From Alphaproteobacteria bacterium (GTDB taxonomy: Bacteria > Pseudomonadota > Alphaproteobacteria > Caulobacterales > Hyphomonadaceae): a stretch of DNA of 64,000 nt. The translations under genes and the position numbers were made by a program. The stretch covers positions 124,001 to 188,000 of the forward strand of contig JAAEZZ010000003.1 in assembly GCA_018222605.1 (NCBI GenBank), written 5' to 3'. Of the stretch, positions 1 through 64,000 are shown in pieces (positions within the stretch are counted from its first letter, which is position 1; each line of letters starts with the position of its first letter). Below the pieces are notes generated by a model that made no database searches, was not told where the DNA came from, and saw nothing but the letters and a program-made list of their open reading frames with translations.

Positions 1-219
1 CATTTTCGACTCATCGCAATTCATCAACCGCACAGAGTAGTAATACTCGCCCTGCTTTGCATCCACGCGCGCAACATCATCACCCAGCCAGGTGACCTCC
101 ACTTCCTCACTGCCGGCATTGGTCAAAACCTTGCCGGCATTTTCCGGCGCAATCGGCCAGGCAAGTGCAGGAACCGCCATCGCAAAAGCCGCCACCGCGC
201 AAACCATCATTCTGATCAT
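1..219 (-). CDS. Exported protein, N-terminal part only
   Basis: The reading frame runs off the left edge of the window, so only the first 73 residues are visible. It starts at an ATG at 219 and opens with a short hydrophobic signal peptide ending in an AxA-type site (VPALA, followed by W). The mature part begins WPIAPENAGK and contains a Tyr-rich stretch (EYYYSV) followed by one Cys (MNCDE). A periplasmic or secreted location is likely. No family is recognised from this fragment, and the function is unknown. Confidence 0.6.
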   Translation of the reverse strand, partial: MIRMMVCAVAAFAMAVPALAWPIAPENAGKVLTNAGSEEVEVTWLGDDVARVDAKQGEYYYSVRLMNCDESKM

Positions 220-308
220 CTCGTATTTCCCCTACACAATTGATCTTTCAGCATTCTGACATGCTGGCACGGAAAACATCAATGGCTGTAAAAGTTGAAA
301 TTTTAAGG

Positions 309-1757
309 CTATCCTGCCCACACAGGTGGACGCCGATGCGCCCAGGGCTGTGCCCGTTCCAATTGTCCGGCCAGAGAGTACAGCAAGGCCTCGCTGCCAT
401 AACGCCCGCCAAACATCATTCCAATCGGCAGCCCCTTTGGGGCCGCTTCAGTTGGCGGCGTCCAGTGGAGCGGCACAGACATGGCCGGGGCCCCGATCTG
501 GTTGAAAAACGGGCAATGCGGCGAAAAGCTCGCCACGGCAGCGCCCATCGACTCCGGATCAGCTGTCAGGGCCATCACGCCCAATTTTTCCGGCGCCCGC
601 GACAGGGTTGGCGTCAGGATCAGATCATATCCACCCTCATTCAGGAATGTTTCGAAAATGATGGCATTTTCGTTGAACTGATTGTTCGCCCTGGCCAGTT
701 CCACCATCGGCACCGTGCGCCCCAGATTGGACATGGCCAGCGTAATCGGCTCCAGCTCGTCTTCGCGAGGCTGACGCCCGATCATCGCGGCACGGTCATC
801 TATCATGGCGGCAATGTTGGCGGAGATCGTGAAAAGCGCCGCCTTGCTTATTGCCTGCCCGTCTATCTGCGGCGCGGCCTCCACCACGGTATGGCCAAGG
901 TCTTCCAGCAGTTTCACCGTCGCCGCCAGCCCGACTGCGGCATCCTCATCCGGCTCGGTGCCATTCGGCGCGATACGCCATAGCGCAATCTTCAGCTGCT
1001 TCGGATCACGCGACACCTCTTCGAGAAAAGGCCGCTCCGGCTTGGGCGCCTGATAGCGATTGCCGGTTTCCGGACCATGCGTTGCATCCATCAGGGCAGC
1101 ATTATCCCGCACGCTGCGGCTAAGGGCATGAATTGTGGAGAGGCCATTCCAGTTCTCCGTGCGCCCTGGCCCCATCGGAATGCGCCCGCGAGAAGGCTTC
1201 ATTCCGAACAGGCCGCAACACGCCGCCGGAATGCGGATGGATCCGCCCCCATCGCTGGCCTGCGCCATGGGCAATACACCCGCCGCCACCGCCGCAGACG
1301 CCCCACCGGATGAGCCGCCTGACGTGCGGGTCACATCCCAGGGGTTTCGGGTCTGGCCATAGAGCGTGGACTCGGTGGTCGTCGTCAGGCCAAATTCAGG
1401 ACTGGTCGTCTGGCCAAAGAAGACAAGACCCGCATCCCGGTAGCGCTGGGTCAGCGTAGAGTCCCGGCTGGCAATATTTCCCTTCCAGCTGGCCGATCCA
1501 TTGGTCAGCGGTGCGCCTTTGACTTCGACGGCCAGATCCTTCGTCACGAAGGGCACGCCAGCGAAAGGGCCCGTCTGGTCTCCCTTCGACAATTGCTGCT
1601 TCGCAAGATCGGGATAGAGCGCCGAGAAGCAATTCAGATCGCCCTGCACGGCCTCTGCCCGCTGCATGGCTTCGTCCAGCAATTCACTGGCGGATATCTG
1701 ACGCGTCCTGACAAGTTCTGCCAGGCCCATAGCGTCATAGTCGGAATATTCCTTCAT
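309..1757 (-). CDS. Amidase signature family enzyme
   Basis: This 482-residue protein belongs to the amidase signature family, which hydrolyses amide bonds with a Ser-cisSer-Lys triad. The expected residues are present: Lys73 in FVTKDLA, the Gly/Ser stretch [10 protein letters not shown] with cis-Ser149, and the probable nucleophile Ser173 in [11 protein letters not shown]. The 24-residue spacing between the two serines is the family norm. I chose the ATG at 1757 because AAAGGGAGTGAGG sits just upstream; another in-frame ATG lies at 1781. No signal peptide is seen, so it is probably cytoplasmic. The substrate cannot be told from sequence. The gene stands alone between a partial exported protein and the sigma-factor operon. 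Confidence 0.9.
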
Positions 1758-1819
1758 GGCCTCACTCCCTTTTTCTCGCATACTGGAATGTATGCGCAGG
1801 GAAGGAAAGCCCTTCAGGC

Positions 1820-2281
1820 CTAGTCCTTGTGGCGGCGACGCTCAGGGCCGCGGGCCAGACGTTCAGCCATCATGGCCCGCTTGCCCGGGCCCATCGCCTC
1901 CAGCCGGTCAATCATCGCCTCATGCGCTACGGCATGCACGCGTTCATCAGACGCGCGGAGTTTTCGGAAGGCCTCCTCCACGGCAGGTCGGTCGAAAGGC
2001 TGACGTGTCAGCACGTCTGCCAACTGGCTACGCACTTCATCCCGGACGTCCCGTTCCGGCTTGGTCGAGCGGTAGGATTCCCTAAGCAACGTATAGAAGG
2101 CCTTGCGGTCTTCTTCAGACAGCGGCTTTTCCTTTCCCGGCGGACCGGGCGGCGGTTCATCGCCGGGCCCGCGATTCTGCAGCACCATGCCGCCGACCAG
2201 CCCCAGCAACATCATGTTGGCCAGCAGGGAAATCGTAAGCCAGAACGGAATGCGTCGCGGCGAAGAAACGGGCTCTGTCAT
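1820..2281 (-). CDS. CpxP/heavy-metal-sensor-like periplasmic protein
   Basis: This 153-residue protein has one N-terminal membrane segment (residues about 13-33), a Pro/Gly-rich linker and a charged helical C-terminal half. It resembles the small periplasmic heavy-metal sensor / CpxP-Spy-like proteins that often close ECF sigma operons. Its start overlaps the stop of the anti-sigma gene by ATGA, so it is the third gene of that operon and probably modulates the anti-sigma factor or acts as a periplasmic chaperone. No metal-binding Cys residues are visible and the C-terminus is Arg/His-rich. The family call is by layout and general resemblance, so moderate confidence. Confidence 0.65.
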   Translation of the reverse strand: MTEPVSSPRRIPFWLTISLLANMMLLGLVGGMVLQNRGPGDEPPPGPPGKEKPLSEEDRKAFYTLLRESYRSTKPERDVRDEVRSQLADVLTRQPFDRPAVEEAFRKLRASDERVHAVAHEAMIDRLEAMGPGKRAMMAERLARGPERRRHKD

Positions 2282-2724
2282 TGCGGGGCCTCATCTTCAA
2301 GGTCTATGGAATATGTATCAAAGCCAAGCGCGGCATAGACCAGTTCCTGCGCCTGGTCTTCCTGGGCAGGGACGGAGGTTTGCGCAACACTCATCCCGGC
2401 GAACAGACCCAGCGACAGGGACGCAATCGCCCCGGCCGGAATCCATACCGGCAGGCGCCATCTGCGGCCCGCCGCCCTGGCCGGTTTCGGTGCACTGTCT
2501 ATCAGGCGCGTACGCAGATCTGCTGGCGTGTCCACAGGCGGCACAGCCTGCAGCAGCAGGTCCAGGGTGCGGGCCTCTTCCAGCGCAGCGGCGAAAGCCT
2601 GCGGCTCAGCCTTCAGCAGCGCGCGTGCGCTGGCGCGTTCATCTTCCGGGTAGGCGTCGACATCTGCGCCATACGTTTCGATCAGCGCGAGTAAACGTTC
2701 TGCAGTGATGTTCCGTGCACTCAT
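2278..2724 (-). CDS. Anti-sigma factor, single-pass membrane protein
   Basis: This 148-residue protein has a cytoplasmic N-terminal half rich in Ala/Glu/Leu helices, one membrane segment at about residues 86-110, and a short periplasmic tail. That is the layout of anti-sigma factors controlling ECF sigma factors. The first ATG of the longer frame (2853) lies inside the sigma gene, so I placed the start at 2724, where it overlaps the sigma factor stop as ATGA. Gene order sigma, anti-sigma, periplasmic sensor supports the role of holding the sigma factor inactive until an envelope signal arrives. I see no clear zinc-binding HxxxCxxC motif, so it is not a ZAS-type protein. Confidence 0.75.
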   Translation of the reverse strand: MSARNITAERLLALIETYGADVDAYPEDERASARALLKAEPQAFAAALEEARTLDLLLQAVPPVDTPADLRTRLIDSAPKPARAAGRRWRLPVWIPAGAIASLSLGLFAGMSVAQTSVPAQEDQAQELVYAALGFDTYSIDLEDEAPQ

Positions 2725-3263
2725 GACCCGGTCCTTTCCATCAAGCTGGCCCTCAATCCGCGACGGGCGCGGGCCAGCAGGCTCTCCAGCGCTTCCACGC
2801 TGACTTCCATAATCTCTGCAGCCTCTGCCTGAGAGTGGCCTTGCAGGGCGCACAAGGTCAAGGCGGCTGCCTGGCGCTCCGGCAGGGCAACAATGGCTGC
2901 CTCCACCGCGCGCAATCTTTGTTTCTGCTCCAGCTCTTCTGCCGGGTTTAGGGCCGGATCCGTTCTCTCCGGCAGATGTTCCATCGTCACTTCGCGTCGC
3001 TTCCTCAGCCGGTCATAGCAGAGGTTCAGCGCTACCCTGTGCAGCCAGGTTGAAAACTTCGCCCGCGGCTCCCAGTCCGGCAGGGCTTTCCATGCACGCA
3101 GGAAGGTTTCCTGTGTCACGTCTTCAGCCTCCTGAACATCGCCCAGCATACGCGTGGCAACCGCCAGAACACCGCTGCTGTATCTGTCCACCAGAGCCGA
3201 AACGGCCGCAGGATCGCCTGCCGCCGCTCGGGTGATCTGGTCGAGATCGGATGAAAAAGCCAC
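2721..3263 (-). CDS. ECF-family RNA polymerase sigma factor
   Basis: This 180-residue protein has the sigma-70 region 2 (QEAEDVTQETFLRAWKAL, with the conserved DVTQETFLRAW core, then WLHRVALNLCYDRLRKR) and region 4 (LPERQAAALTLCALQGHSQ and a helix-turn-helix through VEALESLLARARRGLR). Regions 1.1 and 3 are absent, as in ECF sigma factors. It directs RNA polymerase to a small stress regulon. It is the first gene of a three-gene operon with its anti-sigma factor and a CpxP-like protein, each overlapping the next by ATGA. Such operons usually autoregulate, but I could not pick out a confident ECF promoter in the 100 bases upstream. Confidence 0.93.
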   Translation of the reverse strand: MAFSSDLDQITRAAAGDPAAVSALVDRYSSGVLAVATRMLGDVQEAEDVTQETFLRAWKALPDWEPRAKFSTWLHRVALNLCYDRLRKRREVTMEHLPERTDPALNPAEELEQKQRLRAVEAAIVALPERQAAALTLCALQGHSQAEAAEIMEVSVEALESLLARARRGLRASLMERTGS

Positions 3264-3363
3264 GAAGCAGAGCCTAACCCGAAACGGGCCGAAAGAGCGA
3301 GATCATGTTGCGCGTGTATGTGCTTTAACATGCATGTCCATCCGGCCCGGCTCTTGGCAAGGA

Positions 3364-3843
3364 TTATTGGGGAGTCGGTCCACCAGCCTTCTTCTTGCTC
3401 CAACGCTCTTTCATCTGCGCCTGCATCGCAGCGCGCTCTTCTGCGGTGACCACACCATCCCCATCGGCATCGGCCTTTTCAAAACCGGGCATCTGGTGAG
3501 TGTTGAACTCTTCGGCGCTGATCGCGCCATCGCCATCTGTGTCCATTTTCGCGAACATGCGGGCCTCACGCTCGACGCGGCGCTGGGCGCGCTGTGCCTC
3601 ATGATGGGCCGTCATTTCGTCAGGGGAGACCTGGCCGTCGGCGTTTGTGTCAATCTCGGCGAACTTCGCAGCGCGGAAGGCTTCAACTTCTTCCTTGGAG
3701 ATGTCGCCATCTCCATTGGTATCCATTTGAGCCATATAAGCCTTCATACCGCCATGACCGCGCGGTCCGGCATTAGCTGCCAGTGGCAGTGCGATTGCGG
3801 CGATGGCTCCAAGGGATACGGTCGCAAGGGTAATACGTTTCAT
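3364..3843 (-). CDS. Exported EF-hand calcium-binding protein
   Basis: This 159-residue protein carries a signal peptide (MKRITLATV..., cleavage near AANA-GP) and four EF-hand loops: DTNGDGDISKEE, DTNADGQVSPDE, DTDGDGAISAEE and DADGDGVVTAEE. All have the Asp/Asn-x-Asp-x-Asp/Gln-Gly pattern and the final Glu or Asp needed for calcium. It is therefore an exported calcium-binding protein, of unknown target. The start at 3843 follows AGGAGTTTTTCTCTC; upstream ATGs are ignored because only this one gives a signal peptide. The C-terminal tail is Lys-rich. It lies 55 bases downstream of glnE on the same strand. Confidence 0.9.
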   Translation of the reverse strand: MKRITLATVSLGAIAAIALPLAANAGPRGHGGMKAYMAQMDTNGDGDISKEEVEAFRAAKFAEIDTNADGQVSPDEMTAHHEAQRAQRRVEREARMFAKMDTDGDGAISAEEFNTHQMPGFEKADADGDGVVTAEERAAMQAQMKERWSKKKAGGPTPQ

Positions 3844-3898
3844 GAGAGAAAAACTCCTGTTCAGTGTTGTACCCATCGCGTGTTGAACGCACGGGCCC

Positions 3899-6577
3899 TC
3901 AGGAATCCGTCGCTCCAAGATGCAATTTTTCCACGGAAAGCACGTGAACTTTTGATTTCATTGAAGATAATTCTTCTTCAAGGCTTGAAAAATTTTCCGC
4001 CCCTGCCGCCCGGCATAGCCTGTCTTTCAGGCCCGCCGGCAAGTTCTCTGCCTGAATATCGCTGCCCAGCGCCAATCTCTGCACCTGTTGGAGGGACTGC
4101 ATCAGCTTCACCGCCTCGCCCAGCATCTGTCGATCGGCTGGCGCCAAAGAGGCACGGGCAATCGCCTCGCGTATGTTCGGGATAATCACATTCGGATCGC
4201 CCGCCAGAAGCATGTCCTGCTGCACGATGAACTCCGCATCGATCAGCGCGCCTTCTGCCGTTTTAAGATCCCAGAGCCCCTTGCCCGGTTTTTCGCGATA
4301 GAGACGCTGGCGCATGTCGGTGATGTCTGCGGAAATCTTGCCGTCATCTGTCCTGGCGCGGCTGACAATGGCCTCATGCGCAATGTCCAGAATGGTCTGA
4401 CTGAGACCGGCATCCCCCGCCACCGGGCGCAGCCGCGTCAGCGCCATATGCTCCCACGTCCAGGCGTCTTGCGTTTGATAGCGCTCAAAGGCTGGCAGGC
4501 TGACGGCGACAGGCCCGGCCCGGCCAGAGGGGCGAAGCCGCATGTCGACCTCATAGAGTTCGCCTTCCGCTGTCGGAGCGGTTAGCGCTGTGATCAGGCG
4601 CTGCGTAAACCGCGTGTACCAGGTTTGCGCTTCCAGCGGGTCGGCATCATAAATGACGATGATGTCCAGATCAGACCCGGCCGTCAGTTCCCGCCCGCCC
4701 AGCTTGCCCATGGCAAAAATGCCCCAGCGCCCCGGCGGCGGACCATACCGGCCTGCCGTCTCACGTTCCGCCGCAGCGGCCATTTCGCGGATCGTCTCAT
4801 CCGCCAGTTCAGACCAATAGCCCGCGGCATCCTGCGCATCGATCAGGCCATGCAACAGGCGATGCCCGGTCAGGAAGCTCCGTTCACGATGATATCGGCG
4901 CCAGACATCCAGCGCCGTGTCAAACGGCATGTCATCGGTAATGATCGGCCGCATCGGTTCCTGCCGGCTGACCAGCGCCTCCAGCAGATCCGGCCTGCGG
5001 GACAGTATTTCCGCCAGGCGTGGCGCGAGCGCCAGCGTGGCCACGAGATCATCCAGCAAGTCCGGCTCAGCCAGCAGCATGGCCAGCGTCTGCACACCGG
5101 AGGTCAGCCCCTCAAAGAAGCGGGAGAACCAGCGAAACGCCTCATCCGTCTCGCCCACTTTCCCCATCGCCATCAGCATGCCGGGCAACAGAGCCGTCAG
5201 CAATTCCCGTCCGCGCGGCGTGCGGGTCGCCGGAACGCGCCCCCTGTGCCAATTCCGGATCGTGTTGATGGCCGCGCTCGGATCACTAAACCCCAGCCCT
5301 GCCAGAGTTTCTATCGTGCCCGGATCATCATCAACGCCGGTGAACACCAGATTGCCCAGCGGATTATCCTGCAGCGCGCGGTCTTCATGCGCGAAGAGAT
5401 CATCATAGGCCGCCTGCACCATGCGGCGCGTTTCCAGCAGGTCACGATCAAAGCTCGCCAGATCTTCATAGCCGCACAGTCGGGCAACATCGGCGCGATC
5501 GGCCTCATCTGCCGGCACGGTATGGGTCTGCTCGTCCCGACGCATCTGGACACGGTGCTCAAGATTGCGCAGCGCCAGATAGGCCGTCTCCAGATTATCT
5601 GCCGTATCCGGCTGCACCACGCCTGCCTCGGTCAGCGCCTTCAGCGCACCCAGCGTTGTGTTGTCACGCAGCTGCGGCTGACGCCCGCCCAGGATCAGCT
5701 GCTGCGTCTGGGCGAAGAACTCGATCTCGCGGATGCCACCCGGCCCCAGCTTGACGTCCGGCGCGACATTCTCAAGCTCGGCACTGCCTGCCTTGCTGTT
5801 GATCATGCGCTTGATGGCCTGAATGTCGCCAATCGCCCAATAGTCCAGATTGCGCCGCCAGATGAAGGGCTCAATCACTTTCAGGAACTTCGCGCCACAC
5901 GCCAGATCGCCCGCCGCCACGCGCGCCTTGATCCAGACCATACGCTCCCAGTTCTGGCCGACGCTTTCATAATAGACATCCGCCATCCGTGTAGAGACGG
6001 CCAGTGGCGTCGAGGACGGGTCCGGTCGCAAGCGCAAATCAGTACGAAAAACATATCCATCTGCCGTCATGTCTTCCATCAGACGCACCAGATCCCGCGC
6101 GACGCGCTGGGCTGTCTCAGCGGGGCCCCTTTCGCCGCCGTCGAACACATCAGGATCATACATGACGACAATATCGATATCGCTGGAATAATTCAGCTCA
6201 TACGCGCCCATCTTGCCAAGGGCGACCGCGAAGATACCCTCGCATGTCAGGCCACGTTTGGAGAGCGCTGTGCGCAGGGCGGCGTCGACACTCGCGCCCG
6301 CAAATTCCGTCAGCGCCCGCGTCACCTCCATCACGCCCAGCGTGCCGGAAAGGTCTGCTGCGGCGAGCGATAGATGCGTCTGCGCCTTGGCGCGGCGCAT
6401 GATCTGCATGGCTTCTTCTTCGGACGTGCCTTCCGGAATTGCCTTCACATCGGCCAGCGCCGCTTCCCAGCTTCCGATAATGCCGCGCTCTTTCAGACGG
6501 CGCAGATAGGGCGCGGCGTCCAGCGCCTCGTCCAGCACGTGCTCAGTCGTTTCAGCAATCGGCTTGATGGTCAGCAT
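3899..6577 (-). CDS. glnE: Bifunctional glutamine synthetase adenylyltransferase/deadenylase
   Basis: This 892-residue protein has two nucleotidyltransferase domains, the hallmark of GlnE. The N-terminal (adenylyl-removing) domain has SSDIDIVVMYD near residue 131, and the C-terminal (adenylyl-transferase) domain has AGSDLDIIVIYD near residue 639. Both acidic metal-binding pairs are intact. GlnE adds or removes AMP on glutamine synthetase in response to PII, tying nitrogen assimilation to supply. The length is somewhat under the roughly 950-990 residues I know for other alphaproteobacterial versions, mainly at the N-terminus. It lies 4 bases after a histidine kinase gene, in the conserved order protease, regulator, kinase, glnE. 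Confidence 0.95.
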   Translation of the reverse strand: MLTIKPIAETTEHVLDEALDAAPYLRRLKERGIIGSWEAALADVKAIPEGTSEEEAMQIMRRAKAQTHLSLAAADLSGTLGVMEVTRALTEFAGASVDAALRTALSKRGLTCEGIFAVALGKMGAYELNYSSDIDIVVMYDPDVFDGGERGPAETAQRVARDLVRLMEDMTADGYVFRTDLRLRPDPSSTPLAVSTRMADVYYESVGQNWERMVWIKARVAAGDLACGAKFLKVIEPFIWRRNLDYWAIGDIQAIKRMINSKAGSAELENVAPDVKLGPGGIREIEFFAQTQQLILGGRQPQLRDNTTLGALKALTEAGVVQPDTADNLETAYLALRNLEHRVQMRRDEQTHTVPADEADRADVARLCGYEDLASFDRDLLETRRMVQAAYDDLFAHEDRALQDNPLGNLVFTGVDDDPGTIETLAGLGFSDPSAAINTIRNWHRGRVPATRTPRGRELLTALLPGMLMAMGKVGETDEAFRWFSRFFEGLTSGVQTLAMLLAEPDLLDDLVATLALAPRLAEILSRRPDLLEALVSRQEPMRPIITDDMPFDTALDVWRRYHRERSFLTGHRLLHGLIDAQDAAGYWSELADETIREMAAAAERETAGRYGPPPGRWGIFAMGKLGGRELTAGSDLDIIVIYDADPLEAQTWYTRFTQRLITALTAPTAEGELYEVDMRLRPSGRAGPVAVSLPAFERYQTQDAWTWEHMALTRLRPVAGDAGLSQTILDIAHEAIVSRARTDDGKISADITDMRQRLYREKPGKGLWDLKTAEGALIDAEFIVQQDMLLAGDPNVIIPNIREAIARASLAPADRQMLGEAVKLMQSLQQVQRLALGSDIQAENLPAGLKDRLCRAAGAENFSSLEEELSSMKSKVHVLSVEKLHLGATDS

Positions 6578-6581
6578 ACGT

Positions 6582-7985
6582 TTAAACTCTCGGCAGTCGC
6601 AGGATCGCCTTCAGGCCTGGGGCTTCCGGCGGCCCGCCTGCGTCTGTTAGGATAAAGTCCCCCCCGTGCATATCGGCCACGGAATCCACCAGCGCCAGCC
6701 CGAGGCCAGAGCCTGGCTGTGTCCGCGCCGAATCCATCCGCTGAAAGCGCTGCACGACGCGTTCCCGCGCCTCTTCCGGCACACCCGGCCCGGAATCGAC
6801 GACAATCATGTCGACCGTGTTGTTCGGGCCGCGCGTGATGCTGAACGTGATCGCGCCGCCCTCCGGCGTGTACTTCACCGCATTGTCCAACAGGTTTGAC
6901 AACGCCTGCCCCACCAGATCGCGGTCGGCCAGCACCGTCATGTTACGGCTGATATTGCTCTTGAAGCTGAGGCCCGCTTCCTCGCAGGCCGGATCGAACA
7001 GCTCGGCCAGCTCTTCGCCCAGGCCCGACACATCCATGCGCACGCGCTCGCCCTCGGCGCCGGCCTCCAGCCGCGCAAGACGCAGGATGGCGTTGAACGT
7101 GCCCAGTACGCGGTCCACTTCTTCCACCGTCTCGCCCAGGGTCGCCTCGGCGCTTTCCTTGGACATTGGCTCCGACAGGGCAATCTCCAGCCGGTTACGC
7201 AGACGTGACAGGGGCGAGCGCAGATCGTGCGCAATCGCATTGCCCGTATGCCGCGTCGATTCCACCAGCTTCTCGATCTGGTCCAGCATGGCATTGAGGC
7301 GGGAGGCCAGCCGGTCAAACTCATCACCGGAACCGCGCACTGGTGCGCGCCGTCCCAGTTCGCCCCCCATCACGGCCTCCGCCGTTCGCGCCAATTCGTC
7401 GGCCCGCCGCGCCGCCCCGCGAGAGATCAATATCCCGCCCAGCAGAGACAGAACGAGGCCAATCGGCGCCGCGATGAAGATCGCACGCTGAATCCGCCCC
7501 ACAATCGCCGTCTGCTGCGCGGTGTCGAAGGCGACCAGCAAGGCCCCGCCATTATTCGTCAGCCGCACGATTCGGCCCGCCGCCGGGCGCTCGACAATCG
7601 TGCCGTCCGGCTCTTTCTGTTCGAAGGTAAAATAAACCGTCTGCACCACATCAGACTGCGGCGGCGCCGCGGGCAGCCGGCCGAAGTGCCCGGCAATCTT
7701 CCGGCCGGAGGCATCTTCAAGATAGTAGAAATAGGTCGAGCCCGTGCGCGTCATCCGCTCCAGCACGGACTGGCTAAGCCGCTCCATACCGCCGGTATAG
7801 TAGGCATTGCCCAGCTGCTCGAATTCCAGATCCATCCGCCGCTCGCTTTCGGTGCGGATGTAGTAGACGGTCGAGTAATACAGATAGACCAGCAGCGCAG
7901 CCGAAAACGCCGCAAACATGGCGCTGTAGATCAGCGCCAGTTTGAACGTCGTCGTTCGCAGAAAAGTCGGCAGGGCGAGTTTCAT
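6582..7985 (-). CDS. Membrane sensor histidine kinase
   Basis: This 467-residue kinase has two membrane segments (about 15-40 and 167-188) enclosing a periplasmic sensor region, then HAMP, a HisKA domain with phospho-acceptor His253 (IAHDLRSPLSRLRNRLE) and an HATPase domain with Asn368 (LLDNAVKY), DSGPGVP and GSGLGLALV. All ATP-binding boxes are present. Its partner is the OmpR-type regulator just upstream on the same strand, and a Do-type protease gene precedes both, which suggests sensing of envelope stress. That signal is an inference from context; the periplasmic domain itself is not diagnostic. Confidence 0.92.
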   Translation of the reverse strand: MKLALPTFLRTTTFKLALIYSAMFAAFSAALLVYLYYSTVYYIRTESERRMDLEFEQLGNAYYTGGMERLSQSVLERMTRTGSTYFYYLEDASGRKIAGHFGRLPAAPPQSDVVQTVYFTFEQKEPDGTIVERPAAGRIVRLTNNGGALLVAFDTAQQTAIVGRIQRAIFIAAPIGLVLSLLGGILISRGAARRADELARTAEAVMGGELGRRAPVRGSGDEFDRLASRLNAMLDQIEKLVESTRHTGNAIAHDLRSPLSRLRNRLEIALSEPMSKESAEATLGETVEEVDRVLGTFNAILRLARLEAGAEGERVRMDVSGLGEELAELFDPACEEAGLSFKSNISRNMTVLADRDLVGQALSNLLDNAVKYTPEGGAITFSITRGPNNTVDMIVVDSGPGVPEEARERVVQRFQRMDSARTQPGSGLGLALVDSVADMHGGDFILTDAGGPPEAPGLKAILRLPRV

Positions 7986-8018
7986 GCCTCGCTACGTGCC
8001 AGTCGTCTGCATCCGCGT

Positions 8019-8717
8019 CTAGCCCTGCAAGCGATAGCCGGCACCGCGTACTGTGTGCAGCAGAGGCTCTTCAAATTCCTTGTCGATCTTCGCGCGCAGG
8101 CGAGAGATGTGAACATCAATCACATTGGTCTGGGGGTCGAAATTATAATCCCAGACTTTCTCCAGCAGCATGGTACGCGTCACCACCTGACCAGCGTGGC
8201 GCATCAGATATTCCAGCAGGCGGAATTCGCGCGGCTGAAGGTCAATCTTCTGTCCGGCCCGCGTCACCTTGCGGGTCAGCAGATTCATTTCCAGATCGCC
8301 CGCCTTCAGCACAGTTACCTGCTGCTCGGTCGGCACGCGGCGACCCAGCGCTTCGACACGGGCCGCCAGTTCTGATGGCGCAAATGGCTTGGACAGATAG
8401 TCATCCGCCCCGGCCTTCAGGCCCTGAACACGGTTCTGGACATCACCCAGCGCGGACAGGAACAGGGTCGGCGTCTGACCACCAGCTTCCCGGTATTCCT
8501 TGACCAGCGTCAGGCCATCCTTTTCCGGCAGCATCCGATCGACCACGAGGGCGTCGAATTCCGACGCCCGCGCCATGGCAAGCCCGCGCTCGCCATCCGT
8601 GGCCATGTCCACCTGGTGACCCGCTTCAACGAGAACCTTCTCGATGAAGCTGGCCATTTCCAGATCGTCTTCAATTACCAGAACGCGCATGGTGTCTTCC
8701 TGAACCGTATCCAGCAT
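8019..8717 (-). CDS. OmpR-family response regulator
   Basis: A receiver domain (acidic pair EDD, phospho-acceptor Asp in LVVDRMLPEKDG, Lys in YLSKPF) is followed by an OmpR-type winged helix (QPREFRLLEYLMRHAG, then NVIDVHISRLRAKID and HTVRGAGYRL). It is the DNA-binding output of the adjacent histidine kinase. Two starts are possible: ATG 8717, preceded by AGGAG, and ATG 8690, preceded by AGGA, which begins directly with the receiver fold (MRVLVIEDD). With the second start the acceptor is Asp51. The gene lies 9 bases after the Do protease stop, so protease, regulator and kinase are probably co-transcribed. Confidence 0.93.
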   Translation of the reverse strand: MLDTVQEDTMRVLVIEDDLEMASFIEKVLVEAGHQVDMATDGERGLAMARASEFDALVVDRMLPEKDGLTLVKEYREAGGQTPTLFLSALGDVQNRVQGLKAGADDYLSKPFAPSELAARVEALGRRVPTEQQVTVLKAGDLEMNLLTRKVTRAGQKIDLQPREFRLLEYLMRHAGQVVTRTMLLEKVWDYNFDPQTNVIDVHISRLRAKIDKEFEEPLLHTVRGAGYRLQG

Positions 8718-8726
8718 TCTGCTCTC

Positions 8727-10268
8727 CTAGCTAGCATCTGAAAGGTCAATCGTACGGTAGTTCGTGATCTGACCAACACGGATGGCAATCAGCACTTTTG
8801 TACGATCGGATTTGCGGGCATCTGCGATGGCCTTGCGGAAGTCTTCCACCGAGGCAGCAGGCTTGTTGTTGACCTCAAGGATCACCATGCCTTCAGCCAG
8901 GCCTGCCTTGTCCATCACGCCACCCTTGTCGACATGCGTCACGACCAGTCCGCTTTCACCGCTGCGCAGGCCGAGACGGCTGCGAAGCTCGTCATCCATC
9001 TGCTCGAACGTGGCGCCAACATCCTTGACGGACGTGCCCTTGTCAGGTGTGTCGTCCGGCTTGCTGGAAGATGCCGGAACCGTACGGGCATACGGATCTT
9101 CCGGACGCTCACCCACGGTCACATTCAGCGTCTTCGGCTTGCCGCCGCGAATGATCTCGAACTTGTTGGACGTATTTGCGATCAGCTTGCCGACCACGCG
9201 AGTTGTGGAGGTCGCATCTGTCACCTTCTTGTCGTTGACGGACAGGATGATGTCGCCGCGCTCCAGACCACCCTTCTCTGCCGGGCTGCCATTGGTGACA
9301 TCGGCAATGATCGCGCCCTCAGCATCCTTGATGCCCTGGGCCTCGGCCATGTCTTCGGTCAGGTCCTGGATGGAAACCCCCAACCAGCCGCGAGAGACCT
9401 TGCCGTTCTTGATGATCGCCTGTGTGATTTCATCAGCGAGCTCTGCCGGAATGGCAAAGCCAATTCCGACAGAACCGCCCGTCGGCGAAAAGATCGCCGT
9501 GTTCACACCAATGACATTGCCATTCAGGTCGAATGTCGGGCCACCGGAATTACCCCGGTTGATGGAGGCATCAATTTGCAAGAAGTCTGTGTACGGGCTG
9601 TCCGGGCCAATCTCGCGGCCATCAGCAGACAGGATACCTGCCGTTGCCGTACCGCCTAGGCCGAACGGGTTGCCCAGCGCGACGACCCAGTCGCCCTTGC
9701 GCATGGTCTCTGCTGTCCCGAAGTGCACGAAAGGATACTTGCCCTTTTCGATCACGCGCAAAACGGCCAGGTCGGTCTGCTTGTCGGTGCCGACCAGTTC
9801 TGCATCCAGTTCGCGACCATCCTTCAGCACAACCTGAATTTCCTTGGCGCCCTCAACAACGTGATTGTTGGTGACGATATAGCCGTCCTGAGAGATGAAG
9901 AAGCCGGAGCCGAGCGAACGGCCTTCTTGAACTTCCGGTTCTTCAGGCTGGTCTTCCTGCTCCTGGCGACGCTGTTCCAGGAATTCGTCAAAGCCCGGCA
10001 TGCCGCGGAATTGTTCGAAAAACTGGTCCATGTCGCGCAGACGGCCAACTTCCCGCTCGGTTGTGACGTTCACACTCACAACGGCAGGCTCAACCTGCTC
10101 AATCAGGTCTGCAAAACTCAGCGGGGCATTGTGGGGCGCCTGCACCGTAATCGGCTGCGCGCCCGCTTCCGGGCTGAAGACCTTCGGGGCGAGAGTCATG
10201 GTGCCGACTGCTGCTGCACCGAACAGCGCGGCTACCAAGGCCTGTCTCGAGATGCCTATCGTCTTCAT
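8727..10268 (-). CDS. Do/DegP-family periplasmic serine protease
   Basis: This 513-residue HtrA-type protease has a signal/anchor sequence in its first 30 residues, a trypsin-like domain with the triad His136 (TNNHVVEG), Asp166 (QTDLAVL) and Ser241 (NRGNSGGPTF), and two PDZ domains at about 300-390 and 430-510. It degrades misfolded envelope proteins. An acidic Gln/Glu-rich insertion (residues about 97-116) precedes the protease core, as in many DegP proteins. The start at 10268 is chosen for its GGAGAG four bases upstream and because it begins the signal sequence. A two-component system follows at once. Whether it should be called degP, degQ or mucD cannot be settled here. Confidence 0.93.
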   Translation of the reverse strand: MKTIGISRQALVAALFGAAAVGTMTLAPKVFSPEAGAQPITVQAPHNAPLSFADLIEQVEPAVVSVNVTTEREVGRLRDMDQFFEQFRGMPGFDEFLEQRRQEQEDQPEEPEVQEGRSLGSGFFISQDGYIVTNNHVVEGAKEIQVVLKDGRELDAELVGTDKQTDLAVLRVIEKGKYPFVHFGTAETMRKGDWVVALGNPFGLGGTATAGILSADGREIGPDSPYTDFLQIDASINRGNSGGPTFDLNGNVIGVNTAIFSPTGGSVGIGFAIPAELADEITQAIIKNGKVSRGWLGVSIQDLTEDMAEAQGIKDAEGAIIADVTNGSPAEKGGLERGDIILSVNDKKVTDATSTTRVVGKLIANTSNKFEIIRGGKPKTLNVTVGERPEDPYARTVPASSSKPDDTPDKGTSVKDVGATFEQMDDELRSRLGLRSGESGLVVTHVDKGGVMDKAGLAEGMVILEVNNKPAASVEDFRKAIADARKSDRTKVLIAIRVGQITNYRTIDLSDAS

Positions 10269-10890
10269 AAATCTCTCCAAGTCACTGAAAAATTGCCGGT
10301 TAAAGCGAATGTGGGTCAGCATAAGCATGCCACAAGGAATGTGGTCATTAAAAGACAGTAAGGGGGGCTGTCTGGCGGCACCGCTCTCCCGAATGTGAAC
10401 ATAAAAGCCGTATCAAGGGCCCTTACGCGCCAACCAATCACCTGTTCCTCGCCTCTCCCGCGAAATTAACACATGTTAAAAACATTCTTCGAGATTGCGT
10501 CCAAAAAAATCTTGTAATCTACGTTACCCCAACGCATCATGCCCTCAGAATGTGTTTCTGGGGTTGGGAACGGACGATAGCTTTGCTGGTGTTTCTGCAC
10601 CAGATCACGAATTTATTCGTCCCATGCAGGCATGCGGTCCAGCCTCCGAAAGAGTTGCCGGCGTCGCCAAGGCCCGCATTGCGGGCTTTGCGGCTTTTGC
10701 CACCCTCAGGCACCGTCCTCTGCCAGGACATCGCCCGGGGGTCTTGCCATACGTCAAGCGTCGTCCCCACCCAGCTGACGGAAGGTACAGGATGGCGACG
10801 CCGGCATACCAAGGCACCTGCAATCGATTGATTTTTCTGCCGGCGTGCTGTTTCCCTGTCGCGGTCCCAGGCACCTGAAAGGCCTTCCGT
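10269..10890. other. Structured non-coding gap of 622 bases
   Basis: No convincing gene is seen on either strand. The part next to the protease must hold its promoter; TTAACACATGTTAA at 10466-10479 is a palindrome with 6-base arms and is a possible operator. Further right come several hairpins: 10543-10563 (8 bp, one G-U), 10586-10603 (CTGGTG/CACCAG), 10607-10620 (ACGAA/TTCGT) and 10669-10689 (GCCCGC/GCGGGC flanked by AAG and TTT, terminator-like). A perfect 9-base inverted repeat ACGCCGGCA / TGCCGGCGT at 10798-10806 and 10838-10846 encloses the palindrome CAATCGATTG, just before the next gene. A small RNA or leader is possible; no known RNA family is recognised. Confidence 0.5.
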
Positions 10891-11454
10891 TTGACCCGCA
10901 ATGCGCCCCTCATATTGACCAGCCTGGCCCTGCTCGCCCTGGTGGCGATCAGCGCGATGGCGTTCGCGCCTCCAGGTATCCTGCTCTGGTTCAGCCTTGG
11001 GCTGGGTGCATTGCTCGTCGCGCTCAGCATGATTGACCTGCGTACGCTGACGCTGCCGGATCCGCTGAATCTTGCGGTCTTCGCCCTGGGTGCCCTGATG
11101 GTGTGGCAGACACGGCCCGATGCCTGGCCGCATCATCTGATCGGCGCCTTTGCCGGCTATACGCTTCTGGTGATGGTGGAAATCACCTATCGCCGGATGC
11201 GTGGGCGCGACGGCCTTGGCAGGGGCGATGCGAAGCTGCTCGGCGCGCTCGGCATGTGGACCGGCTGGGCAGGCCTTGCCCCCATCATGCTCGTCGCCTC
11301 CGTGTGCGGATTGCTTGCCGTCGGCATTCTGTCGCTGACAGGCAGGCGCACCTTCGACAGCACCAGCGCAATCGCCTTCGGGCCCTTCATCGCTCTCGGC
11401 GGCTGGATCGTCTGGCTCGGCGCGGACTATCTCCTGCCCGCTGGGCTCTACTAG
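10891..11454 (+). CDS. Prepilin peptidase (A24 family), short form
   Basis: This 187-residue polytopic membrane protein has the two aspartates of the type IV prepilin peptidase family: one after the second membrane segment (SMIDLRTLTLPD) and the GxGD-type motif GLGRGDAKLLGALGMW. The N-terminal methylase domain with its Cys pairs is missing, as in archaeal-type and tad-type (CpaA-like) enzymes. It should cleave leader peptides of pilin or pseudopilin substrates at the inner membrane, but no pilus genes are nearby. The start is TTG at 10891 with AAAGG upstream; the first in-frame ATG would remove a membrane helix. Its stop codon interlocks with the stop of ccmH in the palindrome CTAG. Confidence 0.85.
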   Translation: MTRNAPLILTSLALLALVAISAMAFAPPGILLWFSLGLGALLVALSMIDLRTLTLPDPLNLAVFALGALMVWQTRPDAWPHHLIGAFAGYTLLVMVEITYRRMRGRDGLGRGDAKLLGALGMWTGWAGLAPIMLVASVCGLLAVGILSLTGRRTFDSTSAIAFGPFIALGGWIVWLGADYLLPAGLY

Positions 11455-11867
11455 ATATCTTCCGGCCTTACCGGCTCAATCGGTGCCTTGCGCGAGCGCG
11501 CAACGGCCAGGCCGATCAGGACGGCAAACACCAGCAAGACAAAAGGCGTTCCCCACAACACCCATCCAGAGAGGCTGTCGCTCTTGGGACGGAACAGAAC
11601 GAACTCGCCATACCGGTCCTCGAACCAGTCGCGCACTTCGGTATCGCTGGCCCCGCCCTCGATCATCACGCGCACACGGGCGCGCATGTCTTCGGCAATC
11701 GGCGCGGAGGATTGCGAGATCGGCTCATTCTCACAGGCCACACAGCGCAGTTCGCGCATCAAAGCCTGAGCGCGGGCTTCCTGCTTGGGATTGTCCAGCT
11801 CCACATCCTCGGCATGGGCTGCGCCCATCATGAAGACAGATGCCAGCAGGATAACCAGAAACCTCAT
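11451..11867 (-). CDS. ccmH: Cytochrome c maturation protein CcmH (CycL)
   Basis: This 138-residue protein has a signal peptide, the LRCVACENEPIS motif with the redox CxxC pair, and a C-terminal membrane anchor (about residues 101-121). That is the canonical CcmH/CycL layout. It keeps the apocytochrome heme-binding cysteines reduced for heme attachment by CcmF. The start at 11867 overlaps the ccmF stop as ATGA. It is the last gene of the ccmI-E-F-H group. No ccmG thioredoxin gene sits between ccmF and ccmH, which matches the cycHJKL order known in rhizobia. Confidence 0.95.
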   Translation of the reverse strand: MRFLVILLASVFMMGAAHAEDVELDNPKQEARAQALMRELRCVACENEPISQSSAPIAEDMRARVRVMIEGGASDTEVRDWFEDRYGEFVLFRPKSDSLSGWVLWGTPFVLLVFAVLIGLAVARSRKAPIEPVRPEDI

Positions 11868-13756
11868 GCCGTCTTCTTCCTCTTGCGTGGCCACAGGCAA
11901 AAGCCGCCGCCAATCGCCATCAGGATGACGCCGAAATAGACAAGGTCAATCAGCGGATTGAAATAGACGCGGAACACCCAGCGCGGCTCGCCATCCACAA
12001 TGCGCTGTTCGCCCAGCGCCATGTAGAGATCGCCTGTGCCCGTCTTGTGGATCGCCGTTTCCGTCGTCGGCATCTGCGCGGCGGGATAGTAGCGCTTCAT
12101 CGGGGCCAGCACGGCTTTCGTGCCGCCCTTCACCGCGGTCAGCACCGCGCGGTCGGCATACCAGTTCGGCCCTTCAATCGCGCGCACCTCGTCCAGTGTC
12201 AGCGTCCAGCCCGCAGCATTTCCCGTACCGCCCTCGGCCAGCGCAACCGTCGTTTCATAGCGGCCGGTGGTCTCCACCACAGCGCCGATCACGAACAGGC
12301 CTAGGCCGACATGCGCCAGCGTCATGCCCCAGACGCGCGGCGGCATCTTGAAGACGCGCTTCACGGTAACTGCCCGGCGCGAGAGTTCATACAGCGCGCC
12401 AAATACCAGCCACACGCCCAGCGCCAGGCCAAAGGCTGCGCCCAGCGAAATGCTCCAGATGCCCACGCCCAGCGCCATGAAGACCAGCACCAGCGCAATC
12501 CCGCCTGCCGCCCATTTCATCCAGTTCGTCAGATCCGCCTTGCCCCAGGCCCAGGCCTGCACCACGGGCAGGATGGCCAGCAGAACGGCCAGCATCGGCG
12601 TAAAGGTCAGCCGGAAATAGGGCTCGCCAACTGAGATCGTCTTTCCGGCCGCTTCCGCCATCAGCGGGAACAACGTGCCTAGCAATACGGTCAGCGTCGC
12701 CACGATCAGCACAATATTGTTCGCCATCAGCGCGCCTTCGCGACTGAGCAGCACCCAGGGTTTACCGCCGGAAAGTTTATAGGCCCGCAGCGCAAACAGG
12801 ATCAGCGCAAACCCGCCATACAGGACAAGTCCGAACAGCAGGATCGCCCCCCGTTCCGGGTCAACTGCAAAGGCGTGGACCGAGGTCAGCACACCGGAGC
12901 GCACAAGGAATGCGCCCATGATCGAGAACAGGAAGGCCAGCACAGCCAGCAGCGCGGTCCAGGCGGCAAAGCCCTCGCGCTTCTCCGTCACGATGACGGA
13001 GTGGAGCAGCGCGGCCCCGATCAGCCACGGCATCAGAGAAGCATTCTCCACCGGGTCCCAGAACCACCAGCCGCCCCAGCCAAGCTCGTAATATGCCCAG
13101 TAGGAGCCGAGCGCGATGCCGATGGTCAGCGGCACGAACGCCGCGAGAGACCAGCGCCGCGCCTCGCGGGCCCAGACCGCATCGATACGGCTTTCCATCA
13201 TGCCGGCGGCGGCCAGCGCAAAGACGAACGAATAACCGACATAGCCAAGATACAGCATCGGCGGGTGAAAACTCAGCGCCGGGTCCTGCAGCAGGGGGTT
13301 CAGGCCCGCGCCCTGAAACGGGGCCGGGTCCAGGCGCAGAAAAGGAGAGGAGGCGAACAGCAGATAGCCCATCGCGCCGACGGCCAGCAGACCCTGCATG
13401 CCCAGCGTGCGCGCTTCAAGCTTGTCGCGCCCCGTTTTCATCCACAGCGCCCCCGCCGCGCCAAAACCCAGCGTCACAAGGCACCACAGCGCCATGGAGC
13501 CCTCATGGTTCCCCCACGCGCCGGAGATCTTGTACAGCATCGGCTTCAGCGTGTGGGAATGCTGCGCCACCAGCGCGACAGAAAAGTCAGACCGCACAAA
13601 GGCCAGGATCAGCGTCAGGAACGATACCAGCATCAGGCCGAACGCAACCAACGCCGCCCAGCCTGCTACGCGTCGCTGCCCCATAAGGCCGTAAATCCCC
13701 TGCGCCAGCGCCATCGCCAGAGACAGGAAGGCCGCCAGATGGCCGAGTTCGATCAT
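11864..13756 (-). CDS. ccmF: Heme lyase CcmF (CycK)
   Basis: This 630-residue inner-membrane protein with many hydrophobic segments contains the Trp-rich heme-handling motif GWGGWWFWDPVENASLMPW and the family signature HEGSMALW. CcmF takes heme from holo-CcmE and, with CcmH and CcmI, attaches it to the CxxCH motif of apocytochromes in the periplasm. Its length is typical. It overlaps both neighbours (ccmE upstream, ccmH downstream) by four bases, so translation is probably coupled. Confidence 0.97.
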   Translation of the reverse strand: MIELGHLAAFLSLAMALAQGIYGLMGQRRVAGWAALVAFGLMLVSFLTLILAFVRSDFSVALVAQHSHTLKPMLYKISGAWGNHEGSMALWCLVTLGFGAAGALWMKTGRDKLEARTLGMQGLLAVGAMGYLLFASSPFLRLDPAPFQGAGLNPLLQDPALSFHPPMLYLGYVGYSFVFALAAAGMMESRIDAVWAREARRWSLAAFVPLTIGIALGSYWAYYELGWGGWWFWDPVENASLMPWLIGAALLHSVIVTEKREGFAAWTALLAVLAFLFSIMGAFLVRSGVLTSVHAFAVDPERGAILLFGLVLYGGFALILFALRAYKLSGGKPWVLLSREGALMANNIVLIVATLTVLLGTLFPLMAEAAGKTISVGEPYFRLTFTPMLAVLLAILPVVQAWAWGKADLTNWMKWAAGGIALVLVFMALGVGIWSISLGAAFGLALGVWLVFGALYELSRRAVTVKRVFKMPPRVWGMTLAHVGLGLFVIGAVVETTGRYETTVALAEGGTGNAAGWTLTLDEVRAIEGPNWYADRAVLTAVKGGTKAVLAPMKRYYPAAQMPTTETAIHKTGTGDLYMALGEQRIVDGEPRWVFRVYFNPLIDLVYFGVILMAIGGGFCLWPRKRKKTA

Positions 13757-14178
13757 CCGGCCGCTTCCAGCGGTTTCAGTTCCCGCGGTTGGTAATTCTC
13801 GTCATGCTTGGCCAGAATCTGGCGCGCCGTGAAGCTGCCATCGGTCTGGAATGTGCCTGTCGCGACGACGCCCTGGCCTTCGCGGAACAAGTCCGGCGCA
13901 ATGCCGGTATAGCTGACGGTGATCGTATTCGGGCTGTTGTCGATGACCGTGAAGATCATCGTTGCGCCATCCTCGGAATAGGTCAGCGATCCGGGCTCTA
14001 CCCAGCCGCCGACTTTCACTTCCTTGCCGTGCACGGGCGTGCCCTTCTCGGCCAGGATCTCCGGTGTATAGAACAAATTCGCATTCTCGCGCAGGGCAAA
14101 GAATGCCAGCGCCGCTGCTGCTGCCAGCAACAGGGCCGCAATGCCGAATGTATAGAGTCGCCGTGTACGTGCTCGCAT
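13753..14178 (-). CDS. ccmE: Heme chaperone CcmE (CycJ)
   Basis: This 141-residue protein has an N-terminal membrane anchor (about residues 10-28), the OB-fold motif GKEVKVGGWVEPGSL and the heme-binding histidine in LAKHDENYQPREL. CcmE carries heme covalently on that His in the periplasm and passes it to CcmF. Its stop overlaps the ccmF start as ATGA. Upstream lies an unrelated acyltransferase gene rather than ccmI directly. Confidence 0.97.
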   Translation of the reverse strand: MRARTRRLYTFGIAALLLAAAAALAFFALRENANLFYTPEILAEKGTPVHGKEVKVGGWVEPGSLTYSEDGATMIFTVIDNSPNTITVSYTGIAPDLFREGQGVVATGTFQTDGSFTARQILAKHDENYQPRELKPLEAAG

Positions 14179-14235
14179 GGGGCCCTTATAGGCTGCACCG
14201 CACCCTTTTGGGAGTGCGGCAGATGCAACCTTTTG

Positions 14236-15309
14236 TCAGCGAACTGCAATCTTATCCTTGGGCGGCTTGCGGTCAAAGACCCTGCCCCAGGCCTGATTGA
14301 GATATTTCCGGCTCGGTTTCTCGATCAGGAAATAGGTGACTGAGGCCAATGCCACGACAAGAACCAGCAGAATTGCCAGATTCACCGGGCTTTTCGTCAG
14401 CTCGTAGAAGCGCTGCATGTAGCGCAGCACAAACCAGTGCGTCAGATAGATCGAATAGGAAATGTTCCCCAGATAGCGCAGCACCGGATTGCCCAGCACA
14501 TATTCCGCCCAGTTGGAACGGACTGTTGCAAACAGCAGCATCGGCGTCAGCAGGAAGATCACCGGATCTGCCCACGGGTCAACGGCGCGTCCGTAAACCT
14601 CCTCGGCAAAGTGGGGGAAGACCAGCGGCAGCATCGCCATCAGCGCCAGCCACAGATAATTCAGCTTCATCGGCCGAACCAGCCGGAACGCCAGATAAGC
14701 CAGAATGCCCAACAGGAAGATGTGTCCGTTCAGCACGATCTCCAGGAATTTCAGATTCACGCCCAGCATCGCCCAGACAGGCTCGCGCACCGCATTCCAG
14801 ACAAGGAAAGCCACCAACAGGCCGATTACCATCAGCGTGTCATTCTTAAGCCGCGCGCGCAGATACCAGATCGCCGGGTAGACGACGTAGAAACAGATCT
14901 CGACCGGAATGGTCCACAGCACCGAAACGCCGTCCATCAGGAACAGGTGGCGCAGCAGATTGCCGTCATTCACGTCCAGCACTTTCAGGCTCTCGCCTGC
15001 CAAAGTCTGCTTTCCAAGAAAGTATGATGCCAGCACGACAAAAATGAACAGCGGCAAGACACGCGCCAGGCGCCTCTGCCAGAAATTCAGGATATTCTTC
15101 CAGCTCGGCTCCACGCCTTCAGTGACATAGCACATCAGAAAACCTGACAGCGCGAAGAACAGGATCACACCCAACTGGCCTGCACCAATCCCTGCATAGA
15201 AGCGCAGGAAAGCCGTCTCATTGCTATAATGGGACAACAGCACAATCATCGCCGCCATGGCCCGAAGGCCATCAAGCGCCGGGAGAAGGGCGCGTTTTTC
15301 CAAGGCCAT
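14236..15309 (-). CDS. Membrane acyltransferase (acyltransferase 3 family)
   Basis: This 357-residue polytopic protein opens with the signature ALDGLRAMAAMIVLLSHYS, where the His is the presumed catalytic residue, and keeps GVILFFALSGFLM and RLARVLPLF. These are the marks of the family that O-acetylates surface sugars and glycans (OafA-like). About ten hydrophobic segments fill the length. It sits between ccmI and ccmE, genes normally adjacent in cycHJKL operons, so it looks like a cassette inserted into the cytochrome operon. I prefer the ATG at 15309; a GTG lies directly before it. The acyl acceptor is unknown. Confidence 0.9.
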   Translation of the reverse strand: MALEKRALLPALDGLRAMAAMIVLLSHYSNETAFLRFYAGIGAGQLGVILFFALSGFLMCYVTEGVEPSWKNILNFWQRRLARVLPLFIFVVLASYFLGKQTLAGESLKVLDVNDGNLLRHLFLMDGVSVLWTIPVEICFYVVYPAIWYLRARLKNDTLMVIGLLVAFLVWNAVREPVWAMLGVNLKFLEIVLNGHIFLLGILAYLAFRLVRPMKLNYLWLALMAMLPLVFPHFAEEVYGRAVDPWADPVIFLLTPMLLFATVRSNWAEYVLGNPVLRYLGNISYSIYLTHWFVLRYMQRFYELTKSPVNLAILLVLVVALASVTYFLIEKPSRKYLNQAWGRVFDRKPPKDKIAVR

Positions 15310-15375
15310 CACAAGGCTCGCTTTGCTGGTTCATGTCGCTGCGAGAGACGCCTGCAAAAGCTATACCAGTAGCTG

Positions 15376-16008
15376 CTATTCCTGTTGTGGTGTCGGCGTT
15401 TCCAGGGCTGGGGCCGGTGGCGCGGCGTCGCCTTCCTGGCCGATGGCGTCAATCATGGCGCGGAAGCGGTCGCGGCGCGGGTCATCCTCAGGCAGGCGGG
15501 AATAGATATAGCGCATGGCTTGCTCGGCCTTTTCCTGATCACCCGCCTGCGCCGCGCCCATAGCGGCCCACATGCCGGCACGCACCTGTGTCTCGTCCAG
15601 CTCATAGGCCTTGGCGAACAGGCGCGTCGCTTCCGGGCTGACCGCGCCATTGTTCAGCTCCACCAGCGTGTTGCCCAGCGCCACCAGCGCGGGCACGAAC
15701 TCCTTGTCGCGCCGCAGGGCAGACTGATAGGCACGCGCAGCATCTGAGGTACGCCCCTGCGCGCGCAGAATCTCGCCAATGAAGAAATGCGGTTGCGGGT
15801 CGTCCGGGCGTTCTTTCACCGTCGCTTCCAGACGCGACAGGGTTTCCGCCGGGGTCAGCTGTTCCGGGTGCTCGCGGATTTTCTTCATCAGACCCACCTG
15901 ACGCTCGGCCATGGGTTGATCCGCCATGCCGGGCTTGCCGATCAGCAGATAGCCGCCAATGCCAAGGGCCACACAGATGGCGGCGATGATCCAGTTCAGA
16001 CGTGTCAT
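15376..16008 (-). CDS. ccmI: Cytochrome c biogenesis protein CcmI (CycH)
   Basis: This 210-residue protein has an N-terminal membrane segment (residues 5-24), then tetratricopeptide-type repeats (AETLSRLEATVKERPDDP, RTSDAARAYQSALRRDKE, QEKAEQAMRYIYSRLPED) and a Pro-rich tail. CcmI binds apocytochromes and presents them to the CcmF-H lyase. Position just ahead of the ccm genes and the TPR layout support the call. It is shorter than some CcmI proteins, having only one membrane segment. Its start overlaps the preceding histidine kinase stop as ATGA, joining the two-component system and the ccm genes in one transcript. Confidence 0.83.
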   Translation of the reverse strand: MTRLNWIIAAICVALGIGGYLLIGKPGMADQPMAERQVGLMKKIREHPEQLTPAETLSRLEATVKERPDDPQPHFFIGEILRAQGRTSDAARAYQSALRRDKEFVPALVALGNTLVELNNGAVSPEATRLFAKAYELDETQVRAGMWAAMGAAQAGDQEKAEQAMRYIYSRLPEDDPRRDRFRAMIDAIGQEGDAAPPAPALETPTPQQE

Positions 16009-17438
16009 CTCTTCGGAAACCTCAATACGGCGCTCAGGCCGCCCAGACCGGCATCGCCCAGTTCCAGGCTTCCCCGGTGCAGCTCTGCCAGTTCATTCAC
16101 AATGGACAGGCCCAGCCCCGTTCCGGGTGTGGTCTCATCCAGTCTCACGCCGCGCTTCAGGGCGCCTTCGCGCTCCTCCGGCGTCAGGCCCGGACCATCA
16201 TCTTCCACCTCGATGACCAACGCCTCTGCATCATTGCGTACGCGCACCAGAACTTCGCTGCGCGCCCATTTGCAGGCGTTTTCCATCAGATTGCCGACCA
16301 TCTCTTCCAGATCCTGTTGCTCTCCCCGGAACACGGCATTCGCCCCGCCGTCAACGGACACGTTGACGCCCTTGCGGTCAAACAGGCGGTTCAGCATCCG
16401 CGCAAGGCCATCCACAACAGGGCGGATCTCGGTCCGCGCGCCCAGCGCCTCGGCCCGCGCGGCGACACGGGCACGCTTCAGATAATGCTCAACATTGGTC
16501 TGCATCGCTTCGCTCTGGCGGCGCACGACATCATCCAGCTGGGTGCCGCCTGTCGCTTCATTGCGCAGCACGGCCAGCGGTGTTTTCAGGGCATGGGCAA
16601 GGTTACCGACATGCGTTCGCGCCCGCTCCACCACCTGCCGGTTATGGTCGATCAGCTTGTTCAGCTCATCGGCCAGCGGGCGCACTTCGGAGGGGTAATC
16701 CTCTGACAGTTTCTGCCGCGTGCCCTCGCGCACTTCGGCAATGTCATGGCCAATCTTCTGCAGCGGCCGCAGGGAATAGCGAATGCCCGCCACCATGGCC
16801 GCAAACACGCCGCCGAACAGCGCGATCATGGTGAACAGCAGCAGACTGCGGAAGCGTTCTGCCGCCTCATCATTCGGCGCACGGTCAGCGGCGGTGATCA
16901 GCACAAGCGGCGTCGGGCGCTGAGCAATAAGGATCGCGCGGGAAGCCACCCGTACACGCTGGCCCGCCGGGCCGCTGAAACGATAGTCGCCAAACTGAGT
17001 CGTACCGGGAGAGGCGAGCGTGCGCTCCAATTGCCTCTGGCGGATCGGCACGGGCTCGTCCCATAAGCTTTTGGAGCGCATGTCGCCGACAATCTGGCCG
17101 TCCTCGTTCACGCCGACGATGGACCAATAGCGCCCAGAATATTGCGTGCGGAAACGCACATCCCCGGCAAAGAATTCCCGGCCCGTATCCGTCACCCGGC
17201 CATCGGGCAGGAAGGCCTCTTCACGGGTCATCTCCCGCGTCAGGGCAATCAGTGTCTGCTCAAGGTCTTCTTCCAGCAGGGTCAGTGTCTGCGCGCGGTA
17301 GACCGCCGACAGCGCAATCGCCCCCCCGACCAGCACGACTAGCCCCCACACCGCAGCGGCCAGCATTATACGCCGCGCCAGGGACAGGCGCGTCCAGCGG
17401 TCCAGCAGGGTCGGTTTGGAAGGGGCGCTGTCGCTCAT
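16005..17438 (-). CDS. Sensor histidine kinase, FeuQ/PhoQ-like
   Basis: This 477-residue kinase has membrane segments at about 24-46 and 198-219 around a periplasmic sensor domain, a HAMP linker, acceptor His282 in NLAHALKTPLAVLRNE, and an ATPase domain with Asn387 (GNLMENACKW), DDGPGLT and GTGLGLSIV. The AHALKTPL box is typical of the PhoQ-like branch. In rhizobia the feuP-feuQ pair sits just ahead of cycHJKL, and the same order is seen here, so a FeuQ-type role in envelope sensing is likely. The start at 17438 (MSDSAPSKP) is the best supported. The next gene, ccmI, overlaps it by four bases. Confidence 0.9.
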   Translation of the reverse strand: MSDSAPSKPTLLDRWTRLSLARRIMLAAAVWGLVVLVGGAIALSAVYRAQTLTLLEEDLEQTLIALTREMTREEAFLPDGRVTDTGREFFAGDVRFRTQYSGRYWSIVGVNEDGQIVGDMRSKSLWDEPVPIRQRQLERTLASPGTTQFGDYRFSGPAGQRVRVASRAILIAQRPTPLVLITAADRAPNDEAAERFRSLLLFTMIALFGGVFAAMVAGIRYSLRPLQKIGHDIAEVREGTRQKLSEDYPSEVRPLADELNKLIDHNRQVVERARTHVGNLAHALKTPLAVLRNEATGGTQLDDVVRRQSEAMQTNVEHYLKRARVAARAEALGARTEIRPVVDGLARMLNRLFDRKGVNVSVDGGANAVFRGEQQDLEEMVGNLMENACKWARSEVLVRVRNDAEALVIEVEDDGPGLTPEEREGALKRGVRLDETTPGTGLGLSIVNELAELHRGSLELGDAGLGGLSAVLRFPKR

Positions 17439-17463
17439 CCGTCCGCTTTAGCGCCTCGGCGCC

Positions 17464-18147
17464 CTATCCCGCAACGCGGGCTTCGATGTCAGGCACCACC
17501 AGGCGATAGCCGAGGCCGCGCTCGGTCTGGATACGGTCCTGGCCAATCTTGCGGCGCAGGCGTCCGATGAACACCTCGATCGTGTTGGAGTCGCGATCAA
17601 AATCCTGATCATAAATATGCTCGACCAGTTCCGTGCGCGGCACAACGCGGCCCATATGGTGCATCAGGTAAGACAACACGCGATATTCATGCGCCGTCAG
17701 CTTCACAGGCTCGCCATTCACACTGGCGCGGGCGGCACGTGTGTCGACCACCAGCTTGCCAGCCTCCAGCGTCGCCGCGGAATGGCCTGCCGCCCGGCGC
17801 AGCAACGCGCGCAGACGGGCCAGCAATTCCTCTGTGATGAACGGCTTGGTCAGGTAATCATCCGCGCCGGCATCAAAGCCTGCCACCTTCTCGCTCCACG
17901 AATCACGCGCGGTCAGGATCAGCACGGGGAAGGATTTGCCATCGGCGCGCCATTTCTTCAGAACGCTCACCCCGTCCATCTTGGGCAGGCCAAGGTCCAG
18001 GATCACGGCGTCATAGGGCTCTGTATCACCCAGGAAGTGGCCGTCCTCGCCATCTGCCGCCAGGTCCACGGCATAGCCGGACTGCGACAGCACATCCGCC
18101 AGCTGGCGGCGCAGGTCTGCATCATCTTCAACTACCAGGATACGCAT
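17464..18147 (-). CDS. Response regulator, FeuP/PhoP-like
   Basis: This 227-residue OmpR-family regulator has a receiver with EDD, acceptor Asp51 (VILDLGLPKMDG) and Lys in YLTKPF, then a winged-helix domain (KLTAHEYRVLSYLMHH, NTIEVFIGRLRRKI, ERGLGYRL). It is the partner of the kinase that follows 25 bases later. Gene order and similarity to the PhoP branch suggest a FeuP-type envelope regulator. A PepSY protein gene lies just upstream on the same strand and may belong to the same operon. Confidence 0.93.
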   Translation of the reverse strand: MRILVVEDDADLRRQLADVLSQSGYAVDLAADGEDGHFLGDTEPYDAVILDLGLPKMDGVSVLKKWRADGKSFPVLILTARDSWSEKVAGFDAGADDYLTKPFITEELLARLRALLRRAAGHSAATLEAGKLVVDTRAARASVNGEPVKLTAHEYRVLSYLMHHMGRVVPRTELVEHIYDQDFDRDSNTIEVFIGRLRRKIGQDRIQTERGLGYRLVVPDIEARVAG

Positions 18148-18183
18148 TGGAACGTCCTTTACAAATCTCGGGGTAATGTCGGG

Positions 18184-18495
18184 TCAAGCGCCTTGCCGGT
18201 CAAGGATGCGGCCCGTGCGGGCGTCGACAATAAAGCGCATCTTGCGGCCATCCCCGGTCATCCAGTCAATGCGGTATTGCGGGTTGCCACCCCGGTCGAA
18301 CAGGTCCGCGCCCAGCTGATAGCCACCATATTGGCGCTTCAGGCTCTGGAATATCTGGCTCAGCGGCACGGTTTTACCTTCGCGCACAGAGTCGCGTGCC
18401 TGGCCGGGGGACCAGGAATTCTTCCAGTCCTGCGCCATCGCCGGAGGCGTCAGGGCCAGACCGATAGTCAAACAGAGAGCAAAGAGCCGTTTCAT
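18184..18495 (-). CDS. Exported PepSY-domain protein
   Basis: This 103-residue protein has a clear signal peptide (cleavage near PAMAQ) and one PepSY-like domain: a helix with VPLSQIFQSLKRQYGG, then beta strands ending RFIVDARTGRILD. PepSY proteins bind and restrain proteins or act as periplasmic sensors. It lies 36 bases ahead of the FeuP-like regulator on the same strand, so it may feed that two-component system; such a trio is common, but the link here is inferred from position. Confidence 0.85.
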   Translation of the reverse strand: MKRLFALCLTIGLALTPPAMAQDWKNSWSPGQARDSVREGKTVPLSQIFQSLKRQYGGYQLGADLFDRGGNPQYRIDWMTGDGRKMRFIVDARTGRILDRQGA

Positions 18496-18544
18496 ACCCT
18501 GCCGTATAGGCAGTTAGCTCTGAATGTTAAGTGAACGCTGGCAG

Positions 18545-19207
18545 TCAGTTTTGTTCAGGCTTCAGGTACCAGGCCGGGCTGGAAATTGTCATCCGCACAA
18601 CACGCATCGGCCTCGGCATGTTGAATCCCACCTTCGGGTGGTTGAAATCGCGGACGCTGCCTTCCTGGCCCATGGTGATGTGGACCTGCGGCACATCGAA
18701 ATAACCAAGGCCGCTACCCTCTGGCCGGGGCTTGATGAAGCGCATGTTCACACTGGTTGACCGGTCATCCATTTCATAGGCCATATCCGTCTGCAGACAG
18801 GGCGCCAGCCACGTCATGACGGACGTCACCTTCGCGTCGAATGCCGTGGCATCCGCCATCATGATCTCGGCATCCTCCGGCTCTTCCGGCATCTCGCGGA
18901 TCACGCAGACATAATCCGTCGTCACCTGGCTGCGGATGCTTTTATTGTCTGAAAGACGGTCATCCTCCAGGCGGCAGGAATCAAAGCCGTCCAGAACCTC
19001 ATCCCCCGTGAGCGCCAGGTCACGTGCGTGCCAGCCAATAGGCAACGGATACTCCGCCGTCAGCGGGCGCTCCTGCTCCAGACGGCTGACCACTTGCTTC
19101 ACCTCGGCGCAATCGGCATGGGCCGCGCCTGGCCGGACGGCCAGCAGCGTCACCGCCACCATCCCGCCCATGGCCAGCGCTTTCACATTGCGAACATCCC
19201 GGCTCAT
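18545..19207 (-). CDS. Exported protein of unknown function, related to its neighbour
   Basis: This 220-residue protein has an N-terminal signal sequence (hydrophobic residues 11-24, AHA-D site). I do not recognise a domain. It shares a pattern with the next gene upstream: a LTAEYPLPIGWHARDLALTG stretch resembling the MGETPLPDSWESRQSTLG of the neighbour, a following GFDSCRL / GACRVN cysteine, a second motif VMTWLAPCLQT / QITTCLGDGW, and a C-terminal Trp. The two look like diverged duplicates. The start overlaps the neighbour's stop by four bases. Confidence 0.75.
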   Translation of the reverse strand: MSRDVRNVKALAMGGMVAVTLLAVRPGAAHADCAEVKQVVSRLEQERPLTAEYPLPIGWHARDLALTGDEVLDGFDSCRLEDDRLSDNKSIRSQVTTDYVCVIREMPEEPEDAEIMMADATAFDAKVTSVMTWLAPCLQTDMAYEMDDRSTSVNMRFIKPRPEGSGLGYFDVPQVHITMGQEGSVRDFNHPKVGFNMPRPMRVVRMTISSPAWYLKPEQN

Positions 19208-19806
19208 TCGCCTGTTCCTTCCACCTGCTTCTGGGCCTGCACTGTCACTTTCCAGCCGGGCGTGGTGCCCCGCGTGCGGCCGAAGAAGGGCGTGAAGCTC
19301 TTTTCCACATATAGCGGATAGGCTCTGAAATCGCCGGTCTGCTCTTCCGGCTCCACCGGCTCGAAGGTCGTCTTGTGATAGACCGGGTGATCAGAGCTTT
19401 CGGTCTCGATCTCAGCTGTCCAGCCATCGCCCAGGCAGGTTGTGATCTGGTTGACCGCTTTCTGATAGGCCGCTTCGGCCAGTTTGCCGTCGGCTTCCTC
19501 ATCCGTGGTGCCGGCTTCAAACATCGTGCAGGAATAGGTGTAGATTGAGGTGTCACCGCCAAAGAAACCGCGCATGGCGTTTACCCTGCACGCCCCGCCC
19601 AGCGTGGATTGCCTGGACTCCCAGCTATCCGGCAGTGGCGTTTCTCCCATCATGGCCTGCTCGCCCGTCAGGCTTTTGAAGGGCGGGCTTTCCTGGCGAC
19701 CTTCCATCATGGCGGAGACCTGTGCGCACGGATCATCATTTGCGGCGGTTTTGGTCTCCCCACACGCAACCAGCATGGCCACAGGCAACAAAAGCAAGAG
19801 TCTCAT
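19204..19806 (-). CDS. Lipoprotein of unknown function
   Basis: This 200-residue protein begins with a short hydrophobic signal and the lipobox LVAC, so Cys15 should be lipidated. The mature part contains four further Cys and a C-terminal strand region (TTPGWKVTVQAQKQ). It resembles the following gene in the order and spacing of several motifs and is probably its paralogue. The two form an operon, overlapping by ATGA. Partner and function are unknown. Confidence 0.75.
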   Translation of the reverse strand: MRLLLLLPVAMLVACGETKTAANDDPCAQVSAMMEGRQESPPFKSLTGEQAMMGETPLPDSWESRQSTLGGACRVNAMRGFFGGDTSIYTYSCTMFEAGTTDEEADGKLAEAAYQKAVNQITTCLGDGWTAEIETESSDHPVYHKTTFEPVEPEEQTGDFRAYPLYVEKSFTPFFGRTRGTTPGWKVTVQAQKQVEGTGE

Positions 19807-19931
19807 CCGGAATATTCCTCGAAGAAATGAACTGATGAGAAACCCTAGTGGCGCGTCCCCCCGCCTTCATCCCCCTTGGGGGGCATTGGTGCCAGAAACC
19901 TGTTGCGGCTGAAACAGAGCAAGCAGGCTCC

Positions 19932-20705
19932 CTATCGGCCCGGCTCGGCCACATCAAGGCCGGTCGAGCTGTCCACCCGGCGGGAAACATCATCCGACAC
20001 GATGACATAGCCCAGTTGAACGCCTCTCATCACGGCAGCCGTCCGATCAAAGACGTTCATCTTCGACATAAGCTGCTTGGTACAACTCGCCACGGCTTCA
20101 GGGCTGAGGTTCAGCTCTTTTGCAATCCCGATATTGCTGAGCCCTTGCGCCATCCAGTACAGCACATCCAGCTCGCGGGTCGAAAAGCTCAGCATCTTTT
20201 CACTCTTCATGCCGACCTTCCGGTAATAGGCGGCAAAGGAGGCCATGGCGATCACATGGAAGCCATTGACGTCTACAGAGTCGATGCTGTCATCGCCCGG
20301 TGACATGCTGGCCCCGATCATGGCCACACGGCTGTGCGGACCAAACACAAGCGTACAGATGCCCTGACTCATGTCCCAGTCCTGCAACTTGTCCAGATAG
20401 GCCTGCTCCTCAGGGCGCAGAGACAGACCGGGCGGCAGGTGATGCCAGAATAGCGGGCCAGGCTGCAAGGCCGTTGCGCCAGGGATCGGGTCGACAGACC
20501 GAAACCCTTCACGATAGCTTATTTCCCATTCACTTGAGAAACCAAAGCTCAACAGGTTGCGGCCGCGTGTGCGGTCATTACTGATCAGCCCCAGATAATA
20601 GGTCCTTGTAAGGCCTAAATCAGCAAGCGCAGCATTTGTCGCCACGTAGATTTCAGGCGCCGTTGTTGCGGCAAAAATCTTGTCGATGGCATCACGCACA
20701 CTCAC
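19932..20705 (-). CDS. LuxR-family regulator with autoinducer-binding domain (solo)
   Basis: This 257-residue protein has an N-terminal autoinducer-binding domain and a C-terminal LuxR helix-turn-helix (FSTRELDVLYWMAQGLSNIG, then KELNLSPEAV). The residues that contact acyl-homoserine lactones in TraR/LuxR are all present at matching places: Trp60, Tyr64, Asp72, Pro73, Trp87 and Gly115. It should therefore bind an acyl-homoserine lactone or a close analogue and act on DNA. No luxI-type synthase gene lies in the window, which makes it a LuxR solo. Neighbours on both sides are lipoprotein genes; regulation targets are unknown. Confidence 0.88.
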   Translation of the reverse strand: MSVRDAIDKIFAATTAPEIYVATNAALADLGLTRTYYLGLISNDRTRGRNLLSFGFSSEWEISYREGFRSVDPIPGATALQPGPLFWHHLPPGLSLRPEEQAYLDKLQDWDMSQGICTLVFGPHSRVAMIGASMSPGDDSIDSVDVNGFHVIAMASFAAYYRKVGMKSEKMLSFSTRELDVLYWMAQGLSNIGIAKELNLSPEAVASCTKQLMSKMNVFDRTAAVMRGVQLGYVIVSDDVSRRVDSSTGLDVAEPGR

Positions 20706-20768
20706 CCTCCAAACCGGAACAATTTCGTATGCTAGTTGAGTGCCTGTCAGGATACAAGCCCGCTTGCA

Positions 20769-21932
20769 TCAGCCCCCAAGCAGCAACAAGGTCGTGGCAT
20801 CAGAAGAGATGCCCGCCTGCAAGGCGTACAAATGATCCAGAAGATTCAGTGTCGCCTTGGCGTCATGGCATCGGTCATCAATGTAGAACCAATAGTCCCG
20901 ATATTGCACAGCAATCGTGGCACTTGCCGGCTTGTCTTTGGAAGACTGGACGGCAAACAGGCCGCCATTGATGTCATGCCATCCACCAGGGGCCCGGCAG
21001 GGGTCTGTCGACTGAGCATCCACCGGCAGGGCAGACCGGGCAATCTGCTTGTGCTCTTCCGGAACATGTACAGATTGCGACAGTGCAGACATCACCCCAA
21101 GCACAGACCGTCCGCGTGCGGCATAGTCCCCAAGCGAATTCCCGCGCGTGGAAATCTCGGTAATGTAACGGTCGCCGGAAATCACGCTGACATCAGACAC
21201 CCAGTACCGGCGGAAGAAATCCGCCAGTTGCTGGCCCAGATCAGACGTGCGCCGCCATTTCAGGATCACGCGTGGTTTGCCGTCACTGTTCTCATCGCTC
21301 TGATCCGGGTCAATTACCTGCACGAACAGATCGCCCCGCTCCTGCAGGGAACTCATCAGGCTGGCGAGTTCGCGAAAACGCGCATTGTCCGGCATCACCG
21401 GCGGTGGCGGCCCAGCAGCCGCGCGCGCATTTTCCAGGTCCCCGATGCGGGATACACAGCACAGCATCAGCCGCTCCACGCTCCAGCCCGACTGGCTCAT
21501 CAGGAAGATCGTCGCCGGCGGCAGCGGCTGCAATACTTGCTGGGCATAGTCAGACCCGCGCAGCGCCGAATAGGCAATCGTTGGCTGGCTGCTCATATTG
21601 GTGCCGACATTGCCGTTCAGCACCTGGTCCAGGTCCTGCCCGCTGAGAGCGATCGCAGAAGACAGCCCGCCATTCACCTGGGTGTTGTCTGTCGTGGTGA
21701 TGCGCTCGGCATCCACGAAACTGACAGGATCATTATACCTTAAACGAACAATATTCAGCAGCAACTGCGTCTCGCGCGCTGTCGACAGCGCCTCGGAATA
21801 GACCAGCGTGTCAGACGCAATCGGGGCAATCGGCCGGTTCGGATGCGTACATCCGGCCAGGGCGGTGATGGCAAGGCCCGCCATGGCCAGTCTGCCTCTG
21901 GAAAAAATCTTTCTCCGCGCGCGTCCTGCCAT
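20769..21932 (-). CDS. Lipoprotein of unknown function
   Basis: This 387-residue protein has a positively charged N-terminus, a hydrophobic stretch and the lipobox LAGC, so it is anchored to a membrane by lipid. The first mature segment includes the pattern EALSTARETQLLLNIVRLRY followed by NDPVSFVD, a conserved-looking stretch I cannot name. Further on are Cys-containing segments (MLCCVSRIGD, DPCRAPG, DDRCHDA) and a Leu/Gly-rich C-terminus. I chose ATG 21932, with AGAGG upstream, over a GTG at 21998. It is a single-gene unit between luxR and the DnaJ-like gene. Confidence 0.75.
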   Translation of the reverse strand: MAGRARRKIFSRGRLAMAGLAITALAGCTHPNRPIAPIASDTLVYSEALSTARETQLLLNIVRLRYNDPVSFVDAERITTTDNTQVNGGLSSAIALSGQDLDQVLNGNVGTNMSSQPTIAYSALRGSDYAQQVLQPLPPATIFLMSQSGWSVERLMLCCVSRIGDLENARAAAGPPPPVMPDNARFRELASLMSSLQERGDLFVQVIDPDQSDENSDGKPRVILKWRRTSDLGQQLADFFRRYWVSDVSVISGDRYITEISTRGNSLGDYAARGRSVLGVMSALSQSVHVPEEHKQIARSALPVDAQSTDPCRAPGGWHDINGGLFAVQSSKDKPASATIAVQYRDYWFYIDDRCHDAKATLNLLDHLYALQAGISSDATTLLLLGG

Positions 21933-22082
21933 CGCCTGCCTCTTCAACTCTACACCATAACGCCCTGCAATCTGCATGGCTGGCTGCAGATCACTCACCT
22001 AACCTTAGGCCAAAGCCGGGGCGCTCATGTCAACGTTGTTCGGTAAATTTCCTGTAGAAAGGTCGGGAGAGGCAGTTGGTTA

Positions 22083-22961
22083 CTACCCCTCCGCCCATTT
22101 CTTGAGGCTTTCATCCTTGGGGTCATCCAGCACGATCTCCAGCCGCGCATAAAGATTGCCGGGCGGGGTGGATTGCACCCCCTTGCCGCGCAGGCGCAGC
22201 TGAGAGCCGGTATTGGAGCCCGCAGGCACTTTCAGCGTCACCGTGCCGGAAGGCGTCTTCACATCCACACTGCCGCCCAGCACAGCCACTTTCAGGCTGA
22301 CCGGCACGCTCATGCGAATATCCTTGCCGTCCCGCTCCCACACTTTACTGGGTTTGACTTCAACCTCCAGCATCGCATCTCCGGGTGGACCGCCATTCGG
22401 GGATTGCTGGCCCTGACTTTTCAGGCGCAGCGTCTGGCCGCTCTCGATGCCGGCCGGAATGTTCACATCCAGCGCCGTGCCATCGGCCATGGTCATGCGG
22501 CGCCGTGCACCGGTCACGGCATCTGCGAAATCAATGGAAACGCGATAACGCACATCGCGACCCTTCATCGGGCCGGCATTGCGCCGTCCGCGTCCGCCAA
22601 ACATGCCGGACAGGATATCCTCGAACGGGTCCCCCTGCGCGCCGCCAAACGGGTCACCACCACGCGATTCCCAACGGAACCCGCCATTGGGCGATCCACC
22701 AGGGAAGCCACCACCGCCGCCGCCAAAGCCGGCCGGGTTGCCGTCGCCATCAATCTCGCCGCGGTCGAATTTCGCGCGCTTTTCCTTGTCGCCCAGAATA
22801 TCCCAGGCTTGGGAGACGCGCTTGAACTCTTCCGCTTTCTTATCGTCATCCGGGTGCAAATCGGGGTGCAGGGCTTTCGCCTTCTGCCGGTAGGCCTTCT
22901 TGATCTCGGCCTCGCTGGCTTTGCGGTCCACGCCGAGCACCTTGTAAGGGTCAAGAGCCAA
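22083..22961 (-). CDS. DnaJ-like co-chaperone without zinc finger (CbpA type)
   Basis: This 292-residue protein has an N-terminal J domain with the HPD tripeptide (KALHPDLHPDDD), a Gly/Phe-rich linker (FGGGGGGFPGG) and DnaJ C-terminal peptide-binding domains, but none of the CxxCxGxG zinc motifs. That is the CbpA/class B layout; it should stimulate an Hsp70. It starts at TTG 22961, preceded by AAGGA. The gene directly follows the last GTA gene on the same strand with a 44-base gap, so it may share its transcript. A full class A dnaJ is found separately at 58868-60025. Confidence 0.9.
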   Translation of the reverse strand: MALDPYKVLGVDRKASEAEIKKAYRQKAKALHPDLHPDDDKKAEEFKRVSQAWDILGDKEKRAKFDRGEIDGDGNPAGFGGGGGGFPGGSPNGGFRWESRGGDPFGGAQGDPFEDILSGMFGGRGRRNAGPMKGRDVRYRVSIDFADAVTGARRRMTMADGTALDVNIPAGIESGQTLRLKSQGQQSPNGGPPGDAMLEVEVKPSKVWERDGKDIRMSVPVSLKVAVLGGSVDVKTPSGTVTLKVPAGSNTGSQLRLRGKGVQSTPPGNLYARLEIVLDDPKDESLKKWAEG

Positions 22962-23005
22962 GGTCGGTTATTCCTTCTGTTAGAGAATCTTCTATCAGCC
23001 CTCAA

Positions 23006-26000
23006 TTAGGAAGTCCCGAGGCGTATTGAAACCCATGGGCCGTACCGACCATCCGCGCCAATCGCCGCAATTCGCGCCGCCACAGCGCCAGATGGCACGT
23101 CTGCATGGGCTTCAGAGACAGTGATTCCGCCAGAAAAACCGCTTCCGCTATCGGCCTGCACCGCGAAATTCCCGCTATTTGCCCCTTCAGGCAAGGCCCA
23201 GCTTTCCGGCAGGTCGGCCCCGCGCCGCGTCCAGCTGAGCTCGCCCCCGCGGGCTTTCAGATGCGCTACGGGCCAAGGCAGCCCCGACCGGTCCTCAAAG
23301 GACAGCATCTCGGCCTCGTCATCGCCCGCCGCCTGCCAGATCAGATCCAGGCCGATCTCCTCAGGCCCAACGCTTGCCTGCACCACGGCGCCGTCCAGCA
23401 GCACGAGACGCGCCCCTGCCTCTGCCGCGCCCGGCACACTGCCGCGTTGCCCCCTCAACAGGCCCAACAGCCGCCATGTGTCCTGTCCCACCAGCACGGC
23501 CTCCTGAAACTGGATCAGCTCCCAGCCCTGATCCGTCTCCAGCAGCGCGGCATTGCCACCGCCCAGCACCTGCAGCTCCGGCAGGCTCGCAAACTCCCCG
23601 CCGGGGCAGACCAGTTCCAGCGCATTTGCCCGGTCCCATCGCCCGACCGGCCCGGCCTCGCACGGTGCCGTCAGCCGCCCGATCACAGAGGGCCGTATCA
23701 GCCGCGCCCGCTCCGTCATCGCGCCGGCCTCCAGCCCTGCCTTCACAACCACTTCGCCCGGCCACGGGTCCGCCCACGCGGCCACCAGAGGCCCTGTCCC
23801 GTCCGCCTGCGGAATACCAGGCGCGTCCATCACCACCAGATCCACATTGCCAAAGACAGGCGCAGGCGGTGGCAGCGTGCCGATCTCTCCCGCCCGCACA
23901 GGCGCCGCGCCGGAGACATCCTCCCGGCAGGTCAGCGTGCGCACCATGCCCCGGTCGCTGATCTCGGCAATCCGCCAGACCGGGCCACCATCCACACGCA
24001 CGCCATCCCCCGGCTCCAGCGCCAGCCCGGACAGCGGCAGGCCGCAGCTTGCGCTCTCCCGGCTTGATGCCGCCTCCAGCAAGGCCCGCGCAATCGCCCC
24101 GGCCCGTGTCCGGCCCAGCGCCAGCGGCAACTCCACATCCTGCACCAGACGCGGATCACCGCCTGCCAGCCGCGCCTCCGCCATGCCAGGCTGATAGTCC
24201 GCCTCAAGGTCCACATGCGTCAGACGCAGCCGCGCGGGTGCCTTGTCCAGCAGCTTGCGTGTCCGCCGCAAACCGCCCTCCACCAGCGCGGCGGTCTCCA
24301 CCTCCATGACGGGGCCATCGCCCGTCATGCGGAACACCAGCCTGCCATCCCGCTCCACGCAGTCGAATCCGTAGGCGGATCGCAGCGCCTCCAGCGCCGC
24401 CCGTACCGAATGCACCCCCTCCAGCGCATAGCCTTCAAGAATACCGGAGAGACCACTTGTGCTGACATCCTTCACGCCGCCGCGCGCGCAGATATCTGCC
24501 ACCACGGCCGCAAGCGTGGTCAGGCCGCTGCGTCCGTTCAGCCAGTGCCCGCGCGCCCAATTGTCTCCGTCGCCCCACACATCATCGCGCAGTGGCCAGG
24601 CCGGAAAGGGCCGCCCGTCCCAGGCCCAGACATAAGCCGCCTCGACCAGCGGGTTCGCCTCCCAATAGGGCAGCACCGTCGCCAGCGCCCGCCGCTGGAA
24701 CACCTCGTCCCGCGCTCCACTAGAATAGGGCGGCAGCGCGCTGTCGATGCTTTTAGGGTCATAGAACACATTCGGCGCATTGCCGCCCTTATCGACCGCC
24801 GCAAAGCCGATTTCGGACAGGCGCACCGGCTTTGCCCCCGGCACCCAGCCCGTCGGCGTGGTCTGCCGCACACCGCCCAGCCGCTCATGGTGGTAGTGCC
24901 CCGCCCAGCCTGCAATATCCTTCTGCCGATAGATCCAGGGCTCACCATAAGCTCCATCAGTAATGGGTGTACGGATCTGCGCCTCCCGGTCTGCCGGGTT
25001 GGCGTAATACCAGTCATACGCCTCGCCGCCCGTGATCTGCATCGCCAGATAATCCGGGTCATCCGCCGCGCCATAGCCTGCCAGCGCGTCCAGATGGGCC
25101 TCGCCGTCGCGCCAGTCACCCATTGGCGGATACCAGTCCACCCCGACAAAATCGACATTACTGCTCGCCCACAGCGCATCCAGCGGGAACAGCACATCGC
25201 CGCCACCATCACCCGCCGCATAGGCGCCATACTCGGTCCAGTCCGCCGCATAGGAGAGTTTCACCCCGGGCAACAGCGCCTTCACCTCTGCCGCCAGCGA
25301 GACCAGCGCCTCGACAAACGGAAACGCCCCCGCCTCATCGCGCACCTGCGTCAGTCCGCGCATTTCGCTGCCAATCAGAAACGCCTCAACGCCGCCTGCA
25401 TCCGCCGCCAGCTGTGCATGATGCAGAATAAAACGGCGAAAGCCATTTGCTCCGTTCACGAAAGCATTGACCTCGCTACGCGCCGCCGCCGTGCCATCTG
25501 CACTCACCCCAATCCGCCCGCGCCAGGGAAAGCCCGGCGTATCCATGAACAAGAAGGGCGACACCGTCACCTTCATGCCCCGCGCCACCATCTCGCGGAT
25601 CGCGCTGACCACAGCCCGGTCCGCCGGTGTGCCGCCATAATTGGCATTGCCCTCCGCATCGCGGGAAATCAGATATGCATCGCCGCGGGAAATGCCCGCC
25701 ACCTCCCATGCATATGGCCGCGTCAACCGCTGCCGCGTCTCCACACCGGGATGGATCTCGCACGCCCCCGCCATCACATTCGTGCCGAACCAGCCAACCG
25801 TCAGCGCCACATGCTTTGCCCGCGGCAGGGCGGCTTCCATCTGATCCAGCCCTACCAGAAAATCCGCCCGGGCCTCGCCAGACCAGGCGTTCAGCGCCCG
25901 CTCTTGCCCCGGTACTGTCCGCTCCCGTACAATCTCTGTCGCATAGACGAACTCCCCGGATGCAGGGATCATGTTTACGCCCGTCACAGTCTCCGCCAGC

Positions 26001-26635
26001 CCGGCCTCTGCCCCGCCCGGCGGCACGCGCTCCACCTCGAAAGACAGCTGCGGCAGGCGGTTACCGAACGCCTCCAGCGGCAAATCCTCGAACACGATAT
26101 AGGCCGTGCCGCGATAGGCCGGTGCCTTGCCCGCGCCCTCGATCATCTCGATCAGCGGGTCCGGTGCCTGCGTCTCGTCTCCGCCATAAACACGGTGCAC
26201 CGCACCGGACAGGTCAAACGGCTCTCCATTCGCCCAGGCCCGCCGCACTGCCAGCACTGGCCCCTCGCCTAGCGCCACCGCAAAGCTGACCGAGTAGTCA
26301 TACTCCGTCATCTTTGGTCCACCTTTACTGCTGGCCCGGCGGGTCGTCTTCGTCTCATGAAAGCGCGCCGCCCAGATCACTTGTCCGCCTATCCGCATCC
26401 GGCCGTAGGCAGAGGGAACGCCTGCGCCCTCGCGCGCCTCCATTACGGGCAGGGTCTTGATGCGCGGGCCTTCCTGCGCCGGGGCGAAATAATCGCTCAC
26501 CGCCCGCCCCGCCAGATTGCCCAGCGCCCGCCCCAAAGACCCGCCAGACACTTGCCGCCCCAGCAGGTTCAAGCCCTGCGGCAGCGCCTGCTGGCCAATC
26601 GCCCGGCCTGCTGTCGAAAATACAATCTGCGCCAT
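23006..26635 (-). CDS. GTA gp15-like host-specificity/tail tip protein
   Basis: This 1209-residue protein is the largest of the cluster and corresponds to RcGTA gp15 (the baseplate megatron). The N-terminal part is the small adaptor region, the middle (about 200-650) is a TIM-barrel, glycoside-hydrolase-like domain (for example VDFVGVDWYPPMGDW, and VWAWDGRPFPAWP), and the C-terminal half is the phage tail hub/fibronectin-like part. It forms the tip of the tail that contacts the recipient cell. It starts three bases after the gp14 stop. Confidence 0.92.
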   Translation of the reverse strand: MAQIVFSTAGRAIGQQALPQGLNLLGRQVSGGSLGRALGNLAGRAVSDYFAPAQEGPRIKTLPVMEAREGAGVPSAYGRMRIGGQVIWAARFHETKTTRRASSKGGPKMTEYDYSVSFAVALGEGPVLAVRRAWANGEPFDLSGAVHRVYGGDETQAPDPLIEMIEGAGKAPAYRGTAYIVFEDLPLEAFGNRLPQLSFEVERVPPGGAEAGLAETVTGVNMIPASGEFVYATEIVRERTVPGQERALNAWSGEARADFLVGLDQMEAALPRAKHVALTVGWFGTNVMAGACEIHPGVETRQRLTRPYAWEVAGISRGDAYLISRDAEGNANYGGTPADRAVVSAIREMVARGMKVTVSPFLFMDTPGFPWRGRIGVSADGTAAARSEVNAFVNGANGFRRFILHHAQLAADAGGVEAFLIGSEMRGLTQVRDEAGAFPFVEALVSLAAEVKALLPGVKLSYAADWTEYGAYAAGDGGGDVLFPLDALWASSNVDFVGVDWYPPMGDWRDGEAHLDALAGYGAADDPDYLAMQITGGEAYDWYYANPADREAQIRTPITDGAYGEPWIYRQKDIAGWAGHYHHERLGGVRQTTPTGWVPGAKPVRLSEIGFAAVDKGGNAPNVFYDPKSIDSALPPYSSGARDEVFQRRALATVLPYWEANPLVEAAYVWAWDGRPFPAWPLRDDVWGDGDNWARGHWLNGRSGLTTLAAVVADICARGGVKDVSTSGLSGILEGYALEGVHSVRAALEALRSAYGFDCVERDGRLVFRMTGDGPVMEVETAALVEGGLRRTRKLLDKAPARLRLTHVDLEADYQPGMAEARLAGGDPRLVQDVELPLALGRTRAGAIARALLEAASSRESASCGLPLSGLALEPGDGVRVDGGPVWRIAEISDRGMVRTLTCREDVSGAAPVRAGEIGTLPPPAPVFGNVDLVVMDAPGIPQADGTGPLVAAWADPWPGEVVVKAGLEAGAMTERARLIRPSVIGRLTAPCEAGPVGRWDRANALELVCPGGEFASLPELQVLGGGNAALLETDQGWELIQFQEAVLVGQDTWRLLGLLRGQRGSVPGAAEAGARLVLLDGAVVQASVGPEEIGLDLIWQAAGDDEAEMLSFEDRSGLPWPVAHLKARGGELSWTRRGADLPESWALPEGANSGNFAVQADSGSGFSGGITVSEAHADVPSGAVAARIAAIGADGRYGPWVSIRLGTS

Positions 26636-26638
26636 GCC

Positions 26639-27070
26639 TTAATCCTCCACGCCTGGAAAAGCGAACGCCGCCACCGCCCGCCTCTGCCACCAGGGCACCA
26701 GCCGCGTCTCCACCACAGCCCGCCCCCAATAGGCGTGCACCAGCGTGCCCTCCCCCGTCAGCACGCCGCAATGCTTTGCCGGCACACCCGTCTCCATACG
26801 GAACACTAGCACATCGCCTGCCCGCGCCGCACCTAGCGCCACCTCGTCCAGATGCCGCCGCGCCGCTGTCAGCAGCGTTTCTTCTCCGGTCACTTCCGCC
26901 CAGTCCGGTGAATAGGGCGGCACCCGCTCAGGCTCCGACCCGACCATTTCCCGCCACAGCCCGCGCACCAGGCCCAGGCAGTCACAGCCCGCGCCCTTCA
27001 AACTCGCCTGATGCCGGTAGGGCGTGCCAATCCAGCCCCGCGCCGCATGTACAATCTCTGCCCGTCTCAT
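26639..27070 (-). CDS. GTA gp14-like NlpC/P60 cell-wall peptidase
   Basis: This 143-residue protein has the NlpC/P60 catalytic core: nucleophile Cys31 in GAGCDCLGLVRGLWRE, His100 in PAKHCGVL and a third polar residue in LVHAYWG. It matches RcGTA gp14, which sits in the tail tip and cuts peptidoglycan peptides during DNA delivery. It overlaps gp13 by four bases. Confidence 0.93.
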   Translation of the reverse strand: MRRAEIVHAARGWIGTPYRHQASLKGAGCDCLGLVRGLWREMVGSEPERVPPYSPDWAEVTGEETLLTAARRHLDEVALGAARAGDVLVFRMETGVPAKHCGVLTGEGTLVHAYWGRAVVETRLVPWWQRRAVAAFAFPGVED

Positions 27071-27714
27071 CGTTTGCCCCCATCATTGCCGCTGGCGGCG
27101 GGCCCCAGTAGCACAAAGTCCGCCCCCGGCAGATGCGGGAAGCCGCGAAAATTCTCGGCATTGCCAAACACGGCTGTGCAGGTCGCGAATTGCTGATCAC
27201 ACGTCTGCCCCGGAAACACCGCGGTCTCCACGCCGCAGCGCGCATCGCCCAGCACTGCGTCGCAGGCCCGCGCATAGACACGTCCCAAGGGCCGCTCCAG
27301 CTCCGCCTTCAGGCTGACCAGTTCCGCCTCAAAGCCCGCCGCCCCCCGCGACACCTCACTCAGTCGACCGCTCCAGACGTGCACGAACAGATCGGGCCGC
27401 TCCCAGTCCGCACGGATCACATCCACATTCGCCCCATCCCACAGGCCGCTTGCAAGGTCTGCCTCTGTGATCGCATCATGCGCCAGTGCCCCGCCCGTCG
27501 CCGTATGGCCGGGGCGCAAATCCGCCGAATGGGAAAAGCTCGCCGCCTCCAACGCCGCGCCCGGCTGATAGGTTACGCCGTCCACCTCAAGCGCCCGGTC
27601 ATGTTCCGTCACCGCCAGCTCAAATCCGTCCGCCCGGTGCAGCCGCCAGCAGAGGCACGTTGTCGCCGCCCCGCTCGCCAGTCGCGCGGCAAACTCTGCT
27701 TCAATGATCCGCAT
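27067..27714 (-). CDS. GTA gp13-like tail hub protein (DUF2163 / BR0599)
   Basis: This 215-residue protein matches the two-part layout of the GTA gp13 family. An N-terminal DUF2163 region (ATTCLCWRLHRADGFELAVT, SHSADLRPGHTATGG) is followed by the BR0599-type C-terminal region with four spaced cysteines (RACDAVLGDARCGV, QTCDQQFATC) and FRGFPHLPGADF. In the RcGTA structure this is the hub joining the tail tube to the tip; the Cys set may hold an iron-sulfur cluster as in phage hub proteins. The ATGA overlap with gp14 indicates coupling. Confidence 0.92.
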   Translation of the reverse strand: MRIIEAEFAARLASGAATTCLCWRLHRADGFELAVTEHDRALEVDGVTYQPGAALEAASFSHSADLRPGHTATGGALAHDAITEADLASGLWDGANVDVIRADWERPDLFVHVWSGRLSEVSRGAAGFEAELVSLKAELERPLGRVYARACDAVLGDARCGVETAVFPGQTCDQQFATCTAVFGNAENFRGFPHLPGADFVLLGPAASGNDGGKR

Positions 27715-27717
27715 ACC

Positions 27718-28335
27718 CTACCCCGCCAGCTCGACCAGCGGCACACGCAGCGCCTTGCCCGCACCAAAGCCTTCCAACGTGATGTCCAGCCGGTCGGTAT
27801 CGAACCGCACTGCGCAGTCAAACCGGAACCCCGCCGTCACCCCTGCGCCATTTGGCGGCGCACTTTCCAGCGTCACAAGGCCCTGTGTCACATCCACACT
27901 GAAGGGCACTACCTCGCCGTTCACCGCCACCAGCACTGTGCCCGCCACTGGCTTGCCGATATGCCGCGCATAGTCGCCATAGGCTTTCAACAGTTGAAAC
28001 TCCGTGGTCGCACCATCTCCCGTACCGATCCGCTGGTCGCCTTCAGAGGGTACCTCGCCCACAGCGCAGGACCGGTCATCCATCGCATCCCGAAAGCGAA
28101 AACCATGCAATCGCCCGCGCCGCGCCTCAAAGAACTCGGTCAGCGCCTGCAGCGCGTCCAGCTTCAGCGCCGCGCTGCCCACATCCCAGCGCCTGCGCGA
28201 TCCGGCCCACACCGCATTACGCGCTTCGCCGCCGCTCGCCAGCGTCACCACGTCCGTGCGCCGCTCCGGCCCGCCCGTCGCGGCCAGCGCCAGCGGCACG
28301 GGAAAGCTCACTTCATGAAAATTCGCCAAACTCAC
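27718..28335 (-). CDS. GTA gp12-like distal tail protein (DUF2460)
   Basis: This 205-residue protein has the DUF2460/TIGR02217 pattern: FHEVSFPVPLALAATGGPER at the N-terminus, EFFEARRGRLHGFRFRD, and FEFDC-like strands near the end. In RcGTA this gene product caps the tail tube at its distal end. It overlaps gp11 by ATGA and is followed two bases later by gp13. Confidence 0.92.
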   Translation of the reverse strand: MSLANFHEVSFPVPLALAATGGPERRTDVVTLASGGEARNAVWAGSRRRWDVGSAALKLDALQALTEFFEARRGRLHGFRFRDAMDDRSCAVGEVPSEGDQRIGTGDGATTEFQLLKAYGDYARHIGKPVAGTVLVAVNGEVVPFSVDVTQGLVTLESAPPNGAGVTAGFRFDCAVRFDTDRLDITLEGFGAGKALRVPLVELAG

Positions 28336-28712
28336 AGGAACCGGCCTCCCCCCGCCACAATCCGCGCCAGCAACGCACTCATCGCGCCCTGGCTCTCGCG
28401 CCCGGCAGGCTCCTCCGTCCCCGGCGCATAGTTCATGTTCAGCGTCACCGCCTGCCCCGCGCTATGGTTCAGCCCAGCCATCGCCGTCACGCTCTCTGCG
28501 GCCACGCGCGCAAGGTCCCGTAAAATGCTTTCGGCCATGCGCTCAAAGTTCAGCTCGCCAGAGCGCGCAGCCTGTCCCAGCGCTGTCTCGATGCTCTGCC
28601 CGGCACGTCCGAACGCCGCCTCCAGCGCTTCGGCCGCCTGCATACCAGGCCCCTCCGCCAAGGCCTGCAGCGCATCCCCTGCCGAGGCGAGATTGTTGTC
28701 GAAGTCTATCAT
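28332..28712 (-). CDS. GTA gp11-like tail tape measure protein, short
   Basis: By position this is the tape measure gene, between the tail assembly chaperone gp10.1 and the distal tail protein. The 126 residues are Ala-rich and helical (MQAAEALEAAFGRAGQSIET, RMAESILRDLARVAAE), with a short Gly-rich C-terminus, which fits a tape measure. It is clearly shorter than the RcGTA protein, which is over 200 residues, so either the tail is short or part of the gene is missing. No frameshifted remainder is visible; a palindromic repeat lies just upstream. Confidence 0.75.
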   Translation of the reverse strand: MIDFDNNLASAGDALQALAEGPGMQAAEALEAAFGRAGQSIETALGQAARSGELNFERMAESILRDLARVAAESVTAMAGLNHSAGQAVTLNMNYAPGTEEPAGRESQGAMSALLARIVAGGGRFL

Positions 28713-28757
28713 CTAATGCTCCTCTCTTCTGCTAAGCCCTGAAAGCCCGCGCCCGTG

Positions 28758-28861
28758 CTTCGACTTTGCTCAGCATGAGCGCTCCTAAAGCAGGACCTCA
28801 TCCTGCTACGCTTCCCGACTCATCGTGCCCCCTTCCAAACTCATCCTGAGCGAAGTCGAAG
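28758..28861. repeat. Inverted repeat element, FDFAQDE type
   Basis: Two 22-base arms, 28758-28779 and 28840-28861, are reverse complements at 20 of 22 positions and are 60 bases apart. The core CTTCGACTT/AAGTCGAAG with CTCAGGATGAG belongs to a short palindromic sequence that I know as a common dispersed repeat in alphaproteobacterial genomes; its translation is often FDFAQDE. Here it lies between gp10.1 and gp11 and supplies the last codons of gp10.1. Confidence 0.7.
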
Positions 28862-29064
28862 GATGAAGCGGCAGGAGTTTCACGCCCGGCTCCATCCGGA
28901 AACGCCTTTATCAAATCCACCATCCGTCCACGCCCCATCACATCACCTCCACGCGCCAGCCAGCGCCACTCCTTCAGAGACAATCTCCAGAACGCCTCCG
29001 GCCCAATCCCGGCAGACAGCGCCGCCCGCATCATCGCCCCCCAGGGCAGCAAGCCATCCCCCAT
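28798..29064 (-). CDS. GTA gp10.1-like tail assembly chaperone, tail read into repeat
   Basis: The 88-residue product has the small TIGR02216 / Phage_TAC_6 core (PWGAMMRAALSAGIGPEAFW, then LSLKEWRWL), which assists tail assembly. The rest of the frame (ASSFDFAQDEFGRGHDESGS) is the translation of a palindromic repeat, so the native C-terminus has been replaced or extended. The start ATG 29064 overlaps the gp10 stop (TGATG); a GTG lies one codon earlier. Confidence 0.8.
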   Translation of the reverse strand: MGDGLLPWGAMMRAALSAGIGPEAFWRLSLKEWRWLARGGDVMGRGRMVDLIKAFPDGAGRETPAASSFDFAQDEFGRGHDESGSVAG

Positions 29065-29357
29065 CACCCTGCCAGCCCCAGCCGGAACGCATCCGCCACG
29101 GCGCGCGCCGCCGCGCCCGGATGCACATCGCTCTCGCGCAGCGCATCTGCCATCTCGGCCTCGCCGCCCCCGCGCAGCAACGCCGCCAGCACCACCACAA
29201 GGTCTGCCGCAGACAGCGCCCGCATCCGCGCCTCCAGCTCACTCATCCGCACACAGCCGAAAGCCGCCTCAATCTCTGCCAGTGCGCCCAGCGTCAGGCA
29301 CAGCCGCCGCGCCCGACCGCCAATCACCAGCCCTGTCTCTCCCCGCGACGCATTCAT
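29064..29357 (-). CDS. GTA gp10-like tail protein
   Basis: This 97-residue protein matches GTA gp10: GRARRLCLTLGALAEIEAAF is the family core, followed by a helical region with ARMRALSAADLVVVLAALLR. In RcGTA it works with gp10.1 in tail assembly. The start at 29357 lies just after the gp9 stop (TAGGATG). It is followed by gp10.1 with overlapping stop and start. Confidence 0.88.
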   Translation of the reverse strand: MNASRGETGLVIGGRARRLCLTLGALAEIEAAFGCVRMSELEARMRALSAADLVVVLAALLRGGGEAEMADALRESDVHPGAAARAVADAFRLGLAG

Positions 29358-29358
29358 C

Positions 29359-29769
29359 CTACAGCGCTCCAAAGCTCAGGCGGCCGGCGCTTTCCAGCGT
29401 GACGGAGAATTCCGCCTCGCCATCATGCTCGCCGCTCCAGCTCAGTTCGGTGATCTGGAACGCGCCTTCCAATATGCCGAAATCCGGCAGGATCAGCTGC
29501 CAGCCCGGTGCTTCGCCTGCAAAGAAGACGGCCCGCATCCGCGCATCGCTGGCGGCATCCTTGAACACGCCGCGCCCGGTCACGCGGGCGGATTTCACGC
29601 CCGCACCGGCCACCAGTTCACGCCAGGCCTCTGCGCTGTCAGCGCTCGTCCCGTCGACACTTCCGGCCGACAGCTGAATGCGGCTCGCCCGCACGCCGGC
29701 CAGTGTCGTAAAGTCACCCGCCCCGTCTGAAATCTTCAGCAGAATGTCCCTGCCCCTCTGGCCAGCCAT
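29359..29769 (-). CDS. GTA gp9-like major tail tube protein
   Basis: This 136-residue protein matches TIGR02126, the GTA major tail protein: GRDILLKISDGAGDFTTLAG at the N-terminus, DGTSADSAEAWRELVAGAG, FKDAASDARMRAVFF and the final strands EAEFSVTLESAGRLSF. It stacks into the tail tube. ATG 29769 overlaps the gp8 stop; a GTG sits one codon before. Confidence 0.93.
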   Translation of the reverse strand: MAGQRGRDILLKISDGAGDFTTLAGVRASRIQLSAGSVDGTSADSAEAWRELVAGAGVKSARVTGRGVFKDAASDARMRAVFFAGEAPGWQLILPDFGILEGAFQITELSWSGEHDGEAEFSVTLESAGRLSFGAL

Positions 29770-30179
29770 CACGCCGCCTCCTCTGAAATAATCCTGATCC
29801 GGATCAGCCCCCGGAACGCGCGCTTGTCTGCCGTGCGCATCACATCGCCATAGACGACATGCGCCAGCACGATATGCACGCCCGGCACGCTCCAGCTTGC
29901 GCCCTCCACCGCGCGGCGCAGCGCGGCCACCGCCGCCTTCGCGCCGCGCACGCCGCCCTCACGGGTATAGACCGCCAGCGAGATCCGGTGCGCCGCACCC
30001 TTCACCAGCGCCGCATCTTCCGGCGTCACCTCGTGCCGCTCCAGCAGGGCGTGCGGAAACATCGGCGCCTCACTTTCGGCATCGAACACGCGCGCAGGTG
30101 ATCCGAACACGGCCTGCACACCGGCATCCGCGCGCAGCATTTCCATCAGCGCCGCTTGCACCGCTTCTTCCGCACTCAT
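29769..30179 (-). CDS. GTA gp8-like tail terminator (DUF3168)
   Basis: This 136-residue protein is of the DUF3168 family (EEAVQAALMEMLRADAGVQA, HRISLAVYTREGG, AHVVYGDVMR). In RcGTA this product closes the top of the tail tube where it joins the head. Its start overlaps the stop of the gp6-like gene by ATGA, leaving no room for the gp7 stopper gene that normally stands between them. Confidence 0.9.
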   Translation of the reverse strand: MSAEEAVQAALMEMLRADAGVQAVFGSPARVFDAESEAPMFPHALLERHEVTPEDAALVKGAAHRISLAVYTREGGVRGAKAAVAALRRAVEGASWSVPGVHIVLAHVVYGDVMRTADKRAFRGLIRIRIISEEAA

Positions 30180-30721
30180 ATCCGACGCTCCCGGCGCGCG
30201 GCCAGTATGGCGGTCACCTCCTCTGGCAGGGCCTCGCCCGCCTCACGGCCATAGGCCGCCAGCACCAGCCGCTTCAGCGCCTGCACCAGATCCTCCGGCA
30301 CATCCGCCGCTGCGCCATATCCGGTCACGAAGGTCACATCGGCCCGCCCGCCCGGCGGAATGGAGGGCCGCGCCACAAAAGGCTTCAGCCGCAGCCGTCC
30401 GCCTACCAATTGAAACCGCCCCGTGTACAGCTGCGCCGCGCCATCGGCATCTGCCACCTCAACGGAGACCAGCGCCGAGGCCGGCCCCGGCAACAGGCGC
30501 GCGCCAGTGCGGATCAACCCCACCGGCCAGTGGTCAAAGCTGCGCTTTACCGTACGCGTCACCAGGGCCAGCCCCGTCTCCGCCTCCAGCCGCGCCCGCG
30601 CCGCCGCGATCAGCCCCGCCACCAGCGGATCTTCCCCCTCATGCCCGATGCGGAGATACTCTTTCGCCGCCTGCAGAGACAAAGCCTCGTCGGCTGGCGG
30701 TGTGATCACCGTCAGTGTCAT
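30176..30721 (-). CDS. GTA gp6-like head-tail connector (adaptor)
   Basis: This 181-residue protein matches TIGR02215: LTVITPPADEALSLQAAKEY, then AGLIAAARARLEAETGLALV and the C-terminal VPEDLVQALKRLVLAAYG. It is the adaptor ring below the portal. A longer frame starts at 30826, but those extra 35 residues are the translation of a repeat; ATG 30721 has AGAAGGA upstream and begins the conserved domain. The gene is separated from the capsid gene by that repeat. Confidence 0.9.
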   Translation of the reverse strand: MTLTVITPPADEALSLQAAKEYLRIGHEGEDPLVAGLIAAARARLEAETGLALVTRTVKRSFDHWPVGLIRTGARLLPGPASALVSVEVADADGAAQLYTGRFQLVGGRLRLKPFVARPSIPPGGRADVTFVTGYGAAADVPEDLVQALKRLVLAAYGREAGEALPEEVTAILAARRERRI

Positions 30722-30742
30722 AACTATTTCCTTCTCGATATA

Positions 30743-30853
30743 CCTTCCTCCGCCTGAGGGGGAAGTGGGTCGGACGCCAGACGCGGCCGGGCTGAAGGGG
30801 GCCTTCCCCCTCCGCCTTTCAGACACCTCCCCCGCAAGCGGGGGGGAGGAGAC
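30743..30853. repeat. GC-rich palindromic repeat between capsid and gp6
   Basis: About 110 bases between the capsid and connector genes are built from near-palindromic C/G runs, including the hairpin CCTCCCCCGC / GCGGGGGGGAGG at 30826-30849 and CCTCCGCCTGAGGGGGAAG further left. The style is that of the short mobile or REP-like elements scattered in alphaproteobacterial genomes. It could act as a transcript attenuator between head and tail genes. Confidence 0.65.
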
Positions 30854-30859
30854 GCCGCG

Positions 30860-32029
30860 CTAAAACACCATCACTTTCGCCGCGTCGAAATTCTGTACCC
30901 CGCCGCCGACACGCTTCGTCGTGTAGAACAGCACGTAAGGCTTGGCAGAGTATGGATCGCGCAGCACGCGGGCGCCCTGCCGGTCGGCGATCAGATAGAA
31001 GCGCCGGAAATCTCCGAAGGCGATGGCCGCATTGCCCGTGCCAATGTCCGGCATGTCCTCCACTTCCGTCACCGGATAGCCGAGGATCGTCGCTGCTTCT
31101 CCGCCCGTGCCGGGTTGCCACAGATAGCGCCCGTCGCCATCCTTCAGCTTGCGGACAGATGCCACAGTCCGACGGTTCATCACAAAGCGGCCATTCGTGC
31201 GAAAATGCGCCTGTGGCGTGTAGATCAGGTCGATCAGCTGGTCGGCCGCATTCGCCGCGCCGAAATCCCCGGCGACAGAGCCGATTTTGCCCCACACATG
31301 GCTCGTATCGGCCACAATGTCATAGTCCAGAAAACCGCGCGGTTTGCCGCTGCCATCGCCGCTGACAAAGGCCGCCGACTCCTGCGCCGCAAAGGCGGCT
31401 TCCACCTCATCGGCCAGCCAGGCATCAATGTCGGCATAGCTGTCTTCCAGCAGGGTCTGCGTCGCCGCCGGCATGGCGTAGAGTTCCCCCGCCGGGAATT
31501 CCAGCAGGGAGAGACCGGAATGAGCCGTCTCAGTCCGCGTGGCCTGTTCACCCACCCAGCTTGCCGCCGCGCCAAGGCCCACCGGCTTGCGATAGACGCC
31601 GGCAGAGGTCTGCCGCACGGTCGCAATCTGGCGCATCGGGCTCGCCGCCATCAGGCGGGATTCGATCAGCCGGTCCAGTTCCGGTGGCGCAATATAGCCG
31701 CCCTGCTCGTCCGTACCCGTATTCAGCGCCTTCACGTCCAGCCGGGCTAGCCCGCTATCATCACCACTGCGCAGGTAACGCGCCCAGGCGTCACTACGGG
31801 CGTCTTCGTCCGCACTCTTTACACTCCCCGCTTCCGGCCTCGCCATCTTCAGGCTCAGCGCCTCAAGACGGCGGTCGATCCGCGCCAGGCGCTCATCCGT
31901 CAGCGGATCGCTTGCGCCCTTCTGTTCCATCTCGGCCAGACGCGCATCATTGGCCTCTGTATAGGCCGCAAATGCCGCCATCAGCTCGGTCGTATCCGAC
32001 CCGCCCGCCATTTTCGTTTCCTTGGTCAT
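30860..32029 (-). CDS. GTA gp5-like major capsid protein (HK97 fold)
   Basis: This 389-residue protein has the HK97 capsid layout: a charged N-terminal scaffold region (residues about 15-65, EANDARLAEMEQKG...) and then the shell domain (GGYIAPPELDRLIESRLMAA, RTVASVRKLKDGDGRYLWQP). The start at 32029 follows AGGAGAGAGT. The scaffold part is removed by the gp4 protease during head maturation. The protease stop lies 50 bases upstream. Confidence 0.93.
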   Translation of the reverse strand: MTKETKMAGGSDTTELMAAFAAYTEANDARLAEMEQKGASDPLTDERLARIDRRLEALSLKMARPEAGSVKSADEDARSDAWARYLRSGDDSGLARLDVKALNTGTDEQGGYIAPPELDRLIESRLMAASPMRQIATVRQTSAGVYRKPVGLGAAASWVGEQATRTETAHSGLSLLEFPAGELYAMPAATQTLLEDSYADIDAWLADEVEAAFAAQESAAFVSGDGSGKPRGFLDYDIVADTSHVWGKIGSVAGDFGAANAADQLIDLIYTPQAHFRTNGRFVMNRRTVASVRKLKDGDGRYLWQPGTGGEAATILGYPVTEVEDMPDIGTGNAAIAFGDFRRFYLIADRQGARVLRDPYSAKPYVLFYTTKRVGGGVQNFDAAKVMVF

Positions 32030-32079
32030 ACTCTCTCCTGTTAAACTCTCTCTGTCGAAGCACAAGCGCGGGCTCTCCC

Positions 32080-32631
32080 TCACGCCGCTACCGCCCCTCC
32101 CATCAGGGCAAACCGGGCCCGGGCCTGCATCGGGCAGGCCACCAGGGACACTTCCACCAGGTCCACCTCGATCAGTTCCCGCCCATCCGCTCTCAAACGG
32201 TTCCAGATGCGCGGACGAAAGCCGATGGACAGGCCGCTCAGGCCGCTCTCCGCCATGCTGCGCGCCGCCTCACCTTCGATCAGTCCACGCACGTATAGCC
32301 CGCGTCCATCCTCCACCATGCGCACCCAGCGCCCGGCAATCGCGCCCGGCCTGTGCTGCAACAGCATCGGCACAGGTGCCGCCCGCTGCAGGCTCCGCGA
32401 AAACGCCCCAGCCCGCACCACATCTCCGCTCGCATCGGGTATCCCGAAGAGAGAGGCATAGCCTTCGATGAGGAGGTCTCGTCTCGTATCACGCCCCCCA
32501 CCTGTCCTTCCCCTTGCAGGGGGAGGAACTCCAACAGCAGCCGCCTTGCTTGAAGGCTGTCCTCCCCCCTGAAAAGGGGGCGTTAGAGGGGGGTAATGCG
32601 CACGCGTATCTTCGCAGAAAAGCCTACTCAT
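32080..32631 (-). CDS. GTA gp4-like prohead protease with repeat insertion
   Basis: This 183-residue protein has the HK97-type prohead protease domain from about residue 52: LIEGYASLFGIPDASGDVVR, AFSRSL, MLLQHRPGAIAGRW with the catalytic His, and GLSGLSIGFRPR with the catalytic Ser. It cleaves capsid scaffold. Residues about 12-51 are the in-frame translation of a palindromic repeat (see that entry), so the N-terminus has been extended by about 39 residues. The start ATG overlaps the stop of the preceding small gene. Confidence 0.88.
   Translation of the reverse strand: MSRLFCEDTRAHYPPLTPPFQGGGQPSSKAAAVGVPPPARGRTGGGRDTRRDLLIEGYASLFGIPDASGDVVRAGAFSRSLQRAAPVPMLLQHRPGAIAGRWVRMVEDGRGLYVRGLIEGEAARSMAESGLSGLSIGFRPRIWNRLRADGRELIEVDLVEVSLVACPMQARARFALMGGAVAA
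32488..32598. repeat. Palindromic repeat inside the protease gene
   Basis: This stretch of about 110 bases holds CCCCCCTCTAACGCCCCCTTTT and TCAGGGGGGAGG on the minus strand and mirrored C/G runs at its left end (CCTTCCCCTTGCAGGGGGAGGA). It resembles the dispersed palindromic elements common near gene ends, but here it lies within the protease reading frame and stays open through it. Confidence 0.7.
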
Positions 32632-32854
32632 CCCCGGCCTCCATCTTCCGTTCTATCCGGTCCAGCTGGCCTTCCATCCGGTCGACGCCCTCTTCCAGGC
32701 GCGCCAGCCGTTCCACCACAGTGCGCCGTTCCCGGACGGTCTGCTCCAGCTGCGAAATCCGCTCCGCCGCCGCCCCGGCCCAGACCAGCGCGCCGCCGGT
32801 CTGCACCATCACGGCCAGCACAAAGCCTGCTGTCACCTTCTGCTCCATCTTCAT
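32624..32854 (-). CDS. GTA gp3.5-position small membrane coiled-coil protein
   Basis: This 76-residue protein has one membrane segment (about residues 8-27) and a coiled-coil tail with heptad-like spacing (RISQLEQTVRERRTVVERLA, LEEGVDRMEGQLDRIERKME). It occupies the place of RcGTA gp3.5 between portal and protease. The start at 32854 overlaps the portal stop as ATGA, and its stop overlaps the protease start. I cannot assign a function; membrane anchoring during head assembly is a guess. Confidence 0.75.
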   Translation of the reverse strand: MKMEQKVTAGFVLAVMVQTGGALVWAGAAAERISQLEQTVRERRTVVERLARLEEGVDRMEGQLDRIERKMEAGDE

Positions 32855-34017
32855 GATTGCAGCCCCGCCAGACGCCGCTTCTCCTCTGCGGTCGCAAAGC
32901 TCGCGCCTTCCAGCCGCGCCCACAGCGCATCGCGCTCGGCCGACAGCGCCGGCACGCGGTCAACATCCGCGCGGATCTCCACATCCTGCCCGAATGGCAC
33001 ATCCAGCCAGGCCGACAGCGCGCCCGCGAATTTCTGCACCAGCGGCAAAATCGTCATCCGCCAGAAGGCGAGGTTCGCCTCCTTATAGTTCGAATACGTA
33101 TTATCCCCTGGAATCCCCAGCAGCATGGGCGGCACGCCCAGCGCCAGCGCAATCTCCCGCGCCGCACCATGCCGGGCTTCCAGAAAGTCCATCTCCGCAG
33201 GCGACAGAGACATCGGCCGCCACTCCAGCCCGCCTTCCAGCAGCAGGGGCCGCCCAGCATTGCTCGCGCCGGAATACATACTCTCCAGCTCCGCCTTAAG
33301 CGCTTCGAACTGGTCCGGCGGCATCCGCCCATGCCCGCCATAGACCAGCGCGCCGGAGGGCTTGGCCGAATTGTCGATCAGCGCCTTCGCCCAGTCCGCG
33401 CTCGCATTGTGCAAATCCAGCGCCCGCCGCGCCGCGCCCAGCGGGGCCAGGCCCAGCGTGTCATTCAGCGGATTGAACAGTTTCAGGTGCAGTACCGGGC
33501 TCCAGCCCGTCTCTGCATCGCGGCGGATCACCCGCTCGCCATGGCGTTCCTTCACGGCCCAGGCCTCCACCCAGCCGCGCGCATCCTTCAGCGGCCGCAT
33601 GGCGGACGGGGCCAGCGCATACAGCGCAGACACCCCCGCCCCGTCCACCACACTGGCCGCCCCACTGGCCGCCCCCCTCACAGCCTCCAGGCAGACGCCT
33701 TCCAGAAAGGCATTGCCGGTCAGCTGAAGCTGGGAATAGACCGCCTCAAACAGCTCCGCCGCCACGCCGTCCGGCTGCGGTCTGCGGATCAACCGCGCGG
33801 CCCCGTCATGCGCCGTCACCAGCGGAACGGACGCCGCCGCCTCGGCCACCATGCGCACCGCGCGATAGGCCACGGCATTCTGCAGATACCCGTCCCGCGT
33901 CAGCGCCGCGCCATCGCGGGCACCCCAGCGGGCCGTCCCGATTTCTGATAGCGCGACCAGAGGCACCGCCGCTTTTGCCTCGCGCTGGGGCAACCGGAAA
34001 GGCCAGATGGGTTTCAT
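32851..34017 (-). CDS. GTA gp3-like portal protein (HK97 family)
   Basis: This 388-residue protein has the HK97 portal pattern: VAYRAVRMVAEAAASVPLV, FEAVYSQLQLTGNAFLE, FNPLNDTLGLAPLGAARRAL, and NTYSNYKEANLAFW before the C-terminal crown. It forms the ring through which DNA enters and leaves the head. In RcGTA it directly follows terL; here a plus-strand ParA module and a VOC gene intervene, so this gene now starts its own minus-strand transcript from the 217-base divergent region at 34018-34234. Confidence 0.93.
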   Translation of the reverse strand: MKPIWPFRLPQREAKAAVPLVALSEIGTARWGARDGAALTRDGYLQNAVAYRAVRMVAEAAASVPLVTAHDGAARLIRRPQPDGVAAELFEAVYSQLQLTGNAFLEGVCLEAVRGAASGAASVVDGAGVSALYALAPSAMRPLKDARGWVEAWAVKERHGERVIRRDAETGWSPVLHLKLFNPLNDTLGLAPLGAARRALDLHNASADWAKALIDNSAKPSGALVYGGHGRMPPDQFEALKAELESMYSGASNAGRPLLLEGGLEWRPMSLSPAEMDFLEARHGAAREIALALGVPPMLLGIPGDNTYSNYKEANLAFWRMTILPLVQKFAGALSAWLDVPFGQDVEIRADVDRVPALSAERDALWARLEGASFATAEEKRRLAGLQS

Positions 34018-34234
34018 GAAGGGCTCCGCTCTGTTTCGTTTGATGAGCAGAAATTAAATCCCTGACATCCCCATCGGATTCAGTTTGGAAAATCCTTCCA
34101 AAAACAGCGGCCTACCGCTAAAACATTAGGGAAACCGCCGGATTTTTCCCTGTATTTTATTCCCGTGCAGGCATAGCCAGACCGGCGCAAATCTGCTTTT
34201 TCGCCGAACTATCAGGCGCCAGGGAGCTAACAGA

Positions 34235-35119
34235 ATGTCAGCACGTGTGATTTCCATTGCCAACTCCAAGGGCGGGGTCGGCAAAACCACCACTTGTGTC
34301 AGCCTTGCCGAGGCATTTGCCGCAAATGGCTTCCGCACACTGGTCGTGGATCTGGACACACAGGCCAACGCCTCGCTGCTGGTTTTCGGCCATGAGGGCG
34401 ACGAGCATCTGTTCCGCGCGATCAATGAATACGTCACCATCTCTGACTGGCTGCTGGAGAATTTCTTCGCCGGTGAACACAAGCGCCTCTCAGACTTCAT
34501 CGTCACCGACGCGTCCGATGTCTCCTACAATGGCAAGCCGCTGGAGCTGGACCTGATCCCTTCCTCGCCGCGCCTGCGCAAGACAGAGCGCGAGCTGATC
34601 TATGAGCTGACCGCCAAGGGCTACTCCATGGAGGCCCTGCAGGGCCAGGTTGGCCGCCGCATGCGCGATGACTTTGAAAAGCTGAAAGCCGATTATGACG
34701 TCATCATCTGCGACTGCCCGCCCGGCATTTCCGTGATGACCGAAACCGTTCTGGCCGCCAGCCACCTCATCATCGTGCCCACCATTCCGGACTTCATGTC
34801 CACGCTTGGCCTTGACCTCTTCACGGGCGACATCATGCGCAATCTGCGCGGGCGGGACATTGACAGCCTCCCCTGCGTGCTGGCGACTCGCTATGATGGC
34901 ACACCGCACCAGCAAGTGGTCCTCAATGCCATGCGCGAGGCGGCGAACGCCAAGGAAACCGAATTCACCATGTTCAAGACCGTCGTGCCGATGAAACAGG
35001 GCTTTGCCACAAACCCGATCGAGCTCGGCCCGGAACCGACCCTGAAGGCAAAATGGCCGGGCGAAGCGCTCGGCGTTGTGGAAAGCCTTCTCAAGGAAGT
35101 GCGGGAGAAAATTCAATGA
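34235..35119 (+). CDS. ParA-family ATPase
   Basis: This 294-residue protein has a deviant Walker A (SKGGVGKTTT, residues 11-20), the Walker A-prime DLDTQANAS and Walker B region DVIICDCPPGIS. It belongs to the ParA/MinD family that positions DNA or protein cargo using ATP-driven patterns. It has no N-terminal DNA-binding extension, so it is not a plasmid-type SopA. The next gene overlaps by ATGA; there is no parB or parS nearby. It lies on the opposite strand between terL and portal of the GTA, with a shared divergent promoter region. Confidence 0.9.
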   Translation: MSARVISIANSKGGVGKTTTCVSLAEAFAANGFRTLVVDLDTQANASLLVFGHEGDEHLFRAINEYVTISDWLLENFFAGEHKRLSDFIVTDASDVSYNGKPLELDLIPSSPRLRKTERELIYELTAKGYSMEALQGQVGRRMRDDFEKLKADYDVIICDCPPGISVMTETVLAASHLIIVPTIPDFMSTLGLDLFTGDIMRNLRGRDIDSLPCVLATRYDGTPHQQVVLNAMREAANAKETEFTMFKTVVPMKQGFATNPIELGPEPTLKAKWPGEALGVVESLLKEVREKIQ

Positions 35120-35589
35120 CCGACGCCCCCAAGGACAGCGCCAACGCGCTCGGCGCCCTGCTCGGCCAGAAAGACCGCTTCGGAAAGCTGGGGGAGAAAG
35201 ACTTTTCCGCCGCCACCGAAATTCTCGTCAAGAAGCTCATGATCTCCGCCGGTCAGACCACGGAAGACATGAAGGCCCTGAAAGAAACAGTCGGGGCGGA
35301 GATTTTCGACAAGGTTCTGAAATCCCTGACCGCCCACCAGGCGCGCCAGCTCGCCCGCCGCATGGACAAGACCGTCCCGGATATCGAAGTCTCCACCGCC
35401 GGCGCCGCCTGCGCCTGGATTCGCGGCCTGATGACCGGCAACATGCCCGCCCCGCTGGAAACCAGGCCGGCAGAAACAGAGGCAGCGGCAGAAGAAACGT
35501 CTACGGAGGAAACTGCCTCCGACGACGACAAACCCACGCCCCCCAAAAACGCCTATTTCGGCCGCAAAGCCTTCCGCACGGGGGGCTAG
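35116..35589 (+). CDS. Protein of unknown function coupled to ParA
   Basis: This 157-residue protein has a helical N-terminal half (FSAATEILVKKLMISAGQ, FDKVLKSLTAHQARQLARRM), one short region with AACAWIRGLMTG, and an acidic, low-complexity tail (about 112-145) ending NAYFGRKAFRTGG. No known family is recognised. Overlap of its start with the parA stop (ATGA) indicates that the two act together, the way ParA ATPases have partner proteins that stimulate them or carry the cargo. Confidence 0.75.
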   Translation: MTDAPKDSANALGALLGQKDRFGKLGEKDFSAATEILVKKLMISAGQTTEDMKALKETVGAEIFDKVLKSLTAHQARQLARRMDKTVPDIEVSTAGAACAWIRGLMTGNMPAPLETRPAETEAAAEETSTEETASDDDKPTPPKNAYFGRKAFRTGG

Positions 35590-35613
35590 GCCCGTGGCGA
35601 GATCAAGGCGCTG

Positions 35614-36009
35614 CTATTGCTTTCGCTGAATCAGGTCCCAGCGATTGCCATACAGGTCTTCGAACACGGCGACGGTGCCATAGTCCGCCTCCACAGGCTC
35701 CCGCACGAAGGTAACGCCCTGCGCCTTCATCGACTCATAGTCCCGCCAGAAATCATCCGTGCCGAGGAACAGGAACACGCGCCCGCCGCACTGATTGCCG
35801 ATTGAGGCTTCCTGTTCCGGTGACGACGCTTTCGCCAGCAGCAATTGCGTGCCGCCACCCCCCGGCGGCGCCACCAGCACCCAGCGCTTGTCCTGTTCCG
35901 GCCGGTAAGTGTCTTCGACCAAGTCAAAGCCCAGCGCGCCGGTATAGAAGGCTATCGCCTCATCATAGTCACGCACGAGAAGAGAAATGTGAAGCAAGGT
36001 CTGTTTCAT
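35614..36009 (-). CDS. VOC-family (glyoxalase-like) protein
   Basis: This 131-residue protein has the beta-alpha-beta-beta-beta fold signatures of the vicinal oxygen chelate family: LLHISLLVRDYDEAIAFYTG with a metal-ligand His, GTQLLLA, and the C-terminal FEDLYGNRWDLIQ. Such proteins are metalloenzymes or resistance proteins; the substrate cannot be told. It lies between the terL gene and the convergent ParA pair and has no GTA role that I know of. The weak start context makes the exact start slightly uncertain. Confidence 0.88.
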   Translation of the reverse strand: MKQTLLHISLLVRDYDEAIAFYTGALGFDLVEDTYRPEQDKRWVLVAPPGGGGTQLLLAKASSPEQEASIGNQCGGRVFLFLGTDDFWRDYESMKAQGVTFVREPVEADYGTVAVFEDLYGNRWDLIQRKQ

Positions 36010-36059
36010 AGTGCTGCTTTAGTGAGATTCGTTCAGGCCGCTGCCCCCAATCGGCCTGG

Positions 36060-36140
36060 ATCCCGGCCTGCGCCGGGATGAGCGCTGCCTGGACTGAGAC
36101 GCCCCTTCCTCTCTTCCGCTGACCCCGACGAAAATCGGGG
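36060..36140. repeat. Pair of palindromes downstream of terL
   Basis: ATCCCGGC-CTGC-GCCGGGAT at 36060-36079 is a perfect 8-bp hairpin, and CCCCGA-CGAAAA-TCGGGG at 36123-36140 is another. Both are short dispersed sequences that I know from many proteobacterial genomes (first: translation HPGAGRDP). They stand between terL and the VOC gene. Either could stop terL transcription. Confidence 0.7.
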
Positions 36141-36181
36141 CCTAGGGCCACACGCTGCGCACCTTCCACCCCCAAAGCCCC

Positions 36182-37480
36182 TCACAACACCCTCACCCAG
36201 GGCCCGGCGCCTTCCAGAACCAGCGCCCATACCGCCCACACCAGCGCATCGACGCGGTCCGGTGAGCCGCGAAACCCTTCCGCGCCAAACCGGCACATCT
36301 GGTCTTCCAGCGTGGGCAGCAGGCCGACATGACTGACCCGTCCCTGTGCGTACAAAGCCGCCACCGGGGCTGCCCGCGCCCGCTTGCCCAGCCGCGCATG
36401 CACCAGCCGCACCGGCACGCCCGCCCCGGCGCTCTCCAGAATCTGCCGCACCATTTCGCCGCCCTGATTGGCCTCCGCGATAATCTCCCGCGCGCCGGTC
36501 TCGCGGCACACCGCCACCGCGCGCCGGGCCCAGTCCAGCGGCTTCAGCCCCGGCGCAGACGCATCCGCCAGCACATAGGCATGACCGCTGCGCACCCCCG
36601 CCGCGATGATGCCGCACGCATCCGCTGCCGGGCCGCTGGTTGCTGGCGGGTCGACCGCGACGATCACATCCTCCATCATGGGTGGGGTGTCCACCCGCCC
36701 CTCATCAATCATCTCCCTACGGAATAATGCGCCTTCGGGATCTTCCATGAATTCGCCGTTCAACTCCTGCCGTGCCAGCTGGCTGTCGCCATAGGCGGCC
36801 TTCATGGCGCGCAGGAAATCCGGCGACAGATTGCCGGCATTCTCCTCCGTCCCGGCGCGCAGCACATGCACGGCCTCATCCTCTCCCGCCGACAGCAGGC
36901 GGCGCATCACCCCCACCGCGCGAGGCGTCGTGGACGCAAAGCAGCGCGGTGCCGCCCCCAGGCGCAGGCCCATCTGCAGCGTGTCCCACACTGTCTCTCC
37001 CTTCGCCCAGGCGGCGATCTCGTCACACCAGGCGACATCGAATTGCGGGCCGCGCAGACTGTCCGGGTCTTCTGCGGAAAAGACATGCGCCTCTGCGCCA
37101 TTGTCAAAGCGCAGGATACGCCGGCTCGCATGATAGACCGGGCGAAGATCCTGCCTGGGCTCGATCCATTTCAGGCCGCTCGGTCCGTCGATCATCACTT
37201 CGCGCACATCGTGCAGGGCCGGGCCCACCAGCGCCGCACGCCTCCGCCCGCCGTGCAGCAAGCTCCAGCGCAGCCATTCCGCCCCGGCCCGGGTCTTGCC
37301 AGCGCCGCGTCCGCCCATGAACAGACATGTCCGCCAGCCCGCCTGCGGCGGAACCTGTGTATCGCGGGCCAGGCGCAACCACGGATTCTCCGCCACCAGT
37401 TCGCCCGTCTTCGGCGGCAGGTCGCTCCAGTCCCGCGTCTCGAAAGCCGTGCGCACCTTGCGGCGGAAGTCCGGGTCCAT
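36182..37480 (-). CDS. GTA gp2-like large terminase
   Basis: This protein (432 residues from 37480) has the terminase ATPase motifs Walker A (FMGGRGAGKTRAGAEWL) and Walker B (FDVAWCDEIAAW), and a C-terminal nuclease region with IVAVDPPATSGPAADACGII and DQMCRFGAEGFRGSPDRVDA. It packages DNA into GTA heads. Upstream in-frame ATGs at 37603 and others exist, but 37480 has AGGAAAGG upstream and gives the usual N-terminus (MDPDFRRKV). The small terminase gene overlaps it extensively (see that entry). Confidence 0.9.
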   Translation of the reverse strand: MDPDFRRKVRTAFETRDWSDLPPKTGELVAENPWLRLARDTQVPPQAGWRTCLFMGGRGAGKTRAGAEWLRWSLLHGGRRRAALVGPALHDVREVMIDGPSGLKWIEPRQDLRPVYHASRRILRFDNGAEAHVFSAEDPDSLRGPQFDVAWCDEIAAWAKGETVWDTLQMGLRLGAAPRCFASTTPRAVGVMRRLLSAGEDEAVHVLRAGTEENAGNLSPDFLRAMKAAYGDSQLARQELNGEFMEDPEGALFRREMIDEGRVDTPPMMEDVIVAVDPPATSGPAADACGIIAAGVRSGHAYVLADASAPGLKPLDWARRAVAVCRETGAREIIAEANQGGEMVRQILESAGAGVPVRLVHARLGKRARAAPVAALYAQGRVSHVGLLPTLEDQMCRFGAEGFRGSPDRVDALVWAVWALVLEGAGPWVRVL

Positions 37481-37934
37481 CAGCTGGTCGCCCTTTCCTC
37501 TCATGGCCGCCCTGCTGGGGCCCCTCATCGGCTCCTTCATCGGAGAGGAAGGCATAGATGTCCTCTTCCTCGTCTGCGACGCAATTAGCGGCCTGCCGTT
37601 CATCCGTAATTCCCCCGACCTTGATTCCTGCCATTTCCAGCTGGCGCACTTCCGTACTGACCCGCACCAGTTGCGTTACTTTCGGCGCAATGTCCTCGCC
37701 CGCCGCTGCGGCGGCCAGCATCTGTTCCGTCGCCAGGTCCTGCGCCTCGTCCATGGACAGCTGCAGGCGCTCCAGCGGCTTTTCCGGCTCGTTCAGCTCA
37801 TGCGTGCGCATCAGGCGGTAGACGCTTGTGCGATGCAGGCCCACCTGCGCCGCGATGCGCGTCACGCTCCAGCCGAGCAGCCAGCAAAGCCGGATCTGGC
37901 GCTTCAGACGATCCCTGTTCGGATGATGTGACAT
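37104..37934 (-). CDS. GTA gp1-like small terminase, reading far into terL
   Basis: The N-terminal half of this frame is a plausible small terminase: a helix-turn-helix (SVTRIAAQVGLHRTSVYRL, about residues 23-41) and a helical oligomerisation region with acidic C-terminus (VADEEEDIYAFLSDEG). The start at 37934 follows GGGAGG. No stop codon follows until 37104, so the last half overlaps terL by about 377 bases in another frame and is Gly/Arg-rich, unlike a real domain. The functional protein probably ends near the terL start; a lost stop or frameshift is likely. Confidence 0.65.
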   Translation of the reverse strand: MSHHPNRDRLKRQIRLCWLLGWSVTRIAAQVGLHRTSVYRLMRTHELNEPEKPLERLQLSMDEAQDLATEQMLAAAAAGEDIAPKVTQLVRVSTEVRQLEMAGIKVGGITDERQAANCVADEEEDIYAFLSDEGADEGPQQGGHERKGRPADGPGLPPQGAHGFRDAGLERPAAEDGRTGGGESVVAPGPRYTGSAAGGLADMSVHGRTRRWQDPGRGGMAALELAARRAEACGAGGPGPARCARSDDRRTERPEMDRAQAGSSPGLSCEPAYPAL

Positions 37935-38126
37935 GCGTCCCTCCCGTTTGATGAGGGCAATGTGCCGCCTGCACGTCCCCATCGGATTCGCGCGTCAACT
38001 GACTTCAAGAATTCCGTATGATTCCCTCGCATGGCCGCCCATCCGGGCACAGATGTGTTGCAGGAAAAGCACGAATTTCTCCCCGCATGACGGGCACTTG
38101 CCCCAAAACCCTAATGAAACCGAGCG

Positions 38127-38166
38127 GCGTCACAAAAACATTACGCATCTGTCATTCAGGCGTAAC
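38127..38166 (+). promoter_or_regulatory. Tandem Pho-box-like half-sites
   Basis: Four 7-base half-sites are spaced 11 bases apart with 4-base linkers: GCGTCAC (38127), ACATTAC (38138), CTGTCAT (38149) and GCGTAAC (38160). CTGTCAT is the exact half-site of the PhoB consensus and the 7+4 period is that of Pho boxes. The array ends 46 bases before the TonB receptor start. With a phytase gene downstream, phosphate-starvation control by PhoB is likely. Confidence 0.65.
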
Positions 38167-38212
38167 GGAGCCGTGGGAACGGGCCGCCATCCAGAGAGAA
38201 GGACTTCCTCCC

Positions 38213-40999
38213 ATGACTTCAACCACCCGCAAGCTATTGCTCCTGGGTGCCGCCACGGCCACCCTGGTCCAGGCTGCTTCCGCCGACATCCTCAAAGGCG
38301 TTGTCACCGACGCGACCGGCGAAGCACCGCTGCAGGGCGCCATCGTGACGATTGAGGAACTCGGCCGCAGCGCCTCCTCAGACCGTTTCGGCGCATACCG
38401 CTTCACCAGCATTCCGGCTGGCGACTATACGCTGTCCATCTCCTATGTCGGTGCAGACACGGTCACGGACACGGTGAACGTCTCCGGCGACTCCACCTAT
38501 GATATCGTGCTCGGCGGCGATGTGCGCTATCTCGACAACGTCCTGGTCGTCGGCTCTGCCGCTGCCCAGGCCGGTGCCATCAACCAGCAGCGCGCCTCCG
38601 ATGCCATCATCAACGTGATCGACTCCGACGGCCTCGGCAACTTCCCCGACACGACCGTTGCTGACAGCCTTTCCCGCGTGCCGGGCCTGTCCATCGAGAA
38701 CGACCAGGGCGAAGGCCGCTACGTCTCCATCCGCGGGATCAACACAGATCTGATCTCCGCCACCATCAACGGCGTGCGCACCCCCTCTCCGGAAGACCGC
38801 CGCGGCGTTCTGCTGGATGGTGTGCCGTCTGACCTTCTCGACGGCATCGAGGTTCAGAAATCCCTGACCCCGAATGTCGACGCCGACACCATCGGTGGTG
38901 TGATCAATCTGAAAACCATCTCCGCCTTTGACCGCGATGGCCAGTTCATCCGCGCCAAGGTCGAGGGCTCCTACAATGAAATCACCGAAGAGATTTCCCC
39001 GAAAGCCACGCTGACCTATTCCAACGTGTTCGGCGAGAAACTGGGTGTGGCCGCCTCCGTCAACTATCAGGATCTGCGCATTCAGGCCCACAATAACGAA
39101 ACCGGTGGCTGGGACGAAGACGACTTGGTTCCTAATGACGATTACGAAATGCGCTGGTATGACTTGACCCGCGAGCGCGTCGGTCTTGTCTTCAATGTGG
39201 ACTACAAGGCCACAGAGAATACAGAGCTTTACCTCCGTACCCTGTACAACCGCTACAAGGATGACGAAGTTCGCAACAAGTTCGAATTCCGCAAGCTGGA
39301 CGAAGAGGCCGTCACCCTCACAGACAAGGGCTTCAGCTTTGATTTTGCCCAGGCCGATGCCGAAGTGCGCCAGCGGGAAGAAGTCCGCAACATCCAGACC
39401 TATGCTCTCGGCGGCAAGACCTATGCCGGCAACTGGACATTCGATTATGAAGTCTCCTATGCCTATGCCGAAGAAGACGATTCCAACAATCACGACGTCA
39501 CGTTCCGCTCTGACAAGTTCAAAGGCGATGGCGTTCTGCTCTGGGACAATTCAGACCCGAAAAAACCAAAGCTCTCCGGCACCGGTTTTGACTTCCTGCT
39601 CGACCCGGCCAACTACACGATGGACGCTTTCGAACAGGAATACACCACGAATGAAGACACCGAATGGTCCTACAAGCTGGACCTGACCAACGACACCGTT
39701 CTGGGCGACACGCCCGTCACATGGAAAATGGGTGTGAAGGTACGCGACCGCGAAAAAGTGCGGGACGTGAACCTGAAAATCTACGAGCGTGATGATGTTC
39801 TGCTGACAGACTATATCACCGCAAACTCGCAAATCTCCGGCTGGCGCATGGCCAATCCGATGTTCCAGTGGCCCTCTGCCGATCTGACGAACGCCCTGCG
39901 TGGCACCTTCACGCCGGATGAGCTGGACGAAGACGGCTCCAATTTCGACAGCCTGGCCGAAGACTATACGATCGACGAGTTGATCATCGCCGGCTATGGC
40001 ATGGGCACCTTCCAGATGCAGAATTTGACCGTCGTGGCAGGCGCGCGTATCGAGGCCACCGATGTCTCCGCCAAGGGCAATATCTTCTTTGAGGAAGACG
40101 ATCCGGCAAATGTTGGTACACGTCAGTTTGATGATGAATATGCCCACTTCCTGCCTAGCCTGAACCTGAAATATGCCTTTGCGGACAACCTCATCGGCCG
40201 CGCAGCGTATTATGCCTCCATCGTGCGCCCCGCCTTTGGCGAAATGCGCCCGACCATCGCCCTGAACAGCGACCGTGACGAGGCAGAGCTCGGCAATCCG
40301 GAGCTGAATCCGTACGAAGCGAACAATTTCGATCTTTCCATTGAATACTATCCGACGAAATTGTCCGTGCTGTCAGCCGGCCTGTTCTACAAGGACATCT
40401 CCAACCCGATCTTCCAGGCGACCTATGAGAAGGGCCAGTTCCCTGACTCTGTTGACCTGTCCTTCCTGGATCCCGCAACGGTGGCCGGGCTGGATGAGAT
40501 CAAGACCTACATCAATGGCGAAAGCGCCACGGTGAAGGGTATCGAGTTCAACTATGTCCAGCAGCTGGATTTCCTCGGCGACGCCTGGGAGGGCCTGCTG
40601 GTCTCCGGAAACCTCACCCTGGCTGACTCCGAAACCTCCGTCCAGGATGAGAAAGACCTCGCCAAGACCCGCGACGTCCCGATGCTGAAGCAGAATGACC
40701 GCGTCTGGAACGTCGCCATCGGCTACGACAAGGGCCCGTGGGACATCCGTGTCTCTGCCAACTACCGCTCTGCCTATCTGGACGAGCTGTTCGGTGCAGG
40801 CATCGACCGTTACACAGACGACCATATGAGCGTCGAAGCGTCTGCGAAATATGACGTGAACGACCATCTGCAGGTCTATGTCGAAGGCAAGAACCTGACG
40901 GACGAGCCGGAATACTACTATCACGGCTCCAAGAACCGTCTGTCCCAGTATGACGAGTTCGGCGCCCGCTACGTTTTCGGTGTCCGCTACACCTACTAG
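38213..40999 (+). CDS. TonB-dependent outer-membrane receptor
   Basis: This 928-residue receptor has a signal peptide (residues 1-24, QAASA-D), a carboxypeptidase-regulatory-like beta domain (about 25-105, LKGVVTDATGEAPLQGAIVT), a plug (SLSRVPGLSIENDQGEGRYV and SIRGINTD) and a beta-barrel ending in an aromatic residue pattern (FGVRYTY). The plug motif is that of the Xanthomonas/Caulobacter receptor class. It should import a large or scarce substrate, here probably phytate or its breakdown products, because a phytase gene follows 90 bases later. ATG 38213 is chosen over 38018 because only it gives a signal peptide and follows GAAGGA. Confidence 0.92.
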   Translation: MTSTTRKLLLLGAATATLVQAASADILKGVVTDATGEAPLQGAIVTIEELGRSASSDRFGAYRFTSIPAGDYTLSISYVGADTVTDTVNVSGDSTYDIVLGGDVRYLDNVLVVGSAAAQAGAINQQRASDAIINVIDSDGLGNFPDTTVADSLSRVPGLSIENDQGEGRYVSIRGINTDLISATINGVRTPSPEDRRGVLLDGVPSDLLDGIEVQKSLTPNVDADTIGGVINLKTISAFDRDGQFIRAKVEGSYNEITEEISPKATLTYSNVFGEKLGVAASVNYQDLRIQAHNNETGGWDEDDLVPNDDYEMRWYDLTRERVGLVFNVDYKATENTELYLRTLYNRYKDDEVRNKFEFRKLDEEAVTLTDKGFSFDFAQADAEVRQREEVRNIQTYALGGKTYAGNWTFDYEVSYAYAEEDDSNNHDVTFRSDKFKGDGVLLWDNSDPKKPKLSGTGFDFLLDPANYTMDAFEQEYTTNEDTEWSYKLDLTNDTVLGDTPVTWKMGVKVRDREKVRDVNLKIYERDDVLLTDYITANSQISGWRMANPMFQWPSADLTNALRGTFTPDELDEDGSNFDSLAEDYTIDELIIAGYGMGTFQMQNLTVVAGARIEATDVSAKGNIFFEEDDPANVGTRQFDDEYAHFLPSLNLKYAFADNLIGRAAYYASIVRPAFGEMRPTIALNSDRDEAELGNPELNPYEANNFDLSIEYYPTKLSVLSAGLFYKDISNPIFQATYEKGQFPDSVDLSFLDPATVAGLDEIKTYINGESATVKGIEFNYVQQLDFLGDAWEGLLVSGNLTLADSETSVQDEKDLAKTRDVPMLKQNDRVWNVAIGYDKGPWDIRVSANYRSAYLDELFGAGIDRYTDDHMSVEASAKYDVNDHLQVYVEGKNLTDEPEYYYHGSKNRLSQYDEFGARYVFGVRYTY

Positions 41000-41024
41000 T
41001 CTACTCGGATAGAGCTTGATCTCT

Positions 41025-41062
41025 GAGGCCGGGCAGGACACACCTTGCCCGGCCTCTTCCTT
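41025..41062 (+). terminator. Hairpin between receptor and phytase genes
   Basis: GAGGCCGGGCA at 41025-41035 pairs perfectly with TGCCCGGCCTC at 41046-41056, followed by TTCCTTTTCC. The strong stem with a T-rich tail is terminator-like, so part of the receptor transcript may stop before the phytase, or the hairpin may protect mRNA ends. Confidence 0.65.
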
Positions 41063-41089
41063 TTCCCCTCCTCAAGGAGCTGAAGACCC

Positions 41090-42121
41090 ATGAAACGCCA
41101 TTTTCCCCTTGCCGCCCTTCTGGTGGCTGCATGTGCCACAGAGCCGGCCCAGGACATCTACGAAGTCGAGACGGCAAACGTCTATGCCGCCTTCGAAACA
41201 GACCCGATGCCAACCAAAGGCGACACCGCCGATGATCCGGCCCTGTGGGTAAACCCGGATGACGCCTCCAAAAGCCTGATCCTCGGCACCAACAAGGATG
41301 AAGGTCTCTATGTCTACGATCTGACCGGCAAGAAGACCCAGTTCATCGACACCGGCCGTATCAACAATGTGGATGTGCGCGGCAATGTCGCCATTGCCTC
41401 CAATGACGAGACGAACTCTATCAGCTGGTTCTCCATCGACCCGGCGACGCAGACCGTGACGCATATCGGCGATACACCGACGCTGAAGGATGAGCCCTAT
41501 GGCATTTGCGCCGGTCTGATCGACGACAATTTCCTGGCGATCCCGACCTACAAGGACGGCACGATTCAGGTCTGGTCCGTCCCCTATGACGAGGCCGCTG
41601 GCCTGAATGCGGAGCTTGTCCGCACCCACAAATTCGACAGCCAGCTGGAAGGCTGCGTTGTGGAAGATGATGGCCGCCAGGTATTTGTCGGCGAGGAAGA
41701 GTACGGCATCTGGAAGCTGGATCTCGTCAATGATGAGAGCACACCCATATCCGTTGATTCGATTGCGGCCCGTCAGGGCCTTGTCGCCGATGTCGAAGGC
41801 ATCAGCATCTGGAAGGGTGAAGAAGGCTATGGCTATCTCGTTGCCTCCGCCCAGGCAGCCAACCGCTATGTCATTTACGATCTTGAGCCCCCGCACGCCC
41901 GCGTCGGCGTGATCAGCATCGTCGAAAGCCCGGATGGCAGCGTGGACGGCGTGACCCATACCGATGGCCTTGACATCAACTCCACGCCCCTGCCCGGCTT
42001 CCCGAAAGGCGTAATGATTGTTCAGGACGATGCCAATCCGAAATCGGAAATCAACCAGAACTACAAGATTATCGACTGGGCCCGGATCGAGGCCGCCACC
42101 CGCCTGAATGACCGTCCGTAA
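41090..42121 (+). CDS. Beta-propeller phytase, lipoprotein
   Basis: This 343-residue protein has a lipobox (VAAC, Cys15) and the six-bladed phytase fold signatures: DDPALWVNPDD, GRINNVDVRG, DEPYGICAGL, SQLEGCVVEDD and VEGISIW. Such calcium-dependent 3-phytases release phosphate from phytate. It should sit on a membrane surface facing the periplasm or outside, next to the preceding TonB receptor. Pho-box-like sites upstream of the receptor suggest joint induction in phosphate starvation. Confidence 0.92.
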   Translation: MKRHFPLAALLVAACATEPAQDIYEVETANVYAAFETDPMPTKGDTADDPALWVNPDDASKSLILGTNKDEGLYVYDLTGKKTQFIDTGRINNVDVRGNVAIASNDETNSISWFSIDPATQTVTHIGDTPTLKDEPYGICAGLIDDNFLAIPTYKDGTIQVWSVPYDEAAGLNAELVRTHKFDSQLEGCVVEDDGRQVFVGEEEYGIWKLDLVNDESTPISVDSIAARQGLVADVEGISIWKGEEGYGYLVASAQAANRYVIYDLEPPHARVGVISIVESPDGSVDGVTHTDGLDINSTPLPGFPKGVMIVQDDANPKSEINQNYKIIDWARIEAATRLNDRP

Positions 42122-42153
42122 ACGGCGTTCAAATTTCGCAGTCTCAGGGACAG

Positions 42154-42182
42154 CGCCCTCCGACGAAATCGGGGGGCGTTTT
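42154..42182. terminator. Bidirectional terminator between phytase and cyclase
   Basis: CGCCCTCCGA at 42154-42163 pairs with TCGGGGGGCG at 42169-42178 (one G-U pair, loop CGAAA) and is followed by TTTT. It lies between convergent genes and can serve the phytase; the reverse strand lacks a good T-run. Confidence 0.85.
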
Positions 42183-42199
42183 CATATCCGGCAGAGACC

Positions 42200-44035
42200 T
42201 CAGGCGACGAGATCTTCCTTGACGCCAAGCGGGGCCTTGGTGACGCGGTCGCGGCCCTTTTCCTTGGATTCATATAGCGCAGCATCTGCAGTGGTGATCA
42301 GCTTGTTACCCGCGCAATGATTGGGCGTCGTGGCAACACCGAATGAGGCCGTGACCTTCTTGATCGGGGCCTCATTGAAGGTGAAGTGCAGTGCGGCAAC
42401 GCCCTTTCGGATGGCCTCGGCCCGGCGCACGGCATCGCCCGGCTCAACCCCCGGCAAGAGAATGACGAACTCCTCCCCGCCATAGCGGAAAGCCAGGCCG
42501 TCTTCCCGCGTATGGGATTTCAAGACCCCCGCCACATCCTTCAGCACCTGATCGCCCATGTCATGGCCATAGGTGTCGTTCAGCATCTTGAAATTATCAA
42601 TATCCAGCATGATGCAGCTGACCGGGCGGCCCGTATCATGGGCATCATACAGCAAAGTGTTCAGGCGCTGTTCCATCAGGCGGCGATTGGACAGACCTGT
42701 CAGCGGGTCTGCGGTTGCCTGTTCGTGCAGCTCTTCGCGAAGATGCATGTTGGCCAGCGAGAGAGAGATGTTCTCCGCCATCATGAACACATAATGCTCC
42801 TGCTCGATGCTGATCACGCCATCCGGCAGTTCGCAATACAACAGGCCGATCACTTCGCGCTGCGCCGTCAGCGGCACACAGAGCGTGGCAATGTCGAAGG
42901 CTTCCACATGGTCCAGCTGGCCGGGCTCGAACATGTGCTGACAGGGCATATCGGTCTGGTTCCCGCCCTGACGATGCGGCGCGCCACGGCGAATGGACCA
43001 GCATTCACCGGGGGGAAACTCCGGGGCCGAGCCCTTCGGTTCCAGCCAGTCACACGCCTGGCGCATCATCTGATCATCCTCTTCAAACAGATACATTTTG
43101 CCCGCATAGCCTGGCAGGATGACCGGCAGGAACAGGCGCACGACATTGGCCACTTCCTTTTTGCTCTCACAGGCCTGCATCCGGTGTGTCATCCGACTCA
43201 ACAGGTTGCGCAGTTTCAGATCACGTTCCAGTTTCTCTTCAAGGCGCAGGCGCTCCAGACCATTCTCGCGGAAGATCTTCACCGCCTCGGCCATGTCGCC
43301 AATCTCGTCCATGTGGCGGAAATCGCTGATCTCGACGCTGTAATCCTCGGCGGCCAGCCGTGTGACCACATCGCTGAGCCTCATCACGGGGCGCAGGATA
43401 CGGTGCTTCAGGATGAAATACAGCACGCACAGGAACATCAGGGCCGTTGCGGCCAGAACCACTTCAGACATGAACCGCCAGAACCGGGCGCGGGTGATGG
43501 CGTGCTCCACCTCAACCTGCGTGCGCTGGTCCAGAAGGGCCTGAAAGCGTGTGATCGTGGCATCAATCAGGCTCAGTTCACCCTCATAATGGTCGCTGAA
43601 AACCATCTTGCGCGCGGTTTCCACATCTCCGGCCTGATACGCCTCGATGGCGTTTTGCTGGTTGTTAACCAGTGTCCTCGCCATATCTATAGCCGTCTGA
43701 AGCGTGGACAATTCTTCCTTGCGTGCGCCGGCATCTTCCACACGGCCCAGCATGGCGCGCGTGTCATTCAGATTGATCACACCCGCCTTGAAGTCTTCCA
43801 GATATTCCGGATTGCCGGAAATGACATATTCCCTTGCCTTTTCAGACTGATAGAAAATTTCGTGATCCAGCCCCGATGTGGCCTTGTCCAGCACATAGCG
43901 TTGCTGCACAGCAGCGCGCTCTGTGCGCATGGAATTGGAGGCCATCAGCATGGCGACGCCCGCAATCATGGAAAGCGCAACCGTGGTAACATAGGCGGTA
44001 TTGGTGATCGTGGATAAACGCATGACACCAGCCAT
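42200..44035 (-). CDS. Membrane GGDEF protein, probable diguanylate cyclase
   Basis: This 611-residue protein has two membrane segments (about 14-34 and 190-212) around a helical CHASE3-like periplasmic sensor, then HAMP, a GAF-like domain (about 280-430) and a GGDEF domain with intact active site RYGGEEF near residue 518. It should make cyclic di-GMP. The inhibitory I-site is missing: where RxxD is expected, five residues before GGEEF, the sequence is REDG. A start at 44023 (MRLSTIT) is equally possible. Phosphate genes and tRNAs are neighbours, with no obvious partner. Confidence 0.92.
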   Translation of the reverse strand: MAGVMRLSTITNTAYVTTVALSMIAGVAMLMASNSMRTERAAVQQRYVLDKATSGLDHEIFYQSEKAREYVISGNPEYLEDFKAGVINLNDTRAMLGRVEDAGARKEELSTLQTAIDMARTLVNNQQNAIEAYQAGDVETARKMVFSDHYEGELSLIDATITRFQALLDQRTQVEVEHAITRARFWRFMSEVVLAATALMFLCVLYFILKHRILRPVMRLSDVVTRLAAEDYSVEISDFRHMDEIGDMAEAVKIFRENGLERLRLEEKLERDLKLRNLLSRMTHRMQACESKKEVANVVRLFLPVILPGYAGKMYLFEEDDQMMRQACDWLEPKGSAPEFPPGECWSIRRGAPHRQGGNQTDMPCQHMFEPGQLDHVEAFDIATLCVPLTAQREVIGLLYCELPDGVISIEQEHYVFMMAENISLSLANMHLREELHEQATADPLTGLSNRRLMEQRLNTLLYDAHDTGRPVSCIMLDIDNFKMLNDTYGHDMGDQVLKDVAGVLKSHTREDGLAFRYGGEEFVILLPGVEPGDAVRRAEAIRKGVAALHFTFNEAPIKKVTASFGVATTPNHCAGNKLITTADAALYESKEKGRDRVTKAPLGVKEDLVA

Positions 44036-44179
44036 AGGGCCAGCAGAGTTAATTCTGCCCCTAAAAGGACCGATAATTCGGAGTCATTCCAAAACCTTTC
44101 GTTCAGACTTTCTTCACCCACAAGAAACCGGCTCCAAGCGCGCCTGCGATAAAACTTATGGATGCAAGGAAGGAAAGCT

Positions 44180-44253
44180 TGGAGCGGGTAGACGGAATCG
44201 AACCGACATACTCAGCTTGGAAGGCTGCTGCACTACCATTGTGCTATACCCGC
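44180..44253 (-). tRNA. tRNA-Gly (anticodon TCC)
   Basis: On the minus strand, GCGGGTA (44253-44247) pairs with TACCCGC (44190-44184) as the 7-bp acceptor stem. The anticodon loop reads CTTCCAA, giving anticodon TCC. The T arm contains GGTTCGATTCC. The discriminator base is T and CCA is encoded at 44182-44180. Confidence 0.96.
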
Positions 44254-44284
44254 ATCAGGCCTTGTCGGCGGGCGGGGGCGCGGG

Positions 44285-44369
44285 TGGTGGAGGGAGCTGG
44301 ATTCGAACCAGCGTACGCTAGGCGGCCAGATTTACAGTCTGGTGGATTTAACCACTCTCCCATCCCTCC
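44285..44369 (-). tRNA. tRNA-Tyr (anticodon GTA)
   Basis: On the minus strand, GGAGGGA (44369-44363) pairs with TCCCTCC (44295-44289). The anticodon loop CTGTAAA gives GTA, and a long variable arm (CCGCCTAGCGTACG) marks a class II tRNA. The T arm has GGTTCGAATCC. The 3' end is A plus encoded CCA (44288-44285). It stands 31 bases ahead of tRNA-Gly and is probably co-transcribed with it. Confidence 0.96.
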
Positions 44370-44476
44370 ACGGGACCCGCGACCACACGCCGTTTGACGC
44401 CGTCGCGCCGGGGCTTCACATAGGCGCTGACACGCCGCTGATCCACACCGGAAGCGGCCTTATAGGGAAACCCGAA

Positions 44477-45313
44477 ATGGCGCGCAACCATTCTAAACGG
44501 CGAAAAGCACACGACAGTGCAGATAGTGGCCCCCGCAGGCATTCCGGCAAGCCATCCCGCCCGCATGCACGGGGCGGATCGCACCGTCATTCCGAGCCGG
44601 AGGACGGCCCGGTCTGGCTGTGGGGCACACATGCCGTCGCCGCGGCGCTGGCCAACCCGGCCCGCACCTGTCACGAGCTGCTGGCGACCGAAAATGCCGC
44701 GAGCCGCCTGCCCCAGGGCGCGATTGCGCCGACGCTGGTGACGGCAAAGGAGATTGACCACCGGGTGCCCGATGGCGCGGTGCATCAGGGCGTGGCGCTG
44801 AAAGTGGACCCGCTGGAGCCGCTGGCGCTGGAAGACCTGATCGATTCGGGAATCAGCCATATTGCCGTGCTGGATCAGGTGTCAGACCCGCACAATCTGG
44901 GCGCCATCTATCGCTCTGCCGCTGCGTTCGGCTTTGGCGGACTGGTGCTGCAGACCCGCAATGCCCCGCCGATCACCGGAATTGTCGCCAAGACCGCCGT
45001 TGGCGCAATCGAGACGGTGAAGGAGGCGCGCGTTGTGAACATTGCCCGCGCTCTGGAACAGCTGGGAGAGGCCGGATACCACACAGTGGGCCTGGCCGGC
45101 GAAGGCAAGCGCCTGATCGCGGACGCTGTAGACGGGGCGCACAAACTGGTCATCGTGCTGGGCGCGGAAGGTCCGGGCATCCGCCCCGCCGTGGCCAAGG
45201 CCTGTGCAGAGCTGGCACGCATTCCGATTGCCCCGCAAATGGAAAGCTTGAACGTTTCCAACGCAGCCGCCGTCGCTTTCTATGAGAGCAGCCGGAAGCG
45301 ATTCCCACAGTGA
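44477..45313 (+). CDS. rlmB: 23S rRNA 2'-O-methyltransferase (RlmB/TrmH family)
   Basis: This 278-residue protein has a basic Arg/His-rich N-terminus (30 residues), an L30e-like substrate domain beginning VWLWGTHAVAAALANP, and the SPOUT methyltransferase domain with its three motifs: DQVSDPHNLGAIYRSAAAFG, LVIVLGAEGPGIR and IAPQMESLNVSNAAAVAFYE. It methylates a guanosine ribose in 23S rRNA. The ATG at 44477 follows AGGGAAA; a longer frame would run into the tRNA-Tyr gene. It is divergent from the tRNA genes. Confidence 0.93.
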   Translation: MARNHSKRRKAHDSADSGPRRHSGKPSRPHARGGSHRHSEPEDGPVWLWGTHAVAAALANPARTCHELLATENAASRLPQGAIAPTLVTAKEIDHRVPDGAVHQGVALKVDPLEPLALEDLIDSGISHIAVLDQVSDPHNLGAIYRSAAAFGFGGLVLQTRNAPPITGIVAKTAVGAIETVKEARVVNIARALEQLGEAGYHTVGLAGEGKRLIADAVDGAHKLVIVLGAEGPGIRPAVAKACAELARIPIAPQMESLNVSNAAAVAFYESSRKRFPQ

Positions 45314-45377
45314 CAAAGCTCTGCTAGGGATTAACCCTAATGCTGTGGGGCATCACTGACGGAGCATTCGGACCGCC

Positions 45378-46280
45378 ATGCTGAGACTGATTTCGATTCT
45401 TCTATTGCTGTGCGGCCTGGGCGCTGCCGGCTATGCCGGATCTGTTCTTCTGGAACAGTACGCGCCTCATGATGAGGTTGTGACCACAAATCCTGTGGAA
45501 GAGGCCGAAACCGAACAGGCCTTTGAAATGGCCGAAACGGAAGCCCTGCCCCCGATCACCGAAGATGAGGTGATCGCGGCCGAGCCAGCCCCTGCGCCGC
45601 GCGCCGCCCGGTCCATCCAGGCGGAAGACATGGAAAACGGCATGGCAGACAGCGAAATGGCCGATAGCGGATTGGCAGAAATTCGTCCGCAATCCGCTGA
45701 GATACTTGAGGGCTTTGATGCGCCGCTGGCCCAAAGCCGCTCCGCCAATGTGCAGCCCTCTGTCTCAAAAGATTTCATCGAGAACCTGAAAACCGTTCCG
45801 GTGGCGCATGAGACGCCCAGCACGGCAGAATACAAGCGCGCCTTCGATGTGACGCTGGCAATTGATTCGACCGGCGATGACAGCGCCGCAGATGCCCTGC
45901 CCGGGCGCGGAAATATTATCGAAGGCGAAGCGAAAGTGTCTGACCGCGTGGAAGCGCGTCTCAGCGGCGCGAATTTCGAGATTGTGCCGATGTCTCCGGA
46001 CGTGCAGTCCCTGTCGCCGCTGACAGAGAATGTCTGGCGCTGGTCTGTCACCCCGCTGTCTGCGGGCAGTCATGATCTGGTGTTCGAGATCTATGCGATT
46101 GATGAGGACACGGTGACGCCGCTGCGCACTTTCCGCGATACAGTAACGGTGCAGGTCTCCGGCCTGAACCGCGCGATTGCCTTTGCGGACCAGGCGAACC
46201 CGCTCTTCGTGCTGCTGGGTGGTCTCGGCTCAGCGATTGCAGGCCTGATCGGCGTGATTCGGTTCTTCGGACGCAAATAG
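45378..46280 (+). CDS. Protein of unknown function with two membrane segments
   Basis: This 300-residue protein has a membrane segment at the N-terminus (residues 3-26), an acidic low-complexity region (about 35-115), a beta-rich domain (about 150-255, VWRWSVTPLSAGSHDLVFEI) and a C-terminal membrane segment rich in Gly (FVLLGGLGSAIAGLIGVI). No family is recognised. The beta-rich part with a W-x-W start looks like an extracytoplasmic sandwich domain between two anchors. Confidence 0.7.
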   Translation: MLRLISILLLLCGLGAAGYAGSVLLEQYAPHDEVVTTNPVEEAETEQAFEMAETEALPPITEDEVIAAEPAPAPRAARSIQAEDMENGMADSEMADSGLAEIRPQSAEILEGFDAPLAQSRSANVQPSVSKDFIENLKTVPVAHETPSTAEYKRAFDVTLAIDSTGDDSAADALPGRGNIIEGEAKVSDRVEARLSGANFEIVPMSPDVQSLSPLTENVWRWSVTPLSAGSHDLVFEIYAIDEDTVTPLRTFRDTVTVQVSGLNRAIAFADQANPLFVLLGGLGSAIAGLIGVIRFFGRK

Positions 46281-46378
46281 ACGGGCGCGCGCCCTCATCG
46301 GAGCGGATATTCGGAAAATTCCGGACCTGTTTGGGCCAGTCCCTTTGACTTTGGGGCAATTTCCGTCTTTCTGGCGCT

Positions 46379-49198
46379 ATGACAACGTTATCTTCCAAGC
46401 TTTCGCTCGAAACTGCGCAGGATTATCTGCGCGAACAAGCCGCCCGGATCGATGTCGACCCGATGACCAATTCGGTCTTCGCGCTGGCCCAGACCCTGTT
46501 CCGCCAGATCGAGGCGGGCGACGCCAAACTCTCCGATCTCTCCAAACTGGCCGATGAGGTGCATCTGGACCTGATCGAGGAACGCGCCGACCGGTTCCGC
46601 GTGCAGCATTCCGGCGGCAAGGCCAAGACGGCGCGGGAAGACCTGATCGCCGATCTGGAGGCGCTGGCTACCAAGGGGCTGGACGCCTTCCGCAGCGCAG
46701 TGGAGCAGCCAACCGGCGGCATCGTGTTCACCGGCCACCCGACCTTTGCGCTGTCGCGCCCCCTGCGCGATGCGCTGGCCGATCATGTGGTGAGCGCCAC
46801 CAAGACGAGCCGCACCGCGCTGATGCGCCAGATCCGCACCGATTCACGTGACTGGAACCAGGCCATCAGCCTGAAAGGCGAGCATGACGAGGTGCAGGCC
46901 GCCATCGCCCATGCCGCAACCGCGCAGCTGGCCTATGCCGAGGCCGTGATTGCCGTCGCGCGCAAGGCGTTCCCGGATGAGTGGCGCAGCCTGCGCATCT
47001 ACCTGCCGACGCTGGCCAGCTGGGTGGGCTATGATCTGGACGGCCGGACCGACATTCACTGGTCGCAATCGCTGACCTTCCGCCTGGCGGAAAAGGCCAG
47101 CCAGCTCGGCCGCTATGCCGAACAATTGGAAGCGATGAGCGGCAGTCAGAAGATCGGCCCGCTGGCCAAGCTGACCCAGCGCCTGAAGGCGGCGGCGGAT
47201 GAAACCGCGAAACATGCCAATCTGTTTGCGGAAGACCTGACCGATCCGGAAAATCTGGTGCCGGCGGCCAATGCGCTGACAGCGCATTCCAGCCGCGCCC
47301 TGCTGGACGCAGCAGACATTGTCTCTGTACTGGATGGCGTGATCCCGAAGGCCGATGACCAGATGGCCGCCAACCTGATGGCCCTTCGCGCGCAGGTAGA
47401 GGCGCTGCAGCTGGGCACGGCGCGCATTCATCTGCGCGTCAACGCGGCGCAGGTCCGTACCGTGATCAATCGCGATCTGGGCCTGCAAACTGAAGACCGG
47501 GAGCTGGGCCGCCTGGCGCTGGCCGAACTGGCGCAGAAGGCGCGCAAGTCAAAGCCCGTGCCGGTGAACTTTGCAGACCTGTTTCTGGAACAATCCACCG
47601 CCCGCCGCCAGTTCATGATGTGCGCGCAGATCCTGAAACATATCGATGCGGGCTCTGTCATCCGCTTCCTGATTGCCGAGAGCGAGAACCCCGCAACCGT
47701 GATGGGCGCGCTATACCTGGCCCGGCAATATGGCGTCGATGACAAGCTGGACATCTCCCCGCTATTCGAAACGCCGGAAGCGCTGGAGACCGGGGGTCGC
47801 TTCATTGAACGTCTTCTGGAAGAGCCGGAATTCCTGGAATATGTGAAGCAGCGCGGCTATCTTTCCATCCAGCTTGGTTTCTCCGATGCCGGACGGTTTA
47901 TCGGACAGGTCGCCGCCGACATGGCGATTGAACGCATCCACAATCTGATCGCACGGGCGCTGGCCGCCAAGGGCGCGGATGTGGATCTGCTGATCTTCAA
48001 TACGCATGGCGAGAGCATGGGACGGGGCGCGTGGCCCGGCACGTTCGAGCAGCGCTTTGACCATTTGCTGACGCCATGGACACGCGCCGGAGCCCGCGCG
48101 CGCGGTTTGCAGCTGCGCCATGAGGTGAGTTTTCAGGGTGGCGACGGCTTCCTGCATTTTGCCAATCCGACGCTGGCCGAGGCGACCATGTCGGCCTGGT
48201 GCCGCCATACGCTGTCAGACCCCGGCGATACGAGCCAGGACCCGTTCTATACGCGCACAGACCTTGTCTGGGACTTTTACCGATCCCTGCGCAACTGGCA
48301 TGAAAACCTGTTCGACAATGCCGATTATGGCCGTCTGCTGGGCGCGTTCTCCAGCGGGTTGACCGTGAAGGCGGGCTCTCGCCCGAAACGCCGCGCGGCA
48401 GGCCCGGTCGGCCCTCGCAGCCTGCGCGCGATTTCCCACAATGCGACGCTGCAACAGCTGGGCATTCCGGTAAACACCGCCGCGGGCATCGGTTCCTCGC
48501 TTCAGCGAGAGATGGAGCGTCTGGTGGAGCTGATCAATGCCAGCCCGCGGATGCGTGGACTGATCCTGCTGGCGCTGAATGCGCGTGTACTGACCAGCCT
48601 GCCCGCCCTGCGCGCCTATGCCGGGGTGTATGATCCCAGCGTCTGGATCGCCCATGCCAAGCTGGCCGATAGCGACAAGGCAAGCGCCTATCGCGGCGTC
48701 TATTACACGCTGCGCAATACCGAAACCGCGCATTCCATGAACCAGATTGCCAATTATCTGACGGTGGACCTTGGCAAGTTCGACCGTCTGATTGCGCAAC
48801 TGAATGATGCCCCCTCAATTGAGGAACGCCATGAAGGCCGCCTGGACATTCATGTTCTGCACGCGGCGCGCCAGGCCCTGATCATGAAGGCATTCGCGAT
48901 TGTCGGCGGTCTGCCCCGCCTGTCGGAACGCCATGATGCCAGCACGCGGGATCTGGTGGAGATGGTGGCCGAACTGCGTATCCGCGAGGCGGTGGAATTG
49001 CTGTGCGAGATCTTCCCGCGCTCACGCGACCAGGACACACCGCTGAAGGCGCTGACCGAACCGGGCAGCGAAGCGCGCGTCGCCAGCTATGGCTATGATC
49101 GCATCCACAGGGACATCATCACGCCGCTGGACGAGATTGATCGCACCCTGCACGGCATCAGCCTGGCCATCGCCCACGCCTATGGCGCCTTCGGCTAA
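46379..49198 (+). CDS. PEP-carboxylase-like protein with altered active site
   Basis: This 939-residue protein has the length and fold signatures of phosphoenolpyruvate carboxylase, but its catalytic motifs differ. The N-terminal TAHPTE becomes TGHPTF (His120 kept, Glu lost), the Lys loop becomes GFSDAGRFIG (Lys to Arg) and the HGRGGxxGRG loop becomes HGESMGRGAW (His and one Arg kept, one Arg lost). It may be an inactive homologue or an enzyme with another substrate. Its upstream neighbour is the two-membrane-segment protein. A hairpin (ACGTCAG/CTGACGT) follows. Confidence 0.8.
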   Translation: MTTLSSKLSLETAQDYLREQAARIDVDPMTNSVFALAQTLFRQIEAGDAKLSDLSKLADEVHLDLIEERADRFRVQHSGGKAKTAREDLIADLEALATKGLDAFRSAVEQPTGGIVFTGHPTFALSRPLRDALADHVVSATKTSRTALMRQIRTDSRDWNQAISLKGEHDEVQAAIAHAATAQLAYAEAVIAVARKAFPDEWRSLRIYLPTLASWVGYDLDGRTDIHWSQSLTFRLAEKASQLGRYAEQLEAMSGSQKIGPLAKLTQRLKAAADETAKHANLFAEDLTDPENLVPAANALTAHSSRALLDAADIVSVLDGVIPKADDQMAANLMALRAQVEALQLGTARIHLRVNAAQVRTVINRDLGLQTEDRELGRLALAELAQKARKSKPVPVNFADLFLEQSTARRQFMMCAQILKHIDAGSVIRFLIAESENPATVMGALYLARQYGVDDKLDISPLFETPEALETGGRFIERLLEEPEFLEYVKQRGYLSIQLGFSDAGRFIGQVAADMAIERIHNLIARALAAKGADVDLLIFNTHGESMGRGAWPGTFEQRFDHLLTPWTRAGARARGLQLRHEVSFQGGDGFLHFANPTLAEATMSAWCRHTLSDPGDTSQDPFYTRTDLVWDFYRSLRNWHENLFDNADYGRLLGAFSSGLTVKAGSRPKRRAAGPVGPRSLRAISHNATLQQLGIPVNTAAGIGSSLQREMERLVELINASPRMRGLILLALNARVLTSLPALRAYAGVYDPSVWIAHAKLADSDKASAYRGVYYTLRNTETAHSMNQIANYLTVDLGKFDRLIAQLNDAPSIEERHEGRLDIHVLHAARQALIMKAFAIVGGLPRLSERHDASTRDLVEMVAELRIREAVELLCEIFPRSRDQDTPLKALTEPGSEARVASYGYDRIHRDIITPLDEIDRTLHGISLAIAHAYGAFG

Positions 49199-49207
49199 GC
49201 GGGCGCG

Positions 49208-49236
49208 ACGTCAGGGCTTCATCTGACGTTCATTTT
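49208..49236 (+). terminator. Terminator-like hairpin after the PEPC-like gene
   Basis: ACGTCAG at 49208-49214 pairs with CTGACGT at 49223-49229 and is followed by TCATTTT. The loop is eight bases. The T-run is broken, so it may be a weak terminator. The remaining 240 bases up to the next gene show no convincing gene. Confidence 0.6.
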
Positions 49237-49477
49237 CTCTATCATAACCAAGGCCCGGGAATCATGCGTGATTTCCGGACTTTGGCCGGGCTGTGAGTGT
49301 CTGGCTCCATGCAAGAAGAGATCAGCATGGCATGACGGGGGGAGAGAGATGCCTACGCCACAGGCGCAAGCACTCAACAAGTTTAGATTCAAGGGCAAAA
49401 GCCTGCCAGGCCTTTGCCCTGACCGCCTGTCTTCTGGTCTTTATCTGAAGATGCCCCAAGAGTGACAGGACTTACAA

Positions 49478-50539
49478 ATGAATCTGACCAAACATCTTGC
49501 CCGTCTCGGCGCCGCCAGTCTTTTTCTGGCCATGGCCGCCTCGCCCGCGCTGGCCGAAACAAATGATGCGCCTGCAGAAGCCCGTTTGAACGCGGTGAAC
49601 GCGGCCTTGCTTTACCATCAGGTGTCAGGCGAACCAGCCCCGGTCGCCAACATGATGACCAAGCCGCTGAACATGCGGTTCGACAATGAGTTCGAACGCC
49701 GCCGTTTTACGAAAGAGAACTTCCCAGCCTTTCAGAAGATGGCGGAAGATGTGATGGCGCAGCCAGCCTATTACACAAAGTTTTCCGTGCGCCTCGGCGA
49801 TTATGATTTCACCGATGAACGCTTTCCGATCAACGGAATTTACAGCGGGTCCATGTACTTCAACTATGATGCCGACAAGGCCGGTTCAGAAGGCATGGAC
49901 TACGCCGTACGCATTGTGAACACCGATGAAATCAAATTCCTCGACATGGCCCCGGATGATGCCGAAGCGCTGTTGAACAGAGTGGAAGGTAACAAGATCA
50001 GCGCACAGATGTGGATGGTGCCTGTCACCCCCGTTTCTGCAGGCTGGATCAAGATGAAGAACAGCTATTACCGGACCGTGCAAATGAAGGCGACGGTGCT
50101 GAAGCTGTTCGACCCCAATGGCGAGTTGATTGCGGAAATTGAAAGCAAGACCCCCAATCTGAAGAACAAGGCCAGGCCGGTGAAGCACAACCCCATCAGC
50201 GAACCAACATTCTCAAACCCCTGGACCGCAGAAGATGCGCCAACGGCTATTCTGGATCACTACCAATGGTACATTCAGAAGAAATACCAGGTGGCCGATA
50301 ATGGCTCCAGCGGAGATGCTTTCCAGAACGCTGTGGACATGCGCGGCGTGGCAGCCGAGGGGTGCACCACCACTTTCGGCTATTCCGAGTGCAAGCGCCT
50401 CATGACCGCGCGCCGTCAAATGATGGACCGCTGCACGGCCAGCGTTGCCAAGGAACGCGTGCGGGAATGCTATATGATCGATGATATTCCGTACACCACA
50501 GAGGAAGCCGATTCCTATTCCAACCGCACGTCTGACTGA
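49478..50539 (+). CDS. Exported protein of unknown function
   Basis: This 353-residue protein has a signal peptide (cleavage near ALAE, residue 26). The mature part is mixed alpha/beta with conserved-looking stretches KPLNMRFDNEFERRRFTKEN, NGIYSGSMYFNYD and a C-terminal Cys-rich segment (GCTTTFGYSECKRLM, DRCTASVAKERVRECYM) with four cysteines that may form disulfides. I do not recognise the family with certainty. It stands alone and ends in a strong terminator. Confidence 0.75.
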   Translation: MNLTKHLARLGAASLFLAMAASPALAETNDAPAEARLNAVNAALLYHQVSGEPAPVANMMTKPLNMRFDNEFERRRFTKENFPAFQKMAEDVMAQPAYYTKFSVRLGDYDFTDERFPINGIYSGSMYFNYDADKAGSEGMDYAVRIVNTDEIKFLDMAPDDAEALLNRVEGNKISAQMWMVPVTPVSAGWIKMKNSYYRTVQMKATVLKLFDPNGELIAEIESKTPNLKNKARPVKHNPISEPTFSNPWTAEDAPTAILDHYQWYIQKKYQVADNGSSGDAFQNAVDMRGVAAEGCTTTFGYSECKRLMTARRQMMDRCTASVAKERVRECYMIDDIPYTTEEADSYSNRTSD

Positions 50540-50560
50540 TCAGGCACACCTGCCCAAAGC

Positions 50561-50591
50561 AACACTGCCCCGGTCAGGCTGGGGCGGTGTT
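50561..50591. terminator. Bidirectional terminator
   Basis: AACACTGCCCC at 50561-50571 pairs with GGGGCGGTGTT at 50581-50591 (11 bp, one G-U), followed by CTTTC. It lies between convergent genes at 49478-50539 and 50612-51586 and can serve both. Confidence 0.85.
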
Positions 50592-50611
50592 CTTTCATGC
50601 AGCATTGAATT

Positions 50612-51586
50612 TCAGTCGATGCGTGACACATGAGCCGTGCTGCAAATAAGACAATCCAGACGTTCACGCCTCAGGATGAAACTGTCATTGCGGCGGTCCA
50701 GCTGCATGCGGAAATGCGAGAGGAAATCCATGCCCAGCACCATGACGGGCTGATCCTGGAATTCCAGATACGTGAACAGAGCGGGGTCTGAGACCAGAAG
50801 GTCCAGCCGCGTCAGCTCCATCTGGCCGAGGGAGAGTGTGGAGACGCGCGCAATGCGCACATCATACTCCTCTCCGGTCAGGCCCAGCAATTGCTTGGTC
50901 TTTTCCTTGTTGGTGACGGTGTTCGAAAGATCGGCAAAGTGGCTGTTGATATAGGTGATGGATGAGCCCGTATCGATCAGGGCACGGCCTTTCACATTGT
51001 TGATCTCGACATCCACATAGAAGAGGCCCGAGACTTCGTGCAGGTCTGTCTTGCAGACGCGCCCGCTGCGGCGGCCATTCGGGCTGCCATCATACAAGGT
51101 CAATGTCTCTTTTCTGAAATCGAAGTCCAGCACGTTCGCTTCCAAGACGCTGACGGGGAGAATGTTGAGCACGCCTTCCACGGCAGGGCTGGTATCGAGC
51201 GCGGCATTCAGGACGCCCAGATGGACATTGCCCGCCGACAGGCTTTGCAGCTTCAAAAGGGGGAAATCTTCCGGGCCGCCGAGGCCGAGCACGGTGATGA
51301 GCTGAGGCTCCCCCGGGCGAATTTCAACCGGGCTGAGGCCAACCGCGTGGGCCGTCCTGCCCTCGATCAGCGTCAGGGTCGCAGCGGTATCGAGCACGCC
51401 CGTGGCGGTGACACCGTTTTCCAGCGTCAGGTCCACAATGGGGCGATCATATTCATCAAGATCGAAAGGAATGACGAGGCGCCCTGTGGCCAGTGCCGGA
51501 AGGGCAATGGTCACGCATATGGCCAGGACCAGCCCGCGCCATAAACGGCGGGCTTGCCCGGCCCCTGAAGGGGCGACTCCTCCCAT
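50612..51586 (-). CDS. Retropepsin-like aspartic protease, two-domain
   Basis: This 324-residue protein has an N-terminal membrane anchor (about residues 15-34) and two retropepsin-like domains. The second has the catalytic motif Asp205-Thr-Gly (ALIDTGSSITYI); the first has Asp66-Thr-Ala (GVLDTAATLTLI). A two-domain periplasmic aspartic protease of this kind should work as a pseudo-dimer. The start at 51586 follows AAAGGCGC; upstream ATGs have no such site. The C-terminus contains LDCLIC. The substrate is unknown. Confidence 0.85.
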   Translation of the reverse strand: MGGVAPSGAGQARRLWRGLVLAICVTIALPALATGRLVIPFDLDEYDRPIVDLTLENGVTATGVLDTAATLTLIEGRTAHAVGLSPVEIRPGEPQLITVLGLGGPEDFPLLKLQSLSAGNVHLGVLNAALDTSPAVEGVLNILPVSVLEANVLDFDFRKETLTLYDGSPNGRRSGRVCKTDLHEVSGLFYVDVEINNVKGRALIDTGSSITYINSHFADLSNTVTNKEKTKQLLGLTGEEYDVRIARVSTLSLGQMELTRLDLLVSDPALFTYLEFQDQPVMVLGMDFLSHFRMQLDRRNDSFILRRERLDCLICSTAHVSRID

Positions 51587-51771
51587 GATTGCGCCTTTCT
51601 GATGTGCGCTTACATTTCCCATAATATGCCACAAATCCCTGCTGCCGCCAAATTTGGCCGCGCCTGTAGCAAAGACAGGGAAACCTACCCCGACGTCACG
51701 GCTATTCCTTACGCTTACGTTCGCGTAAAGCACTGCAAAACAAGAAAGATATTCACCAGGGAGAGAAGTTC

Positions 51772-53016
51772 ATGGCTGAGGCCTATATCATCGACGCTGT
51801 CCGCACCCCGCGCGGCATTGGCAAGGTCGGCAAGGGTTCGCTTGCGCACCTGCACCCGCAACATCTGGGCGCAACCGTGCTGAGTGCGATCCGCGACCGA
51901 AACAATCTGGACACCGCCACCGTGGATGACGTTATCTGGGGCACGTCCAGTCAGCGCGGCGCACAAGGCGCCGATATGGGCCGCATGGCCGCGCTCGACG
52001 CCGGCTTTGACATCAAGGCCTCCGGTGTGACGCTGGACCGGTTCTGCGGCTCCGGCATTACAACGGTCTCTCTGGCTGCAGCGCAGATCATGTCCGGCAT
52101 GGAAGACTGCGTCATCGCAGGCGGCTGTGAGATGATGAGCTACACCGCGGCCACGGCAGACCCGAAGAACCCGCCCATGATGGATGCCGGCAACCTTCAC
52201 CTGCGTGAACTGCACCCGCAATCCCAGCAAGGCGTCTGCGCTGATGCCATCGCCACGCTGGAAGGCATTGACCGCGAAGCCGTAGACCAGCTGGCCGTCA
52301 CCTCCCAGCAGCGCGCAAAACGCGCCATGGATGAAGGCCGCTTCGACAAATCCATCGTGCCGGTTTACAATCGCGATGGCACACTGGCGTTGGACAAGGA
52401 CGAGTTCCCTCGCCCCAGCACGACCATGGAAAGCCTGGCTGGGCTGAAAACCGTGTTCAACATGTTCATGGACGTTCCGGTCGACGACACTGGCAACACC
52501 TATGGCAAGATGGTCACCAAGGTATATCCGGAACTTGAAGGCAAGATGACCCACGTACATCATGCCGGGAACTCCTCCGGTGTTGTGGACGGCGCAGCGG
52601 CCATCCTGGTCACCTCAAAAGAGTATGCCGACAAGAACGGACTGAAACCCCGTGCACGGATCGTTGCAACTGCGAATATGGGTGACTGCCCGACACTGAT
52701 GCTGAATGCGCCGGTTCCAGCAGCGAAGAAAGTGCTTGAAAAGGCTGGTCTTTCCAAGGACGACATTGATGTCTGGGAAATCAACGAGGCGTTCTCTGTC
52801 GTGGCAGAGAAATTCATCCGTGACCTGGAGCTGGACCGCGAAAAGGTCAACATCAATGGCGGCGCCATGGCGCTGGGCCACCCGATCGGCGCCACAGGCT
52901 CCATCCTGATCGGCACCGCGCTGGACGAGCTGGAACGCTCCGGCGGCCGCTATGGCCTGGTCACGATGTGTGCAGCTGGCGGCATGGCTCCGGCGATCAT
53001 CATTGAACGGATCTAA
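51772..53016 (+). CDS. Acetyl-CoA C-acyltransferase (thiolase)
   Basis: This 414-residue thiolase has all catalytic residues: Cys92 in DRFCGSG, His370 in GHPIGATG and Cys400 in MCAAGG. It condenses or cleaves acyl-CoA chains in fatty acid metabolism or beta-oxidation. The start has GGGAGAGAAG upstream. It stands alone here, and substrate chain length cannot be decided from sequence. Its transcript ends at a strong terminator. Confidence 0.95.
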   Translation: MAEAYIIDAVRTPRGIGKVGKGSLAHLHPQHLGATVLSAIRDRNNLDTATVDDVIWGTSSQRGAQGADMGRMAALDAGFDIKASGVTLDRFCGSGITTVSLAAAQIMSGMEDCVIAGGCEMMSYTAATADPKNPPMMDAGNLHLRELHPQSQQGVCADAIATLEGIDREAVDQLAVTSQQRAKRAMDEGRFDKSIVPVYNRDGTLALDKDEFPRPSTTMESLAGLKTVFNMFMDVPVDDTGNTYGKMVTKVYPELEGKMTHVHHAGNSSGVVDGAAAILVTSKEYADKNGLKPRARIVATANMGDCPTLMLNAPVPAAKKVLEKAGLSKDDIDVWEINEAFSVVAEKFIRDLELDREKVNINGGAMALGHPIGATGSILIGTALDELERSGGRYGLVTMCAAGGMAPAIIIERI

Positions 53017-53072
53017 TTGAACGGATCTGAAGGTTTCCTCCCACAAACTTTTCTGCAGATCCATTCATGACT

Positions 53073-53104
53073 GCCCGGCCTGCAATATGGCCGGGCTTTT
53101 TTTT
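53073..53104 (+). terminator. Strong Rho-independent terminator after thiolase
   Basis: GCCCGGCC at 53073-53080 and GGCCGGGC at 53089-53096 form a perfect 8-bp stem with loop TGCAATAT, followed by eight T residues (53097-53104). Confidence 0.95.
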
Positions 53105-53201
53105 GAAATCCGGGGCAAAAGCCCCTATATGTAATTCAGAAGGAACGCGGGGCCCCGGCCGCGCGTTGCTTTTTTGATTGAGCAACCCTGACAGGAGACC
53201 C

Positions 53202-53603
53202 ATGCCTTATACGATCCAAGCTGAAAACACCGACCTTTTTTCCATCGACGCGCAAGGCGAACTGAACCCGGAAAATATTCCCGAAGCCGTCGACCAGATC
53301 ATGGAGCAGACGAGCGAGGAAGATCCTGGAAGTTTGCTGGTGCGGTTACAGCATATGGATCTCGGCACGCTCCATAATGTTGCAAGCAGCTGGTCCCGGA
53401 CAGCTGAATTCTTTGCCCTGCAAAAGCGCTTCAACAAAGTGGCCGTTCTGACGGACCAGCCTTGGGTGCGCCAGTCGGCCAAGATGCAGGCCGTGGCCCT
53501 GCCCGATACACAACTGAAGGTCTTTGATCTGGCCGATGAGGCCGATGCCCGCGTCTGGCTGGAGAAACAGCCCGCACCTGCCGCTGAGCCTGAACTGGCC
53601 TGA
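53202..53603 (+). CDS. SpoIIAA-like (STAS-related) protein
   Basis: This 133-residue protein resembles the SpoIIAA-like family: an N-terminal strand pattern (LFSIDAQGELNPENI), a central helix (LHNVASSWSRTAEFFALQ) and FNKVAVLTDQPWVRQSAKMQ, with an acidic/Pro tail. Such proteins bind lipid-like ligands or partners, but the role is unknown. The start has GGAGACCC upstream, and a strong terminator separates it from the thiolase gene. Confidence 0.8.
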   Translation: MPYTIQAENTDLFSIDAQGELNPENIPEAVDQIMEQTSEEDPGSLLVRLQHMDLGTLHNVASSWSRTAEFFALQKRFNKVAVLTDQPWVRQSAKMQAVALPDTQLKVFDLADEADARVWLEKQPAPAAEPELA

Positions 53604-53618
53604 ACGCGCAGCAGCGCT

Positions 53619-54020
53619 TTAGCCGGATGTGACCGTCTCGCCGTCTTCCTTGGTGAAACTGGCGGGTGGATTGTCCAGCAATGCAAATACCTTTTCAGAG
53701 GGACGGCACAGTGCCGTCCCTTTTTTTGTGACTACAATCGGCCGGTTCACGAGGATAGGGTGCTGCAGCATCGCCTCGAACAGCTCTCCCTCTGTGATGT
53801 CCGGGCCGGTCAGACCCAATTCTTCTGCAGGGCTTTTGGAGACGCGCAGCACATCGCTCGGCTTCAGCGCCAGATCGTCCAGCAGGCCGGCAAGCTGTTC
53901 GCGTTGCCAGCCGCGCTCAAGATAAAGAACGATATCAGGGGCTTCGCCACTTTCGCGCAGAATTTCGAGCACGTTGCGCGACGTGCCGCACTCTGGATTA
54001 TGATAAATCGTTGGTCTCAT
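53619..54020 (-). CDS. arsC: Arsenate reductase, glutaredoxin-dependent
   Basis: This 133-residue protein has the ArsC active site (IYHNPECGTSRN, catalytic Cys11) and the substrate-binding basic residues in HPILVNRPIVVTKKGTALCR. It reduces arsenate to arsenite with glutathione and glutaredoxin. The ATG 54020 overlaps the stop of the upstream aquaporin pseudogene as ATGA and follows GGGAGAGG. Arsenic genes arsR and a working efflux pump are not in the window. Confidence 0.93.
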   Translation of the reverse strand: MRPTIYHNPECGTSRNVLEILRESGEAPDIVLYLERGWQREQLAGLLDDLALKPSDVLRVSKSPAEELGLTGPDITEGELFEAMLQHPILVNRPIVVTKKGTALCRPSEKVFALLDNPPASFTKEDGETVTSG

Positions 54021-54669
54021 ACCGGCCTCTCCCTGAACAACCATCCGCAAAACACGGTGGCCGATACCGCGCCTATCAACTGGGCGGCTATGAAGGGCAA
54101 TATACTCTGCGAGGCCATCCCGGCAAATGTATCGTTCGCCCCCCCGCGCGATTGTCAGCGCCGGATTGGCGAAGGAGGTGGACGCCCTAAACCACTATGC
54201 GGCGGTAATATACCCCCACCATCATCGGAACGCCCGCAGGCCTGAGCCGCACCCCGGCAAGGATCGCCGCGACCAGACCCAATGTGGCGATGCCTTCTGA
54301 AAACATGTGCGCCGCTCCGTCACGGCCATGCGCGGAGAGCTGAACGCAGCCTCATCAAACATCAGGTGTGCAGCCCAGTCCCCCCTATGCCACCCGCCCC
54401 TGCACGTCGAGATAGGTCAGCGCCAACAATGGCCAGGAAATTTCCCGCTGAAGATAGAAGGCCAAAGTAACGGCCGGATTGAAATGTGCGCCAGAGACCA
54501 GGCCGAACATGGTGATCAGCACATAGAGCCCCGCCCCGATCGCCAATGTGTTGCCCAGCAGAGCAATCGCCCTCTTGCCAGTGGAAAGCCGGTCTCCCAT
54601 GATGCCACTGCCGATGATGATGGCCAGCAAGAGCGCCTCCGCCACCAGACGGCGCAAGATGGAAAACAT
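54017..54669 (-). pseudogene. Decayed aquaporin gene of an arsenic operon
   Basis: The frame starts MFSILRRLVAEALLLAIIIG and has the first NPA motif (HFNPAVTLAFYL), then is broken near 54400. The remaining parts appear in other frames: WAAHLMFDEAAF, HMFSEGIATLGLVAAILAG, PMMVGVYITAA then a TAG stop, and SFANPALTIARG (second NPA motif). A run of seven G where six would keep frame interrupts the rest, which reads NDTFAGMASQSILPFIAAQL. At least three frameshifts plus one nonsense codon are seen. The end overlaps the arsC start, as in aqpS-arsC operons. Confidence 0.85.
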
Positions 54670-54827
54670 CAGCAAGGGCGGCTCAAGGCTTGCGCCCGCA
54701 TCAATCTGGTGGCGCGCTTCTTTGTATGCTCGGCCATGCAAAATTCTGCCCCGGCGCTCGGATGCATGCAGGGCAAAGGGGCGCGTTACGAATATGTTTT
54801 TAAACATTTTTTTGAAAGCACGTGTCT

Positions 54828-55823
54828 CTAGTGCAGGGCGGGATCCGTTTCCAGGACGGCCAGCAACAAGTCTTCACCGGTCAGCTCACACATGTCTTCG
54901 CGCAGGTCACTCGGGCGCTGTTTATCGCGTGCCATGTCGAGCAGGACGGGATGAATGTAGGAGGATTTGGCAATCGCAGGCGTATTGCCGAGCGCCTTGG
55001 CGGCGGCCTCTGTGAGGGCTTTCACGGTGACTCTTTCAGCCTTGCAGAGGGCATCTGCGGCGGCAACACTGCCTTTCCAGGTGCGAAAATCCTTTGCTGT
55101 GAAAGGCAGGCCAAGCGTCTCCTGAATATAGGCATTCACATCCTGCGCGGCGGGTCGCACACGGCGGGAGCGGAAGACGAACACACCTTTTTCCTCCATC
55201 AGGGAGGCGATGGTCTTCGCCAACAGGCGGTCGCGCACAGAGACGCGGCGCGGCACACCGCCCTTTGCCTTGTAGGCGCAGACCACTTTGTGGCCTTCGA
55301 CCGTGACATGGGATTTGCGCAGGCTGACCGCGCCATAGGTCTTGCGTCCGCACTGGCCGATGCGCAGCGCGCCCCGGTCCAGCAGGCGTACAATCGCGGC
55401 AATACGTATCTCGCGCGGGCAGTCTGAATAGGTCAGATCATGGCGCACGCGCCGACGCAGTTCCGGCAAGGCATGACCAAAGGCCAGCAGGTCATCAAAC
55501 TTGGCGGAGCTGCGCGTGGCAGACCAGGTCGGGTGATAGCGGTATTGCAGACGACCGGCATCATCGCGGCCCGTTGCCTGAATATGGCCACGCGGATTGG
55601 GACAAATCCAGATGTCGTTCCAGGCGGGCGGCAGCACCAGCGCGCGGCACCGCTCGGCGCGTTTACCGGACAGCGTATTTCCATCCTGGTCCTGATAGGT
55701 GAAACCCTTGCCGCATCTGCGCCGGGTCCAGCCTGGCCCGGCCGGATCAGCGCGCACAAGACCTATCGCCTCAGCAGTCATGCCTTCGCGGCACAGCGTT
55801 TCCTGATCTGCACTGAAGGCCAT
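54828..55823 (-). CDS. DNA topoisomerase IB
   Basis: This 331-residue protein is a bacterial type IB topoisomerase. The N-terminal domain has PPAWNDIWICPNPRGHIQAT, and the catalytic domain has Arg/Lys in GAVSLRKSHV, Arg247 in KDFRTWKGSV, and the nucleophile Tyr289 in AKSSYIHPVLLD. It relaxes supercoils through a 3'-phosphotyrosine. A start at MTAEAIGLV is also possible. It ends just before the aquaporin pseudogene region. Confidence 0.93.
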   Translation of the reverse strand: MAFSADQETLCREGMTAEAIGLVRADPAGPGWTRRRCGKGFTYQDQDGNTLSGKRAERCRALVLPPAWNDIWICPNPRGHIQATGRDDAGRLQYRYHPTWSATRSSAKFDDLLAFGHALPELRRRVRHDLTYSDCPREIRIAAIVRLLDRGALRIGQCGRKTYGAVSLRKSHVTVEGHKVVCAYKAKGGVPRRVSVRDRLLAKTIASLMEEKGVFVFRSRRVRPAAQDVNAYIQETLGLPFTAKDFRTWKGSVAAADALCKAERVTVKALTEAAAKALGNTPAIAKSSYIHPVLLDMARDKQRPSDLREDMCELTGEDLLLAVLETDPALH

Positions 55824-55908
55824 GGGCGTATCTCTTGCGCGGGACTGCCGGGATCAACGGCCCCGGCGGCAAAAGAGTTCCCATACGGCGCGTGACTTTT
55901 GCGCTGCC

Positions 55909-56328
55909 TTAGCCCTCATCAGGCGGATAAACCTTCAGCACACGCAAATACCTGTCTTGCCCGTCATGAAACCGGCACGGAATGGCATCTCCTTCAGACA
56001 GGCCGATCAGCGCGGCAGCGACTGGTGTGACGATGGAAATGCGATCCCGGGAAATGTCCGCCAGATGCGGGAAGACAATCTGCACCGTGCGCACATTGCC
56101 ATTGCCCTCATCGCGGAATTCCACGCGCGAATTCATCGTCACCGTGCCTGGGGGCAGGCTGGTCACGGGGTGTACCTGCGCCCTGTCCAGCTCTGCCAGC
56201 AACATGCCAGACAGTTCCGGTTGCTTATGGCTGATCGCGAAGGCCAGCGCGTTGAGAGCATCAAACTCAAGTTCGCTGATATTTACCGGCGGCAAATCAG
56301 CAGACAGATAAGTGCTGGGTTCAGTCAT
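55909..56328 (-). CDS. GreA/GreB-type C-terminal domain factor (Rnk-like)
   Basis: This 139-residue protein has a short N-terminal helix and a GreA/B-type FKBP-like C-terminal domain (TVTMNSRVEFRDEGNG, RDRISIVTPVAAALIGLSEG, AIPCRF). This is the layout of Rnk, which binds RNA polymerase's secondary channel. The start at 56328 lies 20 bases after an interlocked pair of inverted repeats (see that finding), with CAGGGA between them. Confidence 0.85.
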   Translation of the reverse strand: MTEPSTYLSADLPPVNISELEFDALNALAFAISHKQPELSGMLLAELDRAQVHPVTSLPPGTVTMNSRVEFRDEGNGNVRTVQIVFPHLADISRDRISIVTPVAAALIGLSEGDAIPCRFHDGQDRYLRVLKVYPPDEG

Positions 56329-56775
56329 TTTTCTTGTGTCCCTGTTGCCCCCACTTCAGGAGGAAGTCTGCCAGCCGGCACAGTGGGGGGAAGATTACGC
56401 CGGCTGGCAGATGGGCCATGACACGCGGCCCCTGAAGACCGGAATCATGTGCCCGCAAGACCAGCCCCTCTACACAGCCCTGAGAGGCGCCGGTCCTTGC
56501 ATGAGAATTTGCGTTTTACCCGTTGACCTAGACGTACCAGATGGGCGGGATCGTCGCCTTCTGATTATCCCTAAACTGATCAGTTCGGGATGTCCGGTGC
56601 TGGCCTGGCGGAGGCGCGGCCTTGTGCACAACAGACCCCCGTGAGGGTCGGCGCGGATCCGCGATGGGAGAGACAACGGGAATATCCTTGGGTGACATTT
56701 TGACCGGCCTCCTGTCCAAGCAAGTTTCAGACGTTCCTGAACAATTGAAATCGGACTTTCCTGATGATAGTTCAA
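56329..56775. other. Non-coding region upstream of the Rnk-like gene and LysR
   Basis: No gene is seen in this stretch. It contains two interlocked inverted repeats near the Rnk-like start (CCCCCACT 56348-56355 with AGTGGGGG 56382-56389, and CTGCCAGCCGGC 56368-56379 with GCCGGCTGGCAG 56399-56410) and a 12-base palindrome AACTGATCAGTT at 56574-56585 that may be an operator. The right end runs into the OxyR-type operator. Confidence 0.6.
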
Positions 56776-56812
56776 ATAGAAAGAATATCTTGATACTATA
56801 GCTTGAAACTAT
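56776..56812 (+). promoter_or_regulatory. OxyR-type operator overlapping the lysR start
   Basis: The 37-base consensus for OxyR is two ATAGNTNNNANCTAT elements separated by 7 bases. Here the right element ATAGCTTGAAACTAT (56798-56812) fits exactly and the left element ATAGAAAGAATATCT (56776-56790) fits its first half, with the 7-base spacing kept. The last bases form the ATG of the regulator gene, so autoregulation is likely. Confidence 0.65.
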
Positions 56813-57764
56813 GAGACCCACCCTTCGCCAGCTTCAATACCTGGTCGCCGTTGCCGAAACAGGACGTTTCAGCGAGGCGGCCAAGCGCGTGAATGTCAGC
56901 CAGCCCAGCCTGTCGGCCCAAGTGGCCCGTATGGAGGAGGAACTGGGCGTAACGCTGTTCGAGCGCGCCACCTGCGGCGCGTTGCTGACACCGAAAGGGG
57001 CCGACATTCTTGCACGGGCGCGGGCCATTCTGCGGGATGTGGAAGATCTGCGCGCCTCGGCACGGCAGGAAAGCGAAGACCTGGAAGGCCTGGTACGACT
57101 GGGTGTTCTGCCAACGATAGGCCCCTATCTGCTGCCCCTGGCGACGCGGCAGTTGCATGCCCGCTTTCCGCAGCTGCGCTTCAGTGTTCGGGAAGAGCGC
57201 ACAATGGATTTGAAGGCACATTTGCACAGCGGCGAATACGACACGATTATTTCGATGACGGATGATATGGCGGGCACATCCTCCCTGCCCCTGTTTGAAG
57301 AAAAGCTGTGGATCTGCATTGCACCGGATGACCCGCTGGCAACTTGCCACACACCGATTGGCCCGGCCCATCTGGCAGGGCGCGAATTGCTTAGCCTGGG
57401 CCATTGGCAGAATCTGAACCTGCGGGTTCAGGCATTGGCAAACACGGCGGGCGCGCATGTGAACACGGAATATGCCGGCACCAGCCTCGACTCCCTGCGC
57501 CAGATGGCGGAGATGGGCACAGGTGTTGCCATTCTGCCAAGCCTGTATGCCCTGTCGGAAATGCGGCGTGATCCGCAGCTCATCATCCGCCGGATTGATT
57601 ATCCACAGACCTCGCGGACCATCTCCCTAATTTGGCGGGACACCTCGCCGATTTCCGGAAAGCTGCAGACGTTGTCAGATGTGCTGAAGCACGCTGCCAC
57701 AGAGCTGTTGGACGAATCCTGCCTGCCAGACAAACCGGCCACGCGGCTCAGCCCCGCCGACTAG
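56811..57764 (+). CDS. LysR-family regulator, OxyR-like without redox cysteines
   Basis: This 317-residue protein follows the OxyR pattern closely: HTH (LRQLQYLVAVAETGRFSEAA), EGLVRLGVLPTIGPYLLP, HSGEYDTIISM, and TSLDSLRQMAEMGTGVAILP. But the redox pair is gone: OxyR Cys199 is Trp199 (SLGHWQNL) and Cys208 is Ala. It therefore cannot sense peroxide by that disulfide. It stands on an OxyR-type operator that overlaps its own start codon. Neighbours give no target. It may sense another ligand or be a constitutive form. Confidence 0.88.
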   Translation: MRPTLRQLQYLVAVAETGRFSEAAKRVNVSQPSLSAQVARMEEELGVTLFERATCGALLTPKGADILARARAILRDVEDLRASARQESEDLEGLVRLGVLPTIGPYLLPLATRQLHARFPQLRFSVREERTMDLKAHLHSGEYDTIISMTDDMAGTSSLPLFEEKLWICIAPDDPLATCHTPIGPAHLAGRELLSLGHWQNLNLRVQALANTAGAHVNTEYAGTSLDSLRQMAEMGTGVAILPSLYALSEMRRDPQLIIRRIDYPQTSRTISLIWRDTSPISGKLQTLSDVLKHAATELLDESCLPDKPATRLSPAD

Positions 57765-57784
57765 CCCCTTCAGGAAAATAGCGT

Positions 57785-58765
57785 CTAAACCACCTCGCTT
57801 ACCGCTTTCAGTTTTTCGCGGAGTTCGGGCCAGGTGATTTCGAAGAGCGGGTCTCCGTCGGCGCCGGATTGGTCCAGTCTTCTGAAACCGAACATCTTGC
57901 CCATGCGCACGATGCTGGGGCGTTCCACCTGCATTATGAAGGGCACGGTCTCAAGATCAAAGTCCGAGGCGACGCGCCAGATGTGGTGGACATGGCTGCG
58001 GATGAGAGTGCGGATGGCCTGTGTCCCGCCAGACTTGCCCCCATCCGGGCGATAGTCCGTCAGCATACCGATGGCAAACAGCAGAATACATCCGCAAGGC
58101 TCCCCCACTGAGGCAACGGCGATGTCCATGATGTCATGATCAGACAAGGCCCCTTTCTTGTACAGCAAGGTACCGGTCGGGTTCAGGGGAATGACCATGG
58201 AGATGCCCATGCGCTGGCCGGCTTCATCCAGCACATAGGCGAAGCTTTTTGGGTAGCGCTCCTGAATGCTGGTATTGCGCAGCAGCTTGTCCACATAATC
58301 GCCGGAATAATTGGCGCTTTCCTCAAAGCATTCCGCATTCATGCGGCTGAATTCCTTCAGGGCGTCATTGTCCGAAACGATCTGCAGCTCGTCTGCCGGA
58401 AAGCGAAGTTCACCATGCTCTGTCAGTCGGCGGAGGTCTTCCAGAAGATAGCTCTGGCGGTTCGCCTGAAGCCCCTTCACCAGTTCGCTGGCGGGATTGC
58501 GCGTCAGCATGTAGCGAAGCAGCGGCATGGCAACAACAATGCTGAGGGTCACGGCCTGGGCCAGGCCCACCGTGTTGAAGACGAGCGCGCTGGTATGTCC
58601 AGCCTCCTGGGCCCACGCGCCGAGGGACGGGCTCAACGCGGCGGCAGCCCGTATGAGCGTGCTGATGACAAGCATGACCAGCACGCCAATCCAGATCAAT
58701 CTTTCGATCCGGGAAAATCCCTTCAGCGCGCCGTTCAGCCCGCGAAAAACATGCCCTGACTTCAT
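57785..58765 (-). CDS. Membrane-anchored protein of unknown function
   Basis: This 326-residue protein has two membrane segments (about 21-45 and 66-86) and then a soluble C-terminal part of about 230 residues with a mixed alpha/beta pattern (YPKSFAYVLDEAGQRMGISM, NPTGTLLYKKGALSDHDIMD, GCILLFAIGML). It vaguely recalls an acetyltransferase-like fold, but no motif is conclusive. The start at 58765 is the first ATG. Convergent with the OxyR-like gene. Confidence 0.65.
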   Translation of the reverse strand: MKSGHVFRGLNGALKGFSRIERLIWIGVLVMLVISTLIRAAAALSPSLGAWAQEAGHTSALVFNTVGLAQAVTLSIVVAMPLLRYMLTRNPASELVKGLQANRQSYLLEDLRRLTEHGELRFPADELQIVSDNDALKEFSRMNAECFEESANYSGDYVDKLLRNTSIQERYPKSFAYVLDEAGQRMGISMVIPLNPTGTLLYKKGALSDHDIMDIAVASVGEPCGCILLFAIGMLTDYRPDGGKSGGTQAIRTLIRSHVHHIWRVASDFDLETVPFIMQVERPSIVRMGKMFGFRRLDQSGADGDPLFEITWPELREKLKAVSEVV

Positions 58766-58867
58766 GACACCGCCCCGCACTCATCGCATTGCGATGGGAT
58801 ATTGCGGAAGTCTGCGCAATGGACAACCGTCAGACCGTTAATAACGGGAGATGAGGAAGCAGGACGC

Positions 58868-60025
58868 CTAGTTCGGGCGTTTTTCGTCGTGGTCGCCGCT
58901 CCAGAAGCGTTTGATGCGGCCGAGGAAGCCTTCGCTTTCAGGGTGACAATCAGCGCCTGTGCACTCGCAGAATTCGCGCATCAGCTCTTTCTGGCGGGCG
59001 GACAGGTTGCGCGGGGTTTCCACGAACATCTCGACGAACAGGTCTCCCGTATGGCCGGACTGGCGCACAGACGGCATGCCCTTGCCGCGCAGGCGCAGCT
59101 TGCGGCCCGTCTGGGCCCCTTCCGGCACGACGACACGCGCACGGCCGCCATCAATGGTCGGGATCTCGATCTCGCCGCCCAGCGCCGCTGTCGCCATGGG
59201 CACGGGCGCGCGGCAGTACAGGTTCGGGCCGTCGCGTTCGAAAATGTCATGCTCGACGACATCGACGAAAATGTAGAGGTCCCCGCGCGGACCGCCCTGA
59301 TCGCCGGGCTCGCCCTCGCCGGACAGACGGATGCGCATGCCGCTCTCGACACCTGCCGGGATCTTCACCTGCAGTTTGCGTTCTTCACGCACCTGACCTA
59401 CGCCGCCGCATTCCTTGCAGGGTTTCCTGATGATCTTGCCCTTGCCGCCACAGCGCACGCAGGTGCGTTCCATGGTGAAAAAGCCTTGCTGGGCGCGCAC
59501 ACGGCCATGACCGTCGCAGGTATCACACGTTTCCGGGCTGGTGCCGGGGGCTGCGCCAGAGCCGTCACAGCCCGTACAGGGCACGGCCTGGGGCACGTGA
59601 ATGGTCTCTTCCTTGCCGGCCCAGGCTTCGGCCAGCGTGATCTCCAGATCATAGCGCAAATCCGAGCCGCGCTGGGGCCCGCCGCGACGCCGTCCGCCGC
59701 CAAAGCCGCCTGCGCCGAAGACCTGACTGAACAGGTCCGAGAAGATGTCTTCAGGGTTGACGCCCGCGCCGAACGGATTTCCACCGCCCCCGCCGCCATT
59801 CTCAAAGGCGGCATGGCCGAAGCGGTCATAGGCGGCGCGTTTCTGGCCATCGCTAAGCACAGCATAGGCCTCTCCCACCTCCTTGAATTTCTCCTCGGCT
59901 TCGGGATTTCCGGCATTCTGGTCCGGATGGTATTTCATTGCCAGCTTGCGGTAGGCGGACTTGAGCTGTTTCTCGTCCGCATCACGCGCAACGCCGAGCA
60001 CGTCATAATAGTCACGCTTGCTCAT
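58868..60025 (-). CDS. dnaJ: Molecular chaperone DnaJ (class A)
   Basis: This 385-residue protein has a J domain with HPD ([11 protein letters not shown]), a Gly-rich linker, four zinc-binding CxxCxGxG repeats ([32 protein letters not shown]) and the substrate-binding C-terminal domains. It delivers unfolded proteins to DnaK. In many relatives dnaK stands next to it; it does not here, where an LpoA-like gene lies upstream. Confidence 0.97.
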
Positions 60026-60159
60026 GGAATGGCTGCCGTCTTCCAGTGCTGCTAAAACCTCAGCCGGTCATGTGGGGGGATAAGTCCCGCAACGCAAGGG
60101 AGGCCTGCAGATTGCCTTAGCGGCAGGCTGCAGGTGTTGCCATTCTGCCAGGTGCTGCC

Positions 60160-61476
60160 TCAGCTGTCGCCAGTGCCGAAAGACTGCACGCCGCCCTCAA
60201 CCACGGCCGGACCGCCGGATTCGATCTGCTTGACCGCCAGACCGCGCTCGGATGTGCCGTCAATGCGGAAGCGGAACAGGCCATTCACGCCATAGAAGCC
60301 GTCCGGATCGGTCACGCCGCCATAGCTGAGATTGTCTTCCCCGGCGAGGCGCACGGCCAAGGCCGCCGCATCATAGGCCTGACCGGCCAGATCCGTCGGC
60401 GCACGGCCATAGATCCGGCGATAGGTTTCGCGGAATGTGGTCTGGTTGGCCGGGTCCGGCGACGCAAACAGGCCGCCTGCCAGCGTCGGCTCCCGCCAGA
60501 TGCTGGGATCATCCCAGTAAGAGGTGCCGAGTAGCTTCACCTTTCGCATGTCCACGCCGTTATAAGGCAGCAGTGGCGCCACGGAGAGCAGCTTCACGCC
60601 CCGCTCAGGGATCATCACGGCGACGCGGCCGGGGCGGTTCACCAATTCGGATTTCAGCACGCTGGCGATCTGGCGCGCTTCAGGCCCTGCCCCGCTGGAT
60701 GGGTCATAGAAGGCAGACGCCGCCACAACAGCGCCGAGACGGCCTGCTTCATAACGCATCGCAGCCTCAACCTGGCGGCCATAATCGCTGCTGGGGCCGA
60801 GAAACACGAATGTGTCTACGCCGCGCGTTGCAACATATTCCATCACGCGGCGCACTTCCTCATCCGGGGAAATGGAGGCGAGATAGGCCCCGCCACCTGC
60901 TGCGCTACGGTCATTGGAGAAGGCGATGACCGGGATTTCCTTGTCGCGGGCAACCTGGCGCACGGTTTTCACATTTGCGCCAAACAGCGGCCCAAGAATG
61001 ACGTCAGCCTTTTCCTTGATGGCCTCATCGGTGCGGGCCTCGGCAACGGAGGTCTTCCCGGCGGTATCCTTGGGGATGATCAGGAAATCCTTGTCGGCAT
61101 ATTCAAACAGCGCAAGCTCAATGCCAGCCAGCATGCTTTCGGCCTCTGCACGCACATTGGCGTTCGGGTGGGAAAAGGGCAGCATCACAACGGCGCGCTT
61201 GATGTTGCGGCCTTCCATGAAGGGCGGGATCAGGCCGCCATCGCCGCGGACTTTGGCCGTATCTTCCGGCTCTTCCATCTCACCGACATCGACATCGCCG
61301 CGATTATCGCCCAGATCACGCGGCACGCCGGTGACGGGTTCTTCGCGCGGCTGACCGGTGCCAATCGGCACAGGCTGGCGCGCCGGGGCACTGGCGCAGG
61401 CCGTTGCCAGCAGCAGCGATGCGAGTACAAGGCTTGGCGCGGGGAACTTCCTGAGCAATGGTTGAAGCAATGTCAT
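60160..61476 (-). CDS. LpoA-like penicillin-binding protein activator, lipoprotein
   Basis: This 438-residue protein has a lipobox (LATAC, Cys27), a Pro/acidic linker and a periplasmic-binding-protein (Leu/Ile/Val-type) fold with VVMLPFSHPNANVRAEAESM, DVILGPLFGANVKTVRQVA and QIASVLKSELVNRPGRVAVM. That is the layout of LpoA, which activates a peptidoglycan synthase from the outer membrane. Starts at ATG 61476 or TTG 61470 overlap the divergent rsmI start, a common LpoA-rsmI-yraN arrangement. Confidence 0.88.
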   Translation of the reverse strand: MTLLQPLLRKFPAPSLVLASLLLATACASAPARQPVPIGTGQPREEPVTGVPRDLGDNRGDVDVGEMEEPEDTAKVRGDGGLIPPFMEGRNIKRAVVMLPFSHPNANVRAEAESMLAGIELALFEYADKDFLIIPKDTAGKTSVAEARTDEAIKEKADVILGPLFGANVKTVRQVARDKEIPVIAFSNDRSAAGGGAYLASISPDEEVRRVMEYVATRGVDTFVFLGPSSDYGRQVEAAMRYEAGRLGAVVAASAFYDPSSGAGPEARQIASVLKSELVNRPGRVAVMIPERGVKLLSVAPLLPYNGVDMRKVKLLGTSYWDDPSIWREPTLAGGLFASPDPANQTTFRETYRRIYGRAPTDLAGQAYDAAALAVRLAGEDNLSYGGVTDPDGFYGVNGLFRFRIDGTSERGLAVKQIESGGPAVVEGGVQSFGTGDS

Positions 61477-62390
61477 CTCCTGATTCTTCTGACTCCGGGG
61501 CGATTCCCGCCACGGGCGACTCTATTCCTGCTCACCCGCAGGGGCAACCGCGCGTAGCGCTTGCGCCGGGGCTTTATGTCGTTTCCACGCCAATCGGCAA
61601 CCTTCGAGATATCACGCTCCGCGCGCTGGACGTGCTGGCCGCTGCAGATGAAGTGCTGGCGGAGGACACACGCGTCGCCGGGAAACTGATGTCAGCCTAT
61701 GGGCTTAAGGTGCGCCTCAGCCCCTATCATGACCATAATGGGGCAGAACGGCGGCCTGGCCTCCTGAAGGCTTTGCAGGAAGGCGCAAAGATTGCGCTGA
61801 TCTCTGATGCGGGCACGCCGCTGGTGTCTGATCCGGGCTGGAAGCTGGCGCATGATGCACTGGAGGCCGGGGTGCGCGTGTTCCCGATTCCGGGGGCGTC
61901 TGCGATGCTGGCGGGCCTCGTCGCCAGCGGCCTGCCGAGCGACAAATTCCTGTTTGCAGGCTTTCTGCCGCCCAAATCCGGCGCGCGGAAATCTGCCGCC
62001 GAAGCGCTGAAGGCCGTGCCGGGCACGCTGATCTTCTATGAGAGCGGGCCGCGCCTGGCCGATGCGCTGGCGGACCTTGCGGATGTATTCGGCCCCCGTG
62101 ACGGCGCAGTGACACGAGAGCTGACCAAAATGTTCGAGGAGACGCGCCGGGGCACGCTGGCAGAGCTGGCCGCACATTATGCGGAGGCCGGGCCACCGCG
62201 GGGTGAGATCGTGCTGCTGGTCGGCCCGCCGGGCGAAGAAGAGGTGACGCCGGAACAGCTGGACGCCGCCCTGCGCGAAGCCCTCGACGGCCAGCCGACC
62301 AAGGCCGCCGCCAATGCTGTCGCCGCGGCGCTGGGCCTGCCCAAGCGGGACGTTTATCAGCGTGCGTTGCAATTGAAGGCCGATGGCTGA
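61470..62390 (+). CDS. rsmI: 16S rRNA (cytidine1402-2'-O)-methyltransferase
   Basis: This 306-residue protein has the tetrapyrrole-methylase-type fold with VVSTPIGNLRDITLRALDVL, LAEDTRV, LISDAGTPLVSDPG and FYESGPRL. It methylates C1402 in 16S rRNA. The start may be 61458 or 61470; either overlaps the divergent LpoA-like gene. It overlaps yraN by eight bases. Confidence 0.94.
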   Translation: MSSPDSSDSGAIPATGDSIPAHPQGQPRVALAPGLYVVSTPIGNLRDITLRALDVLAAADEVLAEDTRVAGKLMSAYGLKVRLSPYHDHNGAERRPGLLKALQEGAKIALISDAGTPLVSDPGWKLAHDALEAGVRVFPIPGASAMLAGLVASGLPSDKFLFAGFLPPKSGARKSAAEALKAVPGTLIFYESGPRLADALADLADVFGPRDGAVTRELTKMFEETRRGTLAELAAHYAEAGPPRGEIVLLVGPPGEEEVTPEQLDAALREALDGQPTKAAANAVAAALGLPKRDVYQRALQLKADG

Positions 62391-62784
62391 GGGGCGCTCA
62401 ACCGGTGCACGGGGGCCCTCCCCGAAACGCAAGGCCGCCGAACAGCGCGGCCGAAAGGGCGAAACGCTCGCCGCCTGGTCTCTCCGCCTCAAGGGCTATC
62501 GCATTCTGGCGCAGCGCGTGCGCACGCCGGTGGGTGAAATTGATCTGATTGCGGAGAAATCCGGCACGATCATCTTTGTGGAGGTGAAGGCCCGCGCAGG
62601 CCGGCTCGCCGCGCTGAACGCCGTGACGCCGCATGCCTGGGCCCGCATCGCCCGCGCCGCGGACTATTGGATGGCCCGCCGCCCGCATTATTCAGACCAT
62701 GGCTGGCGCTACGACCTGATCGCCATCACCCCAGCCCGCTGGCCCGAACACATAAGAGACGCCTGGCGACCGGGGATGGGTTAG
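62383..62784 (+). CDS. YraN family (UPF0102) nuclease-like protein
   Basis: This 133-residue protein has the UPF0102 core (GRKGETLAAWSLRLKGYRIL, GEIDLIAEKSGTIIFVEVKA). The E-x-D-x(n)-ExK residues are those of PD-(D/E)XK nucleases. It follows rsmI with a short overlap, the normal context. Function is not settled. Confidence 0.92.
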   Translation: MAEGRSTGARGPSPKRKAAEQRGRKGETLAAWSLRLKGYRILAQRVRTPVGEIDLIAEKSGTIIFVEVKARAGRLAALNAVTPHAWARIARAADYWMARRPHYSDHGWRYDLIAITPARWPEHIRDAWRPGMG

Positions 62785-62806
62785 GTTTTAGCTTAGGAAG
62801 AAAACT

Positions 62807-63811
62807 ATGGATCGCCCAATAATCTATTTGGACCAGAATATTCTGGGAGAACCGTTGGAAGCCCTAATTGCTTCTAACCAATATGCCTATTGGAAAGACA
62901 CCTTCTACATAGGCTACTCGGACGAAACCTTAGTGGAAATCGCCAGAGCAGAAATGGGCGCAGACAGATTTCTCTCTAACCTCGAAAAGCTTCAGACAGT
63001 TCACATACATCCCAATATGGAAGGGTTCGAGATAAAAGAAGGTTATCTACTCAAGCTTACGCCACCACGGCTCCGCTTCAGAGAGCTATCTTTAACTGGC
63101 AGACTAATGGATGAGACCACGGTCCTGAATGTAGCTCATAAACTATATGGAGGACAGCCAGACAAAACCTACCCGGAACTTCTTGGCGAGCAAATAGATG
63201 CCATGGGGATAAACTGGAACATGGATTTAGAAGCGCTTGACCTCTCTGCCGCGCAGCAATCTGCTTTTGGGGATTTATTGAGGGAAATACTGCGCCTTAT
63301 AAGATCTGGAACGGCAGAAGCAGCTCAAAGCATGCAGGAACAAACATCTGCATACGGAAGTGGTAACCCGCTCGCGGATTTCCGGAAAGAAGTTGTCCCG
63401 AATTTAGAGGCAATTAACGACATAGAAGGCGACAACATTGTCCGCCGTATTGCAGAGGAACTACAAAAAAGCAACGCCTTCTACTCCAAGAAAGGCGTGG
63501 AAGAGATCTTTAATCTGAATGGAAAAAATTCCGTCACAGGAAGACCACTCGACATAGTCGAGAAAGCCCGAAATATAATGCTAATGCTCAACTGGTTCGG
63601 TTACAAGGCGGACAAAAGGCTGAAACGCGAAGACAAGTTTAAATCCAGCTCCTCCGATCTAGTACATGCTGGATATGGATCGCTTTGTCACGCGATAGTC
63701 ACACGCGACAAAGGTTTCAAAGCAAGACTTCAAGCAACGTATCAGTTCCTTGAATTAAGAACATCGGTACTGAGCGTAGACTTGGAGAATGGCCTTAAAT
63801 TCGTAGACTAA
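62807..63811 (+). CDS. AT-rich PIN-domain-like protein
   Basis: This 334-residue protein has a PIN-like pattern: Asp9 (IIYLDQNILGE) near the N-terminus and a C-terminal region with Asp284 (SSDLVHAGYGS) and Asp301 (VTRDKGF). Its base composition is unlike its neighbours: a sampled 60-base line is 25/60 G+C versus 40/60 in yraN. That points to horizontal transfer. It sits where glutathione synthetase often follows yraN. Function unknown; a nuclease or toxin role is possible. Confidence 0.75.
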   Translation: MDRPIIYLDQNILGEPLEALIASNQYAYWKDTFYIGYSDETLVEIARAEMGADRFLSNLEKLQTVHIHPNMEGFEIKEGYLLKLTPPRLRFRELSLTGRLMDETTVLNVAHKLYGGQPDKTYPELLGEQIDAMGINWNMDLEALDLSAAQQSAFGDLLREILRLIRSGTAEAAQSMQEQTSAYGSGNPLADFRKEVVPNLEAINDIEGDNIVRRIAEELQKSNAFYSKKGVEEIFNLNGKNSVTGRPLDIVEKARNIMLMLNWFGYKADKRLKREDKFKSSSSDLVHAGYGSLCHAIVTRDKGFKARLQATYQFLELRTSVLSVDLENGLKFVD

Positions 63812-63828
63812 CCTTATACTCAAAAACT

Positions 63829-64000
63829 TCACTTCCCCTGCGTTTTCGCGAGCTTCTTGTAAACGCGCGTGAGCGGGCTTTTTGGCACCGGGATGTAGGG
63901 CATCTTCTTGGTGAGCGTGGACGGACGCAGGCCGACGCGCAGGATGCTGAAGACGGCCAGCAGCAGATAGATCACCGCGATGTACCAGAACAGCGCCGCC
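63829..64000 (-). CDS. Membrane protein, C-terminal part only
   Basis: The frame enters from the right edge, and 56 residues are visible before the TGA at 63829-63831. It contains a membrane segment (LFWYIAVIYLLLAVFSIL) followed by a basic tail (VYKKLAKTQGK). No family is recognised from this fragment. Confidence 0.55.
   Translation of the reverse strand, partial: AALFWYIAVIYLLLAVFSILRVGLRPSTLTKKMPYIPVPKSPLTRVYKKLAKTQGK

What the first reader, a model, noticed from the sequence alone, without database searches (positions are those of the whole stretch)
34018..36181. GTA cluster split by a ParA gene pair and a VOC gene
Seen: the terS and terL genes end at 36182 and the portal begins at 34017, and between them lie a plus-strand ParA gene with a coupled 157-residue partner and a minus-strand VOC gene. 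In RcGTA terL and portal are adjacent. Inference: either an insertion has divided the cluster into packaging and structure units with separate promoters, or the ParA pair belongs to the GTA and positions DNA or heads for packaging. The unknown partner (35116-35589) with acidic tail makes this a candidate for an undescribed system.
Basis: partly seen in the sequence, partly recalled or inferred. Interest (0 to 1): 0.75.

Follow-up and report, generated by a model that had tools for sequence, protein, structure and literature searches.

The report
Host ParA pair outliving phage-like cluster
In the budding marine bacterium Hyphomonas, two genes that look like a cell-interior positioning machine sit inside a gene-transfer-agent cluster, yet they stay intact in relatives that have lost that cluster, so they most likely serve the cell itself.

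Summary
In detail: a plus-strand ParA gene (34235-35119), a 4-nt-overlapping partner gene (35116-35589) and a minus-strand VOC gene (35614-36009) lie between minus-strand portal and terL genes of an RcGTA-type cluster. The window is from Hyphomonas, very close to H. pacifica. The pair is in 41 of 42 genomes of the genus, 10 of 29 of a neighbouring genus and 2 of 3 of another. It is not a GTA part: it is present in 20 of 20 genomes of the genus with a GTA major capsid match and in 21 of 22 without one, across at least 8 changes of GTA state, with similar ParA dN/dS with and without the GTA. Conversely, 39 of 49 other family genomes with a portal match lack it. The VOC gene is a local passenger. 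The partner is undescribed: a helical domain, a variable acidic linker and a near-invariant basic C-terminal peptide, Y[FLI]GR[KR][AS]FR. Most likely this is a host ParA/MinD-type positioning system whose partner activates ParA through that peptide; the cargo is unknown. Related pairs without GTA genes nearby occur in another family of the order. The GTA-packaging reading is not supported.

The parts
34235..35119 (+). ParA/MinD-type ATPase, 294 aa: deviant Walker A (KGGVGKTT, signature Lys12, Lys17), Asp41, DCPPG Walker B
   Evidence: Pfam AAA_31 9.5e-34; residues invariant in the 15 aligned sequences; 294 aa in 36 of 36 ORFs of the genus checked, of 41 genomes with a match
35116..35589 (+). 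Partner protein, 157 aa, ATGA overlap with parA
   Evidence: no Pfam/PHROG/NCBIfam/PADLOC match
35116..35436 (+). Folded helical domain of the partner (residues 1-107)
   Evidence: AlphaFold2 model md6552555d1b4, block means of pLDDT 87-94 over residues 11-110, 8 helices; no PDB fold match at E<=0.001
35437..35544 (+). Acidic, Pro/Ala-rich disordered linker, very variable in length among relatives (10 D/E, 2 K/R here)
   Evidence: pLDDT <50 at residues 115-142; counts
35554..35583 (+). Near-invariant basic C-terminal peptide YFGRKAFRTG
   Evidence: motif Y[FLI]GR[KR][AS]FR in 44 of 45 partner sequences; proposed, not shown, to be the ParA-activating peptide
34018..34234 (.). Divergent intergenic region between portal and parA; AAATCTG at 34189-34195, 46 nt before the parA ATG
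   Evidence: CAAATCTG within 100 nt upstream of parA in 32 of 36 sequences of the genus (one miss, G059, has only 27 nt of upstream), 16 of 18 portal-less ones, 0 of 9 of the other genera; no chance control made; no sigma-70-like match
35614..36009 (-). VOC/glyoxalase gene, passenger at the terL-partner junction
   Evidence: Glyoxalase 4.7e-23; among the loci then held, found only in the window genome and in G044/H. pacifica (not a whole-genome search)
32851..34017 (-). GTA portal, start of the structural unit (portal to megatron, 23006-34017)
36182..37603 (-). GTA large terminase ORF (true start probably internal)
   Evidence: Terminase_6N/6C; most matches outside the genus align only from residue about 49-78 (exceptions G033 from 26 and G034 from 17)

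Best explanation
The ParA gene and its partner are a host-owned ParA/MinD-type spatial organiser that sits at the terL-portal junction of the GTA cluster and has been kept while the surrounding GTA decayed several times. Inferred mechanism: ATP-bound ParA dimers bind a matrix, most likely the nucleoid. The partner carries or is the cargo through its folded helical domain, and reaches ParA through its flexible acidic linker. Its basic C-terminal peptide (YFGRKAFRTG) docks on the ParA dimer, stimulates hydrolysis and releases ParA, so that the cargo is moved or kept in place. The cargo is not identified; it is not only the GTA, since the pair persists without it. Shown here: genes, conservation, GTA independence, purifying selection, architecture. 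Inferred: matrix binding, activation by the C-terminal peptide, positioning of a cargo.
For: Partner in 41 of 42 genomes of the genus and ParA in the same 41. Major capsid match in 20 of 42: pair in 20 of 20 with it and 21 of 22 without. The one miss, G049, has its terL match running off a contig end. 18 genomes of the genus have no portal or only a piece of it; all 18 keep a 294-aa ParA. On the parA tree the GTA state changes 9 times by capsid label (8 forced by well-supported branches) and 11 times by portal label (9 forced). Median dN/dS of ParA 0.058 in GTA-less pairs (n=35) and 0.052 in GTA-bearing pairs (n=23); over a wider range of divergence 0.144 (151 pairs) and 0.177 (118 pairs). In another family of the order, two genomes of one genus carry a 40% identical ParA followed by a partner found by the profile of the Hyphomonas partner (E=1.4e-5 and 0.0014 among 959 six-frame segments, both overlapping the end of parA), with no GTA gene matched in these 7-8 kb loci. 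Deviant Walker A, Asp41 and Walker B residues are invariant in 15 sequences. Published activators of ParA/MinD ATPases act through a short basic peptide, usually at or near the N-terminus (PMC13170346, PMC12204374, PMC10241942: passages seen).
Against: No expression, localisation or biochemical data. Known activating peptides are nearly all N-terminal (PomY, with a C-terminal activating region, is an exception named in PMC13170346), whereas this one would be C-terminal. The partner's folded domain evolves faster in GTA-less lineages (0.268 against 0.123), although the neighbouring DnaJ gene does so too (0.099 against 0.034), so I read it as lineage rate and not relaxation; 15 hand-picked pairs without that control had suggested relaxation of ParA as well. 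One GTA-less genome (G063) has lost the C-terminal peptide in frame. A dual role in GTA-bearing species cannot be excluded. Compared genome pairs are not independent. Only 2 of 7 loci with the 37-42% ParA kind showed a profile-detectable partner, and pairwise BLAST of one of these with a g3 partner is not significant.
Confidence: 0.7

Rival explanations
1. The pair is an accessory GTA module that positions DNA, terminase or heads for packaging.
For: It lies at the terL-portal junction in Hyphomonas and in pair-bearing members of two other genera; the 20 genomes of the genus with a capsid match all have it.
Against: Present in 21 of 22 genomes of the genus without a capsid match under similar selection on ParA; absent from 39 of 49 other family genomes with a portal match; opposite strand; related pairs in loci without GTA genes.
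Confidence: 0.08
2. A DNA-partition (ParABS) cassette left by a plasmid or other mobile element, kept as a relic or addiction-like module.
For: The only phage-family match is a ParA-like partition protein; a second copy in one genome lies beside an integrase, a Toprim-domain gene, DUF3987, a phage small terminase and a SIR2-like gene; distant ParAs with small partners were read on two Hyphomicrobiales plasmids.
Against: Partner has no ParB or HTH match; ParA groups away from the ParA/Soj-like protein of the own genome in a weakly supported tree (84/94); kept at one locus across a genus with no visible element there.
Confidence: 0.12
3. Passenger without function, kept by chance or hitch-hiking.
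For: The junction also collects unrelated inserts such as VOC.
Against: ParA dN/dS about 0.05, constant length, 44 of 45 C-terminal motifs kept while flanking GTA genes are deleted.
Confidence: 0.03

Closest known systems
ParA/MinD (A/D) ATPase positioning systems with dedicated partners (McdAB, PomXYZ, ParC/PpfA type)
   Same: ParA-type ATPase with its motifs, small adjacent partner with a flexible basic peptide, no ParB
   Different: No sequence match of the partner to any searched family library; its basic peptide is at the C-terminus after an acidic linker; cargo unknown
ParABS chromosome/plasmid partition
   Same: ParA family and gene order ATPase-partner
   Different: Partner has no ParB/HTH match; ParA falls outside the own genome's ParA/Soj-like protein in a weakly supported tree
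ParA pairs with a 119-171 aa partner ending in a basic tail (e.g. RAERDAKLFEY) in Caulobacterales genomes and on two Hyphomicrobiales plasmids
   Same: ATPase-partner coupling, linker in some, conserved basic tail; ParA 32-37% identical within the family
   Different: Profile comparison of the partners is not significant (hhalign probability 2.2 and 5.1%)
RcGTA-type gene transfer agent
   Same: The cluster in which the pair lies is one (megatron, capsid, portal, terL)
   Different: The pair persists without the cluster and the cluster exists without the pair

Membership tests
ParA/MinD ATPase family | Deviant Walker A with signature lysine, Walker A' Asp, Walker B | tested here: met
   K12, K17, D41, DCPPG invariant in 15 sequences; AAA_31 and CbiA above cutoff. 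Which residues define the family is recalled.
ParA/MinD positioning system | Cognate partner gene next to the ATPase gene | tested here: met
   ATGA overlap in the loci read of the genus and of g9; 3-5 nt between stop and start in the g3 loci
ParA/MinD positioning system | Partner activates through a basic N-terminal peptide | tested here: not met
   First 20 residues of the window's protein have 2 Lys and 3 Asp; the conserved basic peptide is C-terminal
ParA/MinD positioning system | Matrix binding, ATPase stimulation, cargo | not testable with these tools
   needs protein and cell work
ParABS | ParB/CTPase or HTH DNA-binding partner | tested here: not met
   No match of the partner to any family at E<=0.01
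ParABS | parS-like sites | not tested
   no motif known for this partner
GTA component | Present and lost together with the GTA | tested here: not met
   21 of 22 capsid-less genomes of the genus keep it; 39 of 49 portal-bearing others lack it
GTA component | Co-expressed with GTA genes | not testable with these tools
   opposite strand only; no expression data
McdAB | Carboxysome genes nearby | not tested
   no carboxysome search was made

The most novel reading that the evidence does not exclude
A new branch of ParA-type positioning systems, near-universal in the budding genus Hyphomonas, whose partner activates the ATPase through a C-terminal peptide on an acidic tether and places an unknown cargo in mother cell, stalk or bud; it sits in GTA ruins and sets one of the limits to which GTA deletions can reach.
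Probability: 0.35. Interest if true: 0.7.

Novelty: new variant of a known kind. Interest (0 to 1): 0.5.

Why it matters
Partner proteins are what assigns a cargo to a ParA ATPase, and many such ATPases are called orphans because the partner was not found (passage of PMC10241942). Here is a conserved ATPase-partner pair with no function that my searches found described, in a genus used to study budding and chromosome segregation. It also warns that a gene inside a GTA cluster, even at a fixed junction, need not be a GTA gene: repeated GTA decay in sister species serves as a natural test.

Tried and rejected
GTA co-function: rejected by co-occurrence. Mutual exclusion with the other ParA pair of the family: first suspected because genera g4, g5, g8 and g10 have that pair and g1, g3 and g9 the GTA-junction one; not used as evidence, since the two ParAs are only 32-37% alike and phylogeny alone may explain it. 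Homology of the partner to the partner of that other pair: hhalign not significant. The PDB fold search of the partner gave 121 matches at E<=10 and none at E<=0.001; its profile found two PDB sequences at E about 0.08, taken as chance. An inverted repeat AGGGAAA...TTTCCCT before parA looked like an operator in the window but by eye is intact only in G000 and G044. A phage origin: the IMG/VR matches (18 loci for the partner, 27 for ParA) have ParA 59-61% or 80-100% identical to ours; I take them as GTA regions of this family called viral and did not inspect each contig. Plasmid and phage records gave only matches below 60% identity (the plasmid search stopped at its 5000-record limit). PADLOC: ParA had weak matches to P-loop models (PDC-M28B 8.7e-8, mad8 0.0066), taken as general P-loop likeness. 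In a class-wide sample the partner profile matched 2 of 385 genomes, both of the genus, and the ParA profile at E<=1e-40 likewise 2 of 385. A weak hit of the partner profile in G000 contig 7 (2.5e-4) lies in a 60-residue frame and was dropped. Literature: 'gene transfer agent'+ParA 13 papers, +Hyphomonas 5, +Hyphomonadaceae 2, 'gene transfer agents'+Hyphomonas+loss 0 (listings with starts of abstracts only); no title or abstract start there described this pair. PMC7200025 and PMC6650430 were searched for terms only.

First tree of ParA homologues held wrongly read own-genome ORFs (wrong strand) and was rebuilt (leaving out two own-genome rows and the phage row). In one search the portal label counted G038 as intact although one search finds no capsid gene there, and G024 as intact although its portal match is truncated and only the end of its megatron was found; one search repeats the count with capsid labels in 34 rows of the genus (G059 and the G066 row left out; G045, G052, G056, G058 and G068 were not in the tree).

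Full report
OBSERVATION. The cluster is an RcGTA-type GTA: megatron 23006-26635, HK97-type capsid, prohead protease, portal, terL. ParA and partner overlap by 4 nt and face against the GTA genes. The genus (handle g1) is Hyphomonas by the titles of matching contigs, though some of its MAGs carry other titles. The nearest relative G044 has the same contig number and length as H. pacifica T16B2 contig 67, and its ParA and portal are 100% identical to the window's in the tables.

DISTRIBUTION. In 105 genomes of the family (all that the search held) the partner is found in 53: 41 of 42 in the own genus, 10 of 29 in genus g3 (titles Henriciella, Hyphomonadaceae and one Hyphomonas sp.) and 2 of 3 in g9. 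ParA at 59% identity or more is in the same 53. Among 32 fetched loci with the pair, 24 show GTA genes or remnants beside it. Of the other 8, 7 still have the same DnaJ gene (22083-22961 in the window) on the ParA side. The last is a second copy in G019 beside an integrase, a Toprim-domain gene, DUF3987, a phage small terminase and a SIR2-like gene, with no GTA gene matched.

GTA INDEPENDENCE. The portal match is full or nearly so in 20 of the 41 pair-bearing genomes of the genus, missing, truncated or a stub in 18, and unclear near contig ends in 3 (G052, G059, G068). The capsid gene is matched in 20 of 42 genomes (in G052 only its last 84 residues) and the megatron in 28 of 42, in 8 of these only its 3' part. 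The pair is in 20 of 20 capsid-positive and 21 of 22 capsid-negative genomes. The exception, G049, has a terL match that stops at a contig end, so the pair may be unassembled. In G059 too the capsid may be lost only to assembly, since its terL and megatron are present. Usual remnants, where found, are roughly the first 40-110 portal codons next to parA and the last 50-140 megatron codons next to DnaJ, as if deletions stop at both flanking genes. On the parA gene tree the GTA state changes 9 times by capsid label (8 forced by starred branches, 34 rows) and 11 times by portal label (9 forced, 42 labelled rows). The count cannot tell loss from gain; loss is the plain reading. Outside the genus, 39 of 49 genomes with a portal match have no pair.

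SELECTION. For genome pairs with parA dS between 0.1 and 0.6, median dN/dS of ParA is 0.058 without GTA (35 pairs) and 0.052 with GTA (23 pairs); partner folded domain 0.268 and 0.123; the DnaJ control 0.099 and 0.034. So ParA is about equally constrained, and the faster partner is matched by a faster DnaJ in the same lineages. With dS up to 1.5 the ParA medians are 0.144 (151 pairs) and 0.177 (118 pairs). The pairs share branches, many of the GTA-bearing ones come from one clade, and they are no independent sample. A look at 15 hand-picked pairs showed ParA and partner both less constrained in GTA-less pairs; the larger set with the control does not bear this out for ParA.

THE PARTNER. An AlphaFold2 model from 25 sequences gives a helical domain (residues 4-107) with high confidence and a disordered rest. 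The linker is acidic and varies strongly in length (whole protein 140-210 aa, and 222 in G063, whose end is out of frame). The C-terminal peptide is kept in 44 of 45 partner sequences. Y147, G149, R150, K151, F153, R154 and G156 are invariant in the 25-row alignment; among all 45, position 151 is Arg in 4. One orthologue had Pfam hits below the curated cutoff (DIMCO_N 4.8e-4), which I regard as chance.

RELATIVES OUTSIDE THE GTA. A search of 200 genomes of the order found ParA at E<=1e-25 in 54. In another family (f174) two kinds occur. One is a ParA of about 290 aa; in 8 of 12 loci read it has an ATGA-coupled 151-171 aa partner ending RRAERDEKMFDY or similar. This resembles the pair found in 18 loci of genera g4, g5, g8 and g10 of the own family, which in the two loci whose surroundings I read (L076, L077) lies next to a pyridine-nucleotide-disulphide oxidoreductase, by eye glutathione reductase. 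The other kind, in 7 loci, has ParA 37-42% identical to ours. In two of its loci (G553, G597, one genus) a partner overlapping the end of parA is found by the profile of our partner (E 0.0014 and 1.4e-5 of 959 six-frame segments, the two best), followed by a Roadblock/LC7-like gene (above Pfam's cutoff in one, below it in the other). These partners also end in a basic tail (RRIRP). In the other five (L221, L222, L229, L230, L236) the profile found no partner. None of the 27 + 12 loci of these kinds and of the own-family pair that were tested, nor the G019 copy, matched any of 15 GTA queries from the window at E<=1e-4 (0 of 39 stretches, two of them from G019). Pairwise BLAST of one such partner with a g3 partner is not significant, so the link rests on the profile and on the gene position.

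MECHANISM. [quoted passage not shown] PomY is an exception with a C-terminal activating region (passages of PMC13170346, PMC12204374 and PMC10241942). In the present partner the only conserved basic peptide in a disordered tail is C-terminal. I therefore propose a positioning system with reversed layout. This is inference; no cargo is known. Papers on H. neptunium CtrA and chromosome segregation were searched for terms only (PMC7200025, PMC6650430); no passage seen mentions this pair.

THE VOC GENE AND THE JUNCTION. Among the loci held at the time, the VOC gene occurs only in the window's genome and in G044/H. pacifica. G044 has further ORFs between terL and VOC (by eye a transposase and an acetyltransferase), G048 another ORF and G046 12.8 kb of other ORFs. 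The junction collects inserts; the VOC gene is one of them.

VERDICT. What remains of interest is a host ParA pair with an undescribed partner.

Noticed in passing
L066 3902-12603 (G019 contig 5): A second copy of the pair lies beside an integrase, Toprim-domain gene, DUF3987, phage small terminase and SIR2-like gene: it may travel as cargo of a satellite-like element.
   Followed up: partly
L004 1183-2481 (own genome, contig 8, outside the window): A 432-aa protein fuses an N-terminal TIR domain (TIR_2 4e-8) to a ParA-type ATPase (AAA_31 1.5e-25).
   Followed up: no
L142 5188-6518 (own genome, contig 9, outside the window): Another ParA gene (317-aa ORF) with a 119-aa partner of the RAERDAKLFEY superfamily type (profile E 4e-6), followed by an ORF that looks like uvrB by eye.
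   Followed up: partly
L220 4819-5697 and L235 2335-3216: In another family of the order the related ParA pair is followed by a Roadblock/LC7-like gene, a domain of polarity regulators (recalled).
   Followed up: partly
36182-37982: The terL ORF start (37603) overlaps the terS-like ORF 37104-37982 by 500 nt in another frame; most matches outside the genus align to terL only from residue about 49-78, so its real start is probably internal.
   Followed up: no
38018-42121: A TonB-dependent receptor and a phytase gene lie side by side next to the GTA; they look like a phytate-use pair.
   Followed up: no
L061 2629-15431: In G046 the terS-terL unit is separated from the pair and portal by 12.8 kb while terL and portal matches stay long; in G056 and G058 terL lies on another contig.
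   Followed up: no
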